Shown here piece by piece: positions 1 through 64,000 of a DNA stretch of 64,000 bases. The translations under genes and the position numbers were made by a program. The stretch is from Pseudeuparius sepicola (Eukaryota; Arthropoda; Insecta; Coleoptera; Anthribidae): contig OY987298.1 in assembly GCA_963920635.1 (NCBI GenBank), positions 3,100,001 to 3,164,000 of the forward strand, read 5' to 3'. The notes under the pieces were generated by a model that was given only the letters and a program-made list of their open reading frames with translations, was not told where the DNA came from and searched no databases. Numbering within the stretch: position 1 is the stretch's first letter; each line of letters opens with the position of its first letter.

Positions 1-450
1 ATAAAAATCAAAGCGGAGCAAAAAGCCAAATCTCAAAGATGCACTTATGCTAACGTTTAACAATTCAAAAATATCTGCCTCGGTAAAATAAACATACACA
101 TTATTTTTTCTAAGCGACACGTGCTGATTTCCATCGGCGTCAATCACCGTACTTAGAACCATACGTGAGTCGAATCTGGCAAACATTGGAGCTCCACCAT
201 TATTAATAAATTCACATACATGTTCCAATAATTTATTCCATTCAGAGTAGTTCAAGGAAATTACTGTCCGATCATGACAAAGGTATGTGATGATTACTGC
301 TGGCTCAAAATATTTCTTGAGACTCAACCCTGTATGAATGAATAATCCATTAGTTGATTTGATCGGAAAACATGCTGCCAAAAGCAAAGAATCTTCTACA
401 ATATCATTTTCACTGCTGCTTACATCGGATTCGTAACCACTGTCAGACAT
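1..450 (-). CDS. Unknown protein of the virus-like block, C-terminus cut by the window edge
   Basis: An open frame runs from an ATG at 450-448 to base 1 without a stop, giving at least 150 residues. It starts MSDSGYESD with an acidic, serine-rich head of about 20 residues, then a mixed hydrophobic/polar sequence (for example ITYLCHDRTVISLNYSEW and MFARFDSRMVLSTV) that looks globular. It begins 25 bp after the integrase stop on the same strand, in the same close packing as the other genes of the block. I do not recognise the family. Its place after a Polinton integrase suggests another Maverick/Polinton or adintovirus gene; that is inference from context. Confidence 0.6.
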   Translation of the reverse strand, partial: MSDSGYESDVSSSENDIVEDSLLLAACFPIKSTNGLFIHTGLSLKKYFEPAVIITYLCHDRTVISLNYSEWNKLLEHVCEFINNGGAPMFARFDSRMVLSTVIDADGNQHVSLRKNNVYVYFTEADIFELLNVSISASLRFGFLLRFDFY

Positions 451-475
451 TTTGGCGGTTCGTTCACCGAGAGAA

Positions 476-1420
476 CTACACAATGTTTGTTTCGCTTATC
501 CACGAGTCGTGGCTTTTATCTAACCCGAGCCATCGCACAAGAACTTTCCCCCTCCTCCTTTGAAGCACTTTTTCCACCAAATAGATGTCAGGATTTGCCA
601 CTTTTTGCAATTCTTCATTATAAAAACCACCCTTTATAGCTCTTCCACGTAAATCTTCTAACAAATATGTGGGAGGATTGGTGTGTTGTACTTTGATTAT
701 TTTGAACAACTCCGTTGTCCAATTAGGTCGATATCCCTTGTCAAATACATGTCTAGCTTTACTTATTCTCACAATGTCACCCTTCCTAAATTTACGAGTT
801 TTGAAAACTTTTAAGTGACTGTTGTACACATTGGTGACTAAATGTTGCTCGTTGTTTTTGTTAACTTCACCAGGCTTCATTTGTATCGTTCTATGTTTCC
901 TATTATTGTACTCATTTACTACAGTAGGCAAAATATCAATCCACCTATATTTTCCATTTAGACTGAAATACTTGAATAATTTTTCTTTCAAAGTTCGTAT
1001 TACTCTTTCCACTATAGCTGCCTTTTTGTCGGTAAATGTACTGTAGTGATTAATTTGAAAAGTTTTCATCAATTTCTGGAATTCAGAGTTGTAAAATTCT
1101 TTGCCCTGATCGGTTTGTAAATTGTGAGGCTTGCGTCCCCCACTGTTTTTTAAAATATCTTTAAAAGCCTTTGTAACATCTGCTCCAGACTTGGATTGTA
1201 GCGGTCTACACCAGACATATTTGGAGAAAGAGTCAATTACAACTAATATGAATTTATTACCTCTATTACAGTAAGCATATTGATCCAACTGAGCAAGATC
1301 GGCTTGCCAAAGATCATCTAAGCCTTTGATAATAGTTCGACGTCGAGGATAATTTTTTCGAGCTGGTTTATGGAGTTCCCTAACTAACCGAACTTTTTCA
1401 TCACTATGACCGAAATTCAT
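476..1420 (-). CDS. Maverick/Polinton-type integrase with C-terminal chromodomain
   Basis: This 314-residue protein is an rve-fold integrase that would insert element DNA into the host genome. The catalytic acids are visible as D41 (WQADLAQL), D104 (LQTDQGKEF) and E138 (KKAAIVERVIRTLK). The stretch ELHKPARKNYPRRR just before the core is typical of Polinton integrases. Residues about 275-314 form a chromodomain (YLVEKVLQRRRGKVLVRWLG, then SWI), as in other Polinton integrases. The N-terminal zinc-binding part seems short or missing, so the copy may be slightly truncated or start elsewhere. The gene lies 33 bp downstream of the coiled-coil gene in a minus-strand run. The integrase call is firm; Polinton rather than a related virus rests on the neighbouring ATPase. 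Confidence 0.9.
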   Translation of the reverse strand: MNFGHSDEKVRLVRELHKPARKNYPRRRTIIKGLDDLWQADLAQLDQYAYCNRGNKFILVVIDSFSKYVWCRPLQSKSGADVTKAFKDILKNSGGRKPHNLQTDQGKEFYNSEFQKLMKTFQINHYSTFTDKKAAIVERVIRTLKEKLFKYFSLNGKYRWIDILPTVVNEYNNRKHRTIQMKPGEVNKNNEQHLVTNVYNSHLKVFKTRKFRKGDIVRISKARHVFDKGYRPNWTTELFKIIKVQHTNPPTYLLEDLRGRAIKGGFYNEELQKVANPDIYLVEKVLQRRRGKVLVRWLGLDKSHDSWISETNIV

Positions 1421-1453
1421 TGTTCAACTGCTCAATTCCAACTTAAAATGAAA

Positions 1454-1801
1454 TTACTTTACACCGCTCTTTTGTTTATCCAATTTCAGTTGTTCTTTAA
1501 TCACATCCTGCTCTTGTGTTATTTTCTCTATGGCAGTTTGCAAAGCAACAGTATTTAATTCTAACAACTCTTTAAAATCCTGTATTTGCTGGGAAACGTT
1601 ATTTTTAAAGTCGTTTACTGACCGTAATAAAAAGTTATGACGCTCATCTAATATATTTCTAAGCTTTTCGTTATCTTTATTATATTGAAATGAAATAGCT
1701 GAAGCATCGCTATTCAATTTTTGGTTTTGGGACAAAGGAGAGTGCACAATGCCGCTAGCCTTTTTGTATTTCGACGAGCGTCCGAACTTGTTAAGAGTCA
1801 T
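1454..1801 (-). CDS. Small coiled-coil protein of the Polinton-like block
   Basis: A 115-residue protein with a basic N-terminus (MTLNKFGRSSKYKKASG) and a long helical second half (about residues 45-110). The helical part is rich in E, K, Q, L and I and looks like a coiled coil (for example LELNTVALQTAIEKITQEQ). It sits between the integrase and the 307-residue protein, with 33 and 36 bp spacers. The family is not recognised. Oligomeric coiled-coil proteins in such elements are often minor structural proteins, but nothing here proves that role. Confidence 0.6.
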   Translation of the reverse strand: MTLNKFGRSSKYKKASGIVHSPLSQNQKLNSDASAISFQYNKDNEKLRNILDERHNFLLRSVNDFKNNVSQQIQDFKELLELNTVALQTAIEKITQEQDVIKEQLKLDKQKSGVK

Positions 1802-1837
1802 TTTGTAACTAACTGTATATTGACAGTAATTATACTT

Positions 1838-2761
1838 CTAGTAAATAACTTTAGCTTCCTTTAATTCATTTAAGATGACTGCGATTTCGTTGTCGTGAGA
1901 AGTGTTTCCGGCATCTTTAGAAGCTACAAGTAACTTCAACCTATCTACTAATTCATTGACATTATCCCAGTATACGTACTCTATGGGTTTTGTGTTATAA
2001 GTAAGCTGCATACCTGTACCTTGCGCATCTTGAGTTTTACTTTTTATTAGAGGTCTAATGATATTAAGGTATTTGGTCTTGTGAGAACCCCTCAATTTAC
2101 CATTCGATGTAAGGTGAACACCAGTTAACATTAAAATTTTCTTGTAATTTAACAAATCCGCCTGACTGTATTCTGGATATTCATAGAAAATGAGTTGGTA
2201 AAGTCCGTCGGTGCTCTTGAAAGGAGTGTTATCGATTATTATATCTCCCGTGTCTTTATCAAAATCGATATGTTTATTTCCTAAGGTCCATGTGTAGGTA
2301 CTGCGATCAAGTTTAGGACCATAAGTATTATCAATATCAGCAGATTTTGAGATGAAATTTTGAATGTATGGTAAGGCCGTTTCAGGATAACCATAATCTG
2401 CGTCATCTTCAACATCATCATCGTATTCAGTTACTTGAGATGATTCTAAGACCGTTGTAGGTAATGTATTTTCTCCCGATATTTCAGACGGTAACTTTTT
2501 ACTTGGCGTACTAGTAAATAATTCTATCTTAGGTTTTATCCGAATTGCAGTTTGTTGCTTTGATCCTACCTTAACTTTCATATTATTTTTTATTTCGCTT
2601 AGAGAATCTTTTACGGGCTTGAATATCTTATCTAAAGTCTCATCCATCTCAGATTTACCCGTTTTTAACGCAGCATATTTTCTTCTAATAGATCTAGTTA
2701 GCTCTTTAATTTTTTTAGCACGCTGTGCTCTCTGAATTTGTTCTTGTGATGTCAAGGGCAT
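1838..2761 (-). CDS. Polinton-associated protein of unknown function (DUF8207-like)
   Basis: A 307-residue protein. Residues 1-40 are a basic helix (QEQIQRAQRAKKIKELTRSI) and residues 110-125 are acidic. The C-terminal half contains YTWTLGNKHIDFDKDTGDI, GLYQLIFYEYPEYSQADLLN and YKKILMLTGVHLTSNGKLRG. This 'GLYxLIF...YKKIL..T.AH' pattern recurs in arthropod genomic proteins associated with Polinton-like elements and, as I recall, matches the DUF8207 family; I could not check that. The basic N-terminus suggests a nucleic-acid or capsid-internal role, which is inference. A TATATAAAA sequence lies inside the last codons of the upstream ATPase gene, so this gene may have its own promoter there. Confidence 0.7.
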   Translation of the reverse strand: MPLTSQEQIQRAQRAKKIKELTRSIRRKYAALKTGKSEMDETLDKIFKPVKDSLSEIKNNMKVKVGSKQQTAIRIKPKIELFTSTPSKKLPSEISGENTLPTTVLESSQVTEYDDDVEDDADYGYPETALPYIQNFISKSADIDNTYGPKLDRSTYTWTLGNKHIDFDKDTGDIIIDNTPFKSTDGLYQLIFYEYPEYSQADLLNYKKILMLTGVHLTSNGKLRGSHKTKYLNIIRPLIKSKTQDAQGTGMQLTYNTKPIEYVYWDNVNELVDRLKLLVASKDAGNTSHDNEIAVILNELKEAKVIY

Positions 2762-2789
2762 GTTGGCTACTAATAAAGATACCGAGTCA

Positions 2790-3695
2790 CTAGAGTTTTA
2801 TATAGCTATCAAATCCTTTTCTGTATCGCCCATTATCTAAACTAAAGTCTTTGGCTATCACTAATGTTCCAAAAACACTACCATTCCAACAAAATGAGCA
2901 AAGGTTTTTAAACTGCTCGTAGGTGATATCTGGTGACACATGTTCATCATAGACATGCTTCAGATTAACGTCATCCTGTTTGAACAGAATAATCATGTTA
3001 CAATTGTCTCGTATTAATTGCTTAGGAATTTTAGAATATGTCTGACAAAGATAGACAACATCTATAGATTTATGACGTCCCATTGAATAAAATTCTCTAA
3101 TTTTATCTTGTTTATCGCAAGCCACGTCATCAAATATGAAAACCGAATTTTCTCTAGCCTCTGATGGACCAATTACATCATCGTTTGAGTTAAAGGGAAA
3201 ATATCCAACGCCACTAACTTGTTTAAGCACGTCTTGCAATAACTGATACTTGGGTTGGTACAGTGACTTACTGTACAAGTAAATATTCTCGAATTTTAGT
3301 CCGTTTTCATTAAATATTAAACTAAGTAAAGCGTTGGTTTTTCCACATCCGCTAGGTCCACAAAAAATTGCCCTAAATGAGTTTGGAAACAGTACACCGT
3401 GTTTAGATTTAGCACTACTTTCTTGCACAATATCTAGGTTTTCTACTGGAAGTGAAACTGTCTGCTGATGGATTTGCATCGCGTCTTTCGAATCGTTGTA
3501 TCCAACGACCTCGCTAACAACTAAGTCGTTTTGAAGTTGGTGGATTCTTTTATGAGTTTTTAAGTTATCTTTTCTCGAAAACGTTTTACTACAGAATTCA
3601 CACATAAAAATAATAGTTCTGTGAATATTCTTGTGTCTTGTAAAACTATCCGATCTACAAAATGTTGTACCGCAAATATCACACATATACATCAC
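2790..3695 (-). CDS. Viral DNA-packaging ATPase (FtsK/HerA, A32-like) with two N-terminal C2H2 zinc fingers
   Basis: This 301-residue protein is the genome-packaging motor type found in Maverick/Polinton elements and related viruses. The Walker A motif is GPSGCGKT (113-120) and Walker B is VFIFDD (185-190). A conserved VVYLCQTYSKIP strand follows, then the family-typical acidic and aromatic tail. Unusually, residues 4-52 are two textbook C2H2 fingers: C5, C8, H21, H25 and C32, C35, H48, H52. A roughly 45-residue linker joins them to the ATPase in one uninterrupted frame. The start is the first of two adjacent ATGs, directly after a TATA/initiator pair at 3713-3749. The gene heads the minus-strand run and its stop lies 28 bp before the next start. 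Confidence 0.9.
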   Translation of the reverse strand: MMYMCDICGTTFCRSDSFTRHKNIHRTIIFMCEFCSKTFSRKDNLKTHKRIHQLQNDLVVSEVVGYNDSKDAMQIHQQTVSLPVENLDIVQESSAKSKHGVLFPNSFRAIFCGPSGCGKTNALLSLIFNENGLKFENIYLYSKSLYQPKYQLLQDVLKQVSGVGYFPFNSNDDVIGPSEARENSVFIFDDVACDKQDKIREFYSMGRHKSIDVVYLCQTYSKIPKQLIRDNCNMIILFKQDDVNLKHVYDEHVSPDITYEQFKNLCSFCWNGSVFGTLVIAKDFSLDNGRYRKGFDSYIKL

Positions 3696-3712
3696 GTAGG
3701 TGGGGAATAAAA

Positions 3713-3749
3713 CACTGACAATTATACTTAATTTTATCTTTATTATATA
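3713..3749 (-). promoter_or_regulatory. Core promoter of the zinc finger-ATPase gene
   Basis: Reading the minus strand, TATATAAT (3749-3742) is followed 33 bases later by TCAGTG (3718-3713), a match to the arthropod initiator. The ATG comes about 20 bases after. The same layout appears before the genes at 4590 and 7322. Confidence 0.6.
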
Positions 3750-3788
3750 CTAACACATTGTTACAATACATTCATACTATATTTTTAA

Positions 3789-4012
3789 TTTGCCTTTGGA
3801 TCATTTGCCTTCGGATCACTTGCCTTCGGATCATTTGCCTTTGCCTTCCGATCATTTGCCTTTGCCTTCGGATCATTTGCCTTTGCCTTCCGATCATTTG
3901 CCTTTGCCTTTGGATCATTTGCCTTTGCCTTCGAATCATTTGCCTTCCGATCATTTGCCTTTGCCTTTGAATCATTTGCCTTTGCCTTTAGATCATTCGC
4001 CTTTGGAGTGCT
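3789..4012. repeat. Minisatellite of 15- and 21-bp units
   Basis: About a dozen tandem units of the type GATCATTTGCCTTCG (15 bp) and GATCATTTGCCTTTGCCTTCG (21 bp) differ by insertion of one GCCTTY hexamer. All unit lengths are multiples of three, so several frames stay open through the array. The minus frame reads as KAND/KA-type repeats and continues upstream to an ATG at 4204 (139 codons). Nothing else supports that ORF as a real gene. The array lies behind the ATPase promoter. Confidence 0.85.
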
Positions 4013-4204
4013 CCAAATTTTCAGTTCCATATCTCCCATCTCTCTCTTTGTGACAGCCGCCGCGTTCCTGAGACTCATAGCGCGCCCTCGACGGCGGGGC
4101 CTTCGAACCACCCAGCGGTATCTTTCGAACCCCCTTGCGCATACCTGTTGCAAGGGTAAAGTATTCGGCGAAATATCAATCAATTGGTAGTACTTTTGAA
4201 GCAC

Positions 4205-4517
4205 GACTGTAGTTGTTTCCCTACAGAAATAGAGGGCACGACCTGTATTAAAAATCTAATATTTTCATTGTATTGATTACACGTCAATTCATAAAAGAAA
4301 ATCAGTAGTTGCAATCTTTATGAAATTTGGAATAACTCAAATATGCAGATTAGTTGTTCCATTTATTTCAAAATAAAAAACAGCAAAAAATACAGTTTTC
4401 TGAAATGGATGAATTAAAATTTAAAAAAATGTATCACTTTTTATAGCATATATTTAAATAGGACATAAAACACTAGGATCCCCTCCTAGACATCTCGTAC
4501 AGGTTGATGTTTTAGAC
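4205..4517. other. AT-rich spacer
   Basis: No gene or recognisable repeat is seen here. The stretch separates the minisatellite from the promoter of the plus-strand gene at 4590. Confidence 0.5.
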
Positions 4518-4554
4518 TATAAAAACTCTGGAGATATCTCAATAGACATCAGTT
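4518..4554 (+). promoter_or_regulatory. Core promoter of the Cys-rich acidic protein gene
   Basis: TATAAAAA (4518-4525) and TCAGTT (4549-4554, presumed +1 at A4551) are 33 bp apart, an almost ideal arthropod TATA/initiator pair. The ATG at 4590 would leave a 5' leader of about 39 nt. Confidence 0.65.
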
Positions 4555-4589
4555 ACAGTTTTTCTCCAAACAAATTAAATTTAATAACA

Positions 4590-5093
4590 ATGGCTGCCTC
4601 CATAAATAATTCCCTATACCAACTTGCGTTAGAAGAAAAAGAAGAGATTGAGAAAACGGTGCCTGCAGAATTGAGAAGAGACATAGACGACATTGACGAC
4701 GACGATGATGCTAGTGATGAAGATGAAGGGGTAGACGTTGACCGCGATGACTCCGTCGTGGCGAAAAGTGTACCCATTAACCCGAGCGAGGGTTATAATA
4801 ACTGGACAGTGGGGGGCCTCTGTGTATCTGCCGCATATGTAAAGGTAACAGAAAGGGCGCGTTTGTGCCTAAATTGTTACCGTGCGTATGTGGTAGATTT
4901 TACAGAGGTTTCCCTGAATGGTTTCACCGACAATGCGAAGCATCGGCATGAAACTTTACATTTTTCTTTGACAGAAATGCCTTTGCAAAGATTCATGCGG
5001 TGTAGTGCCTGTAAAGAAAAGCTTTACATAGCTTTTCGGCAAGACACCTGCTTGATGTGTAAAGCAGGTGCAAAAATTATACCATTATTGTAA
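4590..5093 (+). CDS. Acidic Cys-rich (three CxxC) putative viral protein
   Basis: A 167-residue protein. Residues about 30-55 are very acidic (DIDDIDDDDDASDEDEG). The C-terminal 90 residues hold three CxxC pairs, CLNC, CSAC and CLMC, suggesting one or two zinc-binding sites. No signal peptide or membrane segment is seen. It has its own TATA/initiator promoter, and its TAA stop (5091-5093) shares its last base with an AATAAA polyadenylation signal (5093-5098), a compact arrangement common in viral genes. I do not recognise the family. The last codons, including CLMC, are duplicated downstream. Confidence 0.65.
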   Translation: MAASINNSLYQLALEEKEEIEKTVPAELRRDIDDIDDDDDASDEDEGVDVDRDDSVVAKSVPINPSEGYNNWTVGGLCVSAAYVKVTERARLCLNCYRAYVVDFTEVSLNGFTDNAKHRHETLHFSLTEMPLQRFMRCSACKEKLYIAFRQDTCLMCKAGAKIIPLL

Positions 5094-5712
5094 ATAAAAT
5101 GTATTATTGTAAATAAAATGTATTATTGGATAATTCTGTTTTTATTATTATTATTTAAATTAAATTCCTGACTATAAGAAAATAAACGTGAAATAAAATA
5201 TTTAATTAAAAACTACAGTTTGATACCTACAAATGTTCTGGGATTTTAGGTAGTCGCATGCTACTGCTTGTCCGTGCGAGGATGATCGCTATGTAAAATC
5301 CTCTGGCTGTATTTTTTACCTTTCTTACATCGCTCAGCCGGAAGTGTGCACGTACGGTTATGCTAAAGCATAGCTTTTCGGCAAGATACATGCTTAATAT
5401 GTAAAACAGGTGCAAAAACTAGGCCATTGGTATTATTGTAAATGAAATGTATTATTGGATAATTGTTTTATTATTATTATTATTTAAATTAAATTCTCGA
5501 ATATAAGAAAATAAACGTTTAATAAAATATTTACTTAAAAACTACAGTTTGATACTACAAATGTTCTGGGATTTTAGGTATCCGCTTGCTACTGCTTGTC
5601 CGTGCGAGTTCGAGCGAGGACGATCGCTATGTAAAATCCCCTGACTATATTTTTTACCTTTCTTACATCTCCCTCAGCCGGAAGTGTGCACGTACGCTTA
5701 TGCTAAAGTATG
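5030..5712 (+). repeat. Two-copy tandem duplication (about 341 bp) including the tail of the Cys-rich gene
   Basis: Copy A starts at about 5030 and copy B at about 5371, both beginning with GCTTTTCGGCAAGA. Copy B repeats the last codons of the gene in open frame, including CLIC in place of CLMC and a new stop, then the same 3' flank with AATAAA-like sequence. The copies have diverged by substitutions and small indels (a few bases, with an 8-base addition near 5610), so the duplication is not recent. Confidence 0.75.
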
Positions 5713-5885
5713 GTCTGCTTAGGAGAAAAATATTACTTTTGTATTTAGCTACCGAGCGACTCTGTATTGCACGTAATAAAATTTTATTGCTTGGTGTTTA
5801 TAATGGTATTGGGTGAGAAATGAATAACAAAGCGTTGGTTTAAAACTATGTGTAATATTATATATATATATGATTCAACTTATGC

Positions 5886-6905
5886 TTACTTATAACTAGT
5901 TAATATTTTATTCACACGCGCTTCATCTATTTCTATTATACTAATCCTATTTACTAAAATTTTTCTTAATTTATCTAACCTATCTATTTTATTTTTTAAA
6001 CCAGCCTTGTTTTTGGCCAGCTTATTACTTTGAAGCTGTAAGACGACAACATTATCTTCCAGCACTTTATTAAGTTCCAAATTGTGACGTCCTCCAGCTG
6101 CTGGATCTTCAAAATCGAAGCTGTCATCCGGAAACCTGTTTGTGCGGCGCCCCCTGTTATAAACCGCTCTCAACGTCTCCATATTTTTCCCAACAGTCCT
6201 CACAGGACTGGAGACGTTCTGCCGGTGGGTTTGCTCAGACTGAGCAGGCGACGCATGCCCTGCAGGTTGCGCGGGTTGCTCGTATTCAGGTGCGGGTTGT
6301 TCAGGCTGTACATATGTCAATTGCGCAGGCTGCACATGTGCCGAATATTCAGGTGCGGGTTGTTCAGGCTGTACATATGTCAATTGCGCAGGCTGCACAT
6401 GTGTCGATTCGGCAGGTTGTGCAGGCTGTACATATACCGATTGTTCATGTGCCAGCTCACGCTCGATCTGCGACACAGCAAACGATGTTGCGCTTCTAAT
6501 GCTTTCATCGTCCACTTCGGAATACTATAAGTATAAGATAAACATTTATTATTTGTTAGAATTCATAAACATGTCTACTTACATGATCAACATTGTTTTC
6601 TTCGGATGAATTTTCAACTGACCCCTCTGCCGCAAGCGTCTCGATGAGATTATAAGCAGATGGTGACTATAATAATTATTGAATGTTAGTATATCGCAAA
6701 TAAAAAAATATTTTTCGCATAAGAAAATCTCCAACTTGCGGCTAACAAGAAAAAAGTTGGCTAAAAATTTTCTGATGCGAAAAAGCAAAATAGTTTCTCG
6801 AAGCAAATTGAAATAACGTATTTAATAATTATAAAAAAATAAGTTTTGACTTACCCTCACAACAGCATTGTAGTGGACAATCGCCTTAGTTTGGAACACA
6901 CTCAT
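5886..6905 (-). CDS. Three-exon gene for a Gln/Pro-repeat protein with helical C-terminus
   Basis: Exons on the minus strand are 6905-6855 (ATG, 17 codons), 6666-6583 (28 codons) and 6524-5886 (212 codons plus stop TAA at 5888-5886). Both donors are GTAAGT, both acceptors end TTATAG or TTATTATAG, and both introns are phase 0, so the frame is continuous for 257 residues. The middle contains repeats of the YVQPEQPAPEY and QPAQ type, including a directly repeated block. The last 70 residues are a basic, probably coiled-coil helix (LQSNKLAKNKAGLKNKIDRL). The family is unknown. It diverges from the repeat-protein gene at 7322, and the roughly 415 bp between them must hold both promoters. Two short introns in a virus-like block suggest nuclear expression. 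Confidence 0.7.
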
Positions 6906-7321
6906 AATTATAAGCAAAGTAATAAATTTAAAAATAACACACGACAAAACTCGAACACAATTCAACAAAATTTAGAAAACTGATGCTTTTGCTGAATTTC
7001 TACACCCTTTTGTAGATTTTAAAATGAATGCGTTGGTGGGGATGGCTCTCAACGTTGCTACTTTTTAATTTAGGCGTTAACTTTGCTCTGGTGGGAGTGG
7101 GGGTAACTCCACCCCTTCGGCGTTGCCAAAAAATTTTCTACTTCAAATTGCTCTATTTTCTAATTAGACGACAACGCTGTTGAGTGGGGATAGGCAATGC
7201 TTACGTTAAATATAAAAGGCAGCCACATCCTTAACAAAATTCACTAAATTCAATTCAATACAAAGAATTAAATATTGCTTCAGTTAGATAATTGTGGCAA
7301 AAGTTTATAACACTCGTTGAG
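6906..7321. promoter_or_regulatory. Divergent promoter region
   Basis: On the plus strand TATAAAAG (7211-7218) is followed 32 bp later by TCACTA (7241-7246), ahead of the ATG at 7322. On the minus strand a TCAGTT initiator near 6979 lies 33 bp after a TATA-like TACAAAAG, ahead of the ATG at 6905. The centre holds a G-rich then C-rich stretch (7090-7125), GGGAGTGGGGGTAACTCC, that can form a small hairpin. Confidence 0.5.
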
Positions 7322-7819
7322 ATGTATTCTCAGAATAAAAGAAAAGTGACAGATGATGGATACAGTGCAGGATGGAGTTCGTATAGTCAGTGGAAAACGG
7401 AAGAAAACGCAAATCCAATTAGGCGATTAAGGGACACTCATGTGAGGCACTATAATGAAGGTTTATACGCGGGATGGTTTGATCATCAGGCTGGTAAGAA
7501 TAGGCGTTTTCTGGAGGGTGACGTGAAAATGGATAAAGTTCAATATGGTGCAGGATATCAAGATGGATGGATCAGATACGGTCAGTGTTTTGCGAACGCT
7601 AATGACATTTACATGGCTAAATCTGATATCATTGCATATAATAAGGCGTACTACGCAGGGTGGTTTAATCATCAGCGTCAAATCGAATACGAATCTGGCT
7701 ATGTGGCAGGGTATTTTCGATTTGCGAATAATGAGGACATAATACGAAATCGAACGACTTATAATTATGCATATTATGAAGGTTGGTTCGACCGTCTACG
7801 CAGACAACGACAGTGCTAA
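7322..7819 (+). CDS. Tyr/Gly/Trp internal-repeat protein
   Basis: A 165-residue protein built from about five or six degenerate repeats with the pattern Y-x-x-[AG]-x(1-3)-[AG]-G-W-[FI]. Examples are YNEGLYAGWFDHQ, YGAGYQDGWIRYG, YNKAYYAGWFNHQ, YESGYVAGYFRF and YNYAYYEGWFDRL. Charged or polar linkers of about 20 residues, mostly ending with R/N/D, separate them. The even spacing suggests a solenoid or a repeat-stabilised small fold. No signal peptide or membrane segment is seen. The ATG at 7322 lies downstream of a TATA/initiator pair; the in-frame TTG at 7292 is not needed. AATAAA at 7864-7869 ends the unit. I know no family for it. Confidence 0.65.
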   Translation: MYSQNKRKVTDDGYSAGWSSYSQWKTEENANPIRRLRDTHVRHYNEGLYAGWFDHQAGKNRRFLEGDVKMDKVQYGAGYQDGWIRYGQCFANANDIYMAKSDIIAYNKAYYAGWFNHQRQIEYESGYVAGYFRFANNEDIIRNRTTYNYAYYEGWFDRLRRQRQC

Positions 7820-9032
7820 TATTTGTATATAAGTTTATTGTAACAAAATATATGAATTATTTTAATAAAACAAAACATTAATTAATTTTAGTTTGTTTTA
7901 TTTATATACTGGTTTCTTGTTTAGTTTTGTTTACCTATTCCTTACTAACCCACTTTAAAGCAATATTTTTATCGAGGAATTTTAAGTGGAATATTAATAA
8001 TGTACACAGTTTTTTTTATCAAAATAACAATAACAGCAAAATATTCTCATTTAAGTTTTAACATTGAAAGCCTTTTTTTATTAAAATCTCAGGTAGGGTC
8101 GCACGAGAAGATTTACAAGCAGGTGAAAATCTAAATAATTTGAACAGTCTGCTATAAAACTACCAGGCAGTAAATTTTTATAACATGCCATTTACAGGAC
8201 TATAAAAAAAAGTCTGACAAAAAACATTTAAAAGTGGATCATTGTTATGTAAGATTATCCCTTGAAGGAAGGGTCGCGCAAGAAGATTTAGAAACAGGTG
8301 AAAGTCTAAAGAATGTGAACAGCCTGCTATAAAAGTAAAAGGGGGCAAACTTGTCTGCATTTTTGTTGACTCGGCACAAAAAGATTCAAGGTACTAAAAC
8401 CAGGTGAAGGTGTAACTAATTTGAACAGTCGGGTGTAAAACTCTGAAAGGGTTAACTTTCTCTGGAATTATGCCAAAAATGGTTCGAGTCACTATCTGCG
8501 TCGGATTGGCTGTTTATAGAATTGTAGGTGGGAACTGAAAAGCTTCCTCCTACTTAGTAGATCCTTATAAAAGTACTGCATCCAACTGAGACGTTGGCGT
8601 CGAAAGTTGGCGTCGAAAGTTGGCGTCTAAAGTGGGCGGCTTAAGTGGGACTTAAAATGGGGACTTTACATGGGGAATTTGCATGGGGACTATGTATGGA
8701 CTTCCTTAGAGGGCACAGAAATTATTATTTTTGTTAGAATTTTTATCATTAGGCATTATTATTTTTTGTTTGGAGCTACATCAAGCTGCAAGAAAAAATT
8801 GTGTTTGGTTTTAATTCAAGTTTCAGTTTTGCACTTTTTTTATACTATTACTTTGTTGTACACCTGCTGGGTAGTTTGTTATTTTATTAATTTACTATGG
8901 GTAGAAGAAATGAAACATCTCTTATGCTATATATATTTTATTTTTAATTGTTTAAAGTTCTTATTAATTTCATATATATCAATTTCATATTTTAGTTTCT
9001 GTAATTTTCGAATGTGAGACTCCAAAGTATTT
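7820..9032. repeat. AT-rich spacer with degenerate repeats
   Basis: Three diverged copies of a block of about 65-75 bp lie at 8097-8160, 8271-8335 and 8372-8445. They share AGGTGAAA, GAACAG and TATAAAA-type segments. A simple G-rich run, starting with GTTGGCGTCGAAA repeated and decaying into ATGGGGACT-type units, spans 8590-8697. No credible gene is seen; the 115-codon plus frame at 8670-9017 looks like AT-rich chance. Confidence 0.55.
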
Positions 9033-9353
9033 TTATAGCTGTTCCGGTTCTTGGACGGAAAATTGAATATTAGTTGTTTTCCCGACAGGTCCATAACTAA
9101 TAAGATAATACTTTCGCCCGTTGAAAATGTCCTTGTTTACTTGCTCAATTCGTTCTTCTGTAAATTCTACCGTGAACCTTTGCGGTAAAATTGTTTTGAA
9201 ATCGTCGAATTCCAAGGATATCTTCTCGCCGAACTTGGTGTTTATTTTCGTAAATGCATGTACCTCAAACTTTCGGTTGACTTCCAAATCTTGGACCCTA
9301 ATGAATTTCTTCAGGAACAAACTGTTATTTAAATGGGTCACAAACGATGCCAT
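9033..9353 (-). CDS. Small protein of an insect virus/transposon-associated family, possibly OB-fold
   Basis: A 106-residue protein with alternating strands and a conserved-looking TKFGEKISLEFDDF, then LPQRF and VNKDIFNG, then YYLISYGP. Small proteins with this 'TKYG...L.D....LP.RF...' layout are frequent in insect genomes near Polinton-like and other mobile elements. The pattern suggests a beta-barrel such as an OB-fold ssDNA-binding protein. That function is inference. A TATATATT sequence about 70 bp upstream on the minus strand may be its promoter. The frame is intact. Confidence 0.55.
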   Translation of the reverse strand: MASFVTHLNNSLFLKKFIRVQDLEVNRKFEVHAFTKINTKFGEKISLEFDDFKTILPQRFTVEFTEERIEQVNKDIFNGRKYYLISYGPVGKTTNIQFSVQEPEQL

Positions 9354-9498
9354 ACTTTTAATCTTATTTAGTTAAGTTAAAAGTGAGAACTGTGTACTAC
9401 TTTACCAATCAACCATCGAAATATATACTAAAAAAAGTGGAGGGGATCCCCCCACACAAATCCCCCCCACCGCTAGATTTTATCCCCGAAAACCCTAT

Positions 9499-9576
9499 GC
9501 GGATCCTGGCTCAGGCTCAAAACCCTTATGCGGAAGCTGGCTCACATATGGCGGCCATCTTTGAGCCAGGATCCGC
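9499..9576. repeat. 15-bp perfect inverted repeat
   Basis: GCGGATCCTGGCTCA (9499-9513) and its complement (9562-9576) flank a 48-bp loop that itself holds a CTCA/CGGAAGCTGGCTCA partial copy. It adjoins the broken end of the transposase gene at 9586 and may belong to the element that truncated it. Confidence 0.7.
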
Positions 9577-9585
9577 TTTACTTAA

Positions 9586-10458
9586 CTACTCTAGACTGTT
9601 CAGGTCAGGGGATCTAGGCGGCCATAATTCTGTTCCTGCTCTGCCTATCCAGCGATTATTGTAATTTTGGTCCAAATAGGCACGTGCCAAAACACTAAAA
9701 TGCGCAGGGGCACCATCGTGCACAAACCACATTCGATTTCGGATTAAAACGGGGACATCTTCCAACAGCACTGGTAAATCATTTTCAAGAAAGTGACGAT
9801 AATTTTCTCCATTTAATCTTCCTGGCAGAAAAAAGGGTCCAATTAAATAGTCGTCAACAATTCCTGCCCACACATTTACCGAGAATTGTTCTTGGTGATT
9901 GACTTCGACGATTGCATGCGGGTTCTCTTCAGCCCAAAAGTGATTGTTGTGGAAGTTTCTAATTGCATTTCGGGAAAAACTGGCTTCATCAGTAAATAAT
10001 ACTTCTCTGTCAAATAGTGGATTTTCAACAATTTTTTGAATAAACCATTGGCAGAAATTTATACGAAATGGAAAATCCCGAGGCAGTAAGGCCTGAACCC
10101 GTTGAATATGGTAAGGGTATAACAAAAAATCGTGAAGTATCCTCCAGACTAAAATATGGGAGATATTCAAATTACTAGCAATTTTCCTTGTGCTTATTTC
10201 GGGATTTTGCTCAACTGAATTAAGAACAGCTATTTCAGTTTCTTCTGTTCTTGCGATTCGTTGTGCCCCTTTTAAGTGGTGATCGGGTTTAAAACATCCC
10301 TTCTCGCGTAGTCTCCTATGAACGCTTGAAAAAGTTCTTGCATCTGGCACAATTCTTTGCGGAAAACGCTCTGCATACAGTCGCCTGGCTTCAAATGCAT
10401 TTCCATCCGCAAGACCGTACATGTAATGAATATCGGCAAACTCGGCATTCTCAAACAT
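9586..10458 (-). pseudogene. 3'-truncated DUF4817/mariner-like DDE transposase
   Basis: A 290-codon open frame. Residues 1-60 are the DUF4817 helix-turn-helix (MFENAEFADIHYMYGLADGN, ARRLYAERFP). A second HTH of the type TRKIASNLNISHILVWRILH follows, then a DDE core with LFTDEASF, WFVHDGAPAHFS and WPPRSPDLN. The frame stops right after SPDLNSLE, while relatives continue with a D-x-FLWG block and about 60-80 more residues, so the C-terminus is lost. The 5' side is intact to an element end at about 11036 (TATACAGGGTGTTTCATAA read on the minus strand). The missing 3' TIR makes the copy defective. Confidence 0.85.
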
Positions 10459-11036
10459 ATTTTCTTATACTTATATCAATCACTCACATTCAGATAAAGT
10501 ATTGAAGTGAAAAATTTGACACTTGGTTGTAAACACAAAACTAAATCTCAGTGGCCTACTAGATTTTAAATAATAAATTAATCTGCCATAGCGGCATAGC
10601 AAGTAAATGCTTTTTATTTTTTAATTCGGAAACCGTCCGTCGTAGGCCAAAAAGTCAAGAGCTCATTTTTGATAGACACACAACAAAGACTAGGAAAATA
10701 ATTCTTATTTTGAAAAATAGCATTGGCGTCACATTTTTTTTCTCAAAAATGTGTATCGATCTGTTTGTGGGGACGCCACTGGTGGAATCAGAACAAATGT
10801 TTTTTTGTCAAAATACTTGCTTTTATACACAGATATCGTGTACTGAATATCAAAAAAATATCTAAACCAGTCTCCGAAATATTGAAGAAAAACCGATTTT
10901 TTCTTCAATTTTTACCGCCCTGTATATCGAAAATGAAGCGTTTCCGGACCTATGTTAATATGAAAATTGTGTCTTAAAATCGCCCAAGGAATATCCTCCT
11001 GCCGGATCAGCATGCAATTATGAAACACCCTGTATA
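9586..11036 (-). mobile_element. Truncated DUF4817/mariner-like transposon
   Basis: The 5' terminus at about 11036 carries the ACAGGGTGT terminal motif, which recurs at many foldback ends in this window. About 580 bp of leader holds a second internal CCCTGTATAT-like motif near 10917. The 3' end beyond 9586 is replaced by unrelated sequence with a hairpin. Confidence 0.65.
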
Positions 11037-11493
11037 TTGCCATAGTTTTTAATGAACTACGGAGTATAGGTATAGGTAATTGTAGTAGCATCTGGCAACG
11101 TTGCAATAAGCGGCTTCGAAAGCCGCGTCCGCCGAATGTTGACGAATGCTGACGAAAACGCGCGAACCGTGATCCGCTTACACATTTCATTTTCAGTGCA
11201 GTTTCATGAGTTTCTCATAGATTTTAAATTTTATTTTCATTAAAGACTTTTTGCTGTTTCTTGAGCAATTTAATGCTTCGGTTTTTCTAATTCATATTCC
11301 GAAAATTTATATTAGTAGAAAGTATTTTTTAATGCGCAGAAAAGACCTTTCAAAAGTTTGGGAGCCACTGGTCGCAAAGTTCCTTGCTTTTGGGGTCGAA
11401 ATCTACCATCAGGTAAAATGTATGTAATAATCAAAGTCACACCCTGTACCCTGTATGTTACGAATAATAAATGTGATAACTATTTTAATCTTG
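11037..11493. other. Unassigned sequence between elements
   Basis: No gene is seen. ACACCCTGTACCCTGTATG near 11442 looks like the end of another mariner-type element whose other end is not evident. Confidence 0.35.
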
Positions 11494-12197
11494 TAGACAA
11501 GGAAAGAGAGAGTGCCGTGTAGAGATTTTGTTACGTCGTTTTGAACGGCGACCATTTTATATGTGGCAGACAAAGCGAGTACGTTGTGAGTTAATTTCGT
11601 GAATTTGTGAATTAAAAGTAACAGTGATTAAGCGGAAAATATATTCTTACGATGGTAAATTGTTCAGCGTTTGGTTGCAAAAACAGAAGTGAAAAGCAAG
11701 AGCCCGCGATTTCGTTTCACAGATAAATATTTAACAACCTACCTTTGAAAGATGCCCTAAAACTTTTTTTTTTTCAATATAACTTTTTCAAATTCCTTCT
11801 ACCTTTTAGTATGATAAAGTACATTGTTTTGTTTGTTTAAATAGGAGCAATATAATTATTTTAACATCGTTGTTATTGAAAATTCCTTAATTGATTATGA
11901 TAGTTTCATGGTTTTCATAGGCGTGCATTATTTATTTTATTTTGATTGATTCGAAATCGCCGCAAATAAATATACTTCAGCACTTGACACTAGCTTTACA
12001 TTTGGGAAGTTATCTGCAAATAAATAGCAATATTTCAAATTACATGTAAGTCAAAATTAACTACCTTTTCATTTTGAACATTTTTGTGATATTGGCTAAG
12101 AACGCGTTTCATGCTACGCCACTGGACTGTCGTGCGATGTGGCAGTCGGTAACACGGCCGCGAGCGCTGTTAGGCGTCCCCTCTCTTTCCTTGTCTA
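11494..12197. mobile_element. Non-autonomous TIR element carrying a THAP fragment
   Basis: TAGACAAGGAAAGAGAG at 11494-11510 is mirrored by CTCTCTTTCCTTGTCTA at 12181-12197, a 17-bp perfect inverted repeat. If the outer TA is a target duplication, the TIR is GACAAGGAAAGAGAG. The interior carries the THAP fragment at 11652-11726 and AT-rich non-coding DNA. Confidence 0.65.
11652..11726 (+). pseudogene. THAP zinc-finger N-terminus, broken
   Basis: After an ATG, 24 codons read as the start of a THAP domain (VNCSAFGCKNRS, the first C-x4-C pair, then PAISFHR), followed by a TAA. A complete THAP domain needs about 80-90 residues with a later Trp, Cys, His and AVPTIF-type end, all absent here. It could be an isolated first exon or a decayed transposase start (P elements begin with THAP). 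Confidence 0.65.
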
Positions 12198-12245
12198 AGA
12201 TTTAAACTATAGAACACACACACATTTACCATCAATTCTGATATA

Positions 12246-13918
12246 AGGGAAAGTCGCCGAATTTCGGATACTACTTTAAATTTACTAAGTATTTATTATA
12301 CAGAAGTGTTTTTTATTTATTTTTTCATATAAGCATATAGAACGTGTTATAATGAAACAAAATTTATTGTCAAAAGAATTTTACTACATTTGTTTTTTCC
12401 ATTTTGGTGCGACTGAAAAAAGGTTCCTAATTTCGGACACTGTATCCGAAATTAAGAGACTACTTTCTACAAGTGTAAAAACTATATATTTAAACAAAAG
12501 GCGCACACATACGTTTTTTCTAGCTTCTTTATTAGCTTGTTTGATGTAATTTCCAATGTTTCGGGACCGAAACAAAATTGGAGACATTAGGATAGGTAGG
12601 TATCCCATTTGTTTTCCTCTGACCTCATTATAATAGCCAGTTTCAATGGATCTGTCACTTTTTCTGAAAATAATAAATTTACTCGCAACCAGCATATTTT
12701 ATTAAGCCAGAATTTTGGGTTTCTGGTATCCGAAATTAGGAACTTCAGACTATCCGAAATTAGGCACCTTTTCACTTTTTAGGTTAGAGTAATACAGTAC
12801 TGTTATTTTTGAAATCTGTTTAATTGTCACTAGAATACCGGCTTAATTAAGCCGGAGGAGCGATCAGACAAAATCAGATAAATCCATTTTATAGAGCTTG
12901 GAGATATGGACGAAAAACGTGCCAATAACAGGTTCTTAACTTTAACCACAGAATAAATAGCTTTGCTTACTCGTTAGTCTGTGCTTTAACCAAAAAAATT
13001 ATAGTGCACGTGTAAGATATAATGTTAAAGACTTCGTAGACAATATTTTCGTTTTTATTTCATAATTAACATAAGAATTATTACGAAGTACAAAACGGAT
13101 TTGTCTGATTTTGCTTGAGTTGAAGATAAATATTTAATTTTATAATGCAAAAGTGTTTATTTTAATGAAGGTAGTCGCCAAATATAATAATAATATTAAC
13201 GTATAAAAGTAAGAAAACGTATAAAGCCTATAATATTCGAGGAAGTACACAATGAGTTCCGTGTCACACAGCGTCCACAACCTAAACTATAAAAACAGTG
13301 TTTCCTTTAACCACCCGAAATTATTGTTGTTAACCTCACTACGTTTTTTCGTTTTGTTCGTAACACCTGACCTTGGCAAGTTAAAGCCGAAAATACATTA
13401 TGTATGTGCAAAATATCACGGATTGAATAATCCCTATGGAATTTTATTTTGTGGATTTATCTGGTTTTGCTTGATCGGTCTGATTTTAGGGTAGATTTTA
13501 AACAGGATTTAAACGGTTTTGCTTGAAACTGATTTCAACATAGGACTTATCTAATGAAAAGCAATAAGAATCAATCACTAACTAATTTTTGACAAAAATG
13601 GATTTGTCTGGTTTTGTCTGATCGCTCCTCAATTAATATATTAACTTACCTAGGACGCAAACACAAAATTCTGGAACGATTATTTCAAAGATAGACACAG
13701 CTCAAAACGCGACTGAACATAAAACTCCGCCATGCAATTTAGACGTTTGGAGCTGCCATCTAATGGAGAGAGATTGTACCATCACAATATTGCATAGTGG
13801 GCTTAATTTGACTTTTTGCATTGTATAGGGTGAGGTTTCAATTTAAAACAACAGATGGCTTCTTAGATAAACCACTATCCGAAATTAGGAAACCATCCGA
13901 AATTAGGCGACTTTCCTC
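12246..13918. mobile_element. TIR element with subterminal TCCGAAATTAGG repeats
   Basis: The left end GGGAAAGTCGCCGAATTTCGG and right end complement of AGGAAAGTCGCCTAATTTCGG are flanked by TA at 12244-12245 and 13919-13920. CCTAATTTCGGA or its complement recurs inside near 12428, 12443, 12730, 12755 and 13877-13907, mostly near the ends. A second copy starts at 63724. No transposase is seen; a 0.78-kb foldback-like element is nested at 12855-13630. Confidence 0.75.
12855..13630. mobile_element. Nested TIR/foldback element with GAGGAGCGATCAGAC ends
   Basis: About 35 bp at 12855-12890 (GAGGAGCGATCAGAC, then AAATCAGATAAATCC) is mirrored at 13595-13630 with only two or three differences. Internal copies of the GATTTGTCTGRTTTTGCTTGA type lie near 13098, 13453 and 13509. 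No clear target duplication or coding sequence is seen. Confidence 0.7.
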
Positions 13919-13920
13919 TA

Positions 13921-14415
13921 CCCTCTATGCGTATTGTTGTATAGCTTCTAATTTCGGTGATTGTGTGCAAAGTACGCGAACGGATAGAAACAGATTAATA
14001 GAATATTTCTGCGCTCATTTTAACCGCCAACATCGTCCGCACACGAACCTAAAACCTCTAGCCGAGCGCGGCACAGTGTCCCCACTCTATTATTCTAATG
14101 GGTTTCGCGACATGCACTCCGCTTAATTAGGAAAAATCGGCGAATGGGCTTTTCCATTGCGCACGCGTCGACGTGATAACCGCACCAGTCCGCGAGATCT
14201 CTAAATTAAAACACTGGCACGCACGCGCCACGGGGAGTTTTTAGAAATTGAGGACTGCTCTGCGTAAATTGCTGCAACGGGATTTTTTGCTTTTTAGTCA
14301 TGAATTCATGAAGCTTTGTGAAGAAGAGCAAGTTGGTGGAGGCGACACCGTCACGGTACGTTGCCGGTGGTGGGGACTACCTTCGTTTTTTATATGAGCA
14401 GGGTAACGCCCTAAC
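13921..14415. other. Moderately GC-rich sequence, no gene recognised
   Basis: This stretch contains CpG-rich segments (14150-14240 and 14335-14380) that differ from the AT-rich elements around it. It may be older host DNA. No convincing exon was found. Confidence 0.35.
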
Positions 14416-14417
14416 TA

Positions 14418-15923
14418 GTACAGTAAAATTGGGCCAAAACCCAAACATAAAAAAAAGTTATTTCTAGCGCGAAATAATCCCATTTCGGGGGGAGCGGGTG
14501 AAAAGTGCAGGAAATTCTTATTTTTCACAGTTTTGCGTGAAGATCTAGTAAACTATGAGGTTTAGCGAAAACGTCGTCCTATACGCAAACGATATACATT
14601 AAATTCCGAACAAGAATTGTTATATACAGAATTATGGTAAAGTGAACTGAATAATGTATGTAGAAAATATATCTATAGATATATCTATGCATGTATAGAT
14701 ACATATTATACCCATAGATTGTTATTTTTTGTCACAACATAACCTCATAAGTATATGACTGTAAATATGTCCAATACAAGTTAGTAGGCTTAGTTAATTT
14801 GTACTCACTTTTTGCCCTCATTCATTATGGCGTTCTGATTTCCATTCGATCTTTTATGTCAAATCATTCCCATATCTAATTTGTCCTTAGCTTGTAAAAA
14901 TGAGAAAGTCATGAATAGGAAGCTCAATCTATATTGGAAAAATGGGAGGGACATCAAAATGATACAAAAGGTTATAAGTTTTAGGTGAATCATTAATTGC
15001 GTTATCAGTCAGCACCAAATAGTTCACTCGGGCTGGTGAGAGGAAACAAATCTTCGTGTTCTTCGTCCACTTGAGAATCATCATTTAAATCGTCGTCGAT
15101 GATTACAGTATCTCTATTGAGACATGCAAGTCCTAAGCAATTGCTGCACATACTTGAACAATTGAGACCACTTCTTCGACACTCGCAGTTTTGAACGCAT
15201 CCATCTCTGCAGAAGCATACGATGAGGATTGTTTAATATATATTTTCTTGTTTTTCACATGAGCTTCCTATTCATGACTTTCTTATTTTTACAAGCTAAG
15301 GACAAATTAGATATGGGAATAATTTGACATAAAAGAACGAATGGAAATCAGAACGCCATAATGAATGAGGGCAAAAAGTGAGTACAAATTAACTAAGGCT
15401 ACTAACTTGTATTGGACATATTTACAGTCATATACTTATGAGGTTATGTTGTGACAAAAAATAACAATCTATGGGTGTAATATGTATCTATATATGCATA
15501 GATATATCTATATATATTCTACATACATTATTCAGTTACTAATTTTTTATACTGTAACCATTTTAAGTTTTTTCAACAAAAACTACGTGAAATAAAAACA
15601 AAGAAATCTTTACCCCTCCATACCATGGAAATCGGTCACTTTACCATAATTCTGTATATAACAATTCTTGTTCGGAATTTAATGTATATCATATGCGTAT
15701 AGGATGACGTTTGCGCTAAACCTCATAGTTAACTAGATATTCACGCAAACCTGTGAAAAATAAGAATTTCCTGCCCTTTTCACCCCCTCCCCCCGAAACC
15801 CGACGCTGGTGGTGGTGTAACTTTTTAGTACTAACTCTTAGGAGGGTACGGAACTATTTCGCGCTAGAAAGGACTTTTTTTTATGTTTGGGTTTGGCCTA
15901 ATTTTGTGTTAGTTTTACTGTAC
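14418..15923. mobile_element. Long-arm foldback element with TA duplication
   Basis: Left arm 14418-14925 and right arm 15261-15923 are inverted copies starting GTACAGTAAAA and ending TTTTACTGTAC. They are flanked by TA at 14416-14417 and 15924-15925, as in Tc1/mariner-type MITEs. The right arm is longer because of small insertions (about 15540-15640 and 15800-15850). The unpaired centre carries a CXC-type Cys-rich coding fragment on the minus strand. Confidence 0.8.
15005..15232 (-). pseudogene. CXC (tesmin/TSO1-like) Cys-rich C-terminal fragment
   Basis: The minus frame from after a TAA near 15233 to the TGA at 15007-15005 gives about 75 residues. It contains CFCRDGCVQNCECRRSGLNC, then CSSMCSNCLGLACLN, then an acidic tail and a natural-looking stop. 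The spacing C-x-C-x3-C-x4-C-x-C-x6-C-x3-C-x2-C-x4-C resembles half of a CXC zinc-binding domain. No start codon or upstream exons are visible. It is probably the last exon of a larger gene carried or captured by the foldback; a CXC-bearing transposase is possible. Confidence 0.5.
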
Positions 15924-15925
15924 TA

Positions 15926-16227
15926 AACCTTCTAATCTTGTTGAACATAGGGTTCCTTTATTAGGAGAGTTGTTGCAATCAATTGTCATCATCAAATTTC
16001 AATTGGTTGGTAAAGAAAAAACCGATCGATGAGTTCGAATAGTAAGGCGGAACTTGTTATTGATAAAGAGTTCCAAGCGCATAACGGTTTATTAATATAC
16101 GATATACATTATGAACGGGGAACCATCTGTGATCTATAATTTACGTAGTATATTTAGTAAACTTTATTGTTTTCATCTTTGTCTTTCATAAACAATGGCA
16201 TATTCTATGGTCGTCATCAAAGAGATA
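15926..16227. other. Spacer before the LTR retrotransposon
   Basis: No gene is seen in this AT-rich sequence; it includes the pre-insertion flank of the errantivirus. Confidence 0.4.
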
Positions 16228-16231
16228 TACA

Positions 16232-16644
16232 TGTTATATCCGACCTCAAGCATCACCTTGATCATAACCTTGTTTTTACCCTTGATTCTGTTTACTGTTG
16301 GATATTATGTTCTCATTCTCTATTGTTCAAGATGCTTACTACAAAGATATCATTTTCCATTGTATATTGTTCTAGAATGATTACTAGAACATATCATATT
16401 CCTTTTGAGTATTGTTAAAACTTGCTTACTGCAAGAATTGCAGAATTTGATCTTCCCTTTGTCTTTATATTCTTTTCCCATGAGAACCACAACACCTCAG
16501 CATAACAGATCTGTATAAATAGGACCTAGTAAAGTAAGAGTGTTAATTCTAGTCTTGTCTGTAGTCTAAGCCGAAACTCTGTAACTCGCGTTACTCGAAT
16601 AAAAGTTTTTTAAAAAAGTCTTCGTCTTCACGTCGCCCGTAACA
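16232..16644 (+). repeat. 5' LTR
   Basis: It begins TGTTAT and ends GTAACA (5-bp terminal inverted repeat TGTTA/TAACA). TATAAATA at 16514-16521 is the likely promoter, with start near 16545-16551, and AATAAA at 16598-16603 is the polyadenylation signal. The length matches the 3' LTR exactly. Confidence 0.95.
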
Positions 16645-16647
16645 ATT

Positions 16648-16665
16648 TGGTGTCAGAAGTGGGAT
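16648..16665 (+). promoter_or_regulatory. tRNA primer-binding site
   Basis: TGGTGTCAGAAGTGGGAT begins 3 bases after the LTR with the expected TGG (complement of tRNA CCA). The sequence resembles the 3' end of a leucine tRNA, but that assignment is from memory and uncertain. Confidence 0.8.
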
Positions 16666-16672
16666 CCTCGAT

Positions 16673-16811
16673 AAAAGGGTCTTCAACGAGGGAGATCCGG
16701 AGGCACTTAGAAGGACAGTCTCCTCGGGGGTCACCACACCACTACGATTGGAGCCAGCTGAAAAGGGTCTTCGACAGGAAGATCCGGAGGCACTAAGAAG
16801 GACAGTCTCCT
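16673..16811 (+). repeat. Two direct repeats in the untranslated leader
   Basis: Blocks of about 52 bp at 16673-16724 and 16761-16811 share AAAAGGGTCTTC, GATCCGGAGGCACT and AAGGACAGTCTCCT. They lie between the primer site and gag, where packaging or dimerisation signals are expected. Confidence 0.75.
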
Positions 16812-16859
16812 GAGGCCAGCATCCAGCAACAACAGCAGCATCAACGACATCCAGCGAGC

Positions 16860-16876
16860 ATGAAGTTACTTCTATT
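16860..16876 (+). CDS. env: First coding exon of spliced env (start of signal peptide)
   Basis: An ATG at 16860-16862 opens five Lys/Leu-type codons and two further bases, then a consensus GTAAGT donor at 16877. Joined in phase to the acceptor at 22184-22185, the frame enters env and completes a hydrophobic signal-peptide-like segment. Env of errantiviruses is known to be made from spliced RNA. The junction is predicted, not observed. Confidence 0.7.
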
Positions 16877-16984
16877 GTAAGTGAAAAACTTGAAGTGAAT
16901 TTTATTTGTGATTTTTTTTTGAACTTTCTACGTTGCTATTATTGAACTTTCTACGTTATAACGATATTACCTTTTCATTTCAAC

Positions 16985-18181
16985 ATGCCGAATAACGAAG
17001 CTATAAACTCTAATGTAAACAATGAAGCAAACGCTTCAAATAACGACGAAGTACCATTTAAATTAAGCGAAATATTTTCTATCATCCCTGAATACGATGG
17101 GGATCAAATCAATTTAAATACTTTTATCATTGCATGTGATAGGGCCATGCAAATGACTGTTGGCGACCAAGCCATTTTACTTGTTATAAAAATTAAAAAT
17201 CAATTAAAGGGACGTGCAGCCCAACTCATTAATTCAAGAGACTTGAGTACCTGGAGGGAAATCAAACAATTACTTAACGTTCATTTCGGAGATCCTCGCG
17301 ATCTAACTTCATTAATTCAAGATTTACAAAGAATGTGTCAATCCCAAAATGAAAATGCTTTGACTTTTGTAGGCAGAGTTCAAACTCACTGCTCGAAAAT
17401 GTATGCCGCAATAGGAAAACAAAGCCTTCTCACTAGGGAACAAAAAGAATCGCAAGCTACATTAATCGATAGCATGTGCCTAAATACAGTTTTGACAGGT
17501 TTAGAACCAAGAATAGGGCAACTAATTCGTGCTAGCAATCCACCCAACATGATGGATGCTATAGCTTTAATTAAGAGAGAATTGCAACTTTCTTATTTTG
17601 AAAATCAAAAATTTCAGAGGCAAAATCGTGTACCAGTCTTCAATAATAATATCAAAAGAACCAGTAATAATTTTCCAAAATTTTGTAATTATTGCAAAAG
17701 AAATGGACATACTATCAATGAATGTCGAACTAAAAATCAAAATAATTATTACAGAAATGGTCCAAACCCTTCTAGCTACTACAACAATTTCCAAAACAAC
17801 TCCCAAAGAAATAATTTCTCCCAAAATAGGTTCCATCAAAGACCATCTTTTCCTCAGCAAAATAATTTTCAAACTCCTTCTTTCCAACCTAGGAATCACC
17901 CTCAAAACTTCCAACCAAGAAATCAACTTCCTAGAAATTTTTCTAATAATATTCCTAGAAACAATTTCCCAAGAACTTTTAATAATAATTCAGGTTTCCA
18001 GCCTTCTAATCAAAATTTTACTCCTAGATTCCCAAATTCAAATCCAATTAACCAAAATAGAACTCCCCAACAACATTATCTGGGCCAAAGCGAAAATTTT
18101 CAATTAACAGCCTCGGACCAGAATCCTATTCCCAACTTCAAAAATCTTGGTATGACCAATACGGACCAAACGTTTGCATAA
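16985..18181 (+). CDS. gag: Gag polyprotein
   Basis: A 398-residue structural protein of the virus-like particle. Residues about 30-205 are a helical Gag domain (EYDGDQINLNTFIIACDRAM; LKGRAAQLINSRDLSTWREI; LQRMCQSQNENALTFVGRVQ). One zinc knuckle, C234-x2-C237-x4-H242-x4-C247 (CNYCKRNGHTINEC), would bind genomic RNA. The rest is an Asn/Gln/Pro/Phe-rich low-complexity tail. The open frame ends at TAA 18179-18181. The -1 frame (pol) is already open beneath the last part of gag, and a candidate shift site lies at 18094-18100. Confidence 0.92.
   Translation: MPNNEAINSNVNNEANASNNDEVPFKLSEIFSIIPEYDGDQINLNTFIIACDRAMQMTVGDQAILLVIKIKNQLKGRAAQLINSRDLSTWREIKQLLNVHFGDPRDLTSLIQDLQRMCQSQNENALTFVGRVQTHCSKMYAAIGKQSLLTREQKESQATLIDSMCLNTVLTGLEPRIGQLIRASNPPNMMDAIALIKRELQLSYFENQKFQRQNRVPVFNNNIKRTSNNFPKFCNYCKRNGHTINECRTKNQNNYYRNGPNPSSYYNNFQNNSQRNNFSQNRFHQRPSFPQQNNFQTPSFQPRNHPQNFQPRNQLPRNFSNNIPRNNFPRTFNNNSGFQPSNQNFTPRFPNSNPINQNRTPQQHYLGQSENFQLTASDQNPIPNFKNLGMTNTDQTFA
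18094..18100 (+). promoter_or_regulatory. Candidate -1 gag/pol frameshift heptamer A AAT TTT
   Basis: In the gag frame the heptamer reads A-AAT-TTT, which fits X-XXY-YYZ. It lies within the overlap of the gag and pol frames, about 80 bp before the gag stop. A downstream structure was not examined. Confidence 0.55.
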
Positions 18182-20094
18182 ATACCGTTGACAATAGCAA
18201 TCTATATTATATTAAAGATAATACCGATAAGTACAAAATTTTAATTGACACAGGAGCTTATGAACGAAATAATAATAATAATAACGATTACACGGAAAAT
18301 ATAAATAATTTTGAAAGCGAAAATACGAGTTATAATATAAATCAGGTTACGATAGAACCGCGTTGCGAAAAAATATGCAAGTTTCATACGAATAAATATA
18401 CGAATAAAGAAATGATTTTATGCGCACAACGAGTAGAAAAGGTATACGTGCCAAATGCTATAGTAAAAATAAACGAAGACGGTAATTTTTATACGACAAT
18501 ATTAAACGGTAATGCCATAACAAAGGATATTTGTTTCGAAGAATTTGAATTTGAGCCTTACATTAAAGAAACGAACGCTAGTACTAATATTATTTGTAAT
18601 TTTAATAAAACGAAAAGCAGAGTAGAAGAAATAAAAGAATCATTAAGGCTAGAACATTTAAACGAAGAAGAAAAAGAATTAATTACTAATTTATGTTTGA
18701 ATTTTGAAGATATATTTTACTTTGACGGAGATTTTTTAAGTTTTACTAATGAAATAAAACATACTATCGATACAGGCGACGCTAAGCCAATTTTTACTAA
18801 ATCTTATCGATATCCACAAGTTCACAAGGAAGAAGTAAAAACACAAATTAATAAAATGCTTTCTCAAGGAATAATTAGACCTTCTGTTTCACCATGGTCG
18901 TCCCCAGTATGGGTCGTTCCAAAAAAATTAGACGCTTCAGGCAAACAAAAATGGAGAATCGTAATTGATTATCGGAAATTAAATGAATTAACAGTTAATG
19001 ACAGGTATCCACTGCCTAATATTTCAGATATATTAGATCAGTTGGGTCATTGCCATTATTTTACTACTTTAGATTTGGCTTCTGGTTTTCAACAAATTGA
19101 AACGAATCCAGAAGACATTTCGAAAACTGCTTTTTCCGTTGAAAATGGACATTTCGAATATTTACGTATGCCCTTTGGCCTTCGTAATGCGCCCTCAACC
19201 TTTCAGAGGGTTATGGATAATATACTAATGGGGATACAAAACGAAAAGTGCTTAGTTTACATGGACGACATTATTATTTATTCTTCCACAATTAATGAAC
19301 ATATCTCTCGTATTACTGAAGTTTTTCAAAGATTAAGAAATTCAAATCTAAAAATACAGCCAGATAAGCGTGAATTCTTACGAAAAGAAGTAATTTATTT
19401 AGGACATGTTATTACACCTGAAGGGGTCAAACCAAATCCACAAAAAGTACAAGCTGTTATCGATTTTCCTCAACCTGCCAATACTAAACAAATTAAACAA
19501 TTTTTGGGTCTTACTGGTTACTACAGGAAGTTTATTCCAAACTTCGCAAAAATGACAAAGCCTTTAACTCGACTTTTAAGAAAAGACGTACCATTTATTT
19601 TTGATAAAGATTGTCGTGAATCTTTCGAACAACTTAAAAATGCATTAATAACTTCACCAATTCTAATATATCCTAATTTTGAAAAAGAATTTGTTTTAAC
19701 TACAGATGCAAGCGCTTTTGCTGTAGGCGCGGTACTTTCGCAAGGACCTGTTGGAAATGATCTTCCCATAGCATACTTTTCAAGAACCTTAAGTCCAGCA
19801 GAAATGAAATATAGCGTTATAGAGAAAGAACTATTGGCAATAATTGCTGCCGTAAAAAACTATAGACCTTATCTTTTCGGACGAAAATTCTTATTGGTTA
19901 CAGATCATAGACCTTTAACCTGGCTTTTCTCAATAAAAGATCCCGGTAGTCGTTTAGCACGTTGGCGACTTAAATTAGAAGAATATAATTATCAAATAAT
20001 TTATAAACCTGGAAAAATTAATCGAAATGCCGACGCTTTATCTCGAATCAAAATCAATCATATAAAAAAGCTGTTTCCTTTCATACTTCCCTAG
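18100..20094 (+). CDS. pol: Pol part 1: (defective) protease, reverse transcriptase, RNase H
   Basis: The frame is open from the gag overlap to the TAG at 20092-20094. A protease active-site motif, ILIDTGA, is encoded near 18238-18258, but the expected flap and I-[IL]-G-x-D block do not follow; the sequence jumps to an Asn-rich linker. The RT carries VVPKKLD, WRIVIDYRKLN, YFTTLDLASGFQQIE, FGLRNAPSTFQRVMD and catalytic YMDD (LVYMDDIIIYSS). The RNase H carries TTDASAFAVGAVLSQ, YSVIEKELLAI, LVTDHRPLTWL and NADALSRI. The integrase frame lies at -1 relative to this one, and the crossing point has an A AAA AAG heptamer at 20064-20070. Confidence 0.9.
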   Translation, partial: SINSLGPESYSQLQKSWYDQYGPNVCINTVDNSNLYYIKDNTDKYKILIDTGAYERNNNNNNDYTENINNFESENTSYNINQVTIEPRCEKICKFHTNKYTNKEMILCAQRVEKVYVPNAIVKINEDGNFYTTILNGNAITKDICFEEFEFEPYIKETNASTNIICNFNKTKSRVEEIKESLRLEHLNEEEKELITNLCLNFEDIFYFDGDFLSFTNEIKHTIDTGDAKPIFTKSYRYPQVHKEEVKTQINKMLSQGIIRPSVSPWSSPVWVVPKKLDASGKQKWRIVIDYRKLNELTVNDRYPLPNISDILDQLGHCHYFTTLDLASGFQQIETNPEDISKTAFSVENGHFEYLRMPFGLRNAPSTFQRVMDNILMGIQNEKCLVYMDDIIIYSSTINEHISRITEVFQRLRNSNLKIQPDKREFLRKEVIYLGHVITPEGVKPNPQKVQAVIDFPQPANTKQIKQFLGLTGYYRKFIPNFAKMTKPLTRLLRKDVPFIFDKDCRESFEQLKNALITSPILIYPNFEKEFVLTTDASAFAVGAVLSQGPVGNDLPIAYFSRTLSPAEMKYSVIEKELLAIIAAVKNYRPYLFGRKFLLVTDHRPLTWLFSIKDPGSRLARWRLKLEEYNYQIIYKPGKINRNADALSRIKINHIKKLFPFILP

Positions 20095-20222
20095 ACGAAC
20101 CATCTACTTCCCATGATAATCCTCAAGACATTGACCCGCCTATTGACAATAATGAGACTGACGAAATTGCTATAATCTGTAATGAATTTGACAGATTTTT
20201 TGATCTATACAAGACGACTTCA

Positions 20223-22166
20223 ATGATCGACTATTCTAAAATCCAATATACAAATAATCAACTTTTAGACAAAACACACAAGGACATTGTACTAATTTTT
20301 CAACAAGACAAATTAACAGACCTTCACGAAAAAGTTATTGATGATTTACTTGAGCTAAATCCTGATTTTAACTATAATAAAGCAAATGTTCTTTCCAGTC
20401 AAACCGTAGCTAAAAGAAAATATTATATAATTCCTGTTCCTTTTAATTTTGAAACCGCAATACAAGTACTCTTCATATCTCTTTATTACAGTAAAGATAT
20501 ATTCGAAGAAAATAAAACTTATTACATTGAAAACAATCCAGATTTTCCAATTTTAGAAATGTTTAATTTTTTGTTCTCAGATAAAAATTTCCAACTAACA
20601 ATTTGTCAGAACATTGTGACTATACCAGACGAAGACCAAATACCTATAATAATAGATCAATTTCATTCAGGCAAGACAAACTTACATCGAGGAATAAACG
20701 AAACAATTAGACGCATCAAACAAAAATATAATTGGACAGGACTAACTAAAGACGTTGAAACATTTATTCGGCAGTGCGAAATCTGCCAAAAGACAAAAAT
20801 TTGTAGACAAAACTTGGACAGTCCCTTAGTTATTACCGAAACTCCTAAAACTCCTTTCGAAAGAATAAATATTGACATCCTAGAAATCCCAGTAAAAAAT
20901 AATATCCTTACCATAAGAGACGAACTAACAAAATTTACCCAAGCTTATGCACTTCCTAATAAAACAGCGAGATCTGTAGTAGACGCTCTTTTACTCTATT
21001 TTCAACATTTTGGAACTCCTTTAAGAATCCATTGCGATGTAGGTAAAGAATTTAATAATCAATTAATGAAAGATCTTTGTAAATTATACAATATAAAATT
21101 AACTTTCTCTAGTGTTAGTCATCCGCAATCAAATGGCTCCTTAGAAAGATTTCATGCCACCTTAACTGAAATGATACGCGCATGTAGTACAGAAAATCCT
21201 AACGAACACCCATTTCAAATGCTCCCTTACGCTTGTATAGCATATAACAATTCTATAAATAAAACACACGGCTTTACTCCTTACGAATTGCTATTTGGTC
21301 ACACCTCGTCTCGACCTCCAGAAGTTTTGTATAATCAGCAAGAATTAATCTCTAAGTACGTTCGCGATTTAAACAATAAAATAAAGCATTATTATGAAGT
21401 GGCAAGAAAGCGTACGGATATGCGCAAACAAAAGGCGAAACAGCGATTTGATACACACGTTTCGGAGCAGCGACAATTTCGCGTAGGAGAAAAGGTTTAT
21501 GTCAAGGAGTCCCAAATAAAAAATAAACTAGCTAACAAATTTAATGGACCCTATAAAATTAAAGAAATTTATACGAATTCAGCTTTGCTACATAACCCAA
21601 TTACTAACCAAACTACAAAAATGAATTTTGATATGCTAAAGAAATGTCACGAATTACAGGAAGAAGAACTAACGGTTAAAGAATTCTTTTATACTCTAGA
21701 TCGAAAAATCCCTATTGAAAATAATAACGTTTCCATTGAACTGGGCAATTTATTTGATGCCCCTGAAAATATTTCATTAGCTCACTGTGTATCTAAAGAT
21801 TTAAAAATGAATGCAGGAATTGCAAAAGAATTTAAGAATAAATTTGGATATGTAGATGAACTAAAAAATCAAAATAAGTCAATTGGTGAAATAGCAGTAC
21901 TTCAACTTCCGACAAGAAATATTTATTATTTAATAAGTAAAGAATTTTTCTATTATAAACCAACTTATGCTAATTTATTTAATTGCTTAAAGGAATTACG
22001 AACAATTTGTCTCGAGAGCACTGATGAAAAAGATAAAATTATAGCTATACCCAAGTTAGCTTGTGGATTAGACAAATTAGATTGGGACACAGTTCTCCCT
22101 ATGATCAAATATATTTTCAAAAATACTGATATTAAAATAATTTGTTATATCGAACCAAGTTCCTAA
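20223..22166 (+). CDS. pol: Pol part 2: integrase with C-terminal TARG1/OARD1-like macro domain
   Basis: A 647-codon frame, open upstream to about 20061, so the Met at 20223 is probably not a real start; it would be reached by a -1 shift from the RT frame. The order is: N-terminal zinc-binding module (HSGKTNLHRG, then CEICQKTK, about residues 145-195); DDE core D218, D272, E308 (D,D-35-E); and a GPY/F-type module near 435-460 (NKFNGPYKIKEIY). From about 503 to 645 is a macro domain: ELGNLFDAPENISLAHCVS, NAGIAKEFKNKFG, IYYLISKE, KPTYANL and ACGLDKLDW. Lys573 and Asp617 align with the catalytic Lys84 and Asp125 of human TARG1, an ADP-ribose glycohydrolase. The last bases overlap the env region in another frame. 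Confidence 0.88.
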   Translation: MIDYSKIQYTNNQLLDKTHKDIVLIFQQDKLTDLHEKVIDDLLELNPDFNYNKANVLSSQTVAKRKYYIIPVPFNFETAIQVLFISLYYSKDIFEENKTYYIENNPDFPILEMFNFLFSDKNFQLTICQNIVTIPDEDQIPIIIDQFHSGKTNLHRGINETIRRIKQKYNWTGLTKDVETFIRQCEICQKTKICRQNLDSPLVITETPKTPFERINIDILEIPVKNNILTIRDELTKFTQAYALPNKTARSVVDALLLYFQHFGTPLRIHCDVGKEFNNQLMKDLCKLYNIKLTFSSVSHPQSNGSLERFHATLTEMIRACSTENPNEHPFQMLPYACIAYNNSINKTHGFTPYELLFGHTSSRPPEVLYNQQELISKYVRDLNNKIKHYYEVARKRTDMRKQKAKQRFDTHVSEQRQFRVGEKVYVKESQIKNKLANKFNGPYKIKEIYTNSALLHNPITNQTTKMNFDMLKKCHELQEEELTVKEFFYTLDRKIPIENNNVSIELGNLFDAPENISLAHCVSKDLKMNAGIAKEFKNKFGYVDELKNQNKSIGEIAVLQLPTRNIYYLISKEFFYYKPTYANLFNCLKELRTICLESTDEKDKIIAIPKLACGLDKLDWDTVLPMIKYIFKNTDIKIICYIEPSS

Positions 22167-22185
22167 TTCTGAAACTTCGTTACAG

Positions 22186-24058
22186 ATTTTCTTTGTTCGC
22201 TACCGCTATGGCACAATATACACTGCGACCAATTAATAACACCATAGGCGTGTTCTATCAAGAGCAATCCGGACTCAAAATTTCTAATGACAAGTGGAGT
22301 TTATTGGTGTATAAAGACATTTCATCTCTAAAAACAACATTCGAAAATAATAATAAAATTTTAGAAAATATGCAATTTATAATTCAACCAAAAGACGTAC
22401 GAATGGCCGCCTTTCTAAGCGAAGTTAAGTCACATCTCACTTTACTAAATCAACTTTCCGAAAACATTGCGCTCAAATTTGAAGAATTAGCTATTGATGT
22501 AAGAAGATATAAAAGAGGTTTAATTAATGGTTTAGGGTCAGTTTGGAAATTTATTACCGGAAATTTAGACGCTTCAGACGGACAGTATTATAACGATTGT
22601 ATCGACAAAATTAACAGAGACGAACACGAATTAGAAAAATTAATGAAAAAACAAATTTTAGTAACTACTTCAGTTATCAAAAATTTTAACGACTCTATCA
22701 ACAAATTACAAATTGATGAAATTACTTTTAATAATGACATAAAACAAATCGAAAATTACATTTATAACATTTCTGATAATTTTAATTATTACACTGCAAA
22801 ATTACAAGTTTTAGAGATGGCCGAAAGACTCCTAGAATCCTATACCTTTATCGAAAGCAATTTAAATGACATTCTAAACTCTATTACTTTTGCAAAGTTA
22901 CATATCATTCACACGTCAGTTATAACTCCTGAAGACCTGGTTCATCATTTGCAAATAATCGCTCAAACTTTAAACAAAAATAATTTACCCTTAACTCCTC
23001 AACTTCTAAATGTTGCAACTTATCTTGATTTTATAGAACTAAAAGTTTTTCAAACAGAAAATAGGCTTGTTTTTATATTAGATATTCCTTTAGTAGAACC
23101 TCAATGGTATACCCTTTATAGAATTTATCCTATTCCAATTTTCGACAATAAAACTGGATTTTATCACATGGTATCCACTGATACTAAATTTGTAGCAAAA
23201 AGCGATGACCCAACTCTCTATGTAATTCTCTATGATATAAAAAATTGTAAAGAACTAGCATTTGATTTAATAATGTGCAAAGATTTATATCCTACTCCTA
23301 TTGACTCACATTCAAGATGTGAAGCTCAATTATTAGAGGTAAAAACCCATTTACCTAATACTTGTGACATAGTCACAATTTCAATTGAAAGTTACAATGT
23401 ACAATTGATTCAAGAGAATCAATGGTTAATAATTTTAAGTGAAATATTTCCTATAACTATTAAGTGCAAAAATCAAAATCCTTTGACTATAATGCTAGAC
23501 AAAACTTCAATTTTAACGTTAAAATCTGAATGCATTGCTTATATTGGAAGTACTAAAATTCAAACGAAAAATTTAAATAAATCTAATCAAACCTATAAAT
23601 TTCACCCAATTAATATACCATTTGAATGTTGCAAAGAAACTCCAAATAAACTAAAATATCCTGACTTAAAACCTTTACAACTAAATAAATTTAATTATGA
23701 CGATTTAAATGTCGCAAAGCATAAATTAGACGAATATGCAAAGGATCTTGATAATATTATTAACGAACCAACTGTAAATAAGTATACGCCAATATTGACA
23801 TATCTATCCATTGCTTTAATCATACTTTTAATTATTGTGTACTTTTATTTTAAATGTAAAAAGTCTAGGAACATTAAAATAGGCATTATTACTACTAATA
23901 ACGGAGACGATCCTCCACAACCTCCTAGAACTCGAAATCACGTTTTTCAAAATTTAAGAAAATTTGTTACTGTCAAAAGAAGACCTTCGTATAGATTGGA
24001 CGAACCTCGCGAAGAAGAAGAAATTGAACTAAATTCTAATACTAAAACATATGCCTAA
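22186..24058 (+). CDS. env: Envelope fusion protein (baculovirus F-like), main exon
   Basis: The class I fusion-type Env of errantiviruses. The exon starts after a TTACAG acceptor (22180-22185); the unspliced frame is open from an ATG at 22142. A furin-type RRYKR lies at codons 22502-22516 and is followed at once by a fusion-peptide-like GLINGLGSVWKFITGNLD. Long helical regions follow, then a Cys-rich receptor-side segment, one membrane anchor (about 23790-23855, LSIALIILLIIVYFYF), and a cytoplasmic tail of about 65 residues with acidic DEPREEEEIEL. No stops or frameshifts are seen. Env would be infection-competent in structure only if the spliced signal peptide is used. Confidence 0.9.
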
Positions 24059-24095
24059 TTTAATGTCAAAATTTGTTAACACAAATTTTTAATAT

Positions 24096-24106
24096 AAGGG
24101 GGAAGG
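24096..24106 (+). promoter_or_regulatory. Polypurine tract
   Basis: AAGGGGGAAGG directly abuts the 3' LTR and would prime plus-strand DNA synthesis. Confidence 0.9.
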
Positions 24107-24519
24107 TGTTATATCCGACCTCAAGCATCACCTTGATCATAACCTTGTTTTTACCCTTGATTCTGTTTACTGTTGGATATTATGTTCTCATTCTCTATTG
24201 TTCAAGATGCTTACTACAAAGATATCATTTTCCATTGTATATTGTTCTAGAATGATTACTAGAACATATCATATTCCTTTTGAGTATTGTTAAAACTTGC
24301 TTACTGCAAGAATTGCAGAATTTGATCTTCCCTTTGTCTTTATATTCTTTTCCCATGAGAACCACAACACCTCAGCATAACAGATCTGTATAAATAGGAC
24401 CTAGTAAAGTAAGAGTGTTAATTCTAGTCTTGTCTGTAGTCTAAGCCGAAACTCTGTAACTCGCGTTACTCGAATAAAAGTTTTTTAAAAAAGTCTTCGT
24501 CTTCACGTCGCCCGTAACA
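24107..24519 (+). repeat. 3' LTR
   Basis: 413 bp, TG...CA, and on line-by-line reading identical to the 5' LTR at 16232-16644. AATAAA is at 24473-24478. Confidence 0.95.
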
Positions 24520-24771
24520 TACATATGAATATAGCAGACAACAGAGTCTACCTAATTTCTGACCTTTCAATGACGATTTTGATAGTGTAGTGCCGATTTC
24601 AAAAAAAGTTTTTGTTTCACCATTATGTCGACAGCCATCTACAGTGGCTCCATCAGTCCACAATACAAAATTTAAATATACTAATAAGTCTGTCCGGGCA
24701 CTCGGCCTTGTGTAAACAAATGTTTTCCTCTTGCCATCTCCCGCTCCCCTCCTCCCGCCGTTATCGGAGTA

Positions 24772-26068
24772 CCGCGAGCCGATCGATATCTGATAATATA
24801 AGAATATAAGCTGCACACAGTGTAGCTGAGAGCGGTTCGTTCGCATTCTACCGGGTGCGCGCAAAATATTACCGCAAAATATTACCGACCGACCGTGACT
24901 GTGCTGTAGTCATGCCTAGTAACGCTTTTTACTGCAGTGCGGATGGCTGTAAAACCAGTTCAAAAGACTATATTACCTTTTTTTTCATTTCCTAAAGACC
25001 CTGAAAGGTAAGATTGAGTTTGAGGTGCCTACCTACAAAAATTAAGACATTTTTATGTTACATTGAAGAATAATATAGATAGAATATTAAAATATTGAAA
25101 ATTTGAAGGTGCCAGCAATGGAAGAATATAAACCTATAAGAATTTGCACATTTTGATAATCAGTCATTCACTTCGTCCGGAAAACGTTTAGTAAAAACTG
25201 CTGTCCCCTCGGCTGTCCCATTAAGATTATTGCCAGAAGCTTATGGTAAGACGCATGCTTGTGTAGGTACGTATGCGTAATATTTTGCTCTGTATTGTTT
25301 ATGTCAATTTAAATATCAAAATATTTACTACAGGATGAAAAAGTATATATGATTAGTTTACCTCTTTGTCGTTAAATATTTATGTTTTCGTCTGCTCTAT
25401 GTTTTGTTAGGCTTTATTAAAAATGAGCGTAAAACATAAAAAATTGCATTTTTATTCATGTTCCAACCAAAGTCTACAGATATACCTATTAATTATGTAG
25501 ATTCTGGTAATAGCTACCTTGTATTTTAATTTAACTGTACCTACCAAAAACTAACGGTACACTTACCTACACAAAAATAATGTACCAAAGTCTACAAATA
25601 GGTATACTAATATTTGTAGACTTTGGTAAATAATGGAAAGTCAATATGAACCTGCCCCCGTATAACTAGCTTGACGGCGATTTCGTTTAGTCGCCCTCGT
25701 AAATGCGAAGCATGCGAGGTGACGCCGATTTACGACCGGTCGCAAAAAATTGTCGGCTTTTCCGAGAGATCAAAGAAGTGAGCGGACTTTAGTATTTCTA
25801 GACTTTGGTATTATAGTTTATTCTTTTATAGTAACAATTTACAAGCGATAAAAATACGCACTTATGAACTGATCATTTTCTATAATTATGATTTTCATAC
25901 AGTTTTGAACTGGGAGATAACAATGTGGTCTAAACACTTATGCATTTTCAACACTCTCTGGACTGAGCTCCATGATATTTGCAAATATCTCGATGCATCT
26001 TTAATATAATGTCTGGTATTTTCCATGACTGCTTCCTGCATTCAAGACATGTCGTGGTTTATTTCTCT
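24772..26068. repeat. Left part of a giant inverted repeat: promoter-like block plus THAP-bearing arm
   Basis: The block at 24772-24882 (call it P) and the 1140-bp arm at 24929-26068 (T) both recur inverted on the right, at 26828-26935 and 26936-28046. The orders do not mirror: here P precedes T by 46 bp, while on the right they abut on the opposite side. The arm contains THAP-domain coding fragments. Confidence 0.8.
24913..25242 (+). pseudogene. THAP-domain gene fragment, two exons, frameshifted
   Basis: Exon 1 starts ATG at 24913 and reads PSNAFYCSADGCKTSSKDY, the THAP C-x4-C start, then a run of eight Ts that breaks the frame before a FPKDPE-like end and a GGTAAG donor near 25010. A second segment near 25160-25242 reads HFDNQSF, then SGKRLVKTAVPSAVP, the THAP C-terminal AVPTIF-type motif, before a GTAAGA donor. 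The inverted copy at 26936-28046 has nine Ts in the same run. THAP domains bind DNA in P-element transposases and host THAP proteins; the origin here is unknown. Confidence 0.6.
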
Positions 26069-26684
26069 ATTGTTTATTTTACAAACTTCCAGTAATTCTC
26101 AATTTGGTATAAATATATCTGAAATACGTATGATATGAGGTAGGACTTTTCCTGGGTATATTCGGGTGTATTCACTTCGCATTCTTTTCGCAAGAAACAT
26201 AACATTCAACAATATCGTTTTTTTCACTAATATTATAACATTTTCACCGCGCGATGTGGTAATACAACAAGAGTGGTAGAATGTTATATGAATAACCCTG
26301 TACAAACGAAAAGCGATCTTTAATCGGTCCCATTTAAATCTAAGGAAGCCAGTGTCTAAGCAACACAATTTCACTGAAAGTCTAGACTAAAATTCTAGAC
26401 CGCCACGTTTCTCGACTCAAATCTAATTCACACCTTTGAAGATTCCGCCAGGCACCTACTAATACGCCGAGAAAATGAAACCCAATGATGGGGAGGCAGG
26501 AACACGCCCTCAACGTAAACCACGTTTGCTTATATTTTGTGAGGTTAAGTAATGCGATATAATGTATTCCCAATATTTACCCGAAACTCGGCAGCGGGAT
26601 AAACTTGGGGCGCCATCTGCTTAATAATATTTGCTGAATCACTGGAGGAATATAAGGGATTAATCTATGCGCATATTGGAAGGT
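26069..26684. other. Centre of the giant inverted repeat
   Basis: Mostly unpaired sequence between the arms; no gene is recognised. Confidence 0.4.
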
Positions 26685-28185
26685 CCATGTTGGCTAATTA
26701 CCTATTTATTAGTATCTACTATTAAAAATAACAAGAACAAATATCAGTTTCAATCGCATCTTGATGGTATTGTGTTTTGGATCGCTCTGTATACCATGTG
26801 GCGCGGCGTCTGCCTGCAACACTTATATTTTGCGGTAATATTTTGCGCGCACCCGGTAGAATGCGAACGAACCGCTCTCAGCCACACTGTGTACAGCTTA
26901 TTTTCTTATATTATAAGATATCGATCGGCTCGCGGAGAGAAATAAACCACGACATGTTTTGACTGCAGGAAGCAGTCATGGAAAATATTATATTAAAGTT
27001 GCATCGAGATATTTGCAAATATCATGGAGCTCAGTCCAGAGGTGTTGAAAATGCATAAGTGTTTAGACCACATTGTTATCTCCCAGAACAAAACTGTATG
27101 AAAATGATAATTATCGAAGATCAGTTTATAAGTGCGTATTTTTATCACTTGTAAATTGTTACTACCAAAGTCTAGAAATGCTAAAGTCCGCTCACTTCTT
27201 TGATCTCTCGGAAAAGCCGACAATTTTTTGCGACCGGTGGTAAATCAGCGTCACCTCGCACGCTTCGCATTTACGAGGGCGACTAAACGAAATCGCCGTC
27301 AAGCTAGTTATACGGGGGCAGGTTCATATTGACTTTCCATTATTTACCAAAGTCTACAAATATTAGTATACCTATTTGTAGACTTTGGTACAACATTATT
27401 TATGTAGGTAAGTGCACCGTTAGTTTTTGGTACGTACAGTTAAATTAAAATACAAGATAGCTATTACCAGAATCTACATAATTAGTAGGTATATCTGTAT
27501 ACTTTGGTTGGACCATGAATAAAAATACAATTTTTTATGTTTAACGTTCATTTTTAATAAAGCCTAACAAAACATAGAGCAGACGAAAACGTAAATATTT
27601 AACGACAAAGAGGTAAACTAATCATATATACTTTTTCATCCTGTAGTAAATATTTTGATATTTAAATTGACATAAACAATACAGAGCAAAATATTACGCA
27701 TACGTACCTACACAAGCATGCGTCTTACCATAAGCTTCTGGCAATAATCTTAATGGGACAGCCGAGGGGACAGCAGTTTTTACTAAACGTTTTCCGGACG
27801 AAGTGAATGACTGATCATCAAAATGTGCAAATTCTTATGGGTTTATATTCTTCCATTGCTGGCACCTTCAAATTTTCAATATTTTAATATTATATCTATA
27901 TTATTCTTCAATGTAACATAAAAATGTCTTAATTTTTGTAGGTAGGCACCTCAAACTCAATCTTACCTTTCAGGGTCTTTAGGAAATGAAAAAAAAAGGT
28001 AATATAGTCTTTTGAACTGGTTTTACAGCCATCCGCACTGCAGTAACCATGTTGGCTAATTACCTATTTATTAGTATCTACTATTAAAAATAACAAGAAC
28101 AAATATCAGTTTCAATCGCATCTTGATGGTATTGTGTTTTGGATCGCTCTGTATACCATGTGGCGCGGAGTCTGCCTGCAACACT
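26685..28185. repeat. 139-bp direct repeats flanking the inverted THAP arm
   Basis: The block at 26685-26823 is repeated at 28047-28185 with one difference seen (GCGGCGTC versus GCGGAGTC). Between them lie the inverted P block (26828-26935) and inverted T arm (26936-28046). The layout D-P'-T'-D resembles one and a bit units of a tandem or circular molecule. Confidence 0.75.
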
Positions 28186-28796
28186 GAATATTTATCGAAC
28201 CACTGAAACCACCGACGGAAAAAAACTTCTGCCGGTCCGGTCCTGTCGCGACACAATTAAAGATAATCAGTCGGGACCGATTAAAGGGAGGCCCCAGCCC
28301 GGAGCCGATTAGAGATAATCAGTCAACGCGAATCGGACGTGTTTTTCTGGCGGAAAGCGACCGCCGGTCGATGGAGATAATTGATGAATGCAGTGGGAAG
28401 AACGGTGGTAAATAATGACGTATTTAGTGAACAAGGCAGTCTCTAAGAATAGAAAAGCAAAATATTTATTTAGCATCGAATTATTAAGTAACGCAAGGGA
28501 CAAGCCGAGGCACACGGGATAGAAGGCCTGCAGCCATCCCCTCCCCTCCGCTGCAACGTCACACTTTCCGTTCTCAGTCGAGGCGCACCGAGGCGCGCGG
28601 CTTTACGGCACGGTGTTCGTGCATATACAGCTACAAATCCTCATATTCAGTTATCCTTTCTTATATAGTGTTCAGCGCAATTCAAATATTCAGGCAGTAT
28701 ATCGTCATTTAATTGAAAAAAAAAAAAAACAAACAGGGCGATACGTAATTACAGATTTGTTAAACTACTGGAAATTTGTCTCAAAATTCTGCATAT
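28186..28796. other. Moderately GC-rich, possibly host-derived sequence
   Basis: CG-rich stretches (28205-28390, 28505-28610) differ from the elements around them, and TTCTCAGTCG at about 28571 could be an initiator. No coding exon was recognised. Confidence 0.3.
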
Positions 28797-30369
28797 ACAG
28801 GGTGTAACTAAACTGATGGTCAAAAATGAAACCACGTATTCTTGGAGTCAAAATAAGGGCACTTCTTCATATATTTTTTTCTCCTACGGGCCATAGTTTT
28901 TTTTTATACAGAGCGTAGAAGTTTGGAGAAAAATACACATATTTCTTAGTATCTCTAGAAGTATAAGAGATATTTTCTTCAAACTTGGCGTGTAACATGA
29001 GCGGATGAGTTGTCAAATTTAAGATTAATATGAAGCTTGTGAGGCCCCCAGTTGCGGAGATACAGGGTGTTATTAAAATTAATTAGTTCAGAAAAATATG
29101 AATACCCTGTATAATCGCATTTTTTAAATTTGTTTTGAATGGTAAATTCAATGGTTAACAAAAAGTATCTCTTAGTATTTTTTCATATTCTTAGCCGTTT
29201 TTTAATTATTTTCAAAGAACGGCAATGCTGGAGGAAACGCAAAGCGGGCCTAGGATTGTCAAAAAATTTTCCATCATACACAGTTTCCTATTCTGAGTAA
29301 CTTTTATTTATAAGTTTTGTCTTACTACCCACAGAAAATTATTTAATCGAAGAAAAACAAGAAAGAAATAAAAAAATCGAAGTAGGCCTAACGCTTTAAA
29401 ATTTTGTACACTTAAGTAGCTTATCACGCTGAGCAAATTTCTTTATAACTTTTTTCATTATCTCTACAAATAGAGGTAGTTCACTCTTATGCTAATTAAC
29501 GTTTCTTTAATTTTCTGGTCACCCAGTATAAGTAATGTCAACTTTTTCCATGCCAATTTTATTTTAAGAACAAGCAGACTTTTTTTTATGAAGAATGACT
29601 TTTTTCTTAGAATTGAAAATAAAAAATTTACAAGTATAGTTAAGTCCATCCGTGGACACACTGTACACCTCGAAAAATTCAAAATAATAGAATAATGGCG
29701 CAAAAGACTGAGAGAAAACTAAAGAAATTAGACAGTAAGTGATATTTCTTATTTTCATTCGTTATATTATATTTATTTCTATGTACTTAATCGCTAAAGC
29801 AATTTGTGTGTAAGTGTTTTTTTATTTTAATTGAGCTTGTTACGTTTGTTTCTACGTATTATCACTTCACTGCCGCTTCATTATCATTAATAAAAAGATA
29901 AATGTTCATAATGTTGCTTGTTGCACGAGGTTTTTATGCAGTTTTCATTTCCTTAAAATTTCATTACTATCTCACTAGAAGATAACCCACTTTTATCTTT
30001 GTAATCTACTGTAATCTACTCTATAAAATGATAATGAAATGACAGAGAAGTGATAATGAGTGCCGCATAAAGCCACCTTTAATAATTGTTGAATTTCATT
30101 GTATTTATTGTCTTTATTACTATGAATTTAATTGTTTAGAATGATTTATTTTCTTGTGCGTAACATTTTTCGGTTTCTTATGGTATATGTTAATAAATAA
30201 TCTGGAAAATAAAAAATATGGCTGTAAAACTCCCCAAAATACCGCAACGCATAGAATATCTTATACTCTATTCAAACATAAACACAAGTTGTTGCATGGC
30301 TAGAGCGTGATACGCACGTGATCGGCTTGCTATTGGCTAGCCGGCAATAAAGTCTGGCCCGGCGGGCGA
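28797..30369. other. Decayed mariner-type ends, no gene
   Basis: ACAGGGTGTAAC at 28798, ACAGGGTGTTATT near 29064 and ATACCCTGTATAA near 29102 look like broken ends of the ACAGGGTGT family. GTGGACACACTGTAC at 29651 is a lone end of the CAGTGTGTCCAC family seen complete at 40252-40940. The rest is AT-rich. Confidence 0.45.
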
Positions 30370-30499
30370 GTGCAGCAAGTCGGTGTTTCTTACAGAGGTG
30401 TATTGAGTTGCAAGTGGAGCTTTATTTTTTCCGATATAATTCTGTCGCTGTTTATTAATTGTTGGAGCTACGATTTGTGTTAATAGTAGAAATTTGCAG
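30370..30499 (+). other. Possible untranslated exon ending in a consensus donor
   Basis: A locally GC-richer stretch (CCGGCGGGCGAGTGCAGC) runs into TTTGCAG followed by GTAAGTG at 30500. It would fit a non-coding first exon, but no start site or partner exon is visible. Confidence 0.25.
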
Positions 30500-30505
30500 G
30501 TAAGT

Positions 30506-32090
30506 GAATGACCAGGTGTGCCATAAAAGTTTGTTTTTAATGTTCTTAATACTGGGGCATATTATTTTAATATTTTATATTATAAAATTCATAGAGATCG
30601 TCCTTAATGCGGTCCTGCCTCGTATTAGCCCTCAGAATTGTTCACGTGCTTCCATCGTGTAAATGTTTAGGCTCCACTTGCATTTAGTTCTATAGTTAGA
30701 ATCGGGCTGAGTGTGATATTTGTGATCAAAATACTGCCATTGAAATGCCAAAACAATGTCAAGCTTTCTAACATCTTTTATAGAAGACTTCCAATCATTC
30801 GCCGAGTTCTTTTCCTTTTTTTGCTCCTCCAATCGACGGGCTGACCGCAAGCTGGCAGCCACACACATAAAAGCAGAAATCACTCCGGGATACGACGGAA
30901 AGGAGATAAGCTGTGACAGGGCAATTCGGACTTTACTCCAGTGCGAGCGACATGAAAAGATTTCGATAGTTTCTGACGGAATTTAACTTTTTGGTTGTTA
31001 AATTTTTATTTGTCATCGTATTTTGATCGAGTTTTATTTAAAAAAAGCAAGGCCTACTACCACAAATTTTTTTTGGTTAAAATTGAACAAATCATATGTT
31101 GTAGTAGGCCTTGATACTTCGAAACAAAATGCGCCAGTTCTTGTTTGAAGTGGGTCACACTGTATACCTGATTTCCTTTTGTTCCGTTCCAAAACCAACT
31201 AGACGGAGTGGAGTGTGTAGCTAAATATTCTCCGAATTATTGATTCACGCACGACACGAGAAAGCTGTTAGCGGCTCAGTTTTGTGGTATCGCTAATTGC
31301 GTTGTAATTGATGAACGGATTCGCATCACGTGAATCAAGTGAAACATCCGATTAACATTTAAGTAGGCATACATACACCATAATGTATATACGTTTCAAT
31401 AAGGTTATCGTGAAAGACGAGAACCTAGCGTTATTGTTAACACAAAGTTTCGTTCTTGGAGAAAATAATAACAAAACAATTCCTAGGGTATAGAAGAAAC
31501 CATATTACACGTTTTCATCGAACTGTTAGAACTGCTGAAAACAATTTTTGATACAATTGGAAATAGGCAATGGTGCAATAAAAAAATAGGGGTTCCACTT
31601 GAAAAAAATGAGATTTTCCAATTTTTCGATGTTGATATTGGGAATTTTTTCCCGAACACCCTGTACAATATTTTGAAATGGCATACAGACCATTTAAGAA
31701 AGTTGACTTTCGCCTACGAAAGTCAAAAATTTCAGTTTTCCAGATTCATAAATTTCAAAGTTATCATCACTATGGACGATGGCTGCAACACTCAAAAAAA
31801 TCAAAAATTTGCGAATATCTCGAAAAGGGTTAGGAATAGGGTACACATTCTATTCAGAAAAAAGATTTGGAATTTGATAGGGAACCAAATGGTGTAATAA
31901 AATATGGGGTGTTCTATTTGAAATAACAAAGTTGCTATCGACTTCCGGTACAACCGGACGTGGTCGGAAGTTGATAATATTTTAGAAAGAAAGTTTACAA
32001 CCTGTTATGTAAGTAACCAAAATTCCAAATCAAAATTCGCACTCCTTCCCCGTAAACTATTAATGAACCACTTACGTGAATCACCCTGTA
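30506..32090. other. Element debris
   Basis: The stretch contains a short inverted pair AAGGCCTACTAC/GTAGTAGGCCTT (31048-31112) and mariner-type ends at 31153 (CACACTGTATAC), 31661 (ACACCCTGTAC) and 32083 (CACCCTGTATA). No gene is convincing; the 76-codon plus frame at 30756 is unsupported. Confidence 0.4.
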
Positions 32091-32394
32091 TAAGCCATGT
32101 ACTAAAACGAATAAAATAAAATAAGTCTAGGTTTTCGTTAAGATAATTCAATGCCAAATTGCGACAAGTTTTTGTAAACCGATAAGCTTGTCGAGCGAGT
32201 TATAAAAAAAATACATACTTTGGCAAGTAGGTACTTACTTCTCAACCAATCACTGTCCAATTACCTACTTTTATGAACATTTCGCGCGACAAGCTTTTTG
32301 CTTTACAAAAACTTGTCGCAATTTGGCATTGAATTATCTTAACGAAAACCTAGACTTATTTTTTTTTATTTAATTCTTTTTAGTACATGGCTTA
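32091..32394. mobile_element. 304-bp near-palindromic MITE
   Basis: Arms begin TAAGCCATGTACTAAAA (32091) and end with the complement at 32394. About 90 bp on each side pair, including TTGCGACAAGTTTTTG. It sits exactly between a CCCTGTA end and a TACAGGG end of mariner-type elements. Confidence 0.75.
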
Positions 32395-32396
32395 TA

Positions 32397-33075
32397 CAGG
32401 GTGTAAATGAATAAGCGCGAAAAAATTCAAGGGGTGAATCTTTGAGTGATTCTAAGACCAAAAGTCTAGATAAACATGGGTCAGCTAATGCTTCGTTTAC
32501 AAAATACAGGATGTCAAACATTTTAGCATTACCGTTTATAGCAATTTTTAAGACTAGAATAAACTATTTTTATGGAAAAAATATCGGGTATACCCCAGTT
32601 TTTGTTAATTGGTAGTTTTAATTTTTATTATGTTGTCCTGGAGACATGCAATAAAGTGATTTTTATTTTTTTTCTCAAAAACGAAGCGAGATACGAGAAT
32701 AATTCAAGAGACAAGAAAGTTGTATTTTTAGTTGCTGAATGCGAAAAAATAAAAGTTTTAAAAAAGTCAATGGGGCACATTTTTTTACAAAATTTTTGGT
32801 TAAGGTGCCCTCGGGACGCCACTGTACTTAATAATTTTAATCTAGTAGGGGCTAAATTAGCCTCTTTCTACCATAAATAACACTGCCAAATTTCAACAAA
32901 ATCGGCTAAAGGATTATTAAAATGTTTACGAAAAAGCGATTTTTTAAGAAGGGTTTGACACCCTGTATCTTGAAAAGGAAGCACTACCGGACCTATGTTT
33001 ATATAAACTTTTCGTCTTAGAATCACTCAAAGATTCACCACTTGAATTTTTTCGCACTTATTCATTTACACCCTG
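32397..33075. mobile_element. Mariner-type MITE with ACAGGGTGTAAAT ends
   Basis: Terminal inverted repeats of about 70 bp (CAGGGTGTAAATGAATAAG; later TCTTTGAGTGATTCTAAGAC) with TA at each side (32395-32396, 33076-33077). The 102-codon internal plus frame shows no conserved motif. Confidence 0.75.
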
Positions 33076-33077
33076 TA

Positions 33078-33797
33078 TAAATCCTTGTTTTTAAAAAGGT
33101 GTTTTTTATTTTCAATTTTTAAAAATTGTAGACCTTGATAAGGTCCATTCCCAAGGCCCACTATGCCAGTTTCAAGAAGCAAAATTTCATTAAATGTTTC
33201 CTATTATTTCAGCAGCATACTTATAAGTCCTACATTTCTAGAAAACTGCTTCCAAAAAATAAATTATTGTAGGTGGAATGTTACCAAGGTAGTCTATGTA
33301 TAGGACAGAACGAAGTAATATAACTACAGAGAGAAAGAAAAAAAATTCAACCCAACGTAAGGAGAAAGGAAATCTTAGGGCACCCATACAAAAAGCGACT
33401 GCTGTACAAGTAAAAATAAACCCGGTAAAAGGTACAGGAATACTCGCACAGGCAAATGAAAAGGACTCGCTAGTTAAAACGAGGCAAGAAGTAAGTGTAG
33501 CTCTGGGATTAATACAAACTGTTCAATAGAGGAGGCTGTGTGAATAGGGTGGCTCGATTCTACTAAAAGCGGGAATTATTTGTTTAGTTTTTTCGATAGG
33601 GAATTTGTAAAAGGGTCTAAGTTGACGCTAGCAAAGTTATTCAACGCGTCTGACGGTATGGCAACGCTGTATTATGAAGCCATCACTTCAATAATGCCCA
33701 GTGGCTCCCAAACTTTCTCTAAAATTCGGTAACATTTTTGACAGGCCACAATTTTTTATTTTCTGTCGGTTAAAATTTATGTACAGAGTGGCTCATT
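33078..33797. other. Spacer with one unsupported frame
   Basis: A 77-codon Lys/Thr/Gln-rich plus frame at 33296-33529 is the only open region. It has no recognisable motif and could be chance or a transposon remnant. Confidence 0.3.
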
Positions 33798-35729
33798 ATA
33801 AATTATTGACACCCCCTTAACCTGTTAGTTTTTGAGGTTAGAAAAAAGTTTTTTACAAAAGTTTTAGATACTAATAGTATTTTTGTAACGCTACTGGACC
33901 TTATACAGTGTGTTCTAGAAAGCCGTGGCAGACATAACTTATTTTTTTTTTGGAACACCTTGTATATTTTCGGATTATTGAATTCTACTTTTCTGATTCC
34001 AAGGAAGTATATATGTTATATGTTCGCTTTAACCGTTCGTTCAGAACTGAGCCTTTTTTGTGAGGGATTACTCTTTGAGTCATAGGTTGCCATGGAAGAC
34101 AAATGCCAAATTATAGTAATAATTATTGACAGTTTGCAAGTATATTCTCGCTTTGGAAAACAAAATGGGCTATTTTAAGACTTCAGAGAAAAATTAAGAA
34201 GCTAAATTGAGAGAAATCAGAAATTTTAATTAGTAACATAGTCAATAAACTTCCTCAGATTTATTGTTTGAAATTTAACTTTTATTCAAAACGAACAATC
34301 ACATTTAGAAAAAGGATATACATATTGCTCATTGCTATTTGCTACTAACTTTCTGTTTATCGAGTCAGCGATAAAATTGCTGTATTCAGTATTTAATATG
34401 TGGATTTCTTTCCGAATTCTACCTTTCAGTGTTTCTACATTTCCCGGTTTGTCAAAATAAATTTTGGTTTTTAAATAACCCCACAAAAAATATATAAAAT
34501 ATATATACTTTTTCTAAATGTTATTCTAGTTTTCAAAAAAATAATAATTAAATTTCAAACAATAAATCTGACGAAATTTATTAACTAGGTACCTATGTTA
34601 CTATTTAAAATTTCTCATTTCTCTCAATTTCCCTTCTTATTTTTTCCCTGAAGTCTTAAAATAGCCCATTCTGTTTTCCAAAGCGCGAATATACTTGTAA
34701 ACTGTCAATAATAATTATTACTATTATTTGGCATTACTATTATTTGTCATTTGTCCATGGCAACCTATGACCCAAGGAATAATCCCTTACAAAAAAGGCT
34801 CAGTTCTGAACGAACGGTCGGAGCGAACATTAATATAACGCATTATTATATTTTACCCCCGTTGTTATATTATTATATACTTCGTTGGAATCAGAAAAAT
34901 GGTTGCGTTCAATGCAGGCCGAATTTTTGTAATTGCTAGGCAGCGCTATCTGTCAACATTTGGCAGCGCTGTAATCGCTGCCGTGGTACGTTGAACGACC
35001 AATTTATAACTATTTGTTAGCTGTCATCAGTTTTTTTGTAGGTTATGTTTATGTATTTATTTTCGGTATTTTCTATTTTCGTTTTTAAAATAACTTGATT
35101 TTTTGTGTCCATATTTACCATTTTGGCAAATTTTTATAATGACGAAGAAGAAATAATAAACAACTGCACAGAGTTGATGACACAGGAAGCAGTTTATAAC
35201 CACTTTTTGCCCCTTCCAATTTCCCAACCTTCAATTTTTTATTTATTTATTGCGTGCATAATTATTCTTTTTTGGGAAAATAAACAAAATTAAAGATACC
35301 CCAAAAAGAATTCCGAAGTTAAGCGTTTCAGAATAACAGAGAGAGCAGGAACGATAAAAAAAGGATAGAAACATGGTAAGTCGGCTACCAAGACAATATC
35401 TAGCAAAAATGAAATCGTTGCTGAACCCAGGGGAAGCGATAGCTAGCGCTATCTGTAATTTCAATGCACATTGACGTAAAGCGCTGGCAGCGATTACAGA
35501 TTTGAGAGCGCATTGAACACAACCAATAAGTAGAATTCAATAATCTAAAAATATACAAGGTGTTCCATTAAAAAAAACATAAGTTATGTCTGCCACGACT
35601 TTCTAGAACACACTGTATAAGGTCCGATAGCGTCACAAAAAACTTTGTATTAGTATCTAAAACTTTCGTAAAAAACTTTTTTTTCTAACCTCAAAAACTA
35701 ACATGTTAAGGGGGGTGTTAATTTGTAGT
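33798..35729. mobile_element. Large imperfect foldback with a second element inserted in its right arm
   Basis: The left arm 33798-34277 is mirrored by 34550-35729, which is interrupted by the element at 34900-35525. Shared blocks include the segment around GTTCAGAACTGAGCC, the CAGTGTGTTCTAGAAAG block and GTTAGTTTTTGAGGTTAG. The centre is 34278-34549. Confidence 0.75.
34900..35525. mobile_element. 626-bp TIR element TGGTTGYGTTCAATGC
   Basis: A 16-bp TIR with one mismatch bounds a segment absent from the left arm of the host foldback. Internal repeats of CAGCGCTATCTGT and GGCAGCGMT types lie near both ends. The target duplication is unclear; no coding sequence is evident. Confidence 0.7.
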
Positions 35730-35782
35730 AGCTACTAATCAAAGTTTTACATAGATGGAAAAAATCATGACACGTTACTTAC

Positions 35783-35913
35783 ATCATGGAACCACGTCAG
35801 TTTTCTCCACTGGGGGTTTGCTTTGACGTGACACTCGAAATAAACGTCATCGCCTTCTTTGATGTCATCAGCGTTGAGGGTACTGCCAAGGACCAGTACT
35901 ACTATCGGAGGAT
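35783..35913 (-). CDS. Internal exon of a host Ig-domain protein, Sidestep family-like
   Basis: On the minus strand TTGCAG precedes base 35913 and GTAAGT follows base 35783. The 131-nt exon reads two bases of a split codon, then 43 uninterrupted codons ending in phase 0. The peptide includes PPIVVLVLGSTLNADDIKEG, then DDVYFECHVKANPQW and KLTWFHD. This is the B-strand Cys to C-strand Trp part of an Ig domain, with the 'EGDDVYFEC..ANP....W.H' pattern known from insect Sidestep proteins (transmembrane guidance/adhesion ligands for Beat receptors). No other exon was found, so introns must be very long. Family assignment is from pattern memory. Confidence 0.7.
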
Positions 35914-36734
35914 CTGCAATTGAAGGGAAAATAAAAGTTTTAATAATATCAAATCAGGGACTCTTTAAAGTAAGGGGACCCAGCATTATACTTTCCAATG
36001 TGAGGCCGATTCTTTCCTCATCCTAATGGTCTCAGTGATGCCAAGTATGCCATTTTATTGGAGAGTCTAAGAATATAACAGGTACTTTGATTGTTAGAAA
36101 AAATTAAAAATGGTTTCTATGATTTCTAAAAATTAGTCTTGACAATTTTGTGTATACAACTACAGAATGTGGCAACTGACAAATGAAAGAACTTTATTTT
36201 ATAGTTGAAATCGATTTCCAGCAATTATTTCCACGAATTTAAGTAATAAGTATGGTAAGTCAGTAGTGCCGAATTTGTCGCTCTTGCACCTTGTTACCAG
36301 GTTCCTCAATCCATTTGTAATATGTATACTTGAACTTTCTTCCCTTGTTGAATGTATCTACCCAAAGAACTTTCACAGATTTCGAGATGGACTAATAAGA
36401 TTAGGTCTAGTAGTTCTAATGATGTAGTTTTTCTCGTTGTTCATTACAAAATTTTTTGTAATTTTATTTCTCTTCCAAGGTACCTCACAAACTTAAAATG
36501 AACTTGTAGTCGTAGATAAAAACTCTTTAAAAAAAGACCTGATATTGAAGCTACCTGCTTAATAATTTAAAATTTTCGAAATACGATTTGTTTTGAACTA
36601 CCTACTTATACGTAATGCCCACGTAATGGGGATTGTAGGATTACTAAAGGTTGATACAGGAAAAATCTGGTTGCAGTTATTGGGACTACTACTACAGGAG
36701 GCCACATTACCTTTAATTGACACATCTGAGTATA

Positions 36735-37963
36735 GGCCAGGGAAATTACATTAAAAAATAACGAAACCTAGACAAAATTCATAACCGCATTTTTATAATG
36801 CCATCACAAAATATTGGTAATAAATGAACGTCAGAATTGTTTTTATACAAAATAAACATATGCGTGTGGGCCTTTTTTAGAAAAATACATTTTCTTGTTG
36901 TAATAAAGACGGCATAAATATTAACTGCGAATTTTAAGCAGCATTTATTAGTAAGTAAGGTATATAAAGTTGAGATTGATAAATTAAATAGATTACGTTT
37001 GCGCAAGTATCCGAATGATGTAAAAATGACATTTTGCGTAATATTTTGTTGTTTTTGAGTTTTTATTATTTATAATTACCTTAAAAATCAAGTATTAACA
37101 GTTTGTTCTGAAATTAAACATATTGTTTCGCCGGAAATCGCATTTTAAAGAAATTTGAAGCTGTAGAGCAAAATTATTAACTGACTGATTTTTGTTAAAC
37201 TTTGTAAATGAATACTAAGTCTTGTTAAATTTTTTGAAATTAAACAAAAATTGGTAACGGAAGTATAAAAATGACAAATGACAGTTGACCTACATGCGCC
37301 GTAAATAAATGTTTAATTTCGCTATATGTGATTTAATATAGTTATATTGTAAAAAGTTAAACAAAAAAACCAGTTAATATTTTTGCTTTTCCTAAAGAAA
37401 TGACAAGTGACAGTTGACCTATATGCGCCGTAAATAAATGTTTAATTTCGCTATATATAATTCAATATAGTTATATTGTAAAAAGTGAAACAAACAAAAA
37501 ACAGTTAATATTTTTGCCTATTCTACACCAATGAGAAGTGACAGCTGACGTACATGCGGCTCAGATAAATGTTTAATTTTGTATAAGTTACATTTCATTT
37601 GTAAAAGGGAATGATCATCTGCAAAAAAAAACGTAGTTAATATTTTTGCTTTTGCCGAAATAGAAAATTATCCGATTTTTATCTCTCCTTGTCGATCTAA
37701 GTTACTTCCGTATTCTTAAAATGTTTAATTTCTTAATATGCGTTAGCACGGGAAGTTTTTTAGAGACTCTAAAAAAAATCCAGTTAACATTTTTGTTCGA
37801 AATTTCTAACGAAAAATAGGTGTTTTTTGAGGTAACTCAATGTTCCGTTTTTCAAAATGTTTAATTTTTGGTTTCTACCAACGTATTTACTTATAACTTT
37901 GATATGCTAAAACAAAATTGCAGTTAATATTTTTGTCTAGGTCAAATTCTATTTTCCCTGGCC
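36735..37963. mobile_element. Nested element with GGCCAGGGAAAT ends and TATA duplication
   Basis: GGCCAGGGAAATT at the left and TTTTCCCTGGCC at the right are flanked by TATA (36731-36734 and 37964-37967). CCTAGACAAAA/TTTTGTCTAGG follow as further paired segments. It is absent from the second hAT copy, which has a different insertion at about the same place. Confidence 0.75.
37271..37935 (+). repeat. Degenerate tandem repeat, about 130 bp, five units
   Basis: Units starting near 37271, 37400, 37531 and two more decayed ones share TGACAGTTGACC-like starts, AAATGTTTAATTTC and CAGTTAATATTTTTG. Divergence rises towards the right. Confidence 0.7.
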
Positions 37964-38324
37964 TATAGTATCTGGAAGTTAGAAAACTTAAAAATTGTGA
38001 ATTATGATGGGAAATATTTTGCCTCCTTTAGAATCTATGGCACTGGCATGTCACATAAAACCTGATGGCAGTTGGACACTGACATATAACATAACCTTGT
38101 ATCAGCCCCCTTGTGGTCTCCTTGGAGTCTACAGAAAACAAACTTCCCCTCAAGGCTTCACTTTTCCTATGTGATAGACTGTGACATGCTGGGTCCCCTT
38201 ATTGTAAAGAGTCCCCCCCTTATTTTAAAGAGTCCCTGTATCAAATCAATAATTATTTTCTACTTTTTTACGAATTTTATCGACTTGGAAGTCTGGCTTT
38301 ATCTCCCCGCGAATTGCCTCCACA

Positions 38325-38700
38325 AAACAGTCCCGTTCCCGCAAAAACGGACCACCCTCGCCCCCCCCCCCCCATACCGGTTAACCCCCGAAGCGTCGCG
38401 ACGGCCGCCGCCGAGACGCGGGGCGGCGCAAAAACGCGGCAGGCCGCGGCGGCGGCGGCGGCGGATTTCGCAGCGGGCCGTGGAAAACAAAACAACGGGG
38501 GACGCGGCCGCCCCCGATGATTTATGCGGCCGGCTCTTTCGGAGTAGGCGCGGGACAAAAGACGGTCGGGGAGGGGCGGGGGGGGGGGGCTTCGGGGGAT
38601 TTCGGGAGATTATTTTGGGGGGATTCCGGGTCCTATTTTTGGGGGTTGCCGATGGCGACGCGAATGAGGAGTGGCTCGAACGAAAAACGCACAAGTGAAA
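38325..38700. other. GC-rich low-complexity island
   Basis: The stretch contains a run of 14 Cs near 38361, a GCGGCGGCGG tract near 38450 and long G runs near 38575-38590, in a genome otherwise about two-thirds AT. Several frames stay open only because stops are rare in such sequence. It may be a host regulatory or CpG-rich segment, but no exon is visible. Confidence 0.5.
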
Positions 38701-39250
38701 ATATTGAAATAATTTTTTAAATATACTTCTTTGAAAACACCTTATTTTCATCTGTTTTAGTAATAAGGAAAGATGGGTTTTTTCGGGCTAACGCACGGAA
38801 ACAGCGCATGGAAAAACTTTCCGTGCGCTGAATAAAAATACCGAATATATGGCTTTAAAACAGAAATATACAGCAAAGTAAACTAAATTTAAGAAACTCT
38901 ATATGCTGTCTGATATTTAACATATACCTATTTTGTATTTTAATTCGTAAGTGTTTCAATATTTAGATACATTTCTGTAATATTTTTGACGTTTTATTCA
39001 CCTTATCTGACAATAACTAATTTACAACAAAGCACCTTTGAAATAATTTGAGAGTAACCATGGAAACGCATCATACATACCAAACACTATATTGTCTGCA
39101 TTGTTTATTTTTTGGCAATTAAATTTATTATAATATGCCGATCAAATGTTTTAAGTTTCCGTTTTCAAAGAAGTATAATAAAAAATATCGTTAATTACAC
39201 GTCGTCCAGAAATAGATTTTTCGTAATGAAATATACTATTTTTTCTTGAA
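38701..39250. other. AT-rich spacer
   Basis: No gene is seen. A short inverted pair AACGCACGGAAA/TTTCCGTGCGCT lies at 38790-38830. Confidence 0.35.
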
Positions 39251-40056
39251 ATCGGCACTGAAGTAACCCATTATTGTACGATTTTTTCAATAAGTAGGCC
39301 TTGGCGAGATGTAAACATCAAACGTCAGACGCGGAGAAATCGCCCGTCAAAAGTGACTAAATATTCAAAACCCGGCCAATAAAGGCCCATTTAACTTTTC
39401 GTACACATTGCGAATTTGTTACCTATATCAGCGCAATACTTCAGTATAAATATTTTAGTACGTTTGAATATCAATAGATTTATTATGGAGGCATAATAGT
39501 TATTTATGTACCAAGGCACTGAAGTTCAACTTTTCATGATTTATGTGGAATTTAGTTGCCGAGGCCTCTGGCCGAGGCAAATAAACCAGATGAGTCATAA
39601 AAAGAATTTCAGTGCCGAGGTACATATTATATTTTTCTTGAAATCGGAAAAAAAAATGTTTTATTAGGCAAGAAAATAGTAATAACGGATCACCCGTCCA
39701 TGAACCGACCACGCGCGGCGTTGCTTGACTTTGACCATCGCTCTACCTAGGTCAAGTAAGACAAGACACGGCACCTTCGTACAGAAAAACCAAACTGCTG
39801 CTTCTTGTGCAGCCGCCATAACAATAATCTATTGATATTCAAACCTACTAAAATATGTATACTGAAGGATTACTCTTCTATAAGGAAACAATTTCGCAAT
39901 GTGTACGAAAAGTTAAATGGGCCTTTATTGGCCTGGTTTTGATTATTTGGTCACTTTTGACGAGCGATGGCTGCGCGTCTGACGTTTGATGTTTACATCT
40001 CGCCAAGGCCTACTTATTGAAAAAATCGTACAGTAATGGGCTACTTCAGTGCCGAT
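39251..40056. mobile_element. Foldback element with ATCGGCACTGAAGTA ends
   Basis: The left arm 39251-39493 is mirrored by 39810-40056 (for example TAAGTAGGCCTTGGCGAGATG). Inside the loop GTACCAAGGCACTGAA (39508) and TTCAGTGCCGAGGTAC (to about 39626) form a smaller foldback of related sequence. Confidence 0.75.
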
Positions 40057-40251
40057 TTCTGAGCTTTTAATGACCATTTTGAGACACTTTACTGCCGATT
40101 TCAAGAAAATGACTATTATCGAAAGTATTTTCTTTTTTGCATTTAAAAAAGGTTTAATGGGCGAGAAATAATATAATATGCTATGAATCTAAAAAATATC
40201 CAAACAATGACCACTACTATACAGTGCGGGAGAGCATGTAAAGTGTATATA

Positions 40252-40940
40252 CAGTGTGTCCACGGATTGATGTCGGAATAGGTGTAAATGACAAAAAAAT
40301 TTCGAGTTCAAATTTGACCATTTGGGGTTCAGCCCTGCTTGGATAGAAACTAATTTGTGCCATATTAGTAGTTTCGAAAAATCAAGTAGGCCTTGACAGG
40401 AACGATTTATTTATTTTCTGTGTAGGTTAAGTGCCTTTTCTGAACAAGATATCGAAAAATGTTATTAGAACAAGTTGCTTAGAATTCAAAATTATGTCCC
40501 TGTGCAGATTTTCAAAATAATTGGCCTACTTTGATTTGACATTTTCAGTCAAGTTGGCATGTTTTTATTATTTTTTTTAAACTGTTCAGTGCAGTTTGGT
40601 AGTTATATCCTGTGGGTTTTAGCGTATTAATAAAAAACTGCCAGAAATGGATTAAAATCAAAGTAGGCCAATTATTTTGAAAATCTGCACAGGGACATAA
40701 TTTTGAATTCTAAGCAACTTTTTCTAATAACATTTTTCGATATCTTGTTCAGAAAAGGCACTTAACCTACACAGAAAATAAATAAATCGTTCCTGTCAAG
40801 GCCTACTTGATTTTTCGAAACTACTAATATGACACAAATTAGTTTCTATCCAAGCAGGGCTGAACCCCAAATGGTCAAATTTGAACTCGAAATTTTTTTG
40901 TCATTTACACCTATTCCGACATCAATCCGTGGACACACTG
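40252..40940. mobile_element. Long-arm MITE CAGTGTGTCCACGG with TA duplication
   Basis: Arms of about 288 bp (40252-40539 and 40653-40940) are almost identical, with only a few differences near TGCCATATTAG/TGTCATATTAG. They are flanked by TA at 40250-40251 and 40941-40942. The centre is about 113 bp. Near-identity of the arms suggests recent spread or conversion. Confidence 0.85.
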
Positions 40941-41112
40941 TATATTATCAAAGATCATGATATTCGATTATGATCTTTGATATTATATTCTACCCCCTTA
41001 ACTTTGTTGTTTTTAATTTTGGAAAAAAAATGTACATATTAAAATTGTATAAAATTTTCTTGCGATTTCAGATATAGCTTCAGAAAAACAAAGAAATGTC
41101 GCGTTTGGAATA

Positions 41113-42020
41113 TACAGGGTGAGTTTTTTTCGATGACCACTATGGGGATCTCGGAAACTAGCAGAGCTAGAACAAAGGTTAAATGGGGAAAGAATTGCGG
41201 TTTTGAAAGCTCAATCTAATGCCCTTTTTGGATTTTTAAAAAAGTTAATGGGTCACTAGGTATTTTGAAAAACAAAACAAAAAACAACATAAAAAAATTG
41301 AATTAGATTTTTGAGATATGACATGAACTTTTGTTTTTTAAATGTAAATCATAGTTGGCTGTGGCCTTATCAAATCGGCCATTTTTTTGAGCTTTTCAAA
41401 GATATAATATTCGGCATAGTTATTATAAAAAATAAAAGAGCTATGGCTAATTTTCTGATTTTTTTTAATTTTCGCATAGTCAGCCATGATATAGTTTCAG
41501 AATTACGTTCTATTTTATAATAAGACATACTTCAAACTTTCAAATATTTTATTCTTAGCTGGTAACAAAATAAAACAAAAATTATCATGATGGACCTCCA
41601 CCACATAATTATTTGCCCGTAAGAAATTACCTATATCAGCTCTATCCAAATAGTTGCGGATAGGGAGAAATACACCTATTTCCTGGCCGCCCCGATCCCC
41701 AGATTTGTCTGTTTCGGATTTATTTTTGTGGGGAACAGTACAAAATAAAGTATGAGACAATTGTTGAATTAAGAGCAGCTGTTTTAGATTGCCAGTATTG
41801 ACAGGCGCTCTCTAAGAAAGGCGACAAATTCAGTTTTAAAAAGATGCAATATTTGCATAAATAATAATGGTGGATTGTGTGAACACCTTCTAAAATAATA
41901 ATAATTCAAATTTAAGTTTTTTAATTTTCGTTTAATTTTGTTACATTTTGTTACCAGCTAAAAACAAAATATTAGAAAGTTTGAAGAATGTCTAATTATA
42001 AAATAGAACAGGGTGTTCCA
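41113..42020 (+). pseudogene. Relic of a DUF4817/mariner-like transposon
   Basis: In the plus strand near 41667-41750 the frame reads GRNTPISWPPRSPDLSVSD, then LFLWGTVQNKVY-like codons ending in a TGA, the third catalytic block of the same transposase class found at 9586. Frame changes occur just upstream. ACAGGGTG ends lie at 41112 and 42009 in the same orientation, and segments at 41512-41575 and 41935-42005 are inverted copies, so the relic is rearranged. Confidence 0.55.
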
Positions 42021-42603
42021 TCTAAAAAAACATAAGTTTGGTCTATATCTTCATTTGTTTCTCTGTAGAATGTTATGTGAATATCCCTGTAGGTACTTAG
42101 TAGGAGAGACCAAAGATTCTGTGCTACTAGGTATGCTTAAATTATACAGAGAATTGAAAGGTTTCACTACAGTAAAGCAACTTTCAGTGGTTTCACGCAA
42201 TTATGCATTTTGGAACTCTGCCGAATGTATTTCCACATAAACAATAGCCGCAAATTCAGCTTTTACGTTCTCAGCTTGTAGTTTATTATTCTGCCAAGCA
42301 AGCAACTCCGAATAATTAATTAAATATTATTCTAACTAACCAAATAAGCATTCTAGACGGGCACTTGTATTATTCTTTTGAAGGGGCAACTAGCAAAGGT
42401 CATCTGCGGGGTTATTTTTTATTTTAATTTTAACGGTGCTCTACGGCGCGAGAGGAATAATTAAAGCTTGCCTGGGAAACTTAAATTTTAAATATTCCGC
42501 GCTTTATTATAACAGTCTAGCGATAAACTGATAAATATGCTTAAGGATGGTGTTATTACAACTCAAATATTGGCGTAGTAAATTTGTAATTTATAAAAAT
42601 TTA
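42021..42603. other. Spacer before the retrozyme array
   Basis: No gene or repeat is recognised. Confidence 0.35.
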
Positions 42604-45600
42604 AAAGAAAAGGTGATAATGGGCAAACACTCAAAGTTAACAAAAAGGAAAAACTAGTAACCGCATACACGTGTTTCATGCTATTTGGCAATCATCAGTA
42701 CGGTGTAACATTAACCAAATCAAAAGATAGGCAAGATTTGGGAAGCAACAAATGAAGTCCAGGCAGGAGCCAACAGCACATTTGCAGCTTCAGTCAGCAC
42801 ATCGCCACGGAGGCTGCTAAAGCGACCTGCGTGGAAATCTTCATAACCCAAGATACCATGACAATAAGGATGTAAGATTAGCGAGTGTAAATGTAACAAT
42901 TACAAGAAAAGGTGATAATGGGCAAACACTCAAAGTTAACAAAAAGGAAAAACTAGTAACCGCATACACGTGTTTCATGCTATTTGGCAATCATCAGTAC
43001 GGTGTAACATTAACCAAATCAAAAGATAGGCAAGATTTGGGAAGCAACAAATGAAGTCCAGGCAGGAGCCAACAGCACATTTGCAGCTTCAGTCAGCACA
43101 TCGCCACGGAGGCTGCTAAAGCGACCTGCGTGGAAATCTTCATAACCCAAGATACCATGACAATAAGGATGTAAGATTAGCGAGTGTAAATGTAACAATT
43201 ACAAGAAAAGGTGATAATGGGCAAACACTCAAAGTTAACAAAAAGGAAAAACTAGTAACCGCATACACGTGTTTCATGCTATTTGGCAATCATCAGTACG
43301 GTGTAACATTAACCAAATCAAAAGATAGGCAAGATTTGGGAAGCAACAAATGAAGTCCAGGCAGGAGCCAACAGCACATTTGCAGCTTCAGTCAGCACAT
43401 CGCCACGGAGGCTGCTAAAGCGACCTGCGTGGAAATCTTCATAACCCAAGATACCATGACAATAAGGATGTAAGATTAGCGAGTGTAAATGTAACAATTA
43501 CAAGAAAAGGTGATAATGGGCAAACACTCAAAGTTAACAAAAAGGAAAAACTAGTAACCGCATACACGTGTTTCATGCTATTTGGCAATCATCAGTACGG
43601 TGTAACATTAACCAAATCAAAAGATAGGCAAGATTTGGGAAGCAACAAATGAAGTCCAGGCAGGAGCCAACAGCACATTTGCAGCTTCAGTCAGCACATC
43701 GCCACGGAGGCTGCTAAAGCGACCTGCGTGGAAATCTTCATAACCCAAGATACCATGACAATAAGGATGTAAGATTAGCGAGTGTAAATGTAACAATTAC
43801 AAGAAAAGGTGATAATGGGCAAACACTCAAAGTTAACAAAAAGGAAAAACTAGTAACCGCATACACGTGTTTCATGCTATTTGGCAATCATCAGTACGGT
43901 GTAACATTAACCAAATCAAAAGATAGGCAAGATTTGGGAAGCAACAAATGAAGTCCAGGCAGGAGCCAACAGCACATTTGCAGCTTCAGTCAGCACATCG
44001 CCACGGAGGCTGCTAAAGCGACCTGCGTGGAAATCTTCATAACCCAAGATACCATGACAATAAGGATGTAAGATTAGCGAGTGTAAATGTAACAATTACA
44101 AGAAAAGGTGATAATGGGCAAACACTCAAAGTTAACAAAAAGGAAAAACTAGTAACCGCATACACGTGTTTCATGCTATTTGGCAATCATCAGTACGGTG
44201 TAACATTAACCAAATCAAAAGATAGGCAAGATTTGGGAAGCAACAAATGAAGTCCAGGCAGGAGCCAACAGCACATTTGCAGCTTCAGTCAGCACATCGC
44301 CACGGAGGCTGCTAAAGCGACCTGCGTGGAAATCTTCATAACCCAAGATACCATGACAATAAGGATGTAAGATTAGCGAGTGTAAATGTAACAATTACAA
44401 GAAAAGGTGATAATGGGCAAACACTCAAAGTTAACAAAAAGGAAAAACTAGTAACCGCATACACGTGTTTCATGCTATTTGGCAATCATCAGTACGGTGT
44501 AACATTAACCAAATCAAAAGATAGGCAAGATTTGGGAAGCAACAAATGAAGTCCAGGCAGGAGCCAACAGCACATTTGCAGCTTCAGTCAGCACATCGCC
44601 ACGGAGGCTGCTAAAGCGACCTGCGTGGAAATCTTCATAACCCAAGATACCATGACAATAAGGATGTAAGATTAGCGAGTGTAAATGTAACAATTACAAG
44701 AAAAGGTGATAATGGGCAAACACTCAAAGTTAACAAAAAGGAAAAACTAGTAACCGCATACACGTGTTTCATGCTATTTGGCAATCATCAGTACGGTGTA
44801 ACATTAACCAAATCAAAAGATAGGCAAGATTTGGGAAGCAACAAGTGAAGTCCAGGCAGGAGCCAACAGCACATTTGCAGCTTCAGTCAGCACATCGCCA
44901 CGGAGGCTGCTAAAGCGACCTGCGTGGAAATCTTCATAACCCAAGATACCATGACAATAAGGATGTAAGATTAGCGAGTGTAAATGTAACAATTACAAGA
45001 AAAGGTGATAATGGGCAAACACTCAAAGTTAATAAAAAGGAAAAACTAGTAACCGCATACACGTGTTTCATGCTATTTGGCAATCATCAGTACGGTGTAA
45101 CATTAACCAAATCAAAAGATAGGCAAGATTTGGGAAGCAACAAATGAAGTCCAGGCAGGAGCCAACAGCACATTTGCAGCTTCAGTCAGCACATCGCCAC
45201 GGAGGCTGCTAAAGCGACCTGCGTGGAAATCTTCATAACCCAAGATACCATGACAATAAGGATGTAAGATTAGCGAGTGTAAATGTAACAATTACAAGAA
45301 AAGGTGATAATGGGCAAACACTCAAAGTTAACAAAAAGGAAAAACTAGTAACCGCATACACGTGTTTCATGCTATTTGGCAATCATCAGTACGGTGTAAC
45401 ATTAACCAAATCAAAAGATAGGCAAGATTTGGGAAGCAACAAATGAAGTCCAGGCAGGAGCCAACAGCACATTTGCAGCTTCAGTCAGCACATCGCCACG
45501 GAGGCTGCTAAAGCGACCTGCGTGGAAATCTTCATAACCCAAGATACCATGACAATAAGGATGTAAGATTAGCGAGTGTAAATGTAACAATTACAAGAAA

Positions 45601-46301
45601 AGGTGATAATGGGCAAACACTCAAAGTTAACAAAAAGGAAAAACTAGTAACCGCATACACGTGTTTCATGCTATTTGGCAATCATCAGTACGGTGTAACA
45701 TTAACCAAATCAAAAGATAGGCAAGATTTGGGAAGCAACAAATGAAGTCCAGGCAGGAGCCAACAGCACATTTGCAGCTTCAGTCAGCACATCGCCACGG
45801 AGGCTGCTAAAGCGACCTGCGTGGAAATCTTCATAACCCAAGATACCATGACAATAAGGATGTAAGATTAGCGAGTGTAAATGTAACAATTACAAGAAAA
45901 GGTGATAATGGGCAAACACTCAAAGTTAACAAAAAGGAAAAACTAGTAACCGCATACACGTGTTTCATGCTATTTGGCAATCATCAGTACGGTGTAACAT
46001 TAACCAAATCAAAAGATAGGCAAGATTTGGGAAGCAACAAATGAAGTCCAGGCAGGAGCCAACAGCACATTTGCAGCTTCAGTCAGCACATCGCCACGGA
46101 GGCTGCTAAAGCGACCTGCGTGGAAATCTTCATAACCCAAGATACCATGACAATAAGGATGTAAGATTAGCGAGTGTAAATGTAACAATTACAAGAAAAG
46201 GTGATAATGGGCAAACACTCAAAGTTAACAAAAAGAGAAAACTAGTAACCGCATACACGTGTTTCATGCTATTTGGCAATCATCAGTACGGTGTAACATT
46301 A
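42604..46301 (-). repeat. Retrozyme-like tandem array, 299-bp unit, 12.4 copies
   Basis: The period is exactly 299 bp from 42604 to 46301, and 12 x 299 separates the first and last copies of the same motif. Units are nearly identical; the few changes include AAATGAAG to AAGTGAAG near 44845, GTTAACAA to GTTAATAA near 45030 and AAAAGGAAA to AAAAGAGAA near 46235. Each unit contains, on the minus strand, a hammerhead ribozyme. Transcription of this strand would give multimers cleavable into 299-nt units. There is no protein-coding capacity. Size, tandem layout and ribozyme type fit animal retrozymes. Confidence 0.88.
42659..42704 (-). ncRNA. Type I hammerhead ribozyme (first of 13 copies, every 299 bp)
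   Basis: Read on the minus strand, stem I 5' strand ACCGTA is followed by the core CTGATGA (42698-42692). Stem-loop II is TTGC-CAAATA-GCAT, then the core GAAA (42677-42674), a minimal stem III CA-CG-TG closed by A-T, and the cleavage base A at 42666. Stem I 3' strand TGCGGT pairs with ACCGTA (6 bp including one G-U). Cleavage would fall between 42666 and 42665. The CAAATA loop and tiny stem III match the newt/schistosome/Penelope hammerheads. The usual G-C next to the core in stem II is U-U here. Copies start at 42659 + 299n, n = 0-12. Confidence 0.85.
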
Positions 46302-46491
46302 TAGTACAGGGAAATTAGCCAATTATTATTAGTAAAGATTTCTTAAAACAATATATAAAGCTAAAAATTGGTAAACGGGTAGCTTTTAGTATAGCAATTC
46401 ATAATTTGTGGTGTTGCAGAGTGTGCCGGGTGGTGCGGATGCGGGACAGGTGGAAAGAAGAGTGCACGCGGTGCGGCTGTTCAGTCGGTTT
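46302..46491. other. Flank of the retrozyme array
   Basis: No gene is seen. The boundary reads ATTATAGTACAGGGAAATT; its complement partly resembles the flank of the solo copy (AATTACCCTGCACTATTAA near 49625). Confidence 0.35.
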
Positions 46492-46722
46492 CTATAGACA
46501 TGTTAAAGATAAGTTGCATCTAATTTTCGAAGAGCGCGGAACATCATCACCATCTAATCTATCACAGGTCAGCTGTCCCAGAAGATCATCAATAAATATT
46601 GAGAACAACAATGGCCCAAGATTTAAACCTTGTGCCACACATGCTTCTTTATGCGTTTCGTTTTTAATCGCAAGCTTCTCCAAGTACTTGGGGATGTAAA
46701 AAATTACATTGCTCTTAACCAT
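46492..46722 (-). pseudogene. Non-LTR retrotransposon (LINE) reverse transcriptase fragment
   Basis: The 76-codon minus frame contains ACVAQGLNLGPLLFSIFIDD, a decayed form of the 'VPQGSVLGPLLFLIYINDL' block of Jockey/CR1-type RTs, followed by LDGDDVP where ADD is expected. Nothing more of the element is recognisable. The overlapping plus-strand frame is its antisense shadow. Confidence 0.65.
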
Positions 46723-48070
46723 GCAGTTACAGGTTAGAATACAACTTCTTCACTTTTCAATATAAAGGCAATAAACAAGCTTTTATATACTTTTACAATC
46801 GAACGAAATACTAAGGCAATATGTTTCTGCATTCAATGATAGAAATGCAACTAAAGAAGATATTGATCTCAAACCGCAGAGTATTTTCTAAAATTATTAT
46901 ATATCAGTCGCGTTTCTGCAGATGACTTAAAGAAAACTAGATTTAACTGTTATAAAAAGGTTATAGCTAAACAAGCAGTTTTTGGAAAGTTTGATCTCTC
47001 GGTACTACCACCAACATCTGGAGTAGCAAAACAGCACAGCTACAGAGTTTTTCATCAAGTTCAGTCTTGGCGTGTTTTAGAGCTGCCTGCTACTGATTGG
47101 GGATGGAAGAAAAAATAGGTACACTTGACCCTCTGGCAGGGGCGGATTTAGGCATGGTCATTATGGGCTGCAGCCCATGGCCCTTTTTATACAAGGGGCC
47201 TCGCCAGCCCCGGCCCAACCTCTTTGAAAATTAAAAAAAAAACAATCAAATCACTCAAAAAATAAAAATAAGTTAGGCTTTAAAATTGTCAAAATGTGCC
47301 CCAAAACACCTGTTGACTCCAACATTCGAAACATAAAATTTTCACCCACTTACCGCTTTCAAATGTTGCACATTAGTTTTCTTGAAATAGGGCGTCCAAA
47401 TTTTGTCGAGTTTCAATCCGTTCTATTTTTAAAGTGAACATTATTTGGGACATTGTTCATATGGGTTTTTTTTCACTGTAAATGGTAAGTCGTTGTGTAA
47501 TATTTGAAAGCAGTAGAATTTTTTTTTTGAATATTGAAGTCAACAGGTGTTTGGGGACACGTTTTGGCAATTTCAATGCAAACGGTTGATTTGATCGCTA
47601 TGAGACAAGAGTACCTTTTGTCGCAGAATGAAAAGATACACTAAAATGATGGACTTGTAGGACCAAAAAGATAACCTCAAAAAAGTTACGAGTAAACGCA
47701 CGATAAAAAAACAGCACAAGTGGCGCCCTCAGTGAGATACCTAGAAATTTACACTTTCAGCTTATTCTCCATCCCCAAAAACAGAGCAGTGCCAAATTTC
47801 GGTTCAGCAGCTTGATTATTTTGCGAGATATAGCCAAAATGCAATTTCAAAAAACAAACCTGTGTTTATTAAGGGAACAATATTTCTATAAAGCATAAAA
47901 TATGAATATTTTGGCCAAAAATATTTGCAGTTTCTCTGTGTCCCATTATTAATGACTCTCCCTGCATATGCTTGAGAAACGCTTCGCTTGAATCAACTGA
48001 TCTTTCGTTTTGGTGAAGTGTGAAATCTTAGAGGGGATAGATTGATTATTTATTTTATTTTTAGAATATA
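46723..48070. other. Repeat debris with a possible hAT end
   Basis: CAGGGGCGGATTTAGGC at 47137, followed by a GC-rich hairpin GGGCTGCAGCCC, resembles the left end of common insect hAT elements. No matching right end or 8-bp duplication was found. No gene is convincing. Confidence 0.35.
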
Positions 48071-48740
48071 CAGGGTGATTTTCTTAGGACTACCACCGCG
48101 ATTTTCTCGCTTATTTTGCGCCCTACAAAAAAACGTAAGAAAAAAAATGTGGCAACTTTGGACAGCTAAGTGGTGCTGCAAAAGAAATCGGCATCCATAT
48201 CAACTTGTCGCGCAATATAAAAAAAACTCAAATTGGGCAAAACAATTAATAGCCGTAGCATGTTTATTTTAAGAAATAGAGGAAAACTTTCATATTGGAC
48301 ATTGATGGCACTAATCTTAGATAGTTTCAGAAAATTACACAGGTTCTTCGGCTCTCTTGAGTCTATGAATTTTTTTGTTTATTTCTTATTAAGCGATTTC
48401 CTCGCTTAATTTCGGGCGCGCATAAAATACGTAAGAAACGAAAATGTGACAATTTTGTAAGCCAGGTGACGATAAAAAATAAATGGGCCTCCATCCCCAA
48501 TTTTTCGCGCTATGCTCATATTCACCCTGTGTAACTTTTCCTAGGACTCTTAAAATAAACATTCCACGGCTATTAATAGTTTTGCTTAATTTGTTTTTTT
48601 TTATATTGCTCGACAAGTTGGCCTTGAATGCCTATTTCTTTTTCAGAACCACTTAGCCACATTTTTGTTACTTACGATTTTTTTGTAGGGCGCAAAATAA
48701 GCGAGAAAATCGCGGTGGTATTCCTAAAAAAATCATCCTG
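48071..48740. mobile_element. Mariner-type foldback CAGGGTGATTTTCTTAGG
   Basis: The left arm (from 48071) and right arm (to 48740, CTAAAAAAATCATCCTG) pair over roughly 200 bp with gaps, including CACCGCGATTTTCTCGC. TA flanks at 48069-48070 and 48741-48742. A third, inverted, decayed copy of the arm lies inside at about 48395-48540. Confidence 0.75.
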
Positions 48741-49054
48741 TATATTATATATTCCATATTTTTATATAATTCTATATATTCTTTATTTTATTTATGTTTA
48801 CATATAGGTAGGTACTTAATTCTCTAAATGAAAATTTGTTATTTTGTTATTTGCTATTTTGTTTCGTATTTACTACTTTTTAATTTAATTAATATAATAT
48901 ATTTTATTTAGGTCCGATATTTATTTACAAAATGATTTTCCATATACTTAATTTAATTTATACATTTTTTAAAGAAGAAAAAGCACGTTTTTGACAAACG
49001 AAACAAACGGGGGCCCCATAATAGTGTAAACTGTAAAATTGACTGTGTCCAAAG
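48741..49054. other. AT-rich spacer
   Basis: No gene is seen up to about 48990. GGGGGCCCC at 49009 may be an element end. Confidence 0.3.
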
Positions 49055-49237
49055 ATGAGATTGTCGCCGAGGGGTACTTCCATGTATCGCGATGTGTGGG
49101 AAATGCAGCAGAGGAGGAAGAACATGCTAGTTGAGGAGGAAGAACAGTCAGAGATCTATAAATCCTCCTTAGACGCCTTAGACGAGGATTATAATACTCA
49201 ACCCAACGAACCTGGACCCTCCCGATTAGCCAACTAA
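49055..49237 (+). CDS. Short coding-like frame, unknown
   Basis: Sixty codons from an ATG at 49055 (an alternative ATG gives SMYRDVWEMQ) to TAA at 49235-49237. The composition is unlike chance AT-rich frames: MYRDVWEMQQRRKNMLVEEE, then YKSSLDALDEDYNTQPNEPG. It looks like a small acidic helical protein or a last exon; TGTCCAAAG just before the ATG could be a weak splice acceptor. No family is recognised, and no polyadenylation signal is close by. Confidence 0.35.
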   Translation: MRLSPRGTSMYRDVWEMQQRRKNMLVEEEEQSEIYKSSLDALDEDYNTQPNEPGPSRLAN

Positions 49238-49634
49238 ACTGTACGAAGTATCGGTTTTTAAGATATGAAAATTATATTAAATCTTATAGAAAATTAATTT
49301 AGAAATTAAATATGCAGATATGCGATTGGAAGATTTCAAGCAGTTCAACGTAGTTTTCATTTATTCCAGGTTAAATTTGGGTTCTTTCCTAGCATTCTTG
49401 GCACATTTTTGATAATTCTATCAATGGGTTTGTGAGTTACTTTTAAAACAAAAAATGTTGGCGGAACTATTTTTTTTTTCTTATAACTTCCAAGATGGCG
49501 GTCATTGGCGGCTGTCCACCAACACGTACAAGCTGCAAGGCTATAAAATTTTATTTACTTACCCATAAGGTATCTTCAAACAAATTTTTAGCTTTATATT
49601 TTGTTTTTAGTTTGAATATGCCAATTACCCTGCA
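49238..49634. other. AT-rich spacer
   Basis: No gene or repeat is recognised. Confidence 0.35.
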
Positions 49635-49852
49635 CTATTAACCAAATCAAAAGATAGGCATGATTTGGGAAGCAACAAATGAAGTCCAGGCAGGAGCCAA
49701 CAGCACATTTGCTGGACTTCATTTGTTGCTTCCCAAATCATGCCTATCTTTTGATTTAGTTAATGTTACACCGTACTGATGATTGCCAAATAGCATGAAA
49801 CACGTGTATGCGGTTACTAGTTTTTTCTTACTAATCTTACATCCTTATTGTC
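49635..49852. repeat. Solo, head-to-head rearranged retrozyme copy
   Basis: The stretch 49637-49709 matches part of the 299-bp unit in array orientation. From about 49710 the sequence turns round and runs 49711-49852 in the opposite orientation, giving a 50-bp inverted repeat around GAAGTCCA/TGGACTTC. The inverted part includes a complete hammerhead at 49770-49815 on the plus strand. A GATTTG/CATGATTTG difference shows it is a distinct variant. Confidence 0.8.
49770..49815 (+). ncRNA. Hammerhead ribozyme, plus-strand copy
   Basis: ACCGTA, CTGATGA (49776-49782), stem-loop II to 49796, GAAA (49797-49800), CACGTG (49801-49806), T-A (49807-49808), then TGCGGT pairing back with ACCGTA. Cleavage is predicted between 49808 and 49809. 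All core bases match the array copies. Confidence 0.8.
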
Positions 49853-51046
49853 ATTATAAAAATTTAGGCAAGCAAATTTGGAGGCCGCCTTAGCCGTACA
49901 CGCGCCTGCTAAATCATCCTATGTACAGGGTAATCCAAACTGGATTAATATATTGTTATGTGTATTTTTCTTATTTTCAAATTTTTCTTATCCTTGTGGT
50001 TTACAAATTATTTATATTTTAATGTGGAGATTTTTTTACTTTCATGCTCAAAATTCGAACACCCTCTATGAGAGATAAGGTATTCATTCATTCCTTTATT
50101 ATTCTTAACCAACTTTCCAGTTCATTATAGAGACTGTAATAAAGAAATTATAATTAAAAAATAAACTAATGAAATTAAATTAAATTACTTAATAAAAATC
50201 TTTTAAATTTATTAATTTGATAATATTCGATATCAATTAATTGGTAATTTGGCAATATTCGATATCAATTTTAAGGACTTTGGTAAGTTATTATTCAGGG
50301 TGGCCCATTTGAAATTGAAGCACCCCCGTAAAATTTTTATTTTTCTATTGTCTATTGACTTTAATCGTTTTTTCTAAAGATAGGTCAGGTCACAAAAACC
50401 TCTACTTTAGTGCCAAATTTCAGGTCTTAATCCCAATTTTCAAGGCCTACTATGAATTTTTTTCTATGACGAAAACCAAAAAAAACTAACAATACTGATA
50501 TTGGATAACTGTTTGCATGGCTAGTATTCCCTCTTTTCAATATTGGTGATAATTTCATTTTTTTTGGAAATATACGAGTTCTAAATGACAAACTAAGAGC
50601 TTTAAAATTGGTACTATTAACTGACCTGAAAAAATAATTACCTACCTACTTACAAGTAATATAAAATCTAACTCTACAAAAATCTATTGTTAAAAAAGGG
50701 ACTAGGAGAGCATTTTACCTAGTAGTAAAATATTGTTGACAGCCCTTAGATTTATTGTCATATTGAAAAGAAAACATTGAAGATAAATAAATAATATTAT
50801 TTTTGTTGGCTACAGTTTGAAATGCAAAAAACTATCACTGTTTAATTATATTTATTGTTATTGATGGTTGTACAATAACTTGTGCACCATAGGGATTAGT
50901 AAAAAAACTCACAAAAAATATGCCATTCCAATATTCCATGACCAGTGACAATTTTCAAACCACGATGGTTTTAAAAAAGTTCAGACTATTTTCTAAAAAC
51001 CGGCTGGGCCGTCAAGTTTGCATCACCTTATAGAATAAAAACAGAA
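49853..51046. other. Spacer with one element end
   Basis: CAGGGTGGCCCATTTGAAA at 50297 looks like a mariner-type left end without an evident partner. No gene is convincing; the rest is AT-rich. Confidence 0.35.
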
Positions 51047-54000
51047 AAAATATTTCTAACCCAAGCTTAGGTATAACGAATTGTCAATTTTTTGTTGTTT
51101 TTTTTTCTGTAGAGAGTTCTAAGATTGGTATTTTGATTTTTGCAAATTAGATATTCATTTGATATTAATAACAGGTTCGATTTGTCTTTGCATTAGATAC
51201 AATGTTACTAAGTTGGCACAAATAATGTGAAGAATTTAACCCCACACCTGAGACCAGTAACGCTATTATAATTAGCTGCATGTTTTATCAAAATGATAAA
51301 GTTTGTTTCAGGTTTTGTTTCAGACTCAGTTTCGTCATATACCATATATAAGTATCATATTTAAAAATGACATTGATAAATAAATTAAAACTTAATATTT
51401 TTCAAAATGGCACGATAAAATATTTCTAACCCAAGCTTAGGTATAACGAATTGTCAATTTTTTGTTGTTTTTTTTTTCTGCAGAGAGTTCTAAGATTGGT
51501 ATTTTGATTTTTGCAAATTAGATATTCATTTGATATTAATAACAGGTTCGATTTGTCTTTGCATTAGATACAATGTTACTAAGTTGGCACAAATAATGTG
51601 AAGAATTTAACCCCACACCTGAGACCAGTAACGCTATTATAATTAGCTGCATGTTTTATCAAAATGATAAAGTTTGTTTCAGGTTTTGTTTCAGACTCAG
51701 TTTCGTCATATACCATATATAAGTATCATATTTAAAAATGACATTGATAAATAAATTAAAACTTAATATTTTTCAAAATGGCACGATAAAATATTTCTAA
51801 CCCAAGCTTAGGTATAACGAATTGTCAATTTTTTGTTGTTTTTTTTTTCTGCAGAGAGTTCTAAGATTGGTATTTTGATTTTTGCAAATTAGATATTCAT
51901 TTGATATTAATAACAGGTTCGATTTGTCTTTGCATTAGATACAATGTTACTAAGTTGGCACAAATAATGTGAAGAATTTAACCCCACACCTGAGACCAGT
52001 AACGCTATTATAATTAGCTGCATGTTTTATCAAAATGATAAAGTTTGTTTCAGGTTTTGTTTCAGACTCAGTTTCGTCATATACCATATATAAGTATCAT
52101 ATTTAAAAATGACATTGATAAATAAATTAAAACTTAATATTTTTCAAAATGGCACGATAAAATATTTCTAACCCAAGCTTAGGTATAACGAATTGTCAAT
52201 TTTTTGTTGTTTTTTTTTTCTGCAGAGAGTTCTAAGATTGGTATTTTGATTTTTGCAAATTAGATATTCATTTGATATTAATAACAGGTTCGATTTGTCT
52301 TTGCATTAGATACAATGTTACTAAGTTGGCACAAATAATGTGAAGAATTTAACCCCACACCTGAGACCAGTAACGCTATTATAATTAGCTGCATGTTTTA
52401 TCAAAATGATAAAGTTTGTTTCAGGTTTTGTTTCAGACTCAGTTTCGTCATATACCATATATAAGTATCATATTTAAAAATGACATTGATAAATAAATTA
52501 AAACTTAATATTTTTCAAAATGGCACGATAAAATATTTCTAACCCAAGCTTAGGTATAACGAATTGTCAATTTTTTGTTGTTTTTTTTTTCTGCAGAGAG
52601 TTCTAAGATTGGTATTTTGATTTTTGCAAATTAGATATTCATTTGATATTAATAACAGGTTCGATTTGTCTTTGCATTAGATACAATGTTACTAAGTTGG
52701 CACAAATAATGTGAAGAATTTAACCCCACACCTGAGACCAGTAACGCTATTATAATTAGCTGCATGTTTTATCAAAATGATAAAGTTTGTTTCAGGTTTT
52801 GTTTCAGACTCAGTTTCGTCATATACCATATATAAGTATCATATTTAAAAATGACATTGATAAATAAATTAAAACTTAATATTTTTCAAAATGGCACGAT
52901 AAAATATTTCTAACCCAAGCTTAGGTATAACGAATTGTCAATTTTTTGTTGTTTTTTTTTTCTGCAGAGAGTTCTAAGATTGGTATTTTGATTTTTGCAA
53001 ATTAGATATTCATTTGATATTAATAACAGGTTCGATTTGTCTTTGAATTAGATACAATGTTACTAAGTTGGCACAAATAATGTGAAGAATTTAACCCCAC
53101 ACCTGAGACCAGTAACGCTATTATAATTAGCTGCATGTTTTATCAAAATGATAAAGTTTGTTTCAGGTTTTGTTTCAGACTCAGTTTCGTCATATACCAT
53201 ATATAAGTATCATATTTAAAAATGACATTGATAAATAAATTAAAACTTAATATTTTTCAAAATGGCACGATAAAATATTTCTAACCCAAGCTTAGGTATA
53301 ACGAATTGTCAATTTTTTGTTGTTTTTTTTTTCTGCAGAGAGTTCTAAGATTGGTATTTTGATTTTTGCAAATTAGATATTCATTTGATATTAATAACAG
53401 GTTCGATTTGTCTTTGAATTAGATACAATGTTACTAAGTTGGCACAAATAATGTGAAGAATTTAACCCCACACCTGAGACCAGTAACGCTATTATAATTA
53501 GCTGCATGTTTTATCAAAATGATAAAGTTTGTTTCAGGTTTTGTTTCAGACTCAGTTTCGTCATATACCATATATAAGTATCATATTTAAAAATGACATT
53601 GATAAATAAATTAAAACTTAATATTTTTCAAAATGGCACGATAAAATATTTCTAACCCAAGCTTAGGTATAACGAATTGTCAATTTTTTGTTGTTTTTTT
53701 TTCTGTAGAGAGTTCTAAGATTGGTATTTTGATTTTTGCAAATTAGATATTCATTTGATATTAATAACAGGTTCGATTTGTCTTTGCATTAGATACAATG
53801 TTACTAAGTTGGCACAAATAATGTGAAGAATTTAACCCCACACCTGAGACCAGTAACGCTATTATAATTAGCTGCATGTTTTATCAAAATGATAAAGTTT
53901 GTTTCAGGTTTTGTTTCAGACTCAGTTTCGTCATATACCATATATAAGTATCATATTTAAAAATGACATTGATAAATAAATTAAAACTTAATATTTTTCA

Positions 54001-57000
54001 AAATGGCACGATAAAATATTTCTAACCCAAGCTTAGGTATAACGAATTGTCAATTTTTTGTTGTTTTTTTTTTCTGCAGAGAGTTCTAAGATTGGTATTT
54101 TGATTTTTGCAAATTAGATATTCATTTGATATTAATAACAGGTTCGATTTGTCTTTGAATTAGATACAATGTTACTAAGTTGGCACAAATAATGTGAAGA
54201 ATTTAACCCCACACCTGAGACCAGTAACGCTATTATAATTAGCTGCATGTTTTATCAAAATGATAAAGTTTGTTTCAGGTTTTGTTTCAGACTCAGTTTC
54301 GTCATATACCATATATAAGTATCATATTTAAAAATGACATTGATAAATAAATTAAAACTTAATATTTTTCAAAATGGCACGATAAAATATTTCTAACCCA
54401 AGCTTAGGTATAACGAATTGTCAATTTTTTGTTGTTTTTTTTTCTGTAGAGAGTTCTAAGATTGGTATTTTGATTTTTGCAAATTAGATATTCATTTGAT
54501 ATTAATAACAGGTTCGATTTGTCTTTGCATTAGATACAATGTTACTAAGTTGGCACAAATAATGTGAAGAATTTAACCCCACACCTGAGACCAGTAACGC
54601 TATTATAATTAGCTGCATGTTTTATCAAAATGATAAAGTTTGTTTCAGGTTTTGTTTCAGACTCAGTTTCGTCATATACCATATATAAGTATCATATTTA
54701 AAAATGACATTGATAAATAAATTAAAACTTAATATTTTTCAAAATGGCACGATAAAATATTTCTAACCCAAGCTTAGGTATAACGAATTGTCAATTTTTT
54801 GTTGTTTTTTTTTCTGTAGAGAGTTCTAAGATTGGTATTTTGATTTTTGCAAATTAGATATTCATTTGATATTAATAACAGGTTCGATTTGTCTTTGCAT
54901 TAGATACAATGTTACTAAGTTGGCACAAATAATGTGAAGAATTTAACCCCACACCTGAGACCAGTAACGCTATTATAATTAGCTGCATGTTTTATCAAAA
55001 TGATAAAGTTTGTTTCAGGTTTTGTTTCAGACTCAGTTTCGTCATATACCATATATAAGTATCATATTTAAAAATGACATTGATAAATAAATTAAAACTT
55101 AATATTTTTCAAAATGGCACGATAAAATATTTCTAACCCAAGCTTAGGTATAACGAATTGTCAATTTTTTGTTGTTTTTTTTTCTGTAGAGAGTTCTAAG
55201 ATTGGTATTTTGATTTTTGCAAATTAGATATTCATTTGATATTAATAACAGGTTCGATTTGTCTTTGCATTAGATACAATGTTACTAAGTTGGCACAAAT
55301 AATGTGAAGAATTTAACCCCACACCTGAGACCAGTAACGCTATTATAATTAGCTGCATGTTTTATCAAAATGATAAAGTTTGTTTCAGGTTTTGTTTCAG
55401 ACTCAGTTTCGTCATATACCATATATAAGTATCATATTTAAAAATGACATTGATAAATAAATTAAAACTTAATATTTTTCAAAATGGCACGATAAAATAT
55501 TTCTAACCCAAGCTTAGGTATAACGAATTGTCAATTTTTTGTTGTTTTTTTTTTCTGCAGAGAGTTCTAAGATTGGTATTTTGATTTTTGCAAATTAGAT
55601 ATTCATTTGATATTAATAACAGGTTCGATTTGTCTTTGCATTAGATACAATGTTACTAAGTTGGCACAAATAATGTGAAGAATTTAACCCCACACCTGAG
55701 ACCAGTAACGCTATTATAATTAGCTGCATGTTTTATCAAAATGATAAAGTTTGTTTCAGGTTTTGTTTCAGACTCAGTTTCGTCATATACCATATATAAG
55801 TATCATATTTAAAAATGACATTGATAAATAAATTAAAACTTAATATTTTTCAAAATGGCACGATAAAATATTTCTAACCCAAGCTTAGGTATAACGAATT
55901 GTCAATTTTTTGTTGTTTTTTTTTCTGTAGAGAGTTCTAAGATTGGTATTTTGATTTTTGCAAATTAGATATTCATTTGATATTAATAACAGGTTCGATT
56001 TGTCTTTGCATTAGATACAATGTTACTAAGTTGGCACAAATAATGTGAAGAATTTAACCCCACACCTGAGACCAGTAACGCTATTATAATTAGCTGCATG
56101 TTTTATCAAAATGATAAAGTTTGTTTCAGGTTTTGTTTCAGACTCAGTTTCGTCATATACCATATATAAGTATCATATTTAAAAATGACATTGATAAATA
56201 AATTAAAACTTAATATTTTTCAAAATGGCACGATAAAATATTTCTAACCCAAGCTTAGGTATAACGAATTGTCAATTTTTTGTTGTTTTTTTTTTCTGCA
56301 GAGAGTTCTAAGATTGGTATTTTGATTTTTGCAAATTAGATATTCATTTGATATTAATAACAGGTTCGATTTGTCTTTGAATTAGATACAATGTTACTAA
56401 GTTGGCACAAATAATGTGAAGAATTTAACCCCACACCTGAGACCAGTAACGCTATTATAATTAGCTGCATGTTTTATCAAAATGATAAAGTTTGTTTCAG
56501 GTTTTGTTTCAGACTCAGTTTCGTCATATACCATATATAAGTATCATATTTAAAAATGACATTGATAAATAAATTAAAACTTAATATTTTTCAAAATGGC
56601 ACGATAAAATATTTCTAACCCAAGCTTAGGTATAACGAATTGTCAATTTTTTGTTGTTTTTTTTTCTGTAGAGAGTTCTAAGATTGGTATTTTGATTTTT
56701 GCAAATTAGATATTCATTTGATATTAATAACAGGTTCGATTTGTCTTTGAATTAGATACAATGTTACTAAGTTGGCACAAATAATGTGAAGAATTTAACC
56801 CCACACCTGAGACCAGTAACGCTATTATAATTAGCTGCATGTTTTATCAAAATGATAAAGTTTGTTTCAGGTTTTGTTTCAGACTCAGTTTCGTCATATA
56901 CCATATATAAGTATCATATTTAAAAATGACATTGATAAATAAATTAAAACTTAATATTTTTCAAAATGGCACGATAAAATATTTCTAACCCAAGCTTAGG

Positions 57001-59944
57001 TATAACGAATTGTCAATTTTTTGTTGTTTTTTTTTTCTGTAGAGAGTTCTAAGATTGGTATTTTGATTTTTGCAAATTAGATATTCATTTGATATTAATA
57101 ACAGGTTCGATTTGTCTTTGCATTAGATACAATGTTACTAAGTTGGCACAAATAATGTGAAGAATTTAACCCCACACCTGAGACCAGTAACGCTATTATA
57201 ATTAGCTGCATGTTTTATCAAAATGATAAAGTTTGTTTCAGGTTTTGTTTCAGACTCAGTTTCGTCATATACCATATATAAGTATCATATTTAAAAATGA
57301 CATTGATAAATAAATTAAAACTTAATATTTTTCAAAATGGCACGATAAAATATTTCTAACCCAAGCTTAGGTATAACGAATTGTCAATTTTTTGTTGTTT
57401 TTTTTTTCTGTAGAGAGTTCTAAGATTGGTATTTTGATTTTTGCAAATTAGATATTCATTTGATATTAATAACAGGTTCGATTTGTCTTTGCATTAGATA
57501 CAATGTTACTAAGTTGGCACAAATAATGTGAAGAATTTAACCCCACACCTGAGACCAGTAACGCTATTATAATTAGCTGCATGTTTTATCAAAATGATAA
57601 AGTTTGTTTCAGGTTTTGTTTCAGACTCAGTTTCGTCATATACCATATATAAGTATCATATTTAAAAATGACATTGATAAATAAATTAAAACTTAATATT
57701 TTTCAAAATGGCACGATAAAATATTTCTAACCCAAGCTTAGGTATAACGAATTGTCAATTTTTTGTTGTTTTTTTTTCTGTAGAGAGTTCTAAGATTGGT
57801 ATTTTGATTTTTGCAAATTAGATATTCATTTGATATTAATAACAGGTTCGATTTGTCTTTGCATTAGATACAATGTTACTAAGTTGGCACAAATAATGTG
57901 AAGAATTTAACCCCACACCTGAGACCAGTAACGCTATTATAATTAGCTGCATGTTTTATCAAAATGATAAAGTTTGTTTCAGGTTTTGTTTCAGACTCAG
58001 TTTCGTCATATACCATATATAAGTATCATATTTAAAAATGACATTGATAAATAAATTAAAACTTAATATTTTTCAAAATGGCACGATAAAATATTTCTAA
58101 CCCAAGCTTAGGTATAACGAATTGTCAATTTTTTGTTGTTTTTTTTTTCTGTAGAGAGTTCTAAGATTGGTATTTTGATTTTTGCAAATTAGATATTCAT
58201 TTGATATTAATAACAGGTTCGATTTGTCTTTGCATTAGATACAATGTTACTAAGTTGGCACAAATAATGTGAAGAATTTAACCCCACACCTGAGACCAGT
58301 AACGCTATTATAATTAGCTGCATGTTTTATCAAAATGATAAAGTTTGTTTCAGGTTTTGTTTCAGACTCAGTTTCGTCATATACCATATATAAGTATCAT
58401 ATTTAAAAATGACATTGATAAATAAATTAAAACTTAATATTTTTCAAAATGGCACGATAAAATATTTCTAACCCAAGCTTAGGTATAACGAATTGTCAAT
58501 TTTTTGTTGTTTTTTTTTTCTGTAGAGAGTTCTAAGATTGGTATTTTGATTTTTGCAAATTAGATATTCATTTGATATTAATAACAGGTTCGATTTGTCT
58601 TTGCATTAGATACAATGTTACTAAGTTGGCACAAATAATGTGAAGAATTTAACCCCACACCTGAGACCAGTAACGCTATTATAATTAGCTGCATGTTTTA
58701 TCAAAATGATAAAGTTTGTTTCAGGTTTTGTTTCAGACTCAGTTTCGTCATATACCATATATAAGTATCATATTTAAAAATGACATTGATAAATAAATTA
58801 AAACTTAATATTTTTCAAAATGGCACGATAAAATATTTCTAACCCAAGCTTAGGTATAACGAATTGTCAATTTTTTGTTGTTTTTTTTTTCTGTAGAGAG
58901 TTCTAAGATTGGTATTTTGATTTTTGCAAATTAGATATTCATTTGATATTAATAACAGGTTCGATTTGTCTTTGCATTAGATACAATGTTACTAAGTTGG
59001 CACAAATAATGTGAAGAATTTAACCCCACACCTGAGACCAGTAACGCTATTATAATTAGCTGCATGTTTTATCAAAATGATAAAGTTTGTTTCAGGTTTT
59101 GTTTCAGACTCAGTTTCGTCATATACCATATATAAGTATCATATTTAAAAATGACATTGATAAATAAATTAAAACTTAATATTTTTCAAAATGGCACGAT
59201 AAAATATTTCTAACCCAAGCTTAGGTATAACGAATTGTCAATTTTTTGTTGTTTTTTTTTTCTGTAGAGAGTTCTAAGATTGGTATTTTGATTTTTGCAA
59301 ATTAGATATTCATTTGATATTAATAACAGGTTCGATTTGTCTTTGCATTAGATACAATGTTACTAAGTTGGCACAAATAATGTGAAGAATTTAACCCCAC
59401 ACCTGAGACCAGTAACGCTATTATAATTAGCTGCATGTTTTATCAAAATGATAAAGTTTGTTTCAGGTTTTGTTTCAGACTCAGTTTCGTCATATACCAT
59501 ATATAAGTATCATATTATTTAAAAATGACATTGATAAATAAATTAAAACTTAATATTTTTCAAAATGGCACGATAAAATATTTCTAACCCAAGCTTAGGT
59601 ATAACGAATTGTCAATTTTTTGTTGTTTTTTTTTCTGTAGAGAGTTCTAAGATTGGTATTTTGATTTTTGCAAATTAGATATTCATTTGATATTAATAAC
59701 AGGTTCGATTTGTCTTTGCATTAGATACAATGTTACTAAGTTGGCACAAATAATGTGAAGAATTTAACCCCACACCTGAGACCAGTAACGCTATTATAAT
59801 TAGCTGTATGTTTTATCAAAATGATAAAGTTTGTTTCAGGTTTTGTTTCAGACTCAGTTTCGTCATATACCATATATAAGTATCATATTTAAAAATGACA
59901 TTGATAAATAAATTAAAACTTAATATTTTTCAAAATGGCACGAT
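51047..59944 (+). repeat. Satellite array, 370-371-bp unit, 24 copies
   Basis: AACCCAAGCTTAGG recurs every 370-371 bp from 51058 to about 59586, giving 24 near-identical units. Variation is confined to a few sites: a T run of 8-10, CTGCAG versus CTGTAG, TTTGCATTAG versus TTTGAATTAG, one TAT insertion at about 59516 and GCTGTATG in the last unit. Each unit has a perfect small palindrome TTTATCAAAATGATAAA. GGTTCGATTTG resembles a Pol III B box, but no convincing A box pairs with it. No coding sequence. Confidence 0.95.
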
Positions 59945-60084
59945 ATATCTATGTCGTGTGGTTTGTAGTGTGCAAGTGCTGTATGTCTGAATGTGTTGTG
60001 TGCTGTTGGAAAACATAAGTTTTGTGTGTATCCTGAAAAGAAAACAAGAAAAAGTTTTGGGACTACTGGCGTATCTTTAATATA

Positions 60085-61296
60085 CAGGGTGTCTACTTTT
60101 AAGTGTATACAAATCGATAGAAAATGTATTTTGTGAGATATTTTCAAAAACCTTTTTTGTTCGAAAGGTCTTCAAAAAACGCTTCTTTTGACGTTTTTAC
60201 TTTTGTCAAAATGCAAATCCAGGGACGGCTACGATTTTTTTTATAGCCCGATTTTCACAAAAACCATTTAGCGATTTTTTTATTTCAAATTTGACACAAC
60301 AGCGTTAATCAGGACACCCCCAAAAAATGTAGAGGGTGTTCGGTTCTACACCGTGTTAAAGTTGAGCAAAATAGGGACTTCAAAGGCACCTGGCGAGTCA
60401 AGCGTGCCACGGAATTATTTCAAAACAGTGGAAGAATTAACAGGACCACCCAAAGTGCAGATGGAAGAAATTGCAAGAAGAAATATACAGGACGTTTTTC
60501 TCTACAGCGCAGCGTCTCAAATTTCCGATTTTTTTCGAATTTTATGGTGGCCAAGTTGGCCAAAAATTAAGATTAACAGAACTGTCAAATTTATTGTATT
60601 TACTTGTTTTTTAATTTTCATGGCAGATCTGATTTTTGCGAATATTTTTATTAAGAATTTAAACTGTCTGGACAGATTTTCTAAAATTATTACCTAACAA
60701 AAACTAGAATATTGTTCGTAAACACAAGGGAAATGACTGAATGACTCTTTATATATATATTTTTTAATTTAATTTATTTTACATTTAGTAACATTGTTTC
60801 AATAATCCAAGGCAAACTTGACCAGCATTAAATTCAAAAAAAATCGGAAATTTGAGACGCTGTAGAGAAAAACATCCTGTATATTTCTTCTTGCAGTTTC
60901 TTCCATCAACACTTTGGGTGGTCCTGTTAATTCTTTCACTGTTTTGAAATAATTCCATGGCACGCTTGACTCGCCAGGTGCCTTTGAAGTCCCTATTTTG
61001 CTCAACTTTAACACGGTGTAAAACCGAACGCCCTGTACATTTTTTGTTTAAATTTAGTATATGGGGGTTTTGGGGTGTCCTGATTAACGTTGTTGTGTCA
61101 GATTTTAAATAAAAAGATCGCTAAATGGTTTTTGTGAAAATGGGGATGTAAAAAAAATCGTAGCCGTCCCTGAATTTGCTTTTTGACAAAAGTAAAAACG
61201 TCAAAAGAAGACCTTTCGAACAAAAAAAGGTTTTTGAAAATATCTCACAAAATACATTTTTTATCGATTTGTATACACTTAAAAGTAGACACCCTG
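60085..61296. mobile_element. Composite foldback CAGGGTGTCTACTTTTAAG
   Basis: Arms of about 465 bp (60085-60547 and 60826-61296) are inverted copies, with TA on the left (60083-60084) and a mutated CA on the right. Internal ends GTGTTCGGTTYTACACC (60337) and ATACAGGACGTTTTTCTC (60490) suggest an older element inside each arm. Open frames in the arms on opposite strands (60353-60550 and 61014-60850) are the same sequence duplicated. Confidence 0.75.
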
Positions 61297-61486
61297 CAGG
61301 TAAGTAGATATAGTTGTTATCAAGGAGATATTTATTTATCTGTTATTTATAAAAGAAGCCAGTAAGTGTAAACATAGTAACGTAAAGAATAGTAGCGCAG
61401 TTCATGGCTGATGACAAGGGCATTACGCTGTTGCCACTTACTCTTTATGGCCTTTAGAATATCCGTGGAAAAACCAACGTTAGGAC

Positions 61487-63351
61487 CAGGGACTCTTTAA
61501 AGTAAGGGGAACCAGCATTATACTTTCTAAAGTGAGGCCTATTCTTTCCTCACTCTAATGGTATCAGTGATGCCAAGTATGGTTTCCATGATTTCTAAAA
61601 ATTAGATTTGACAATTTTGTGTCTACAGGTGCAGAATATGGCAAGTGTCAAATGAAACAAATTTATTTTATAGTTGAAATTGATTTCCAGCAATTATTTC
61701 CACTAATTTAAGTAATAAGTACGGTAAGTCAGTGCCGATTTTGCTTATTTAAGAATTTGTCGCTATTGCACCTTGTTACCAGGTTCTTCAATCCATTTGT
61801 AATATTTATGTACTTGAACTTTCTTCCCATGTTGAATGCATCTACCCAAAGAACTTTGACAGATTTCGGGATGGACTAATAAGATTTGGTCTAGTAGTTC
61901 TAATAATGTAGTTTTTCTCGGTGTTAATTATAAAATGTTTGTATATTTATTTCTCTCCAAAGGTACCTCATAAACTTAAAATGAAATTATAGTCGTAAAT
62001 AAAAACTCTTTAAAAAACGACCTGACTGAAGCTACCTGCTTAATAACTTAAAATTTACGAAATACGATTTTGGTTTTCAACTACCTATTTAGTTATACGT
62101 AATGCCCACGTAATGGGAAATGTAGGATTACTAAAGGTGAGACAAGAAAAATCTGGTTGCAATTATTGGGACTACCATAGGCGGCCGCATTACCTTTAAT
62201 TGACACATCTGGGTAGATTAGATAGTAGATAGCCCGGGAGATAGTGACAGATTTTTGGACGTGATTTTACTCAGTATGCCTTTCATAGGGCATTATGTTG
62301 CGTATATTCTCACAATAATAAGGTATGAATCAGAGAGTCATCCTGGGTTCTTCATATGGAAAAATGCGTTTTCATTTATTCGAAAAATATGCGTTTTGAT
62401 ATGATTTTAATCAGGCTGCCATGTGTTTTATAATGAACTTCAAAATAGAAAATTCCTCGGAAAATTATAGGCATACCGTTAGCGTGGGTCCAAAGGGATA
62501 TTATTGCCATGTGAACTTGTATTTTAATAATTAATTTTTCCACGTTTCTGAACAGGCTGCCAATGAGAAGTATGCAAGTTCTTGTTATGAAACTGCTGAA
62601 GAAAAGATGGCATACCGTTTGCGCATGTCCAAGTACACTTTACGTCGAATAACTCGTTTAAATGATTAAATAACATTCAATTTAAACAGTACTTGGACAT
62701 GCGCAAAAGGTATGCCATCCTCTTTTAAGCATTTTCATAACAAGAACTTGCATACTTCTCATTGGCAGCCTGTTCAGAAACGTGGAAAAATTAATTATTA
62801 AAATACAAGATCACGTGCGGCAACGATAGCCCTTTGGACCCACCCTAACGGTATGCCTCTGGTTTTCCGAGGAATTTTCTATTTTGAACTTCATTATAAA
62901 ACACATGGCAGCCTGACTAAAATCATATCAAAACGCATATTTTTCGAATAATTGAAAACTCAGTTTTTCACATGAAGAACCCAGGATGACACTCTGATTC
63001 ATACCTTATTATTGTGAGAATATGTGCTACATAATGTCCTTTGCAAGGCATGCTGAGTAAAATCACGTCCAAAAATCTGTCACTATCTCCCGGTCTATAT
63101 CTGCAAGTTATAAAACCTAAAACTTGTGAATTATGATGGGAAATATTTTGCCTTCTTTAGAATCTATGGCACTGGCATGTCACATAAAACCTGATGGCAG
63201 TTGGACACTGACATATAACATAACCTTGTACCAGCCCCCTCGTGGTCTCCTTGGAGTCGATAGAAAACAAACTTCCCCTCAAGGCTTCACTTTTCCTATG
63301 TGATGTGATAGAGTGTGTCATGCTGGGTCCCCTTATTTTAAAGGGTCCCTG
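61487..63351. mobile_element. Non-autonomous hAT element, copy 2, with a different nested foldback
   Basis: The ends match copy 1 (CAGGGACTCTTTAAAGTAAG, and GGGTCCCTG at the right) and are flanked by the 8-bp duplication GTTAGGAC (61479-61486 and 63352-63359). Element sequence is about 1 kb; 62233-63095 is a nested palindrome. No transposase. Confidence 0.9.
62233..63095. mobile_element. Nested foldback CCGGGAGATAGTGACAGA
   Basis: Almost the whole 0.86 kb is palindromic. CGGGAGATAGTGACAG at the left is mirrored near 63075-63093, and the arms meet near 62660 around TTTAAATGATTAAAT. Arms differ by scattered substitutions and a short block near 62505/62815. Confidence 0.8.
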
Positions 63352-63361
63352 GTTAGGACCG

Positions 63362-63721
63362 TACCGCGTTCAATTAATTTTAAATTGCGACCAGCCACGG
63401 AAAAAACGCTTTTAATTAGCAAAAATAAATTGTTGGGGGGGGGGGGGGGGGTTCGCCCCGGCAACCCCCCCACCCCCGTTCGGTGATTGCAGGGCATTAG
63501 CGGAGTGCCCGTCCCGTCCCCCTTTTTTCCTCCCCCTCCATTCTTGGCGGCGCGTCATTACGCTTTGAACAAAACGAAATTTTAATTGTGAAGTAGCCGG
63601 AAATGGGGCGGTCTGTTTCCGTCGAAATGGGGTTGTTATTAGGGGTTTGCTCTCTGTAAAAGATTTGGGAACTTTGACATTTTGTGAAAAGTCATTTTGG
63701 GACAAAAAGTCCATGTAAACG
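63362..63721. other. Second GC-rich tract with a 17-base G run
   Basis: G17 at 63435-63451 is followed by C-rich sequence (CCCCCCCACCCCC) and a CCTCCCCCTCC block. The 100-codon minus frame across it is a composition artefact. It resembles the island at 38325-38700 in character, not in sequence. Confidence 0.45.
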
Positions 63722-63723
63722 TA

Positions 63724-64000
63724 AGGGAAAGTCGCCGAATTTCGGATACTACTTTAAATTTACTAAGTATTTATTATACAGAAGTGTTTTTTTATTTATT
63801 TTTTCATATTAGCATATATGCAACGTGTTATAATGAAACCAAATTTATTGTCAAAAGAATTTTACTACATTTGTTTTTTCCAAGAAAACGACGGTATATG
63901 AATTCGGTAGTTTTTGGTGCGACTGAAAAAAGGTTCCTAATTTCGGACACTGTATCCGAAATTAAGAGACTACTTTCTACAAGTGTAAAAACTATATATT
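63724..64000. mobile_element. Second TCCGAAATTAGG element, cut by the window edge
   Basis: It matches 12246-12500 almost base for base, starting GGGAAAGTCGCCG after a TA. It differs by a roughly 33-bp insertion near 63882-63914 (containing AAAACGACGGTATATG) and single-base changes. Confidence 0.85.

Follow-up and report, generated by a model that had tools for sequence, protein, structure and literature searches.

A tandem array of 299-bp hammerhead repeats in the beetle Pseudeuparius sepicola: a probable non-LTR retrozyme inserted as a multimer

How did a block of near-identical repeats, each encoding a hammerhead ribozyme motif, come to stand in a beetle genome: through amplification at the DNA level, like an ordinary satellite, or through an RNA that was copied back into the chromosome? 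We addressed this question in a 64,000-nt stretch of Pseudeuparius sepicola DNA (contig OY987298.1, positions 3,100,001 to 3,164,000; hereafter the window, with all positions counted from its first letter). We favor, with a probability of about 70%, the reading that a non-LTR animal retrozyme, whose non-coding unit measures 299 nt, stands at this locus and that reverse transcription inserted it as a multimer. An earlier note on this DNA had proposed a retrozyme candidate, and the proposal gains support from three sides: the hammerhead itself; a non-coding tandem repeat of retrozyme size; and an insertion that looks retrozyme-like.

The array was delineated with Tandem Repeats Finder, which reports a period of 299 over 42601-46301 (12.4 copies, 99% matches), and by a copy-by-copy comparison, which together place it at 42605..46301 with the minus strand as the one giving the hammerhead RNA. 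Starting from 42605, it consists of 12 full 299-bp units followed by the first 109 nt of unit 13; hence, the 13 tandem copies that had been counted before are there, as 12 full units and a cut one. Across the 12 x 299 bases of units 1-12 there are merely two differences (148A>G in copy 8 and 37C>T in copy 9), and in unit 13 two neighboring bases are changed (44G>A, 45A>G). The unit has a GC content of 41%; the longest stop-to-stop frame listed in the array reaches 77 aa, and a protein search with it returned no homologue. Within the window the unit is matched at the array and at an inverted fold-back described below, and nowhere else. The motif was said to be constant across the copies, and it is, with no differences at unit positions 56-100; however, such constancy is a weak sign of selection because the copies are near-identical over their whole length. 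By the same token, the 13 hammerhead copies count as one event and not as 13, and the element is known from one locus, i.e., as one independent sequence. Exact patterns of the hammerhead and the unit had no matches in viral and prokaryotic contig collections, whose make-up means that the lack of matches elsewhere says little; no literature report of the 299-bp sequence was found, in a body of text where sequences are not searchable.

The hammerhead occupies unit positions 56-100 on the minus strand, the first at 42660..42704, from where it recurs every 299 bp up to the thirteenth, in the cut copy, at 46248..46292. All 13 minus-strand sites match the Rfam model Hammerhead_1 (RF00163) with 26.5 bits over model positions 1-45 of 45, and a fourteenth, inverted motif on the plus strand (49770..49814) gives the same 26.5 bits with no differences in its 45 nt. 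The claim of a type I hammerhead on the minus strand of every unit is thus borne out by a full-length match to the family model at all 13 copies; its 26.5 bits lie under the curated Rfam gathering score of 34 bits for this family, and no Rfam family reaches its gathering score anywhere in the window. The earlier inventory was likewise right about the 13 copies and missed the inverted fourteenth, the element that interrupts the array and the outer flanks. The expectation value of the match is 0.034 for the 64-kb window searched with all 4227 families and 0.00058 when 1.1 kb is searched with all families; dividing 0.034 by 4227 gives about 8e-6 per window for the Hammerhead_1 family alone.

The minus-strand RNA reads as a helix I of six pairs, CUGAUGA, a helix II of three pairs behind a U-U mismatch, closed by the loop CAAAUA, which is the family consensus, and then GAA. 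By hand, helix III is an A-U and a C-G pair under the tetraloop ACGU, whereas the model pairs it further. GUA precedes the predicted cut, which the core of the model would place between unit positions 62 and 61. In the alignment, a single pair is marked as non-standard, namely the U-U with which helix II begins. We also composed a structural descriptor (CUGANGA; helix II with at least three pairs in its first four positions; GAA; helix III with at least two pairs; an NUH cleavage base; helix I with at least five pairs). It finds 13 minus-strand sites and one plus-strand site (49776) in the window and no others, and none in 150 first-order Markov simulations of the window searched on both strands, although it was composed after the motif was known and is hence shaped to it. 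Both the full-length model match and the descriptor recover the core elements CUGANGA, GAAA and NUH with three helices, helix I being open, which is the type I arrangement.

The U-U pair had been regarded as odd and as the possible mark of a new subtype, an idea that does not survive comparison with published hammerheads. Natural hammerheads in which U10.1-U11.1 opens helix II are described in PMC3088659, which also cites this pair as supporting more cleavage than other mispairs; the axolotl HHR_Amex2 combines a U-U mismatch with a two-pair helix III closed by a tetraloop (PMC7229834); and cricket hammerheads, too, are described with changes at the G10.1/C11.1 pair (PMC2837043). A novel subtype is therefore ruled out by the presence of U-U in natural hammerheads (PMC3088659, PMC7229834). 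The monomeric repeat of HHR_Amex2 is reported to be 22% cut in an hour, and its dimer to do much better (PMC7229834). The present motif, with U-U in helix II and a palindromic helix III, adds a case of these two features occurring together, a combination that suggests dimer dependence.

The palindrome in question is ACACGUGU. When two 45-nt motifs are co-folded without constraints, the double hammerhead is the minimum-energy structure at -23.9 kcal/mol, and the same holds for pairs of 55- and 65-nt motifs; at 75, 85 and 105 nt (15, 20 and 30 nt of flank) other folds are returned and no double hammerhead. For five tandem transcripts with lengths of 344-459 nt, the double form is 1.6-5.2 kcal/mol less stable than the minimum-energy fold and 8.6-14.6 kcal/mol more stable than two single hammerheads. 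As 132 of 500 shuffled 45-mers yield a dimer energy as strong, it is the shape and not the energy that supports the dimer. The single hammerhead is poorly represented in both the linear 299-nt monomer and its circle, with pair probabilities of at most 0.07 for helices I and II and 0 for helix III. Taken together, the predicted folds speak against easy monomeric cleavage, as the dimer reading expects. The monomer as a whole is no more stable than its shuffles (z = -0.42, with z -1.69 for the plus strand); published retrozyme circles are described as highly self-paired (PMC7229834).

Beyond the array, its outer edges carry information on how it arrived. A plus-strand word search of the window found the 12-bp word TATAAAAATTTA at the two outer edges only, at 42592..42603 on the left and, as an exact match, at 49855..49866 on the right; its reverse complement occurs once, at 8171. 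The two copies lie directly outside both ends, save one extra A at 42604, and the duplication lengthens to 13 nt once the T at 49854, also part of the unit, is counted in. Among random pairs of junctions drawn from the window outside the arrays, with 4 nt of slack on each side of the edges, 9 of 199,528 share at least 12 nt, as do 43 of 199,137 AT-rich ones. As a control, a neighboring array of 371-bp units has no common word of 6 nt or more at the edges compared (51020-51050 against 59940-59990). Hence, with random junctions rarely matching the duplication and the control lacking one, a staggered cut of the target is likely. Judged by its sequence, the direct repeat around the whole insertion is a target-site duplication. 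Aligned against the array's right flank and against the last right flank, the inverted left flank (42301-42612) did not exceed the top score among 50 shuffles in either case, and the same was true of the last right flank against the inner end of the interrupting element.

This interrupting element, recognized by the break in the array and its alike inverted ends (TAGTRCAGGGWAATTRGCC), spans 3336 bp at 46302..49637, within unit 13. The unit halts at its position 109 (46301) and restarts at position 107 (49638), which is why TTA is doubled, at 46299-46301 and 49638-49640. The ends of the element read TAGTACAGGGAAATTAGCC and, inverted, TAGTGCAGGGTAATTGGC; they stay alike further in (68% over 94 bp), and their end-to-end alignment scores 96 as against at most 79 in 50 shuffles. 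The element thus looks like a transposon that struck the array later. A TTA duplication is a feature of PIF/Harbinger elements; the 4 ORFs scanned, out of 33 listed for this element, include no transposase. Its minus strand has a weak RVT_1 fragment at 46492-46749 (18.7 bits where the cut-off is 29.6; E 0.0015), and it contains nested fold-backs that join 48062-48133 to 48678-48749 and 47277-47337 to 47519-47579. Outside it, GTACAGGGTAAT, within 49910-49935, resembles its end, so that a further member of the same element family may begin or end there.

From the alike inverted ends, the TTA duplication and the restart of the unit it follows that the array continues beyond the element and that 49638-49854 is its tail. 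With this tail the span reaches 49854, making the element larger than the earlier note reported. The tail opens with the continuation of unit 13 (minus strand, 49638..49712), which covers unit positions 107-181 and departs from the unit at one of the 76 bases compared over 49637-49712, by 130A>T. There the sequence turns back: the unit runs inverted, on the plus strand, from position 158 to 41 at 49713..49829 (97.5% over 118 bp) and finally from 277 to 254 at 49831..49854 (24/24 identical). That the inverted copy could be a separate second element is ruled out by the restart of the unit where it had been interrupted. The arm differs from the unit by 44G>A, 112C>T and 130A>T. Two of these, 44G>A and 130A>T, are common to the arm and unit 13 and absent from units 1-12; since the arm shares them with unit 13 alone, it was most simply copied from that unit. 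Conversely, 112C>T is private to the arm and the 45A>G of unit 13 is absent from it, so that, under self-copying of unit 13, both of these differences would have to be later changes. Twin priming of the kind known from L1 is geometrically possible for the tail, with the shared 44G>A and 130A>T making self-copying the simpler account.

The position of the fold-back also bears on polarity, as it occupies the side of the array on which the hammerhead-strand RNA would have its 5' end. If that RNA was the template, the first strand would have run from left to right and the fold-back would therefore lie at the late end of synthesis, although this agreement of polarity would by itself be a one-in-two coincidence. 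As a side observation, the strongest of the miRNA-like matches in the window falls on the fold-back: at E up to 1 there are 20 Rfam matches, 14 to the hammerhead and 6 to miRNA or sRNA families under their gathering scores, and 49645-49756 matches MIR1888 with 63 bits and mir-266 with 44 bits on both strands, again under the gathering scores. This is the resemblance that hairpins arising from inverted duplication have to miRNA precursors.

Set against known systems, the locus fits the animal non-LTR retrozymes in size, GC content, tandem layout, hammerhead type and target-site duplication. These are described in PMC7229834 as non-coding repeats of about 170-400 bp (here 299) that are arranged head to tail and carry type I hammerheads, with GC below 50% (here 41%) and with a target-site duplication, when present, of more than 4 bp (here 12); insects are named among the carriers (PMC7229834, Cervera and de la Pena 2020). 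The comparison is one of descriptions; a particular trait of the present locus is that a whole multimeric insertion, with both target-site copies and the fold-back tail, is readable. Compared in the same manner, the axolotl HHR_Amex2 resembles the present hammerhead in the U-U that opens helix II as well as in the two-pair helix III with a tetraloop, and differs in its length of 353 bp against the 299-bp unit (PMC7229834). Within the insects, the pDo500 satellite of Dolichopoda cave crickets likewise carries a hammerhead, for which single and double forms were proposed and self-cleavage in vitro was reported (PMC2837043). However, its unit is about 500 bp long, and in its double form helix III is described as lying within one molecule, whereas here the palindrome would form helix III between motifs (PMC2837043).

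A sceptical view would take the array for an ordinary satellite, expanded through unequal exchange, or through rolling-circle amplification of DNA that was then re-inserted, with the hammerhead as a dead relic. The motif does score under the Rfam gathering threshold and is not the favored fold; amplification of DNA also yields near-identical copies; and an inverted tail could arise through DNA repair. Yet the core is intact, its irregular U-U pair is known from natural hammerheads, and the differences in units 1-12 are private. Moreover, the end-joining of DNA circles would not normally make a 12-bp direct repeat like the one around the insertion, even if amplification at the DNA level followed by insertion at a staggered cut is compatible with the evidence from the array. 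We therefore hold the satellite account to be unlikely, at something like one chance in a handful.

Two further accounts carry far less weight. The repeats might be a piece of a Penelope-like element, namely a tandem pseudo-LTR with a minimal hammerhead: such elements and Terminons are described as having type I hammerheads in tandem that may self-cleave as dimers (PMC7761336), and Penelope-like elements appear as candidate helpers in PMC7229834 and PMC7761336. In the latter description, however, their hammerheads usually go without helix III, where two pairs and a tetraloop can form here, and belong to autonomous elements. No GIY-YIG domain is present in the ten ORFs scanned, the weak RVT_1 fragment is confined to the later 3.3-kb insertion, and no array frame in the stretch listed exceeds 77 aa; we regard this account as very improbable. 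That the resemblance to a hammerhead is a matter of chance draws on the score under the curated threshold and on there being one independent sequence; with some 8e-6 family matches expected per window, no descriptor sites in the 150 simulated windows and a loop, CAAAUA, that is the consensus of the family, we give it scarcely any credence.

Returning to the retrozyme reading, we advance the following plausible cycle, starting from features that are legible in the sequence itself: the hammerhead motif, its tandem array, the duplication at the flanks, the fold-back and the element that interrupts the last unit. The minus strand would be transcribed as a multimer, in which neighboring hammerheads might pair via their palindromic ACACGUGU and so make a single cut in each unit. 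Circles of 299 nt could then be closed by a host ligase. The reverse transcriptase of another element would copy such a circle, or an uncut multimer, repeatedly at a nicked AT-rich target; PMC7229834 proposes, as a model, that a borrowed reverse transcriptase turns circles into tandem DNA. The whole array would have been inserted in one step, leaving the 12-bp target-site duplication, while the new DNA may have doubled back near its end and used about 140 nt of its own sequence as the template for the inverted tail. Later, the 3.3-kb inverted-repeat element would have entered the last unit at TTA.

The array begins at unit position 1 and not at the predicted cleavage site 61/62; this offset suggests that the template was a circle or an internally primed multimer. 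The private single differences in the near-identical units 1-12 would fit copies of a single template. At its most specific, the proposal is a single insertion of at least 12.6 units, in which the reverse transcriptase circled one 299-nt RNA more than 12 times before the strand snapped back and copied the last unit. We put this forward tentatively, as an attractive possibility on which we would not yet bet. If true, the rolling-circle reverse transcription of a hammerhead circle can be read from this locus, and with it the way in which such satellites are seeded. It is uncommon for one locus to display the whole insertion, both target-site copies, the start and the end of copying and the polarity, and it offers testable marks for the model: (i) a start off the cleavage site; (ii) a duplication around the whole multimer; (iii) a fold-back at the 5' end of the RNA.

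The remainder of the window holds other repeats and mobile-element genes. The second satellite, at 51047-59945, comprises 24 copies of 371-bp units (99%; 27% GC), is unrelated to the 299-bp array and has no Rfam match at E up to 1. Among the six of the ten scanned ORFs that lie outside the 3.3-kb element, compared with Pfam, two had no match, and the others gave a DUF4817 transposase, an integrase core with a weak chromodomain match, a poxvirus A32-like ATPase and a Baculo_F envelope-like protein; we take these transposase, integrase, ATPase and Baculo_F frames to belong to arthropod-type mobile elements. Diaphorina citri is the one organism named among the 120 relatives listed, of 2502, for the DUF4817 transposase. 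The integrase core with its weak chromodomain match, the A32-like ATPase and neighboring frames lie on the minus strand at 476-3749, presumably as a Polinton/Maverick element. Finally, the matching repeat blocks 16301-16416 and 24176-24291 flank long frames, the last of which is Baculo_F (E 2e-39), and the stretch 16301-24291 looks, from this layout, like an envelope-bearing LTR element.
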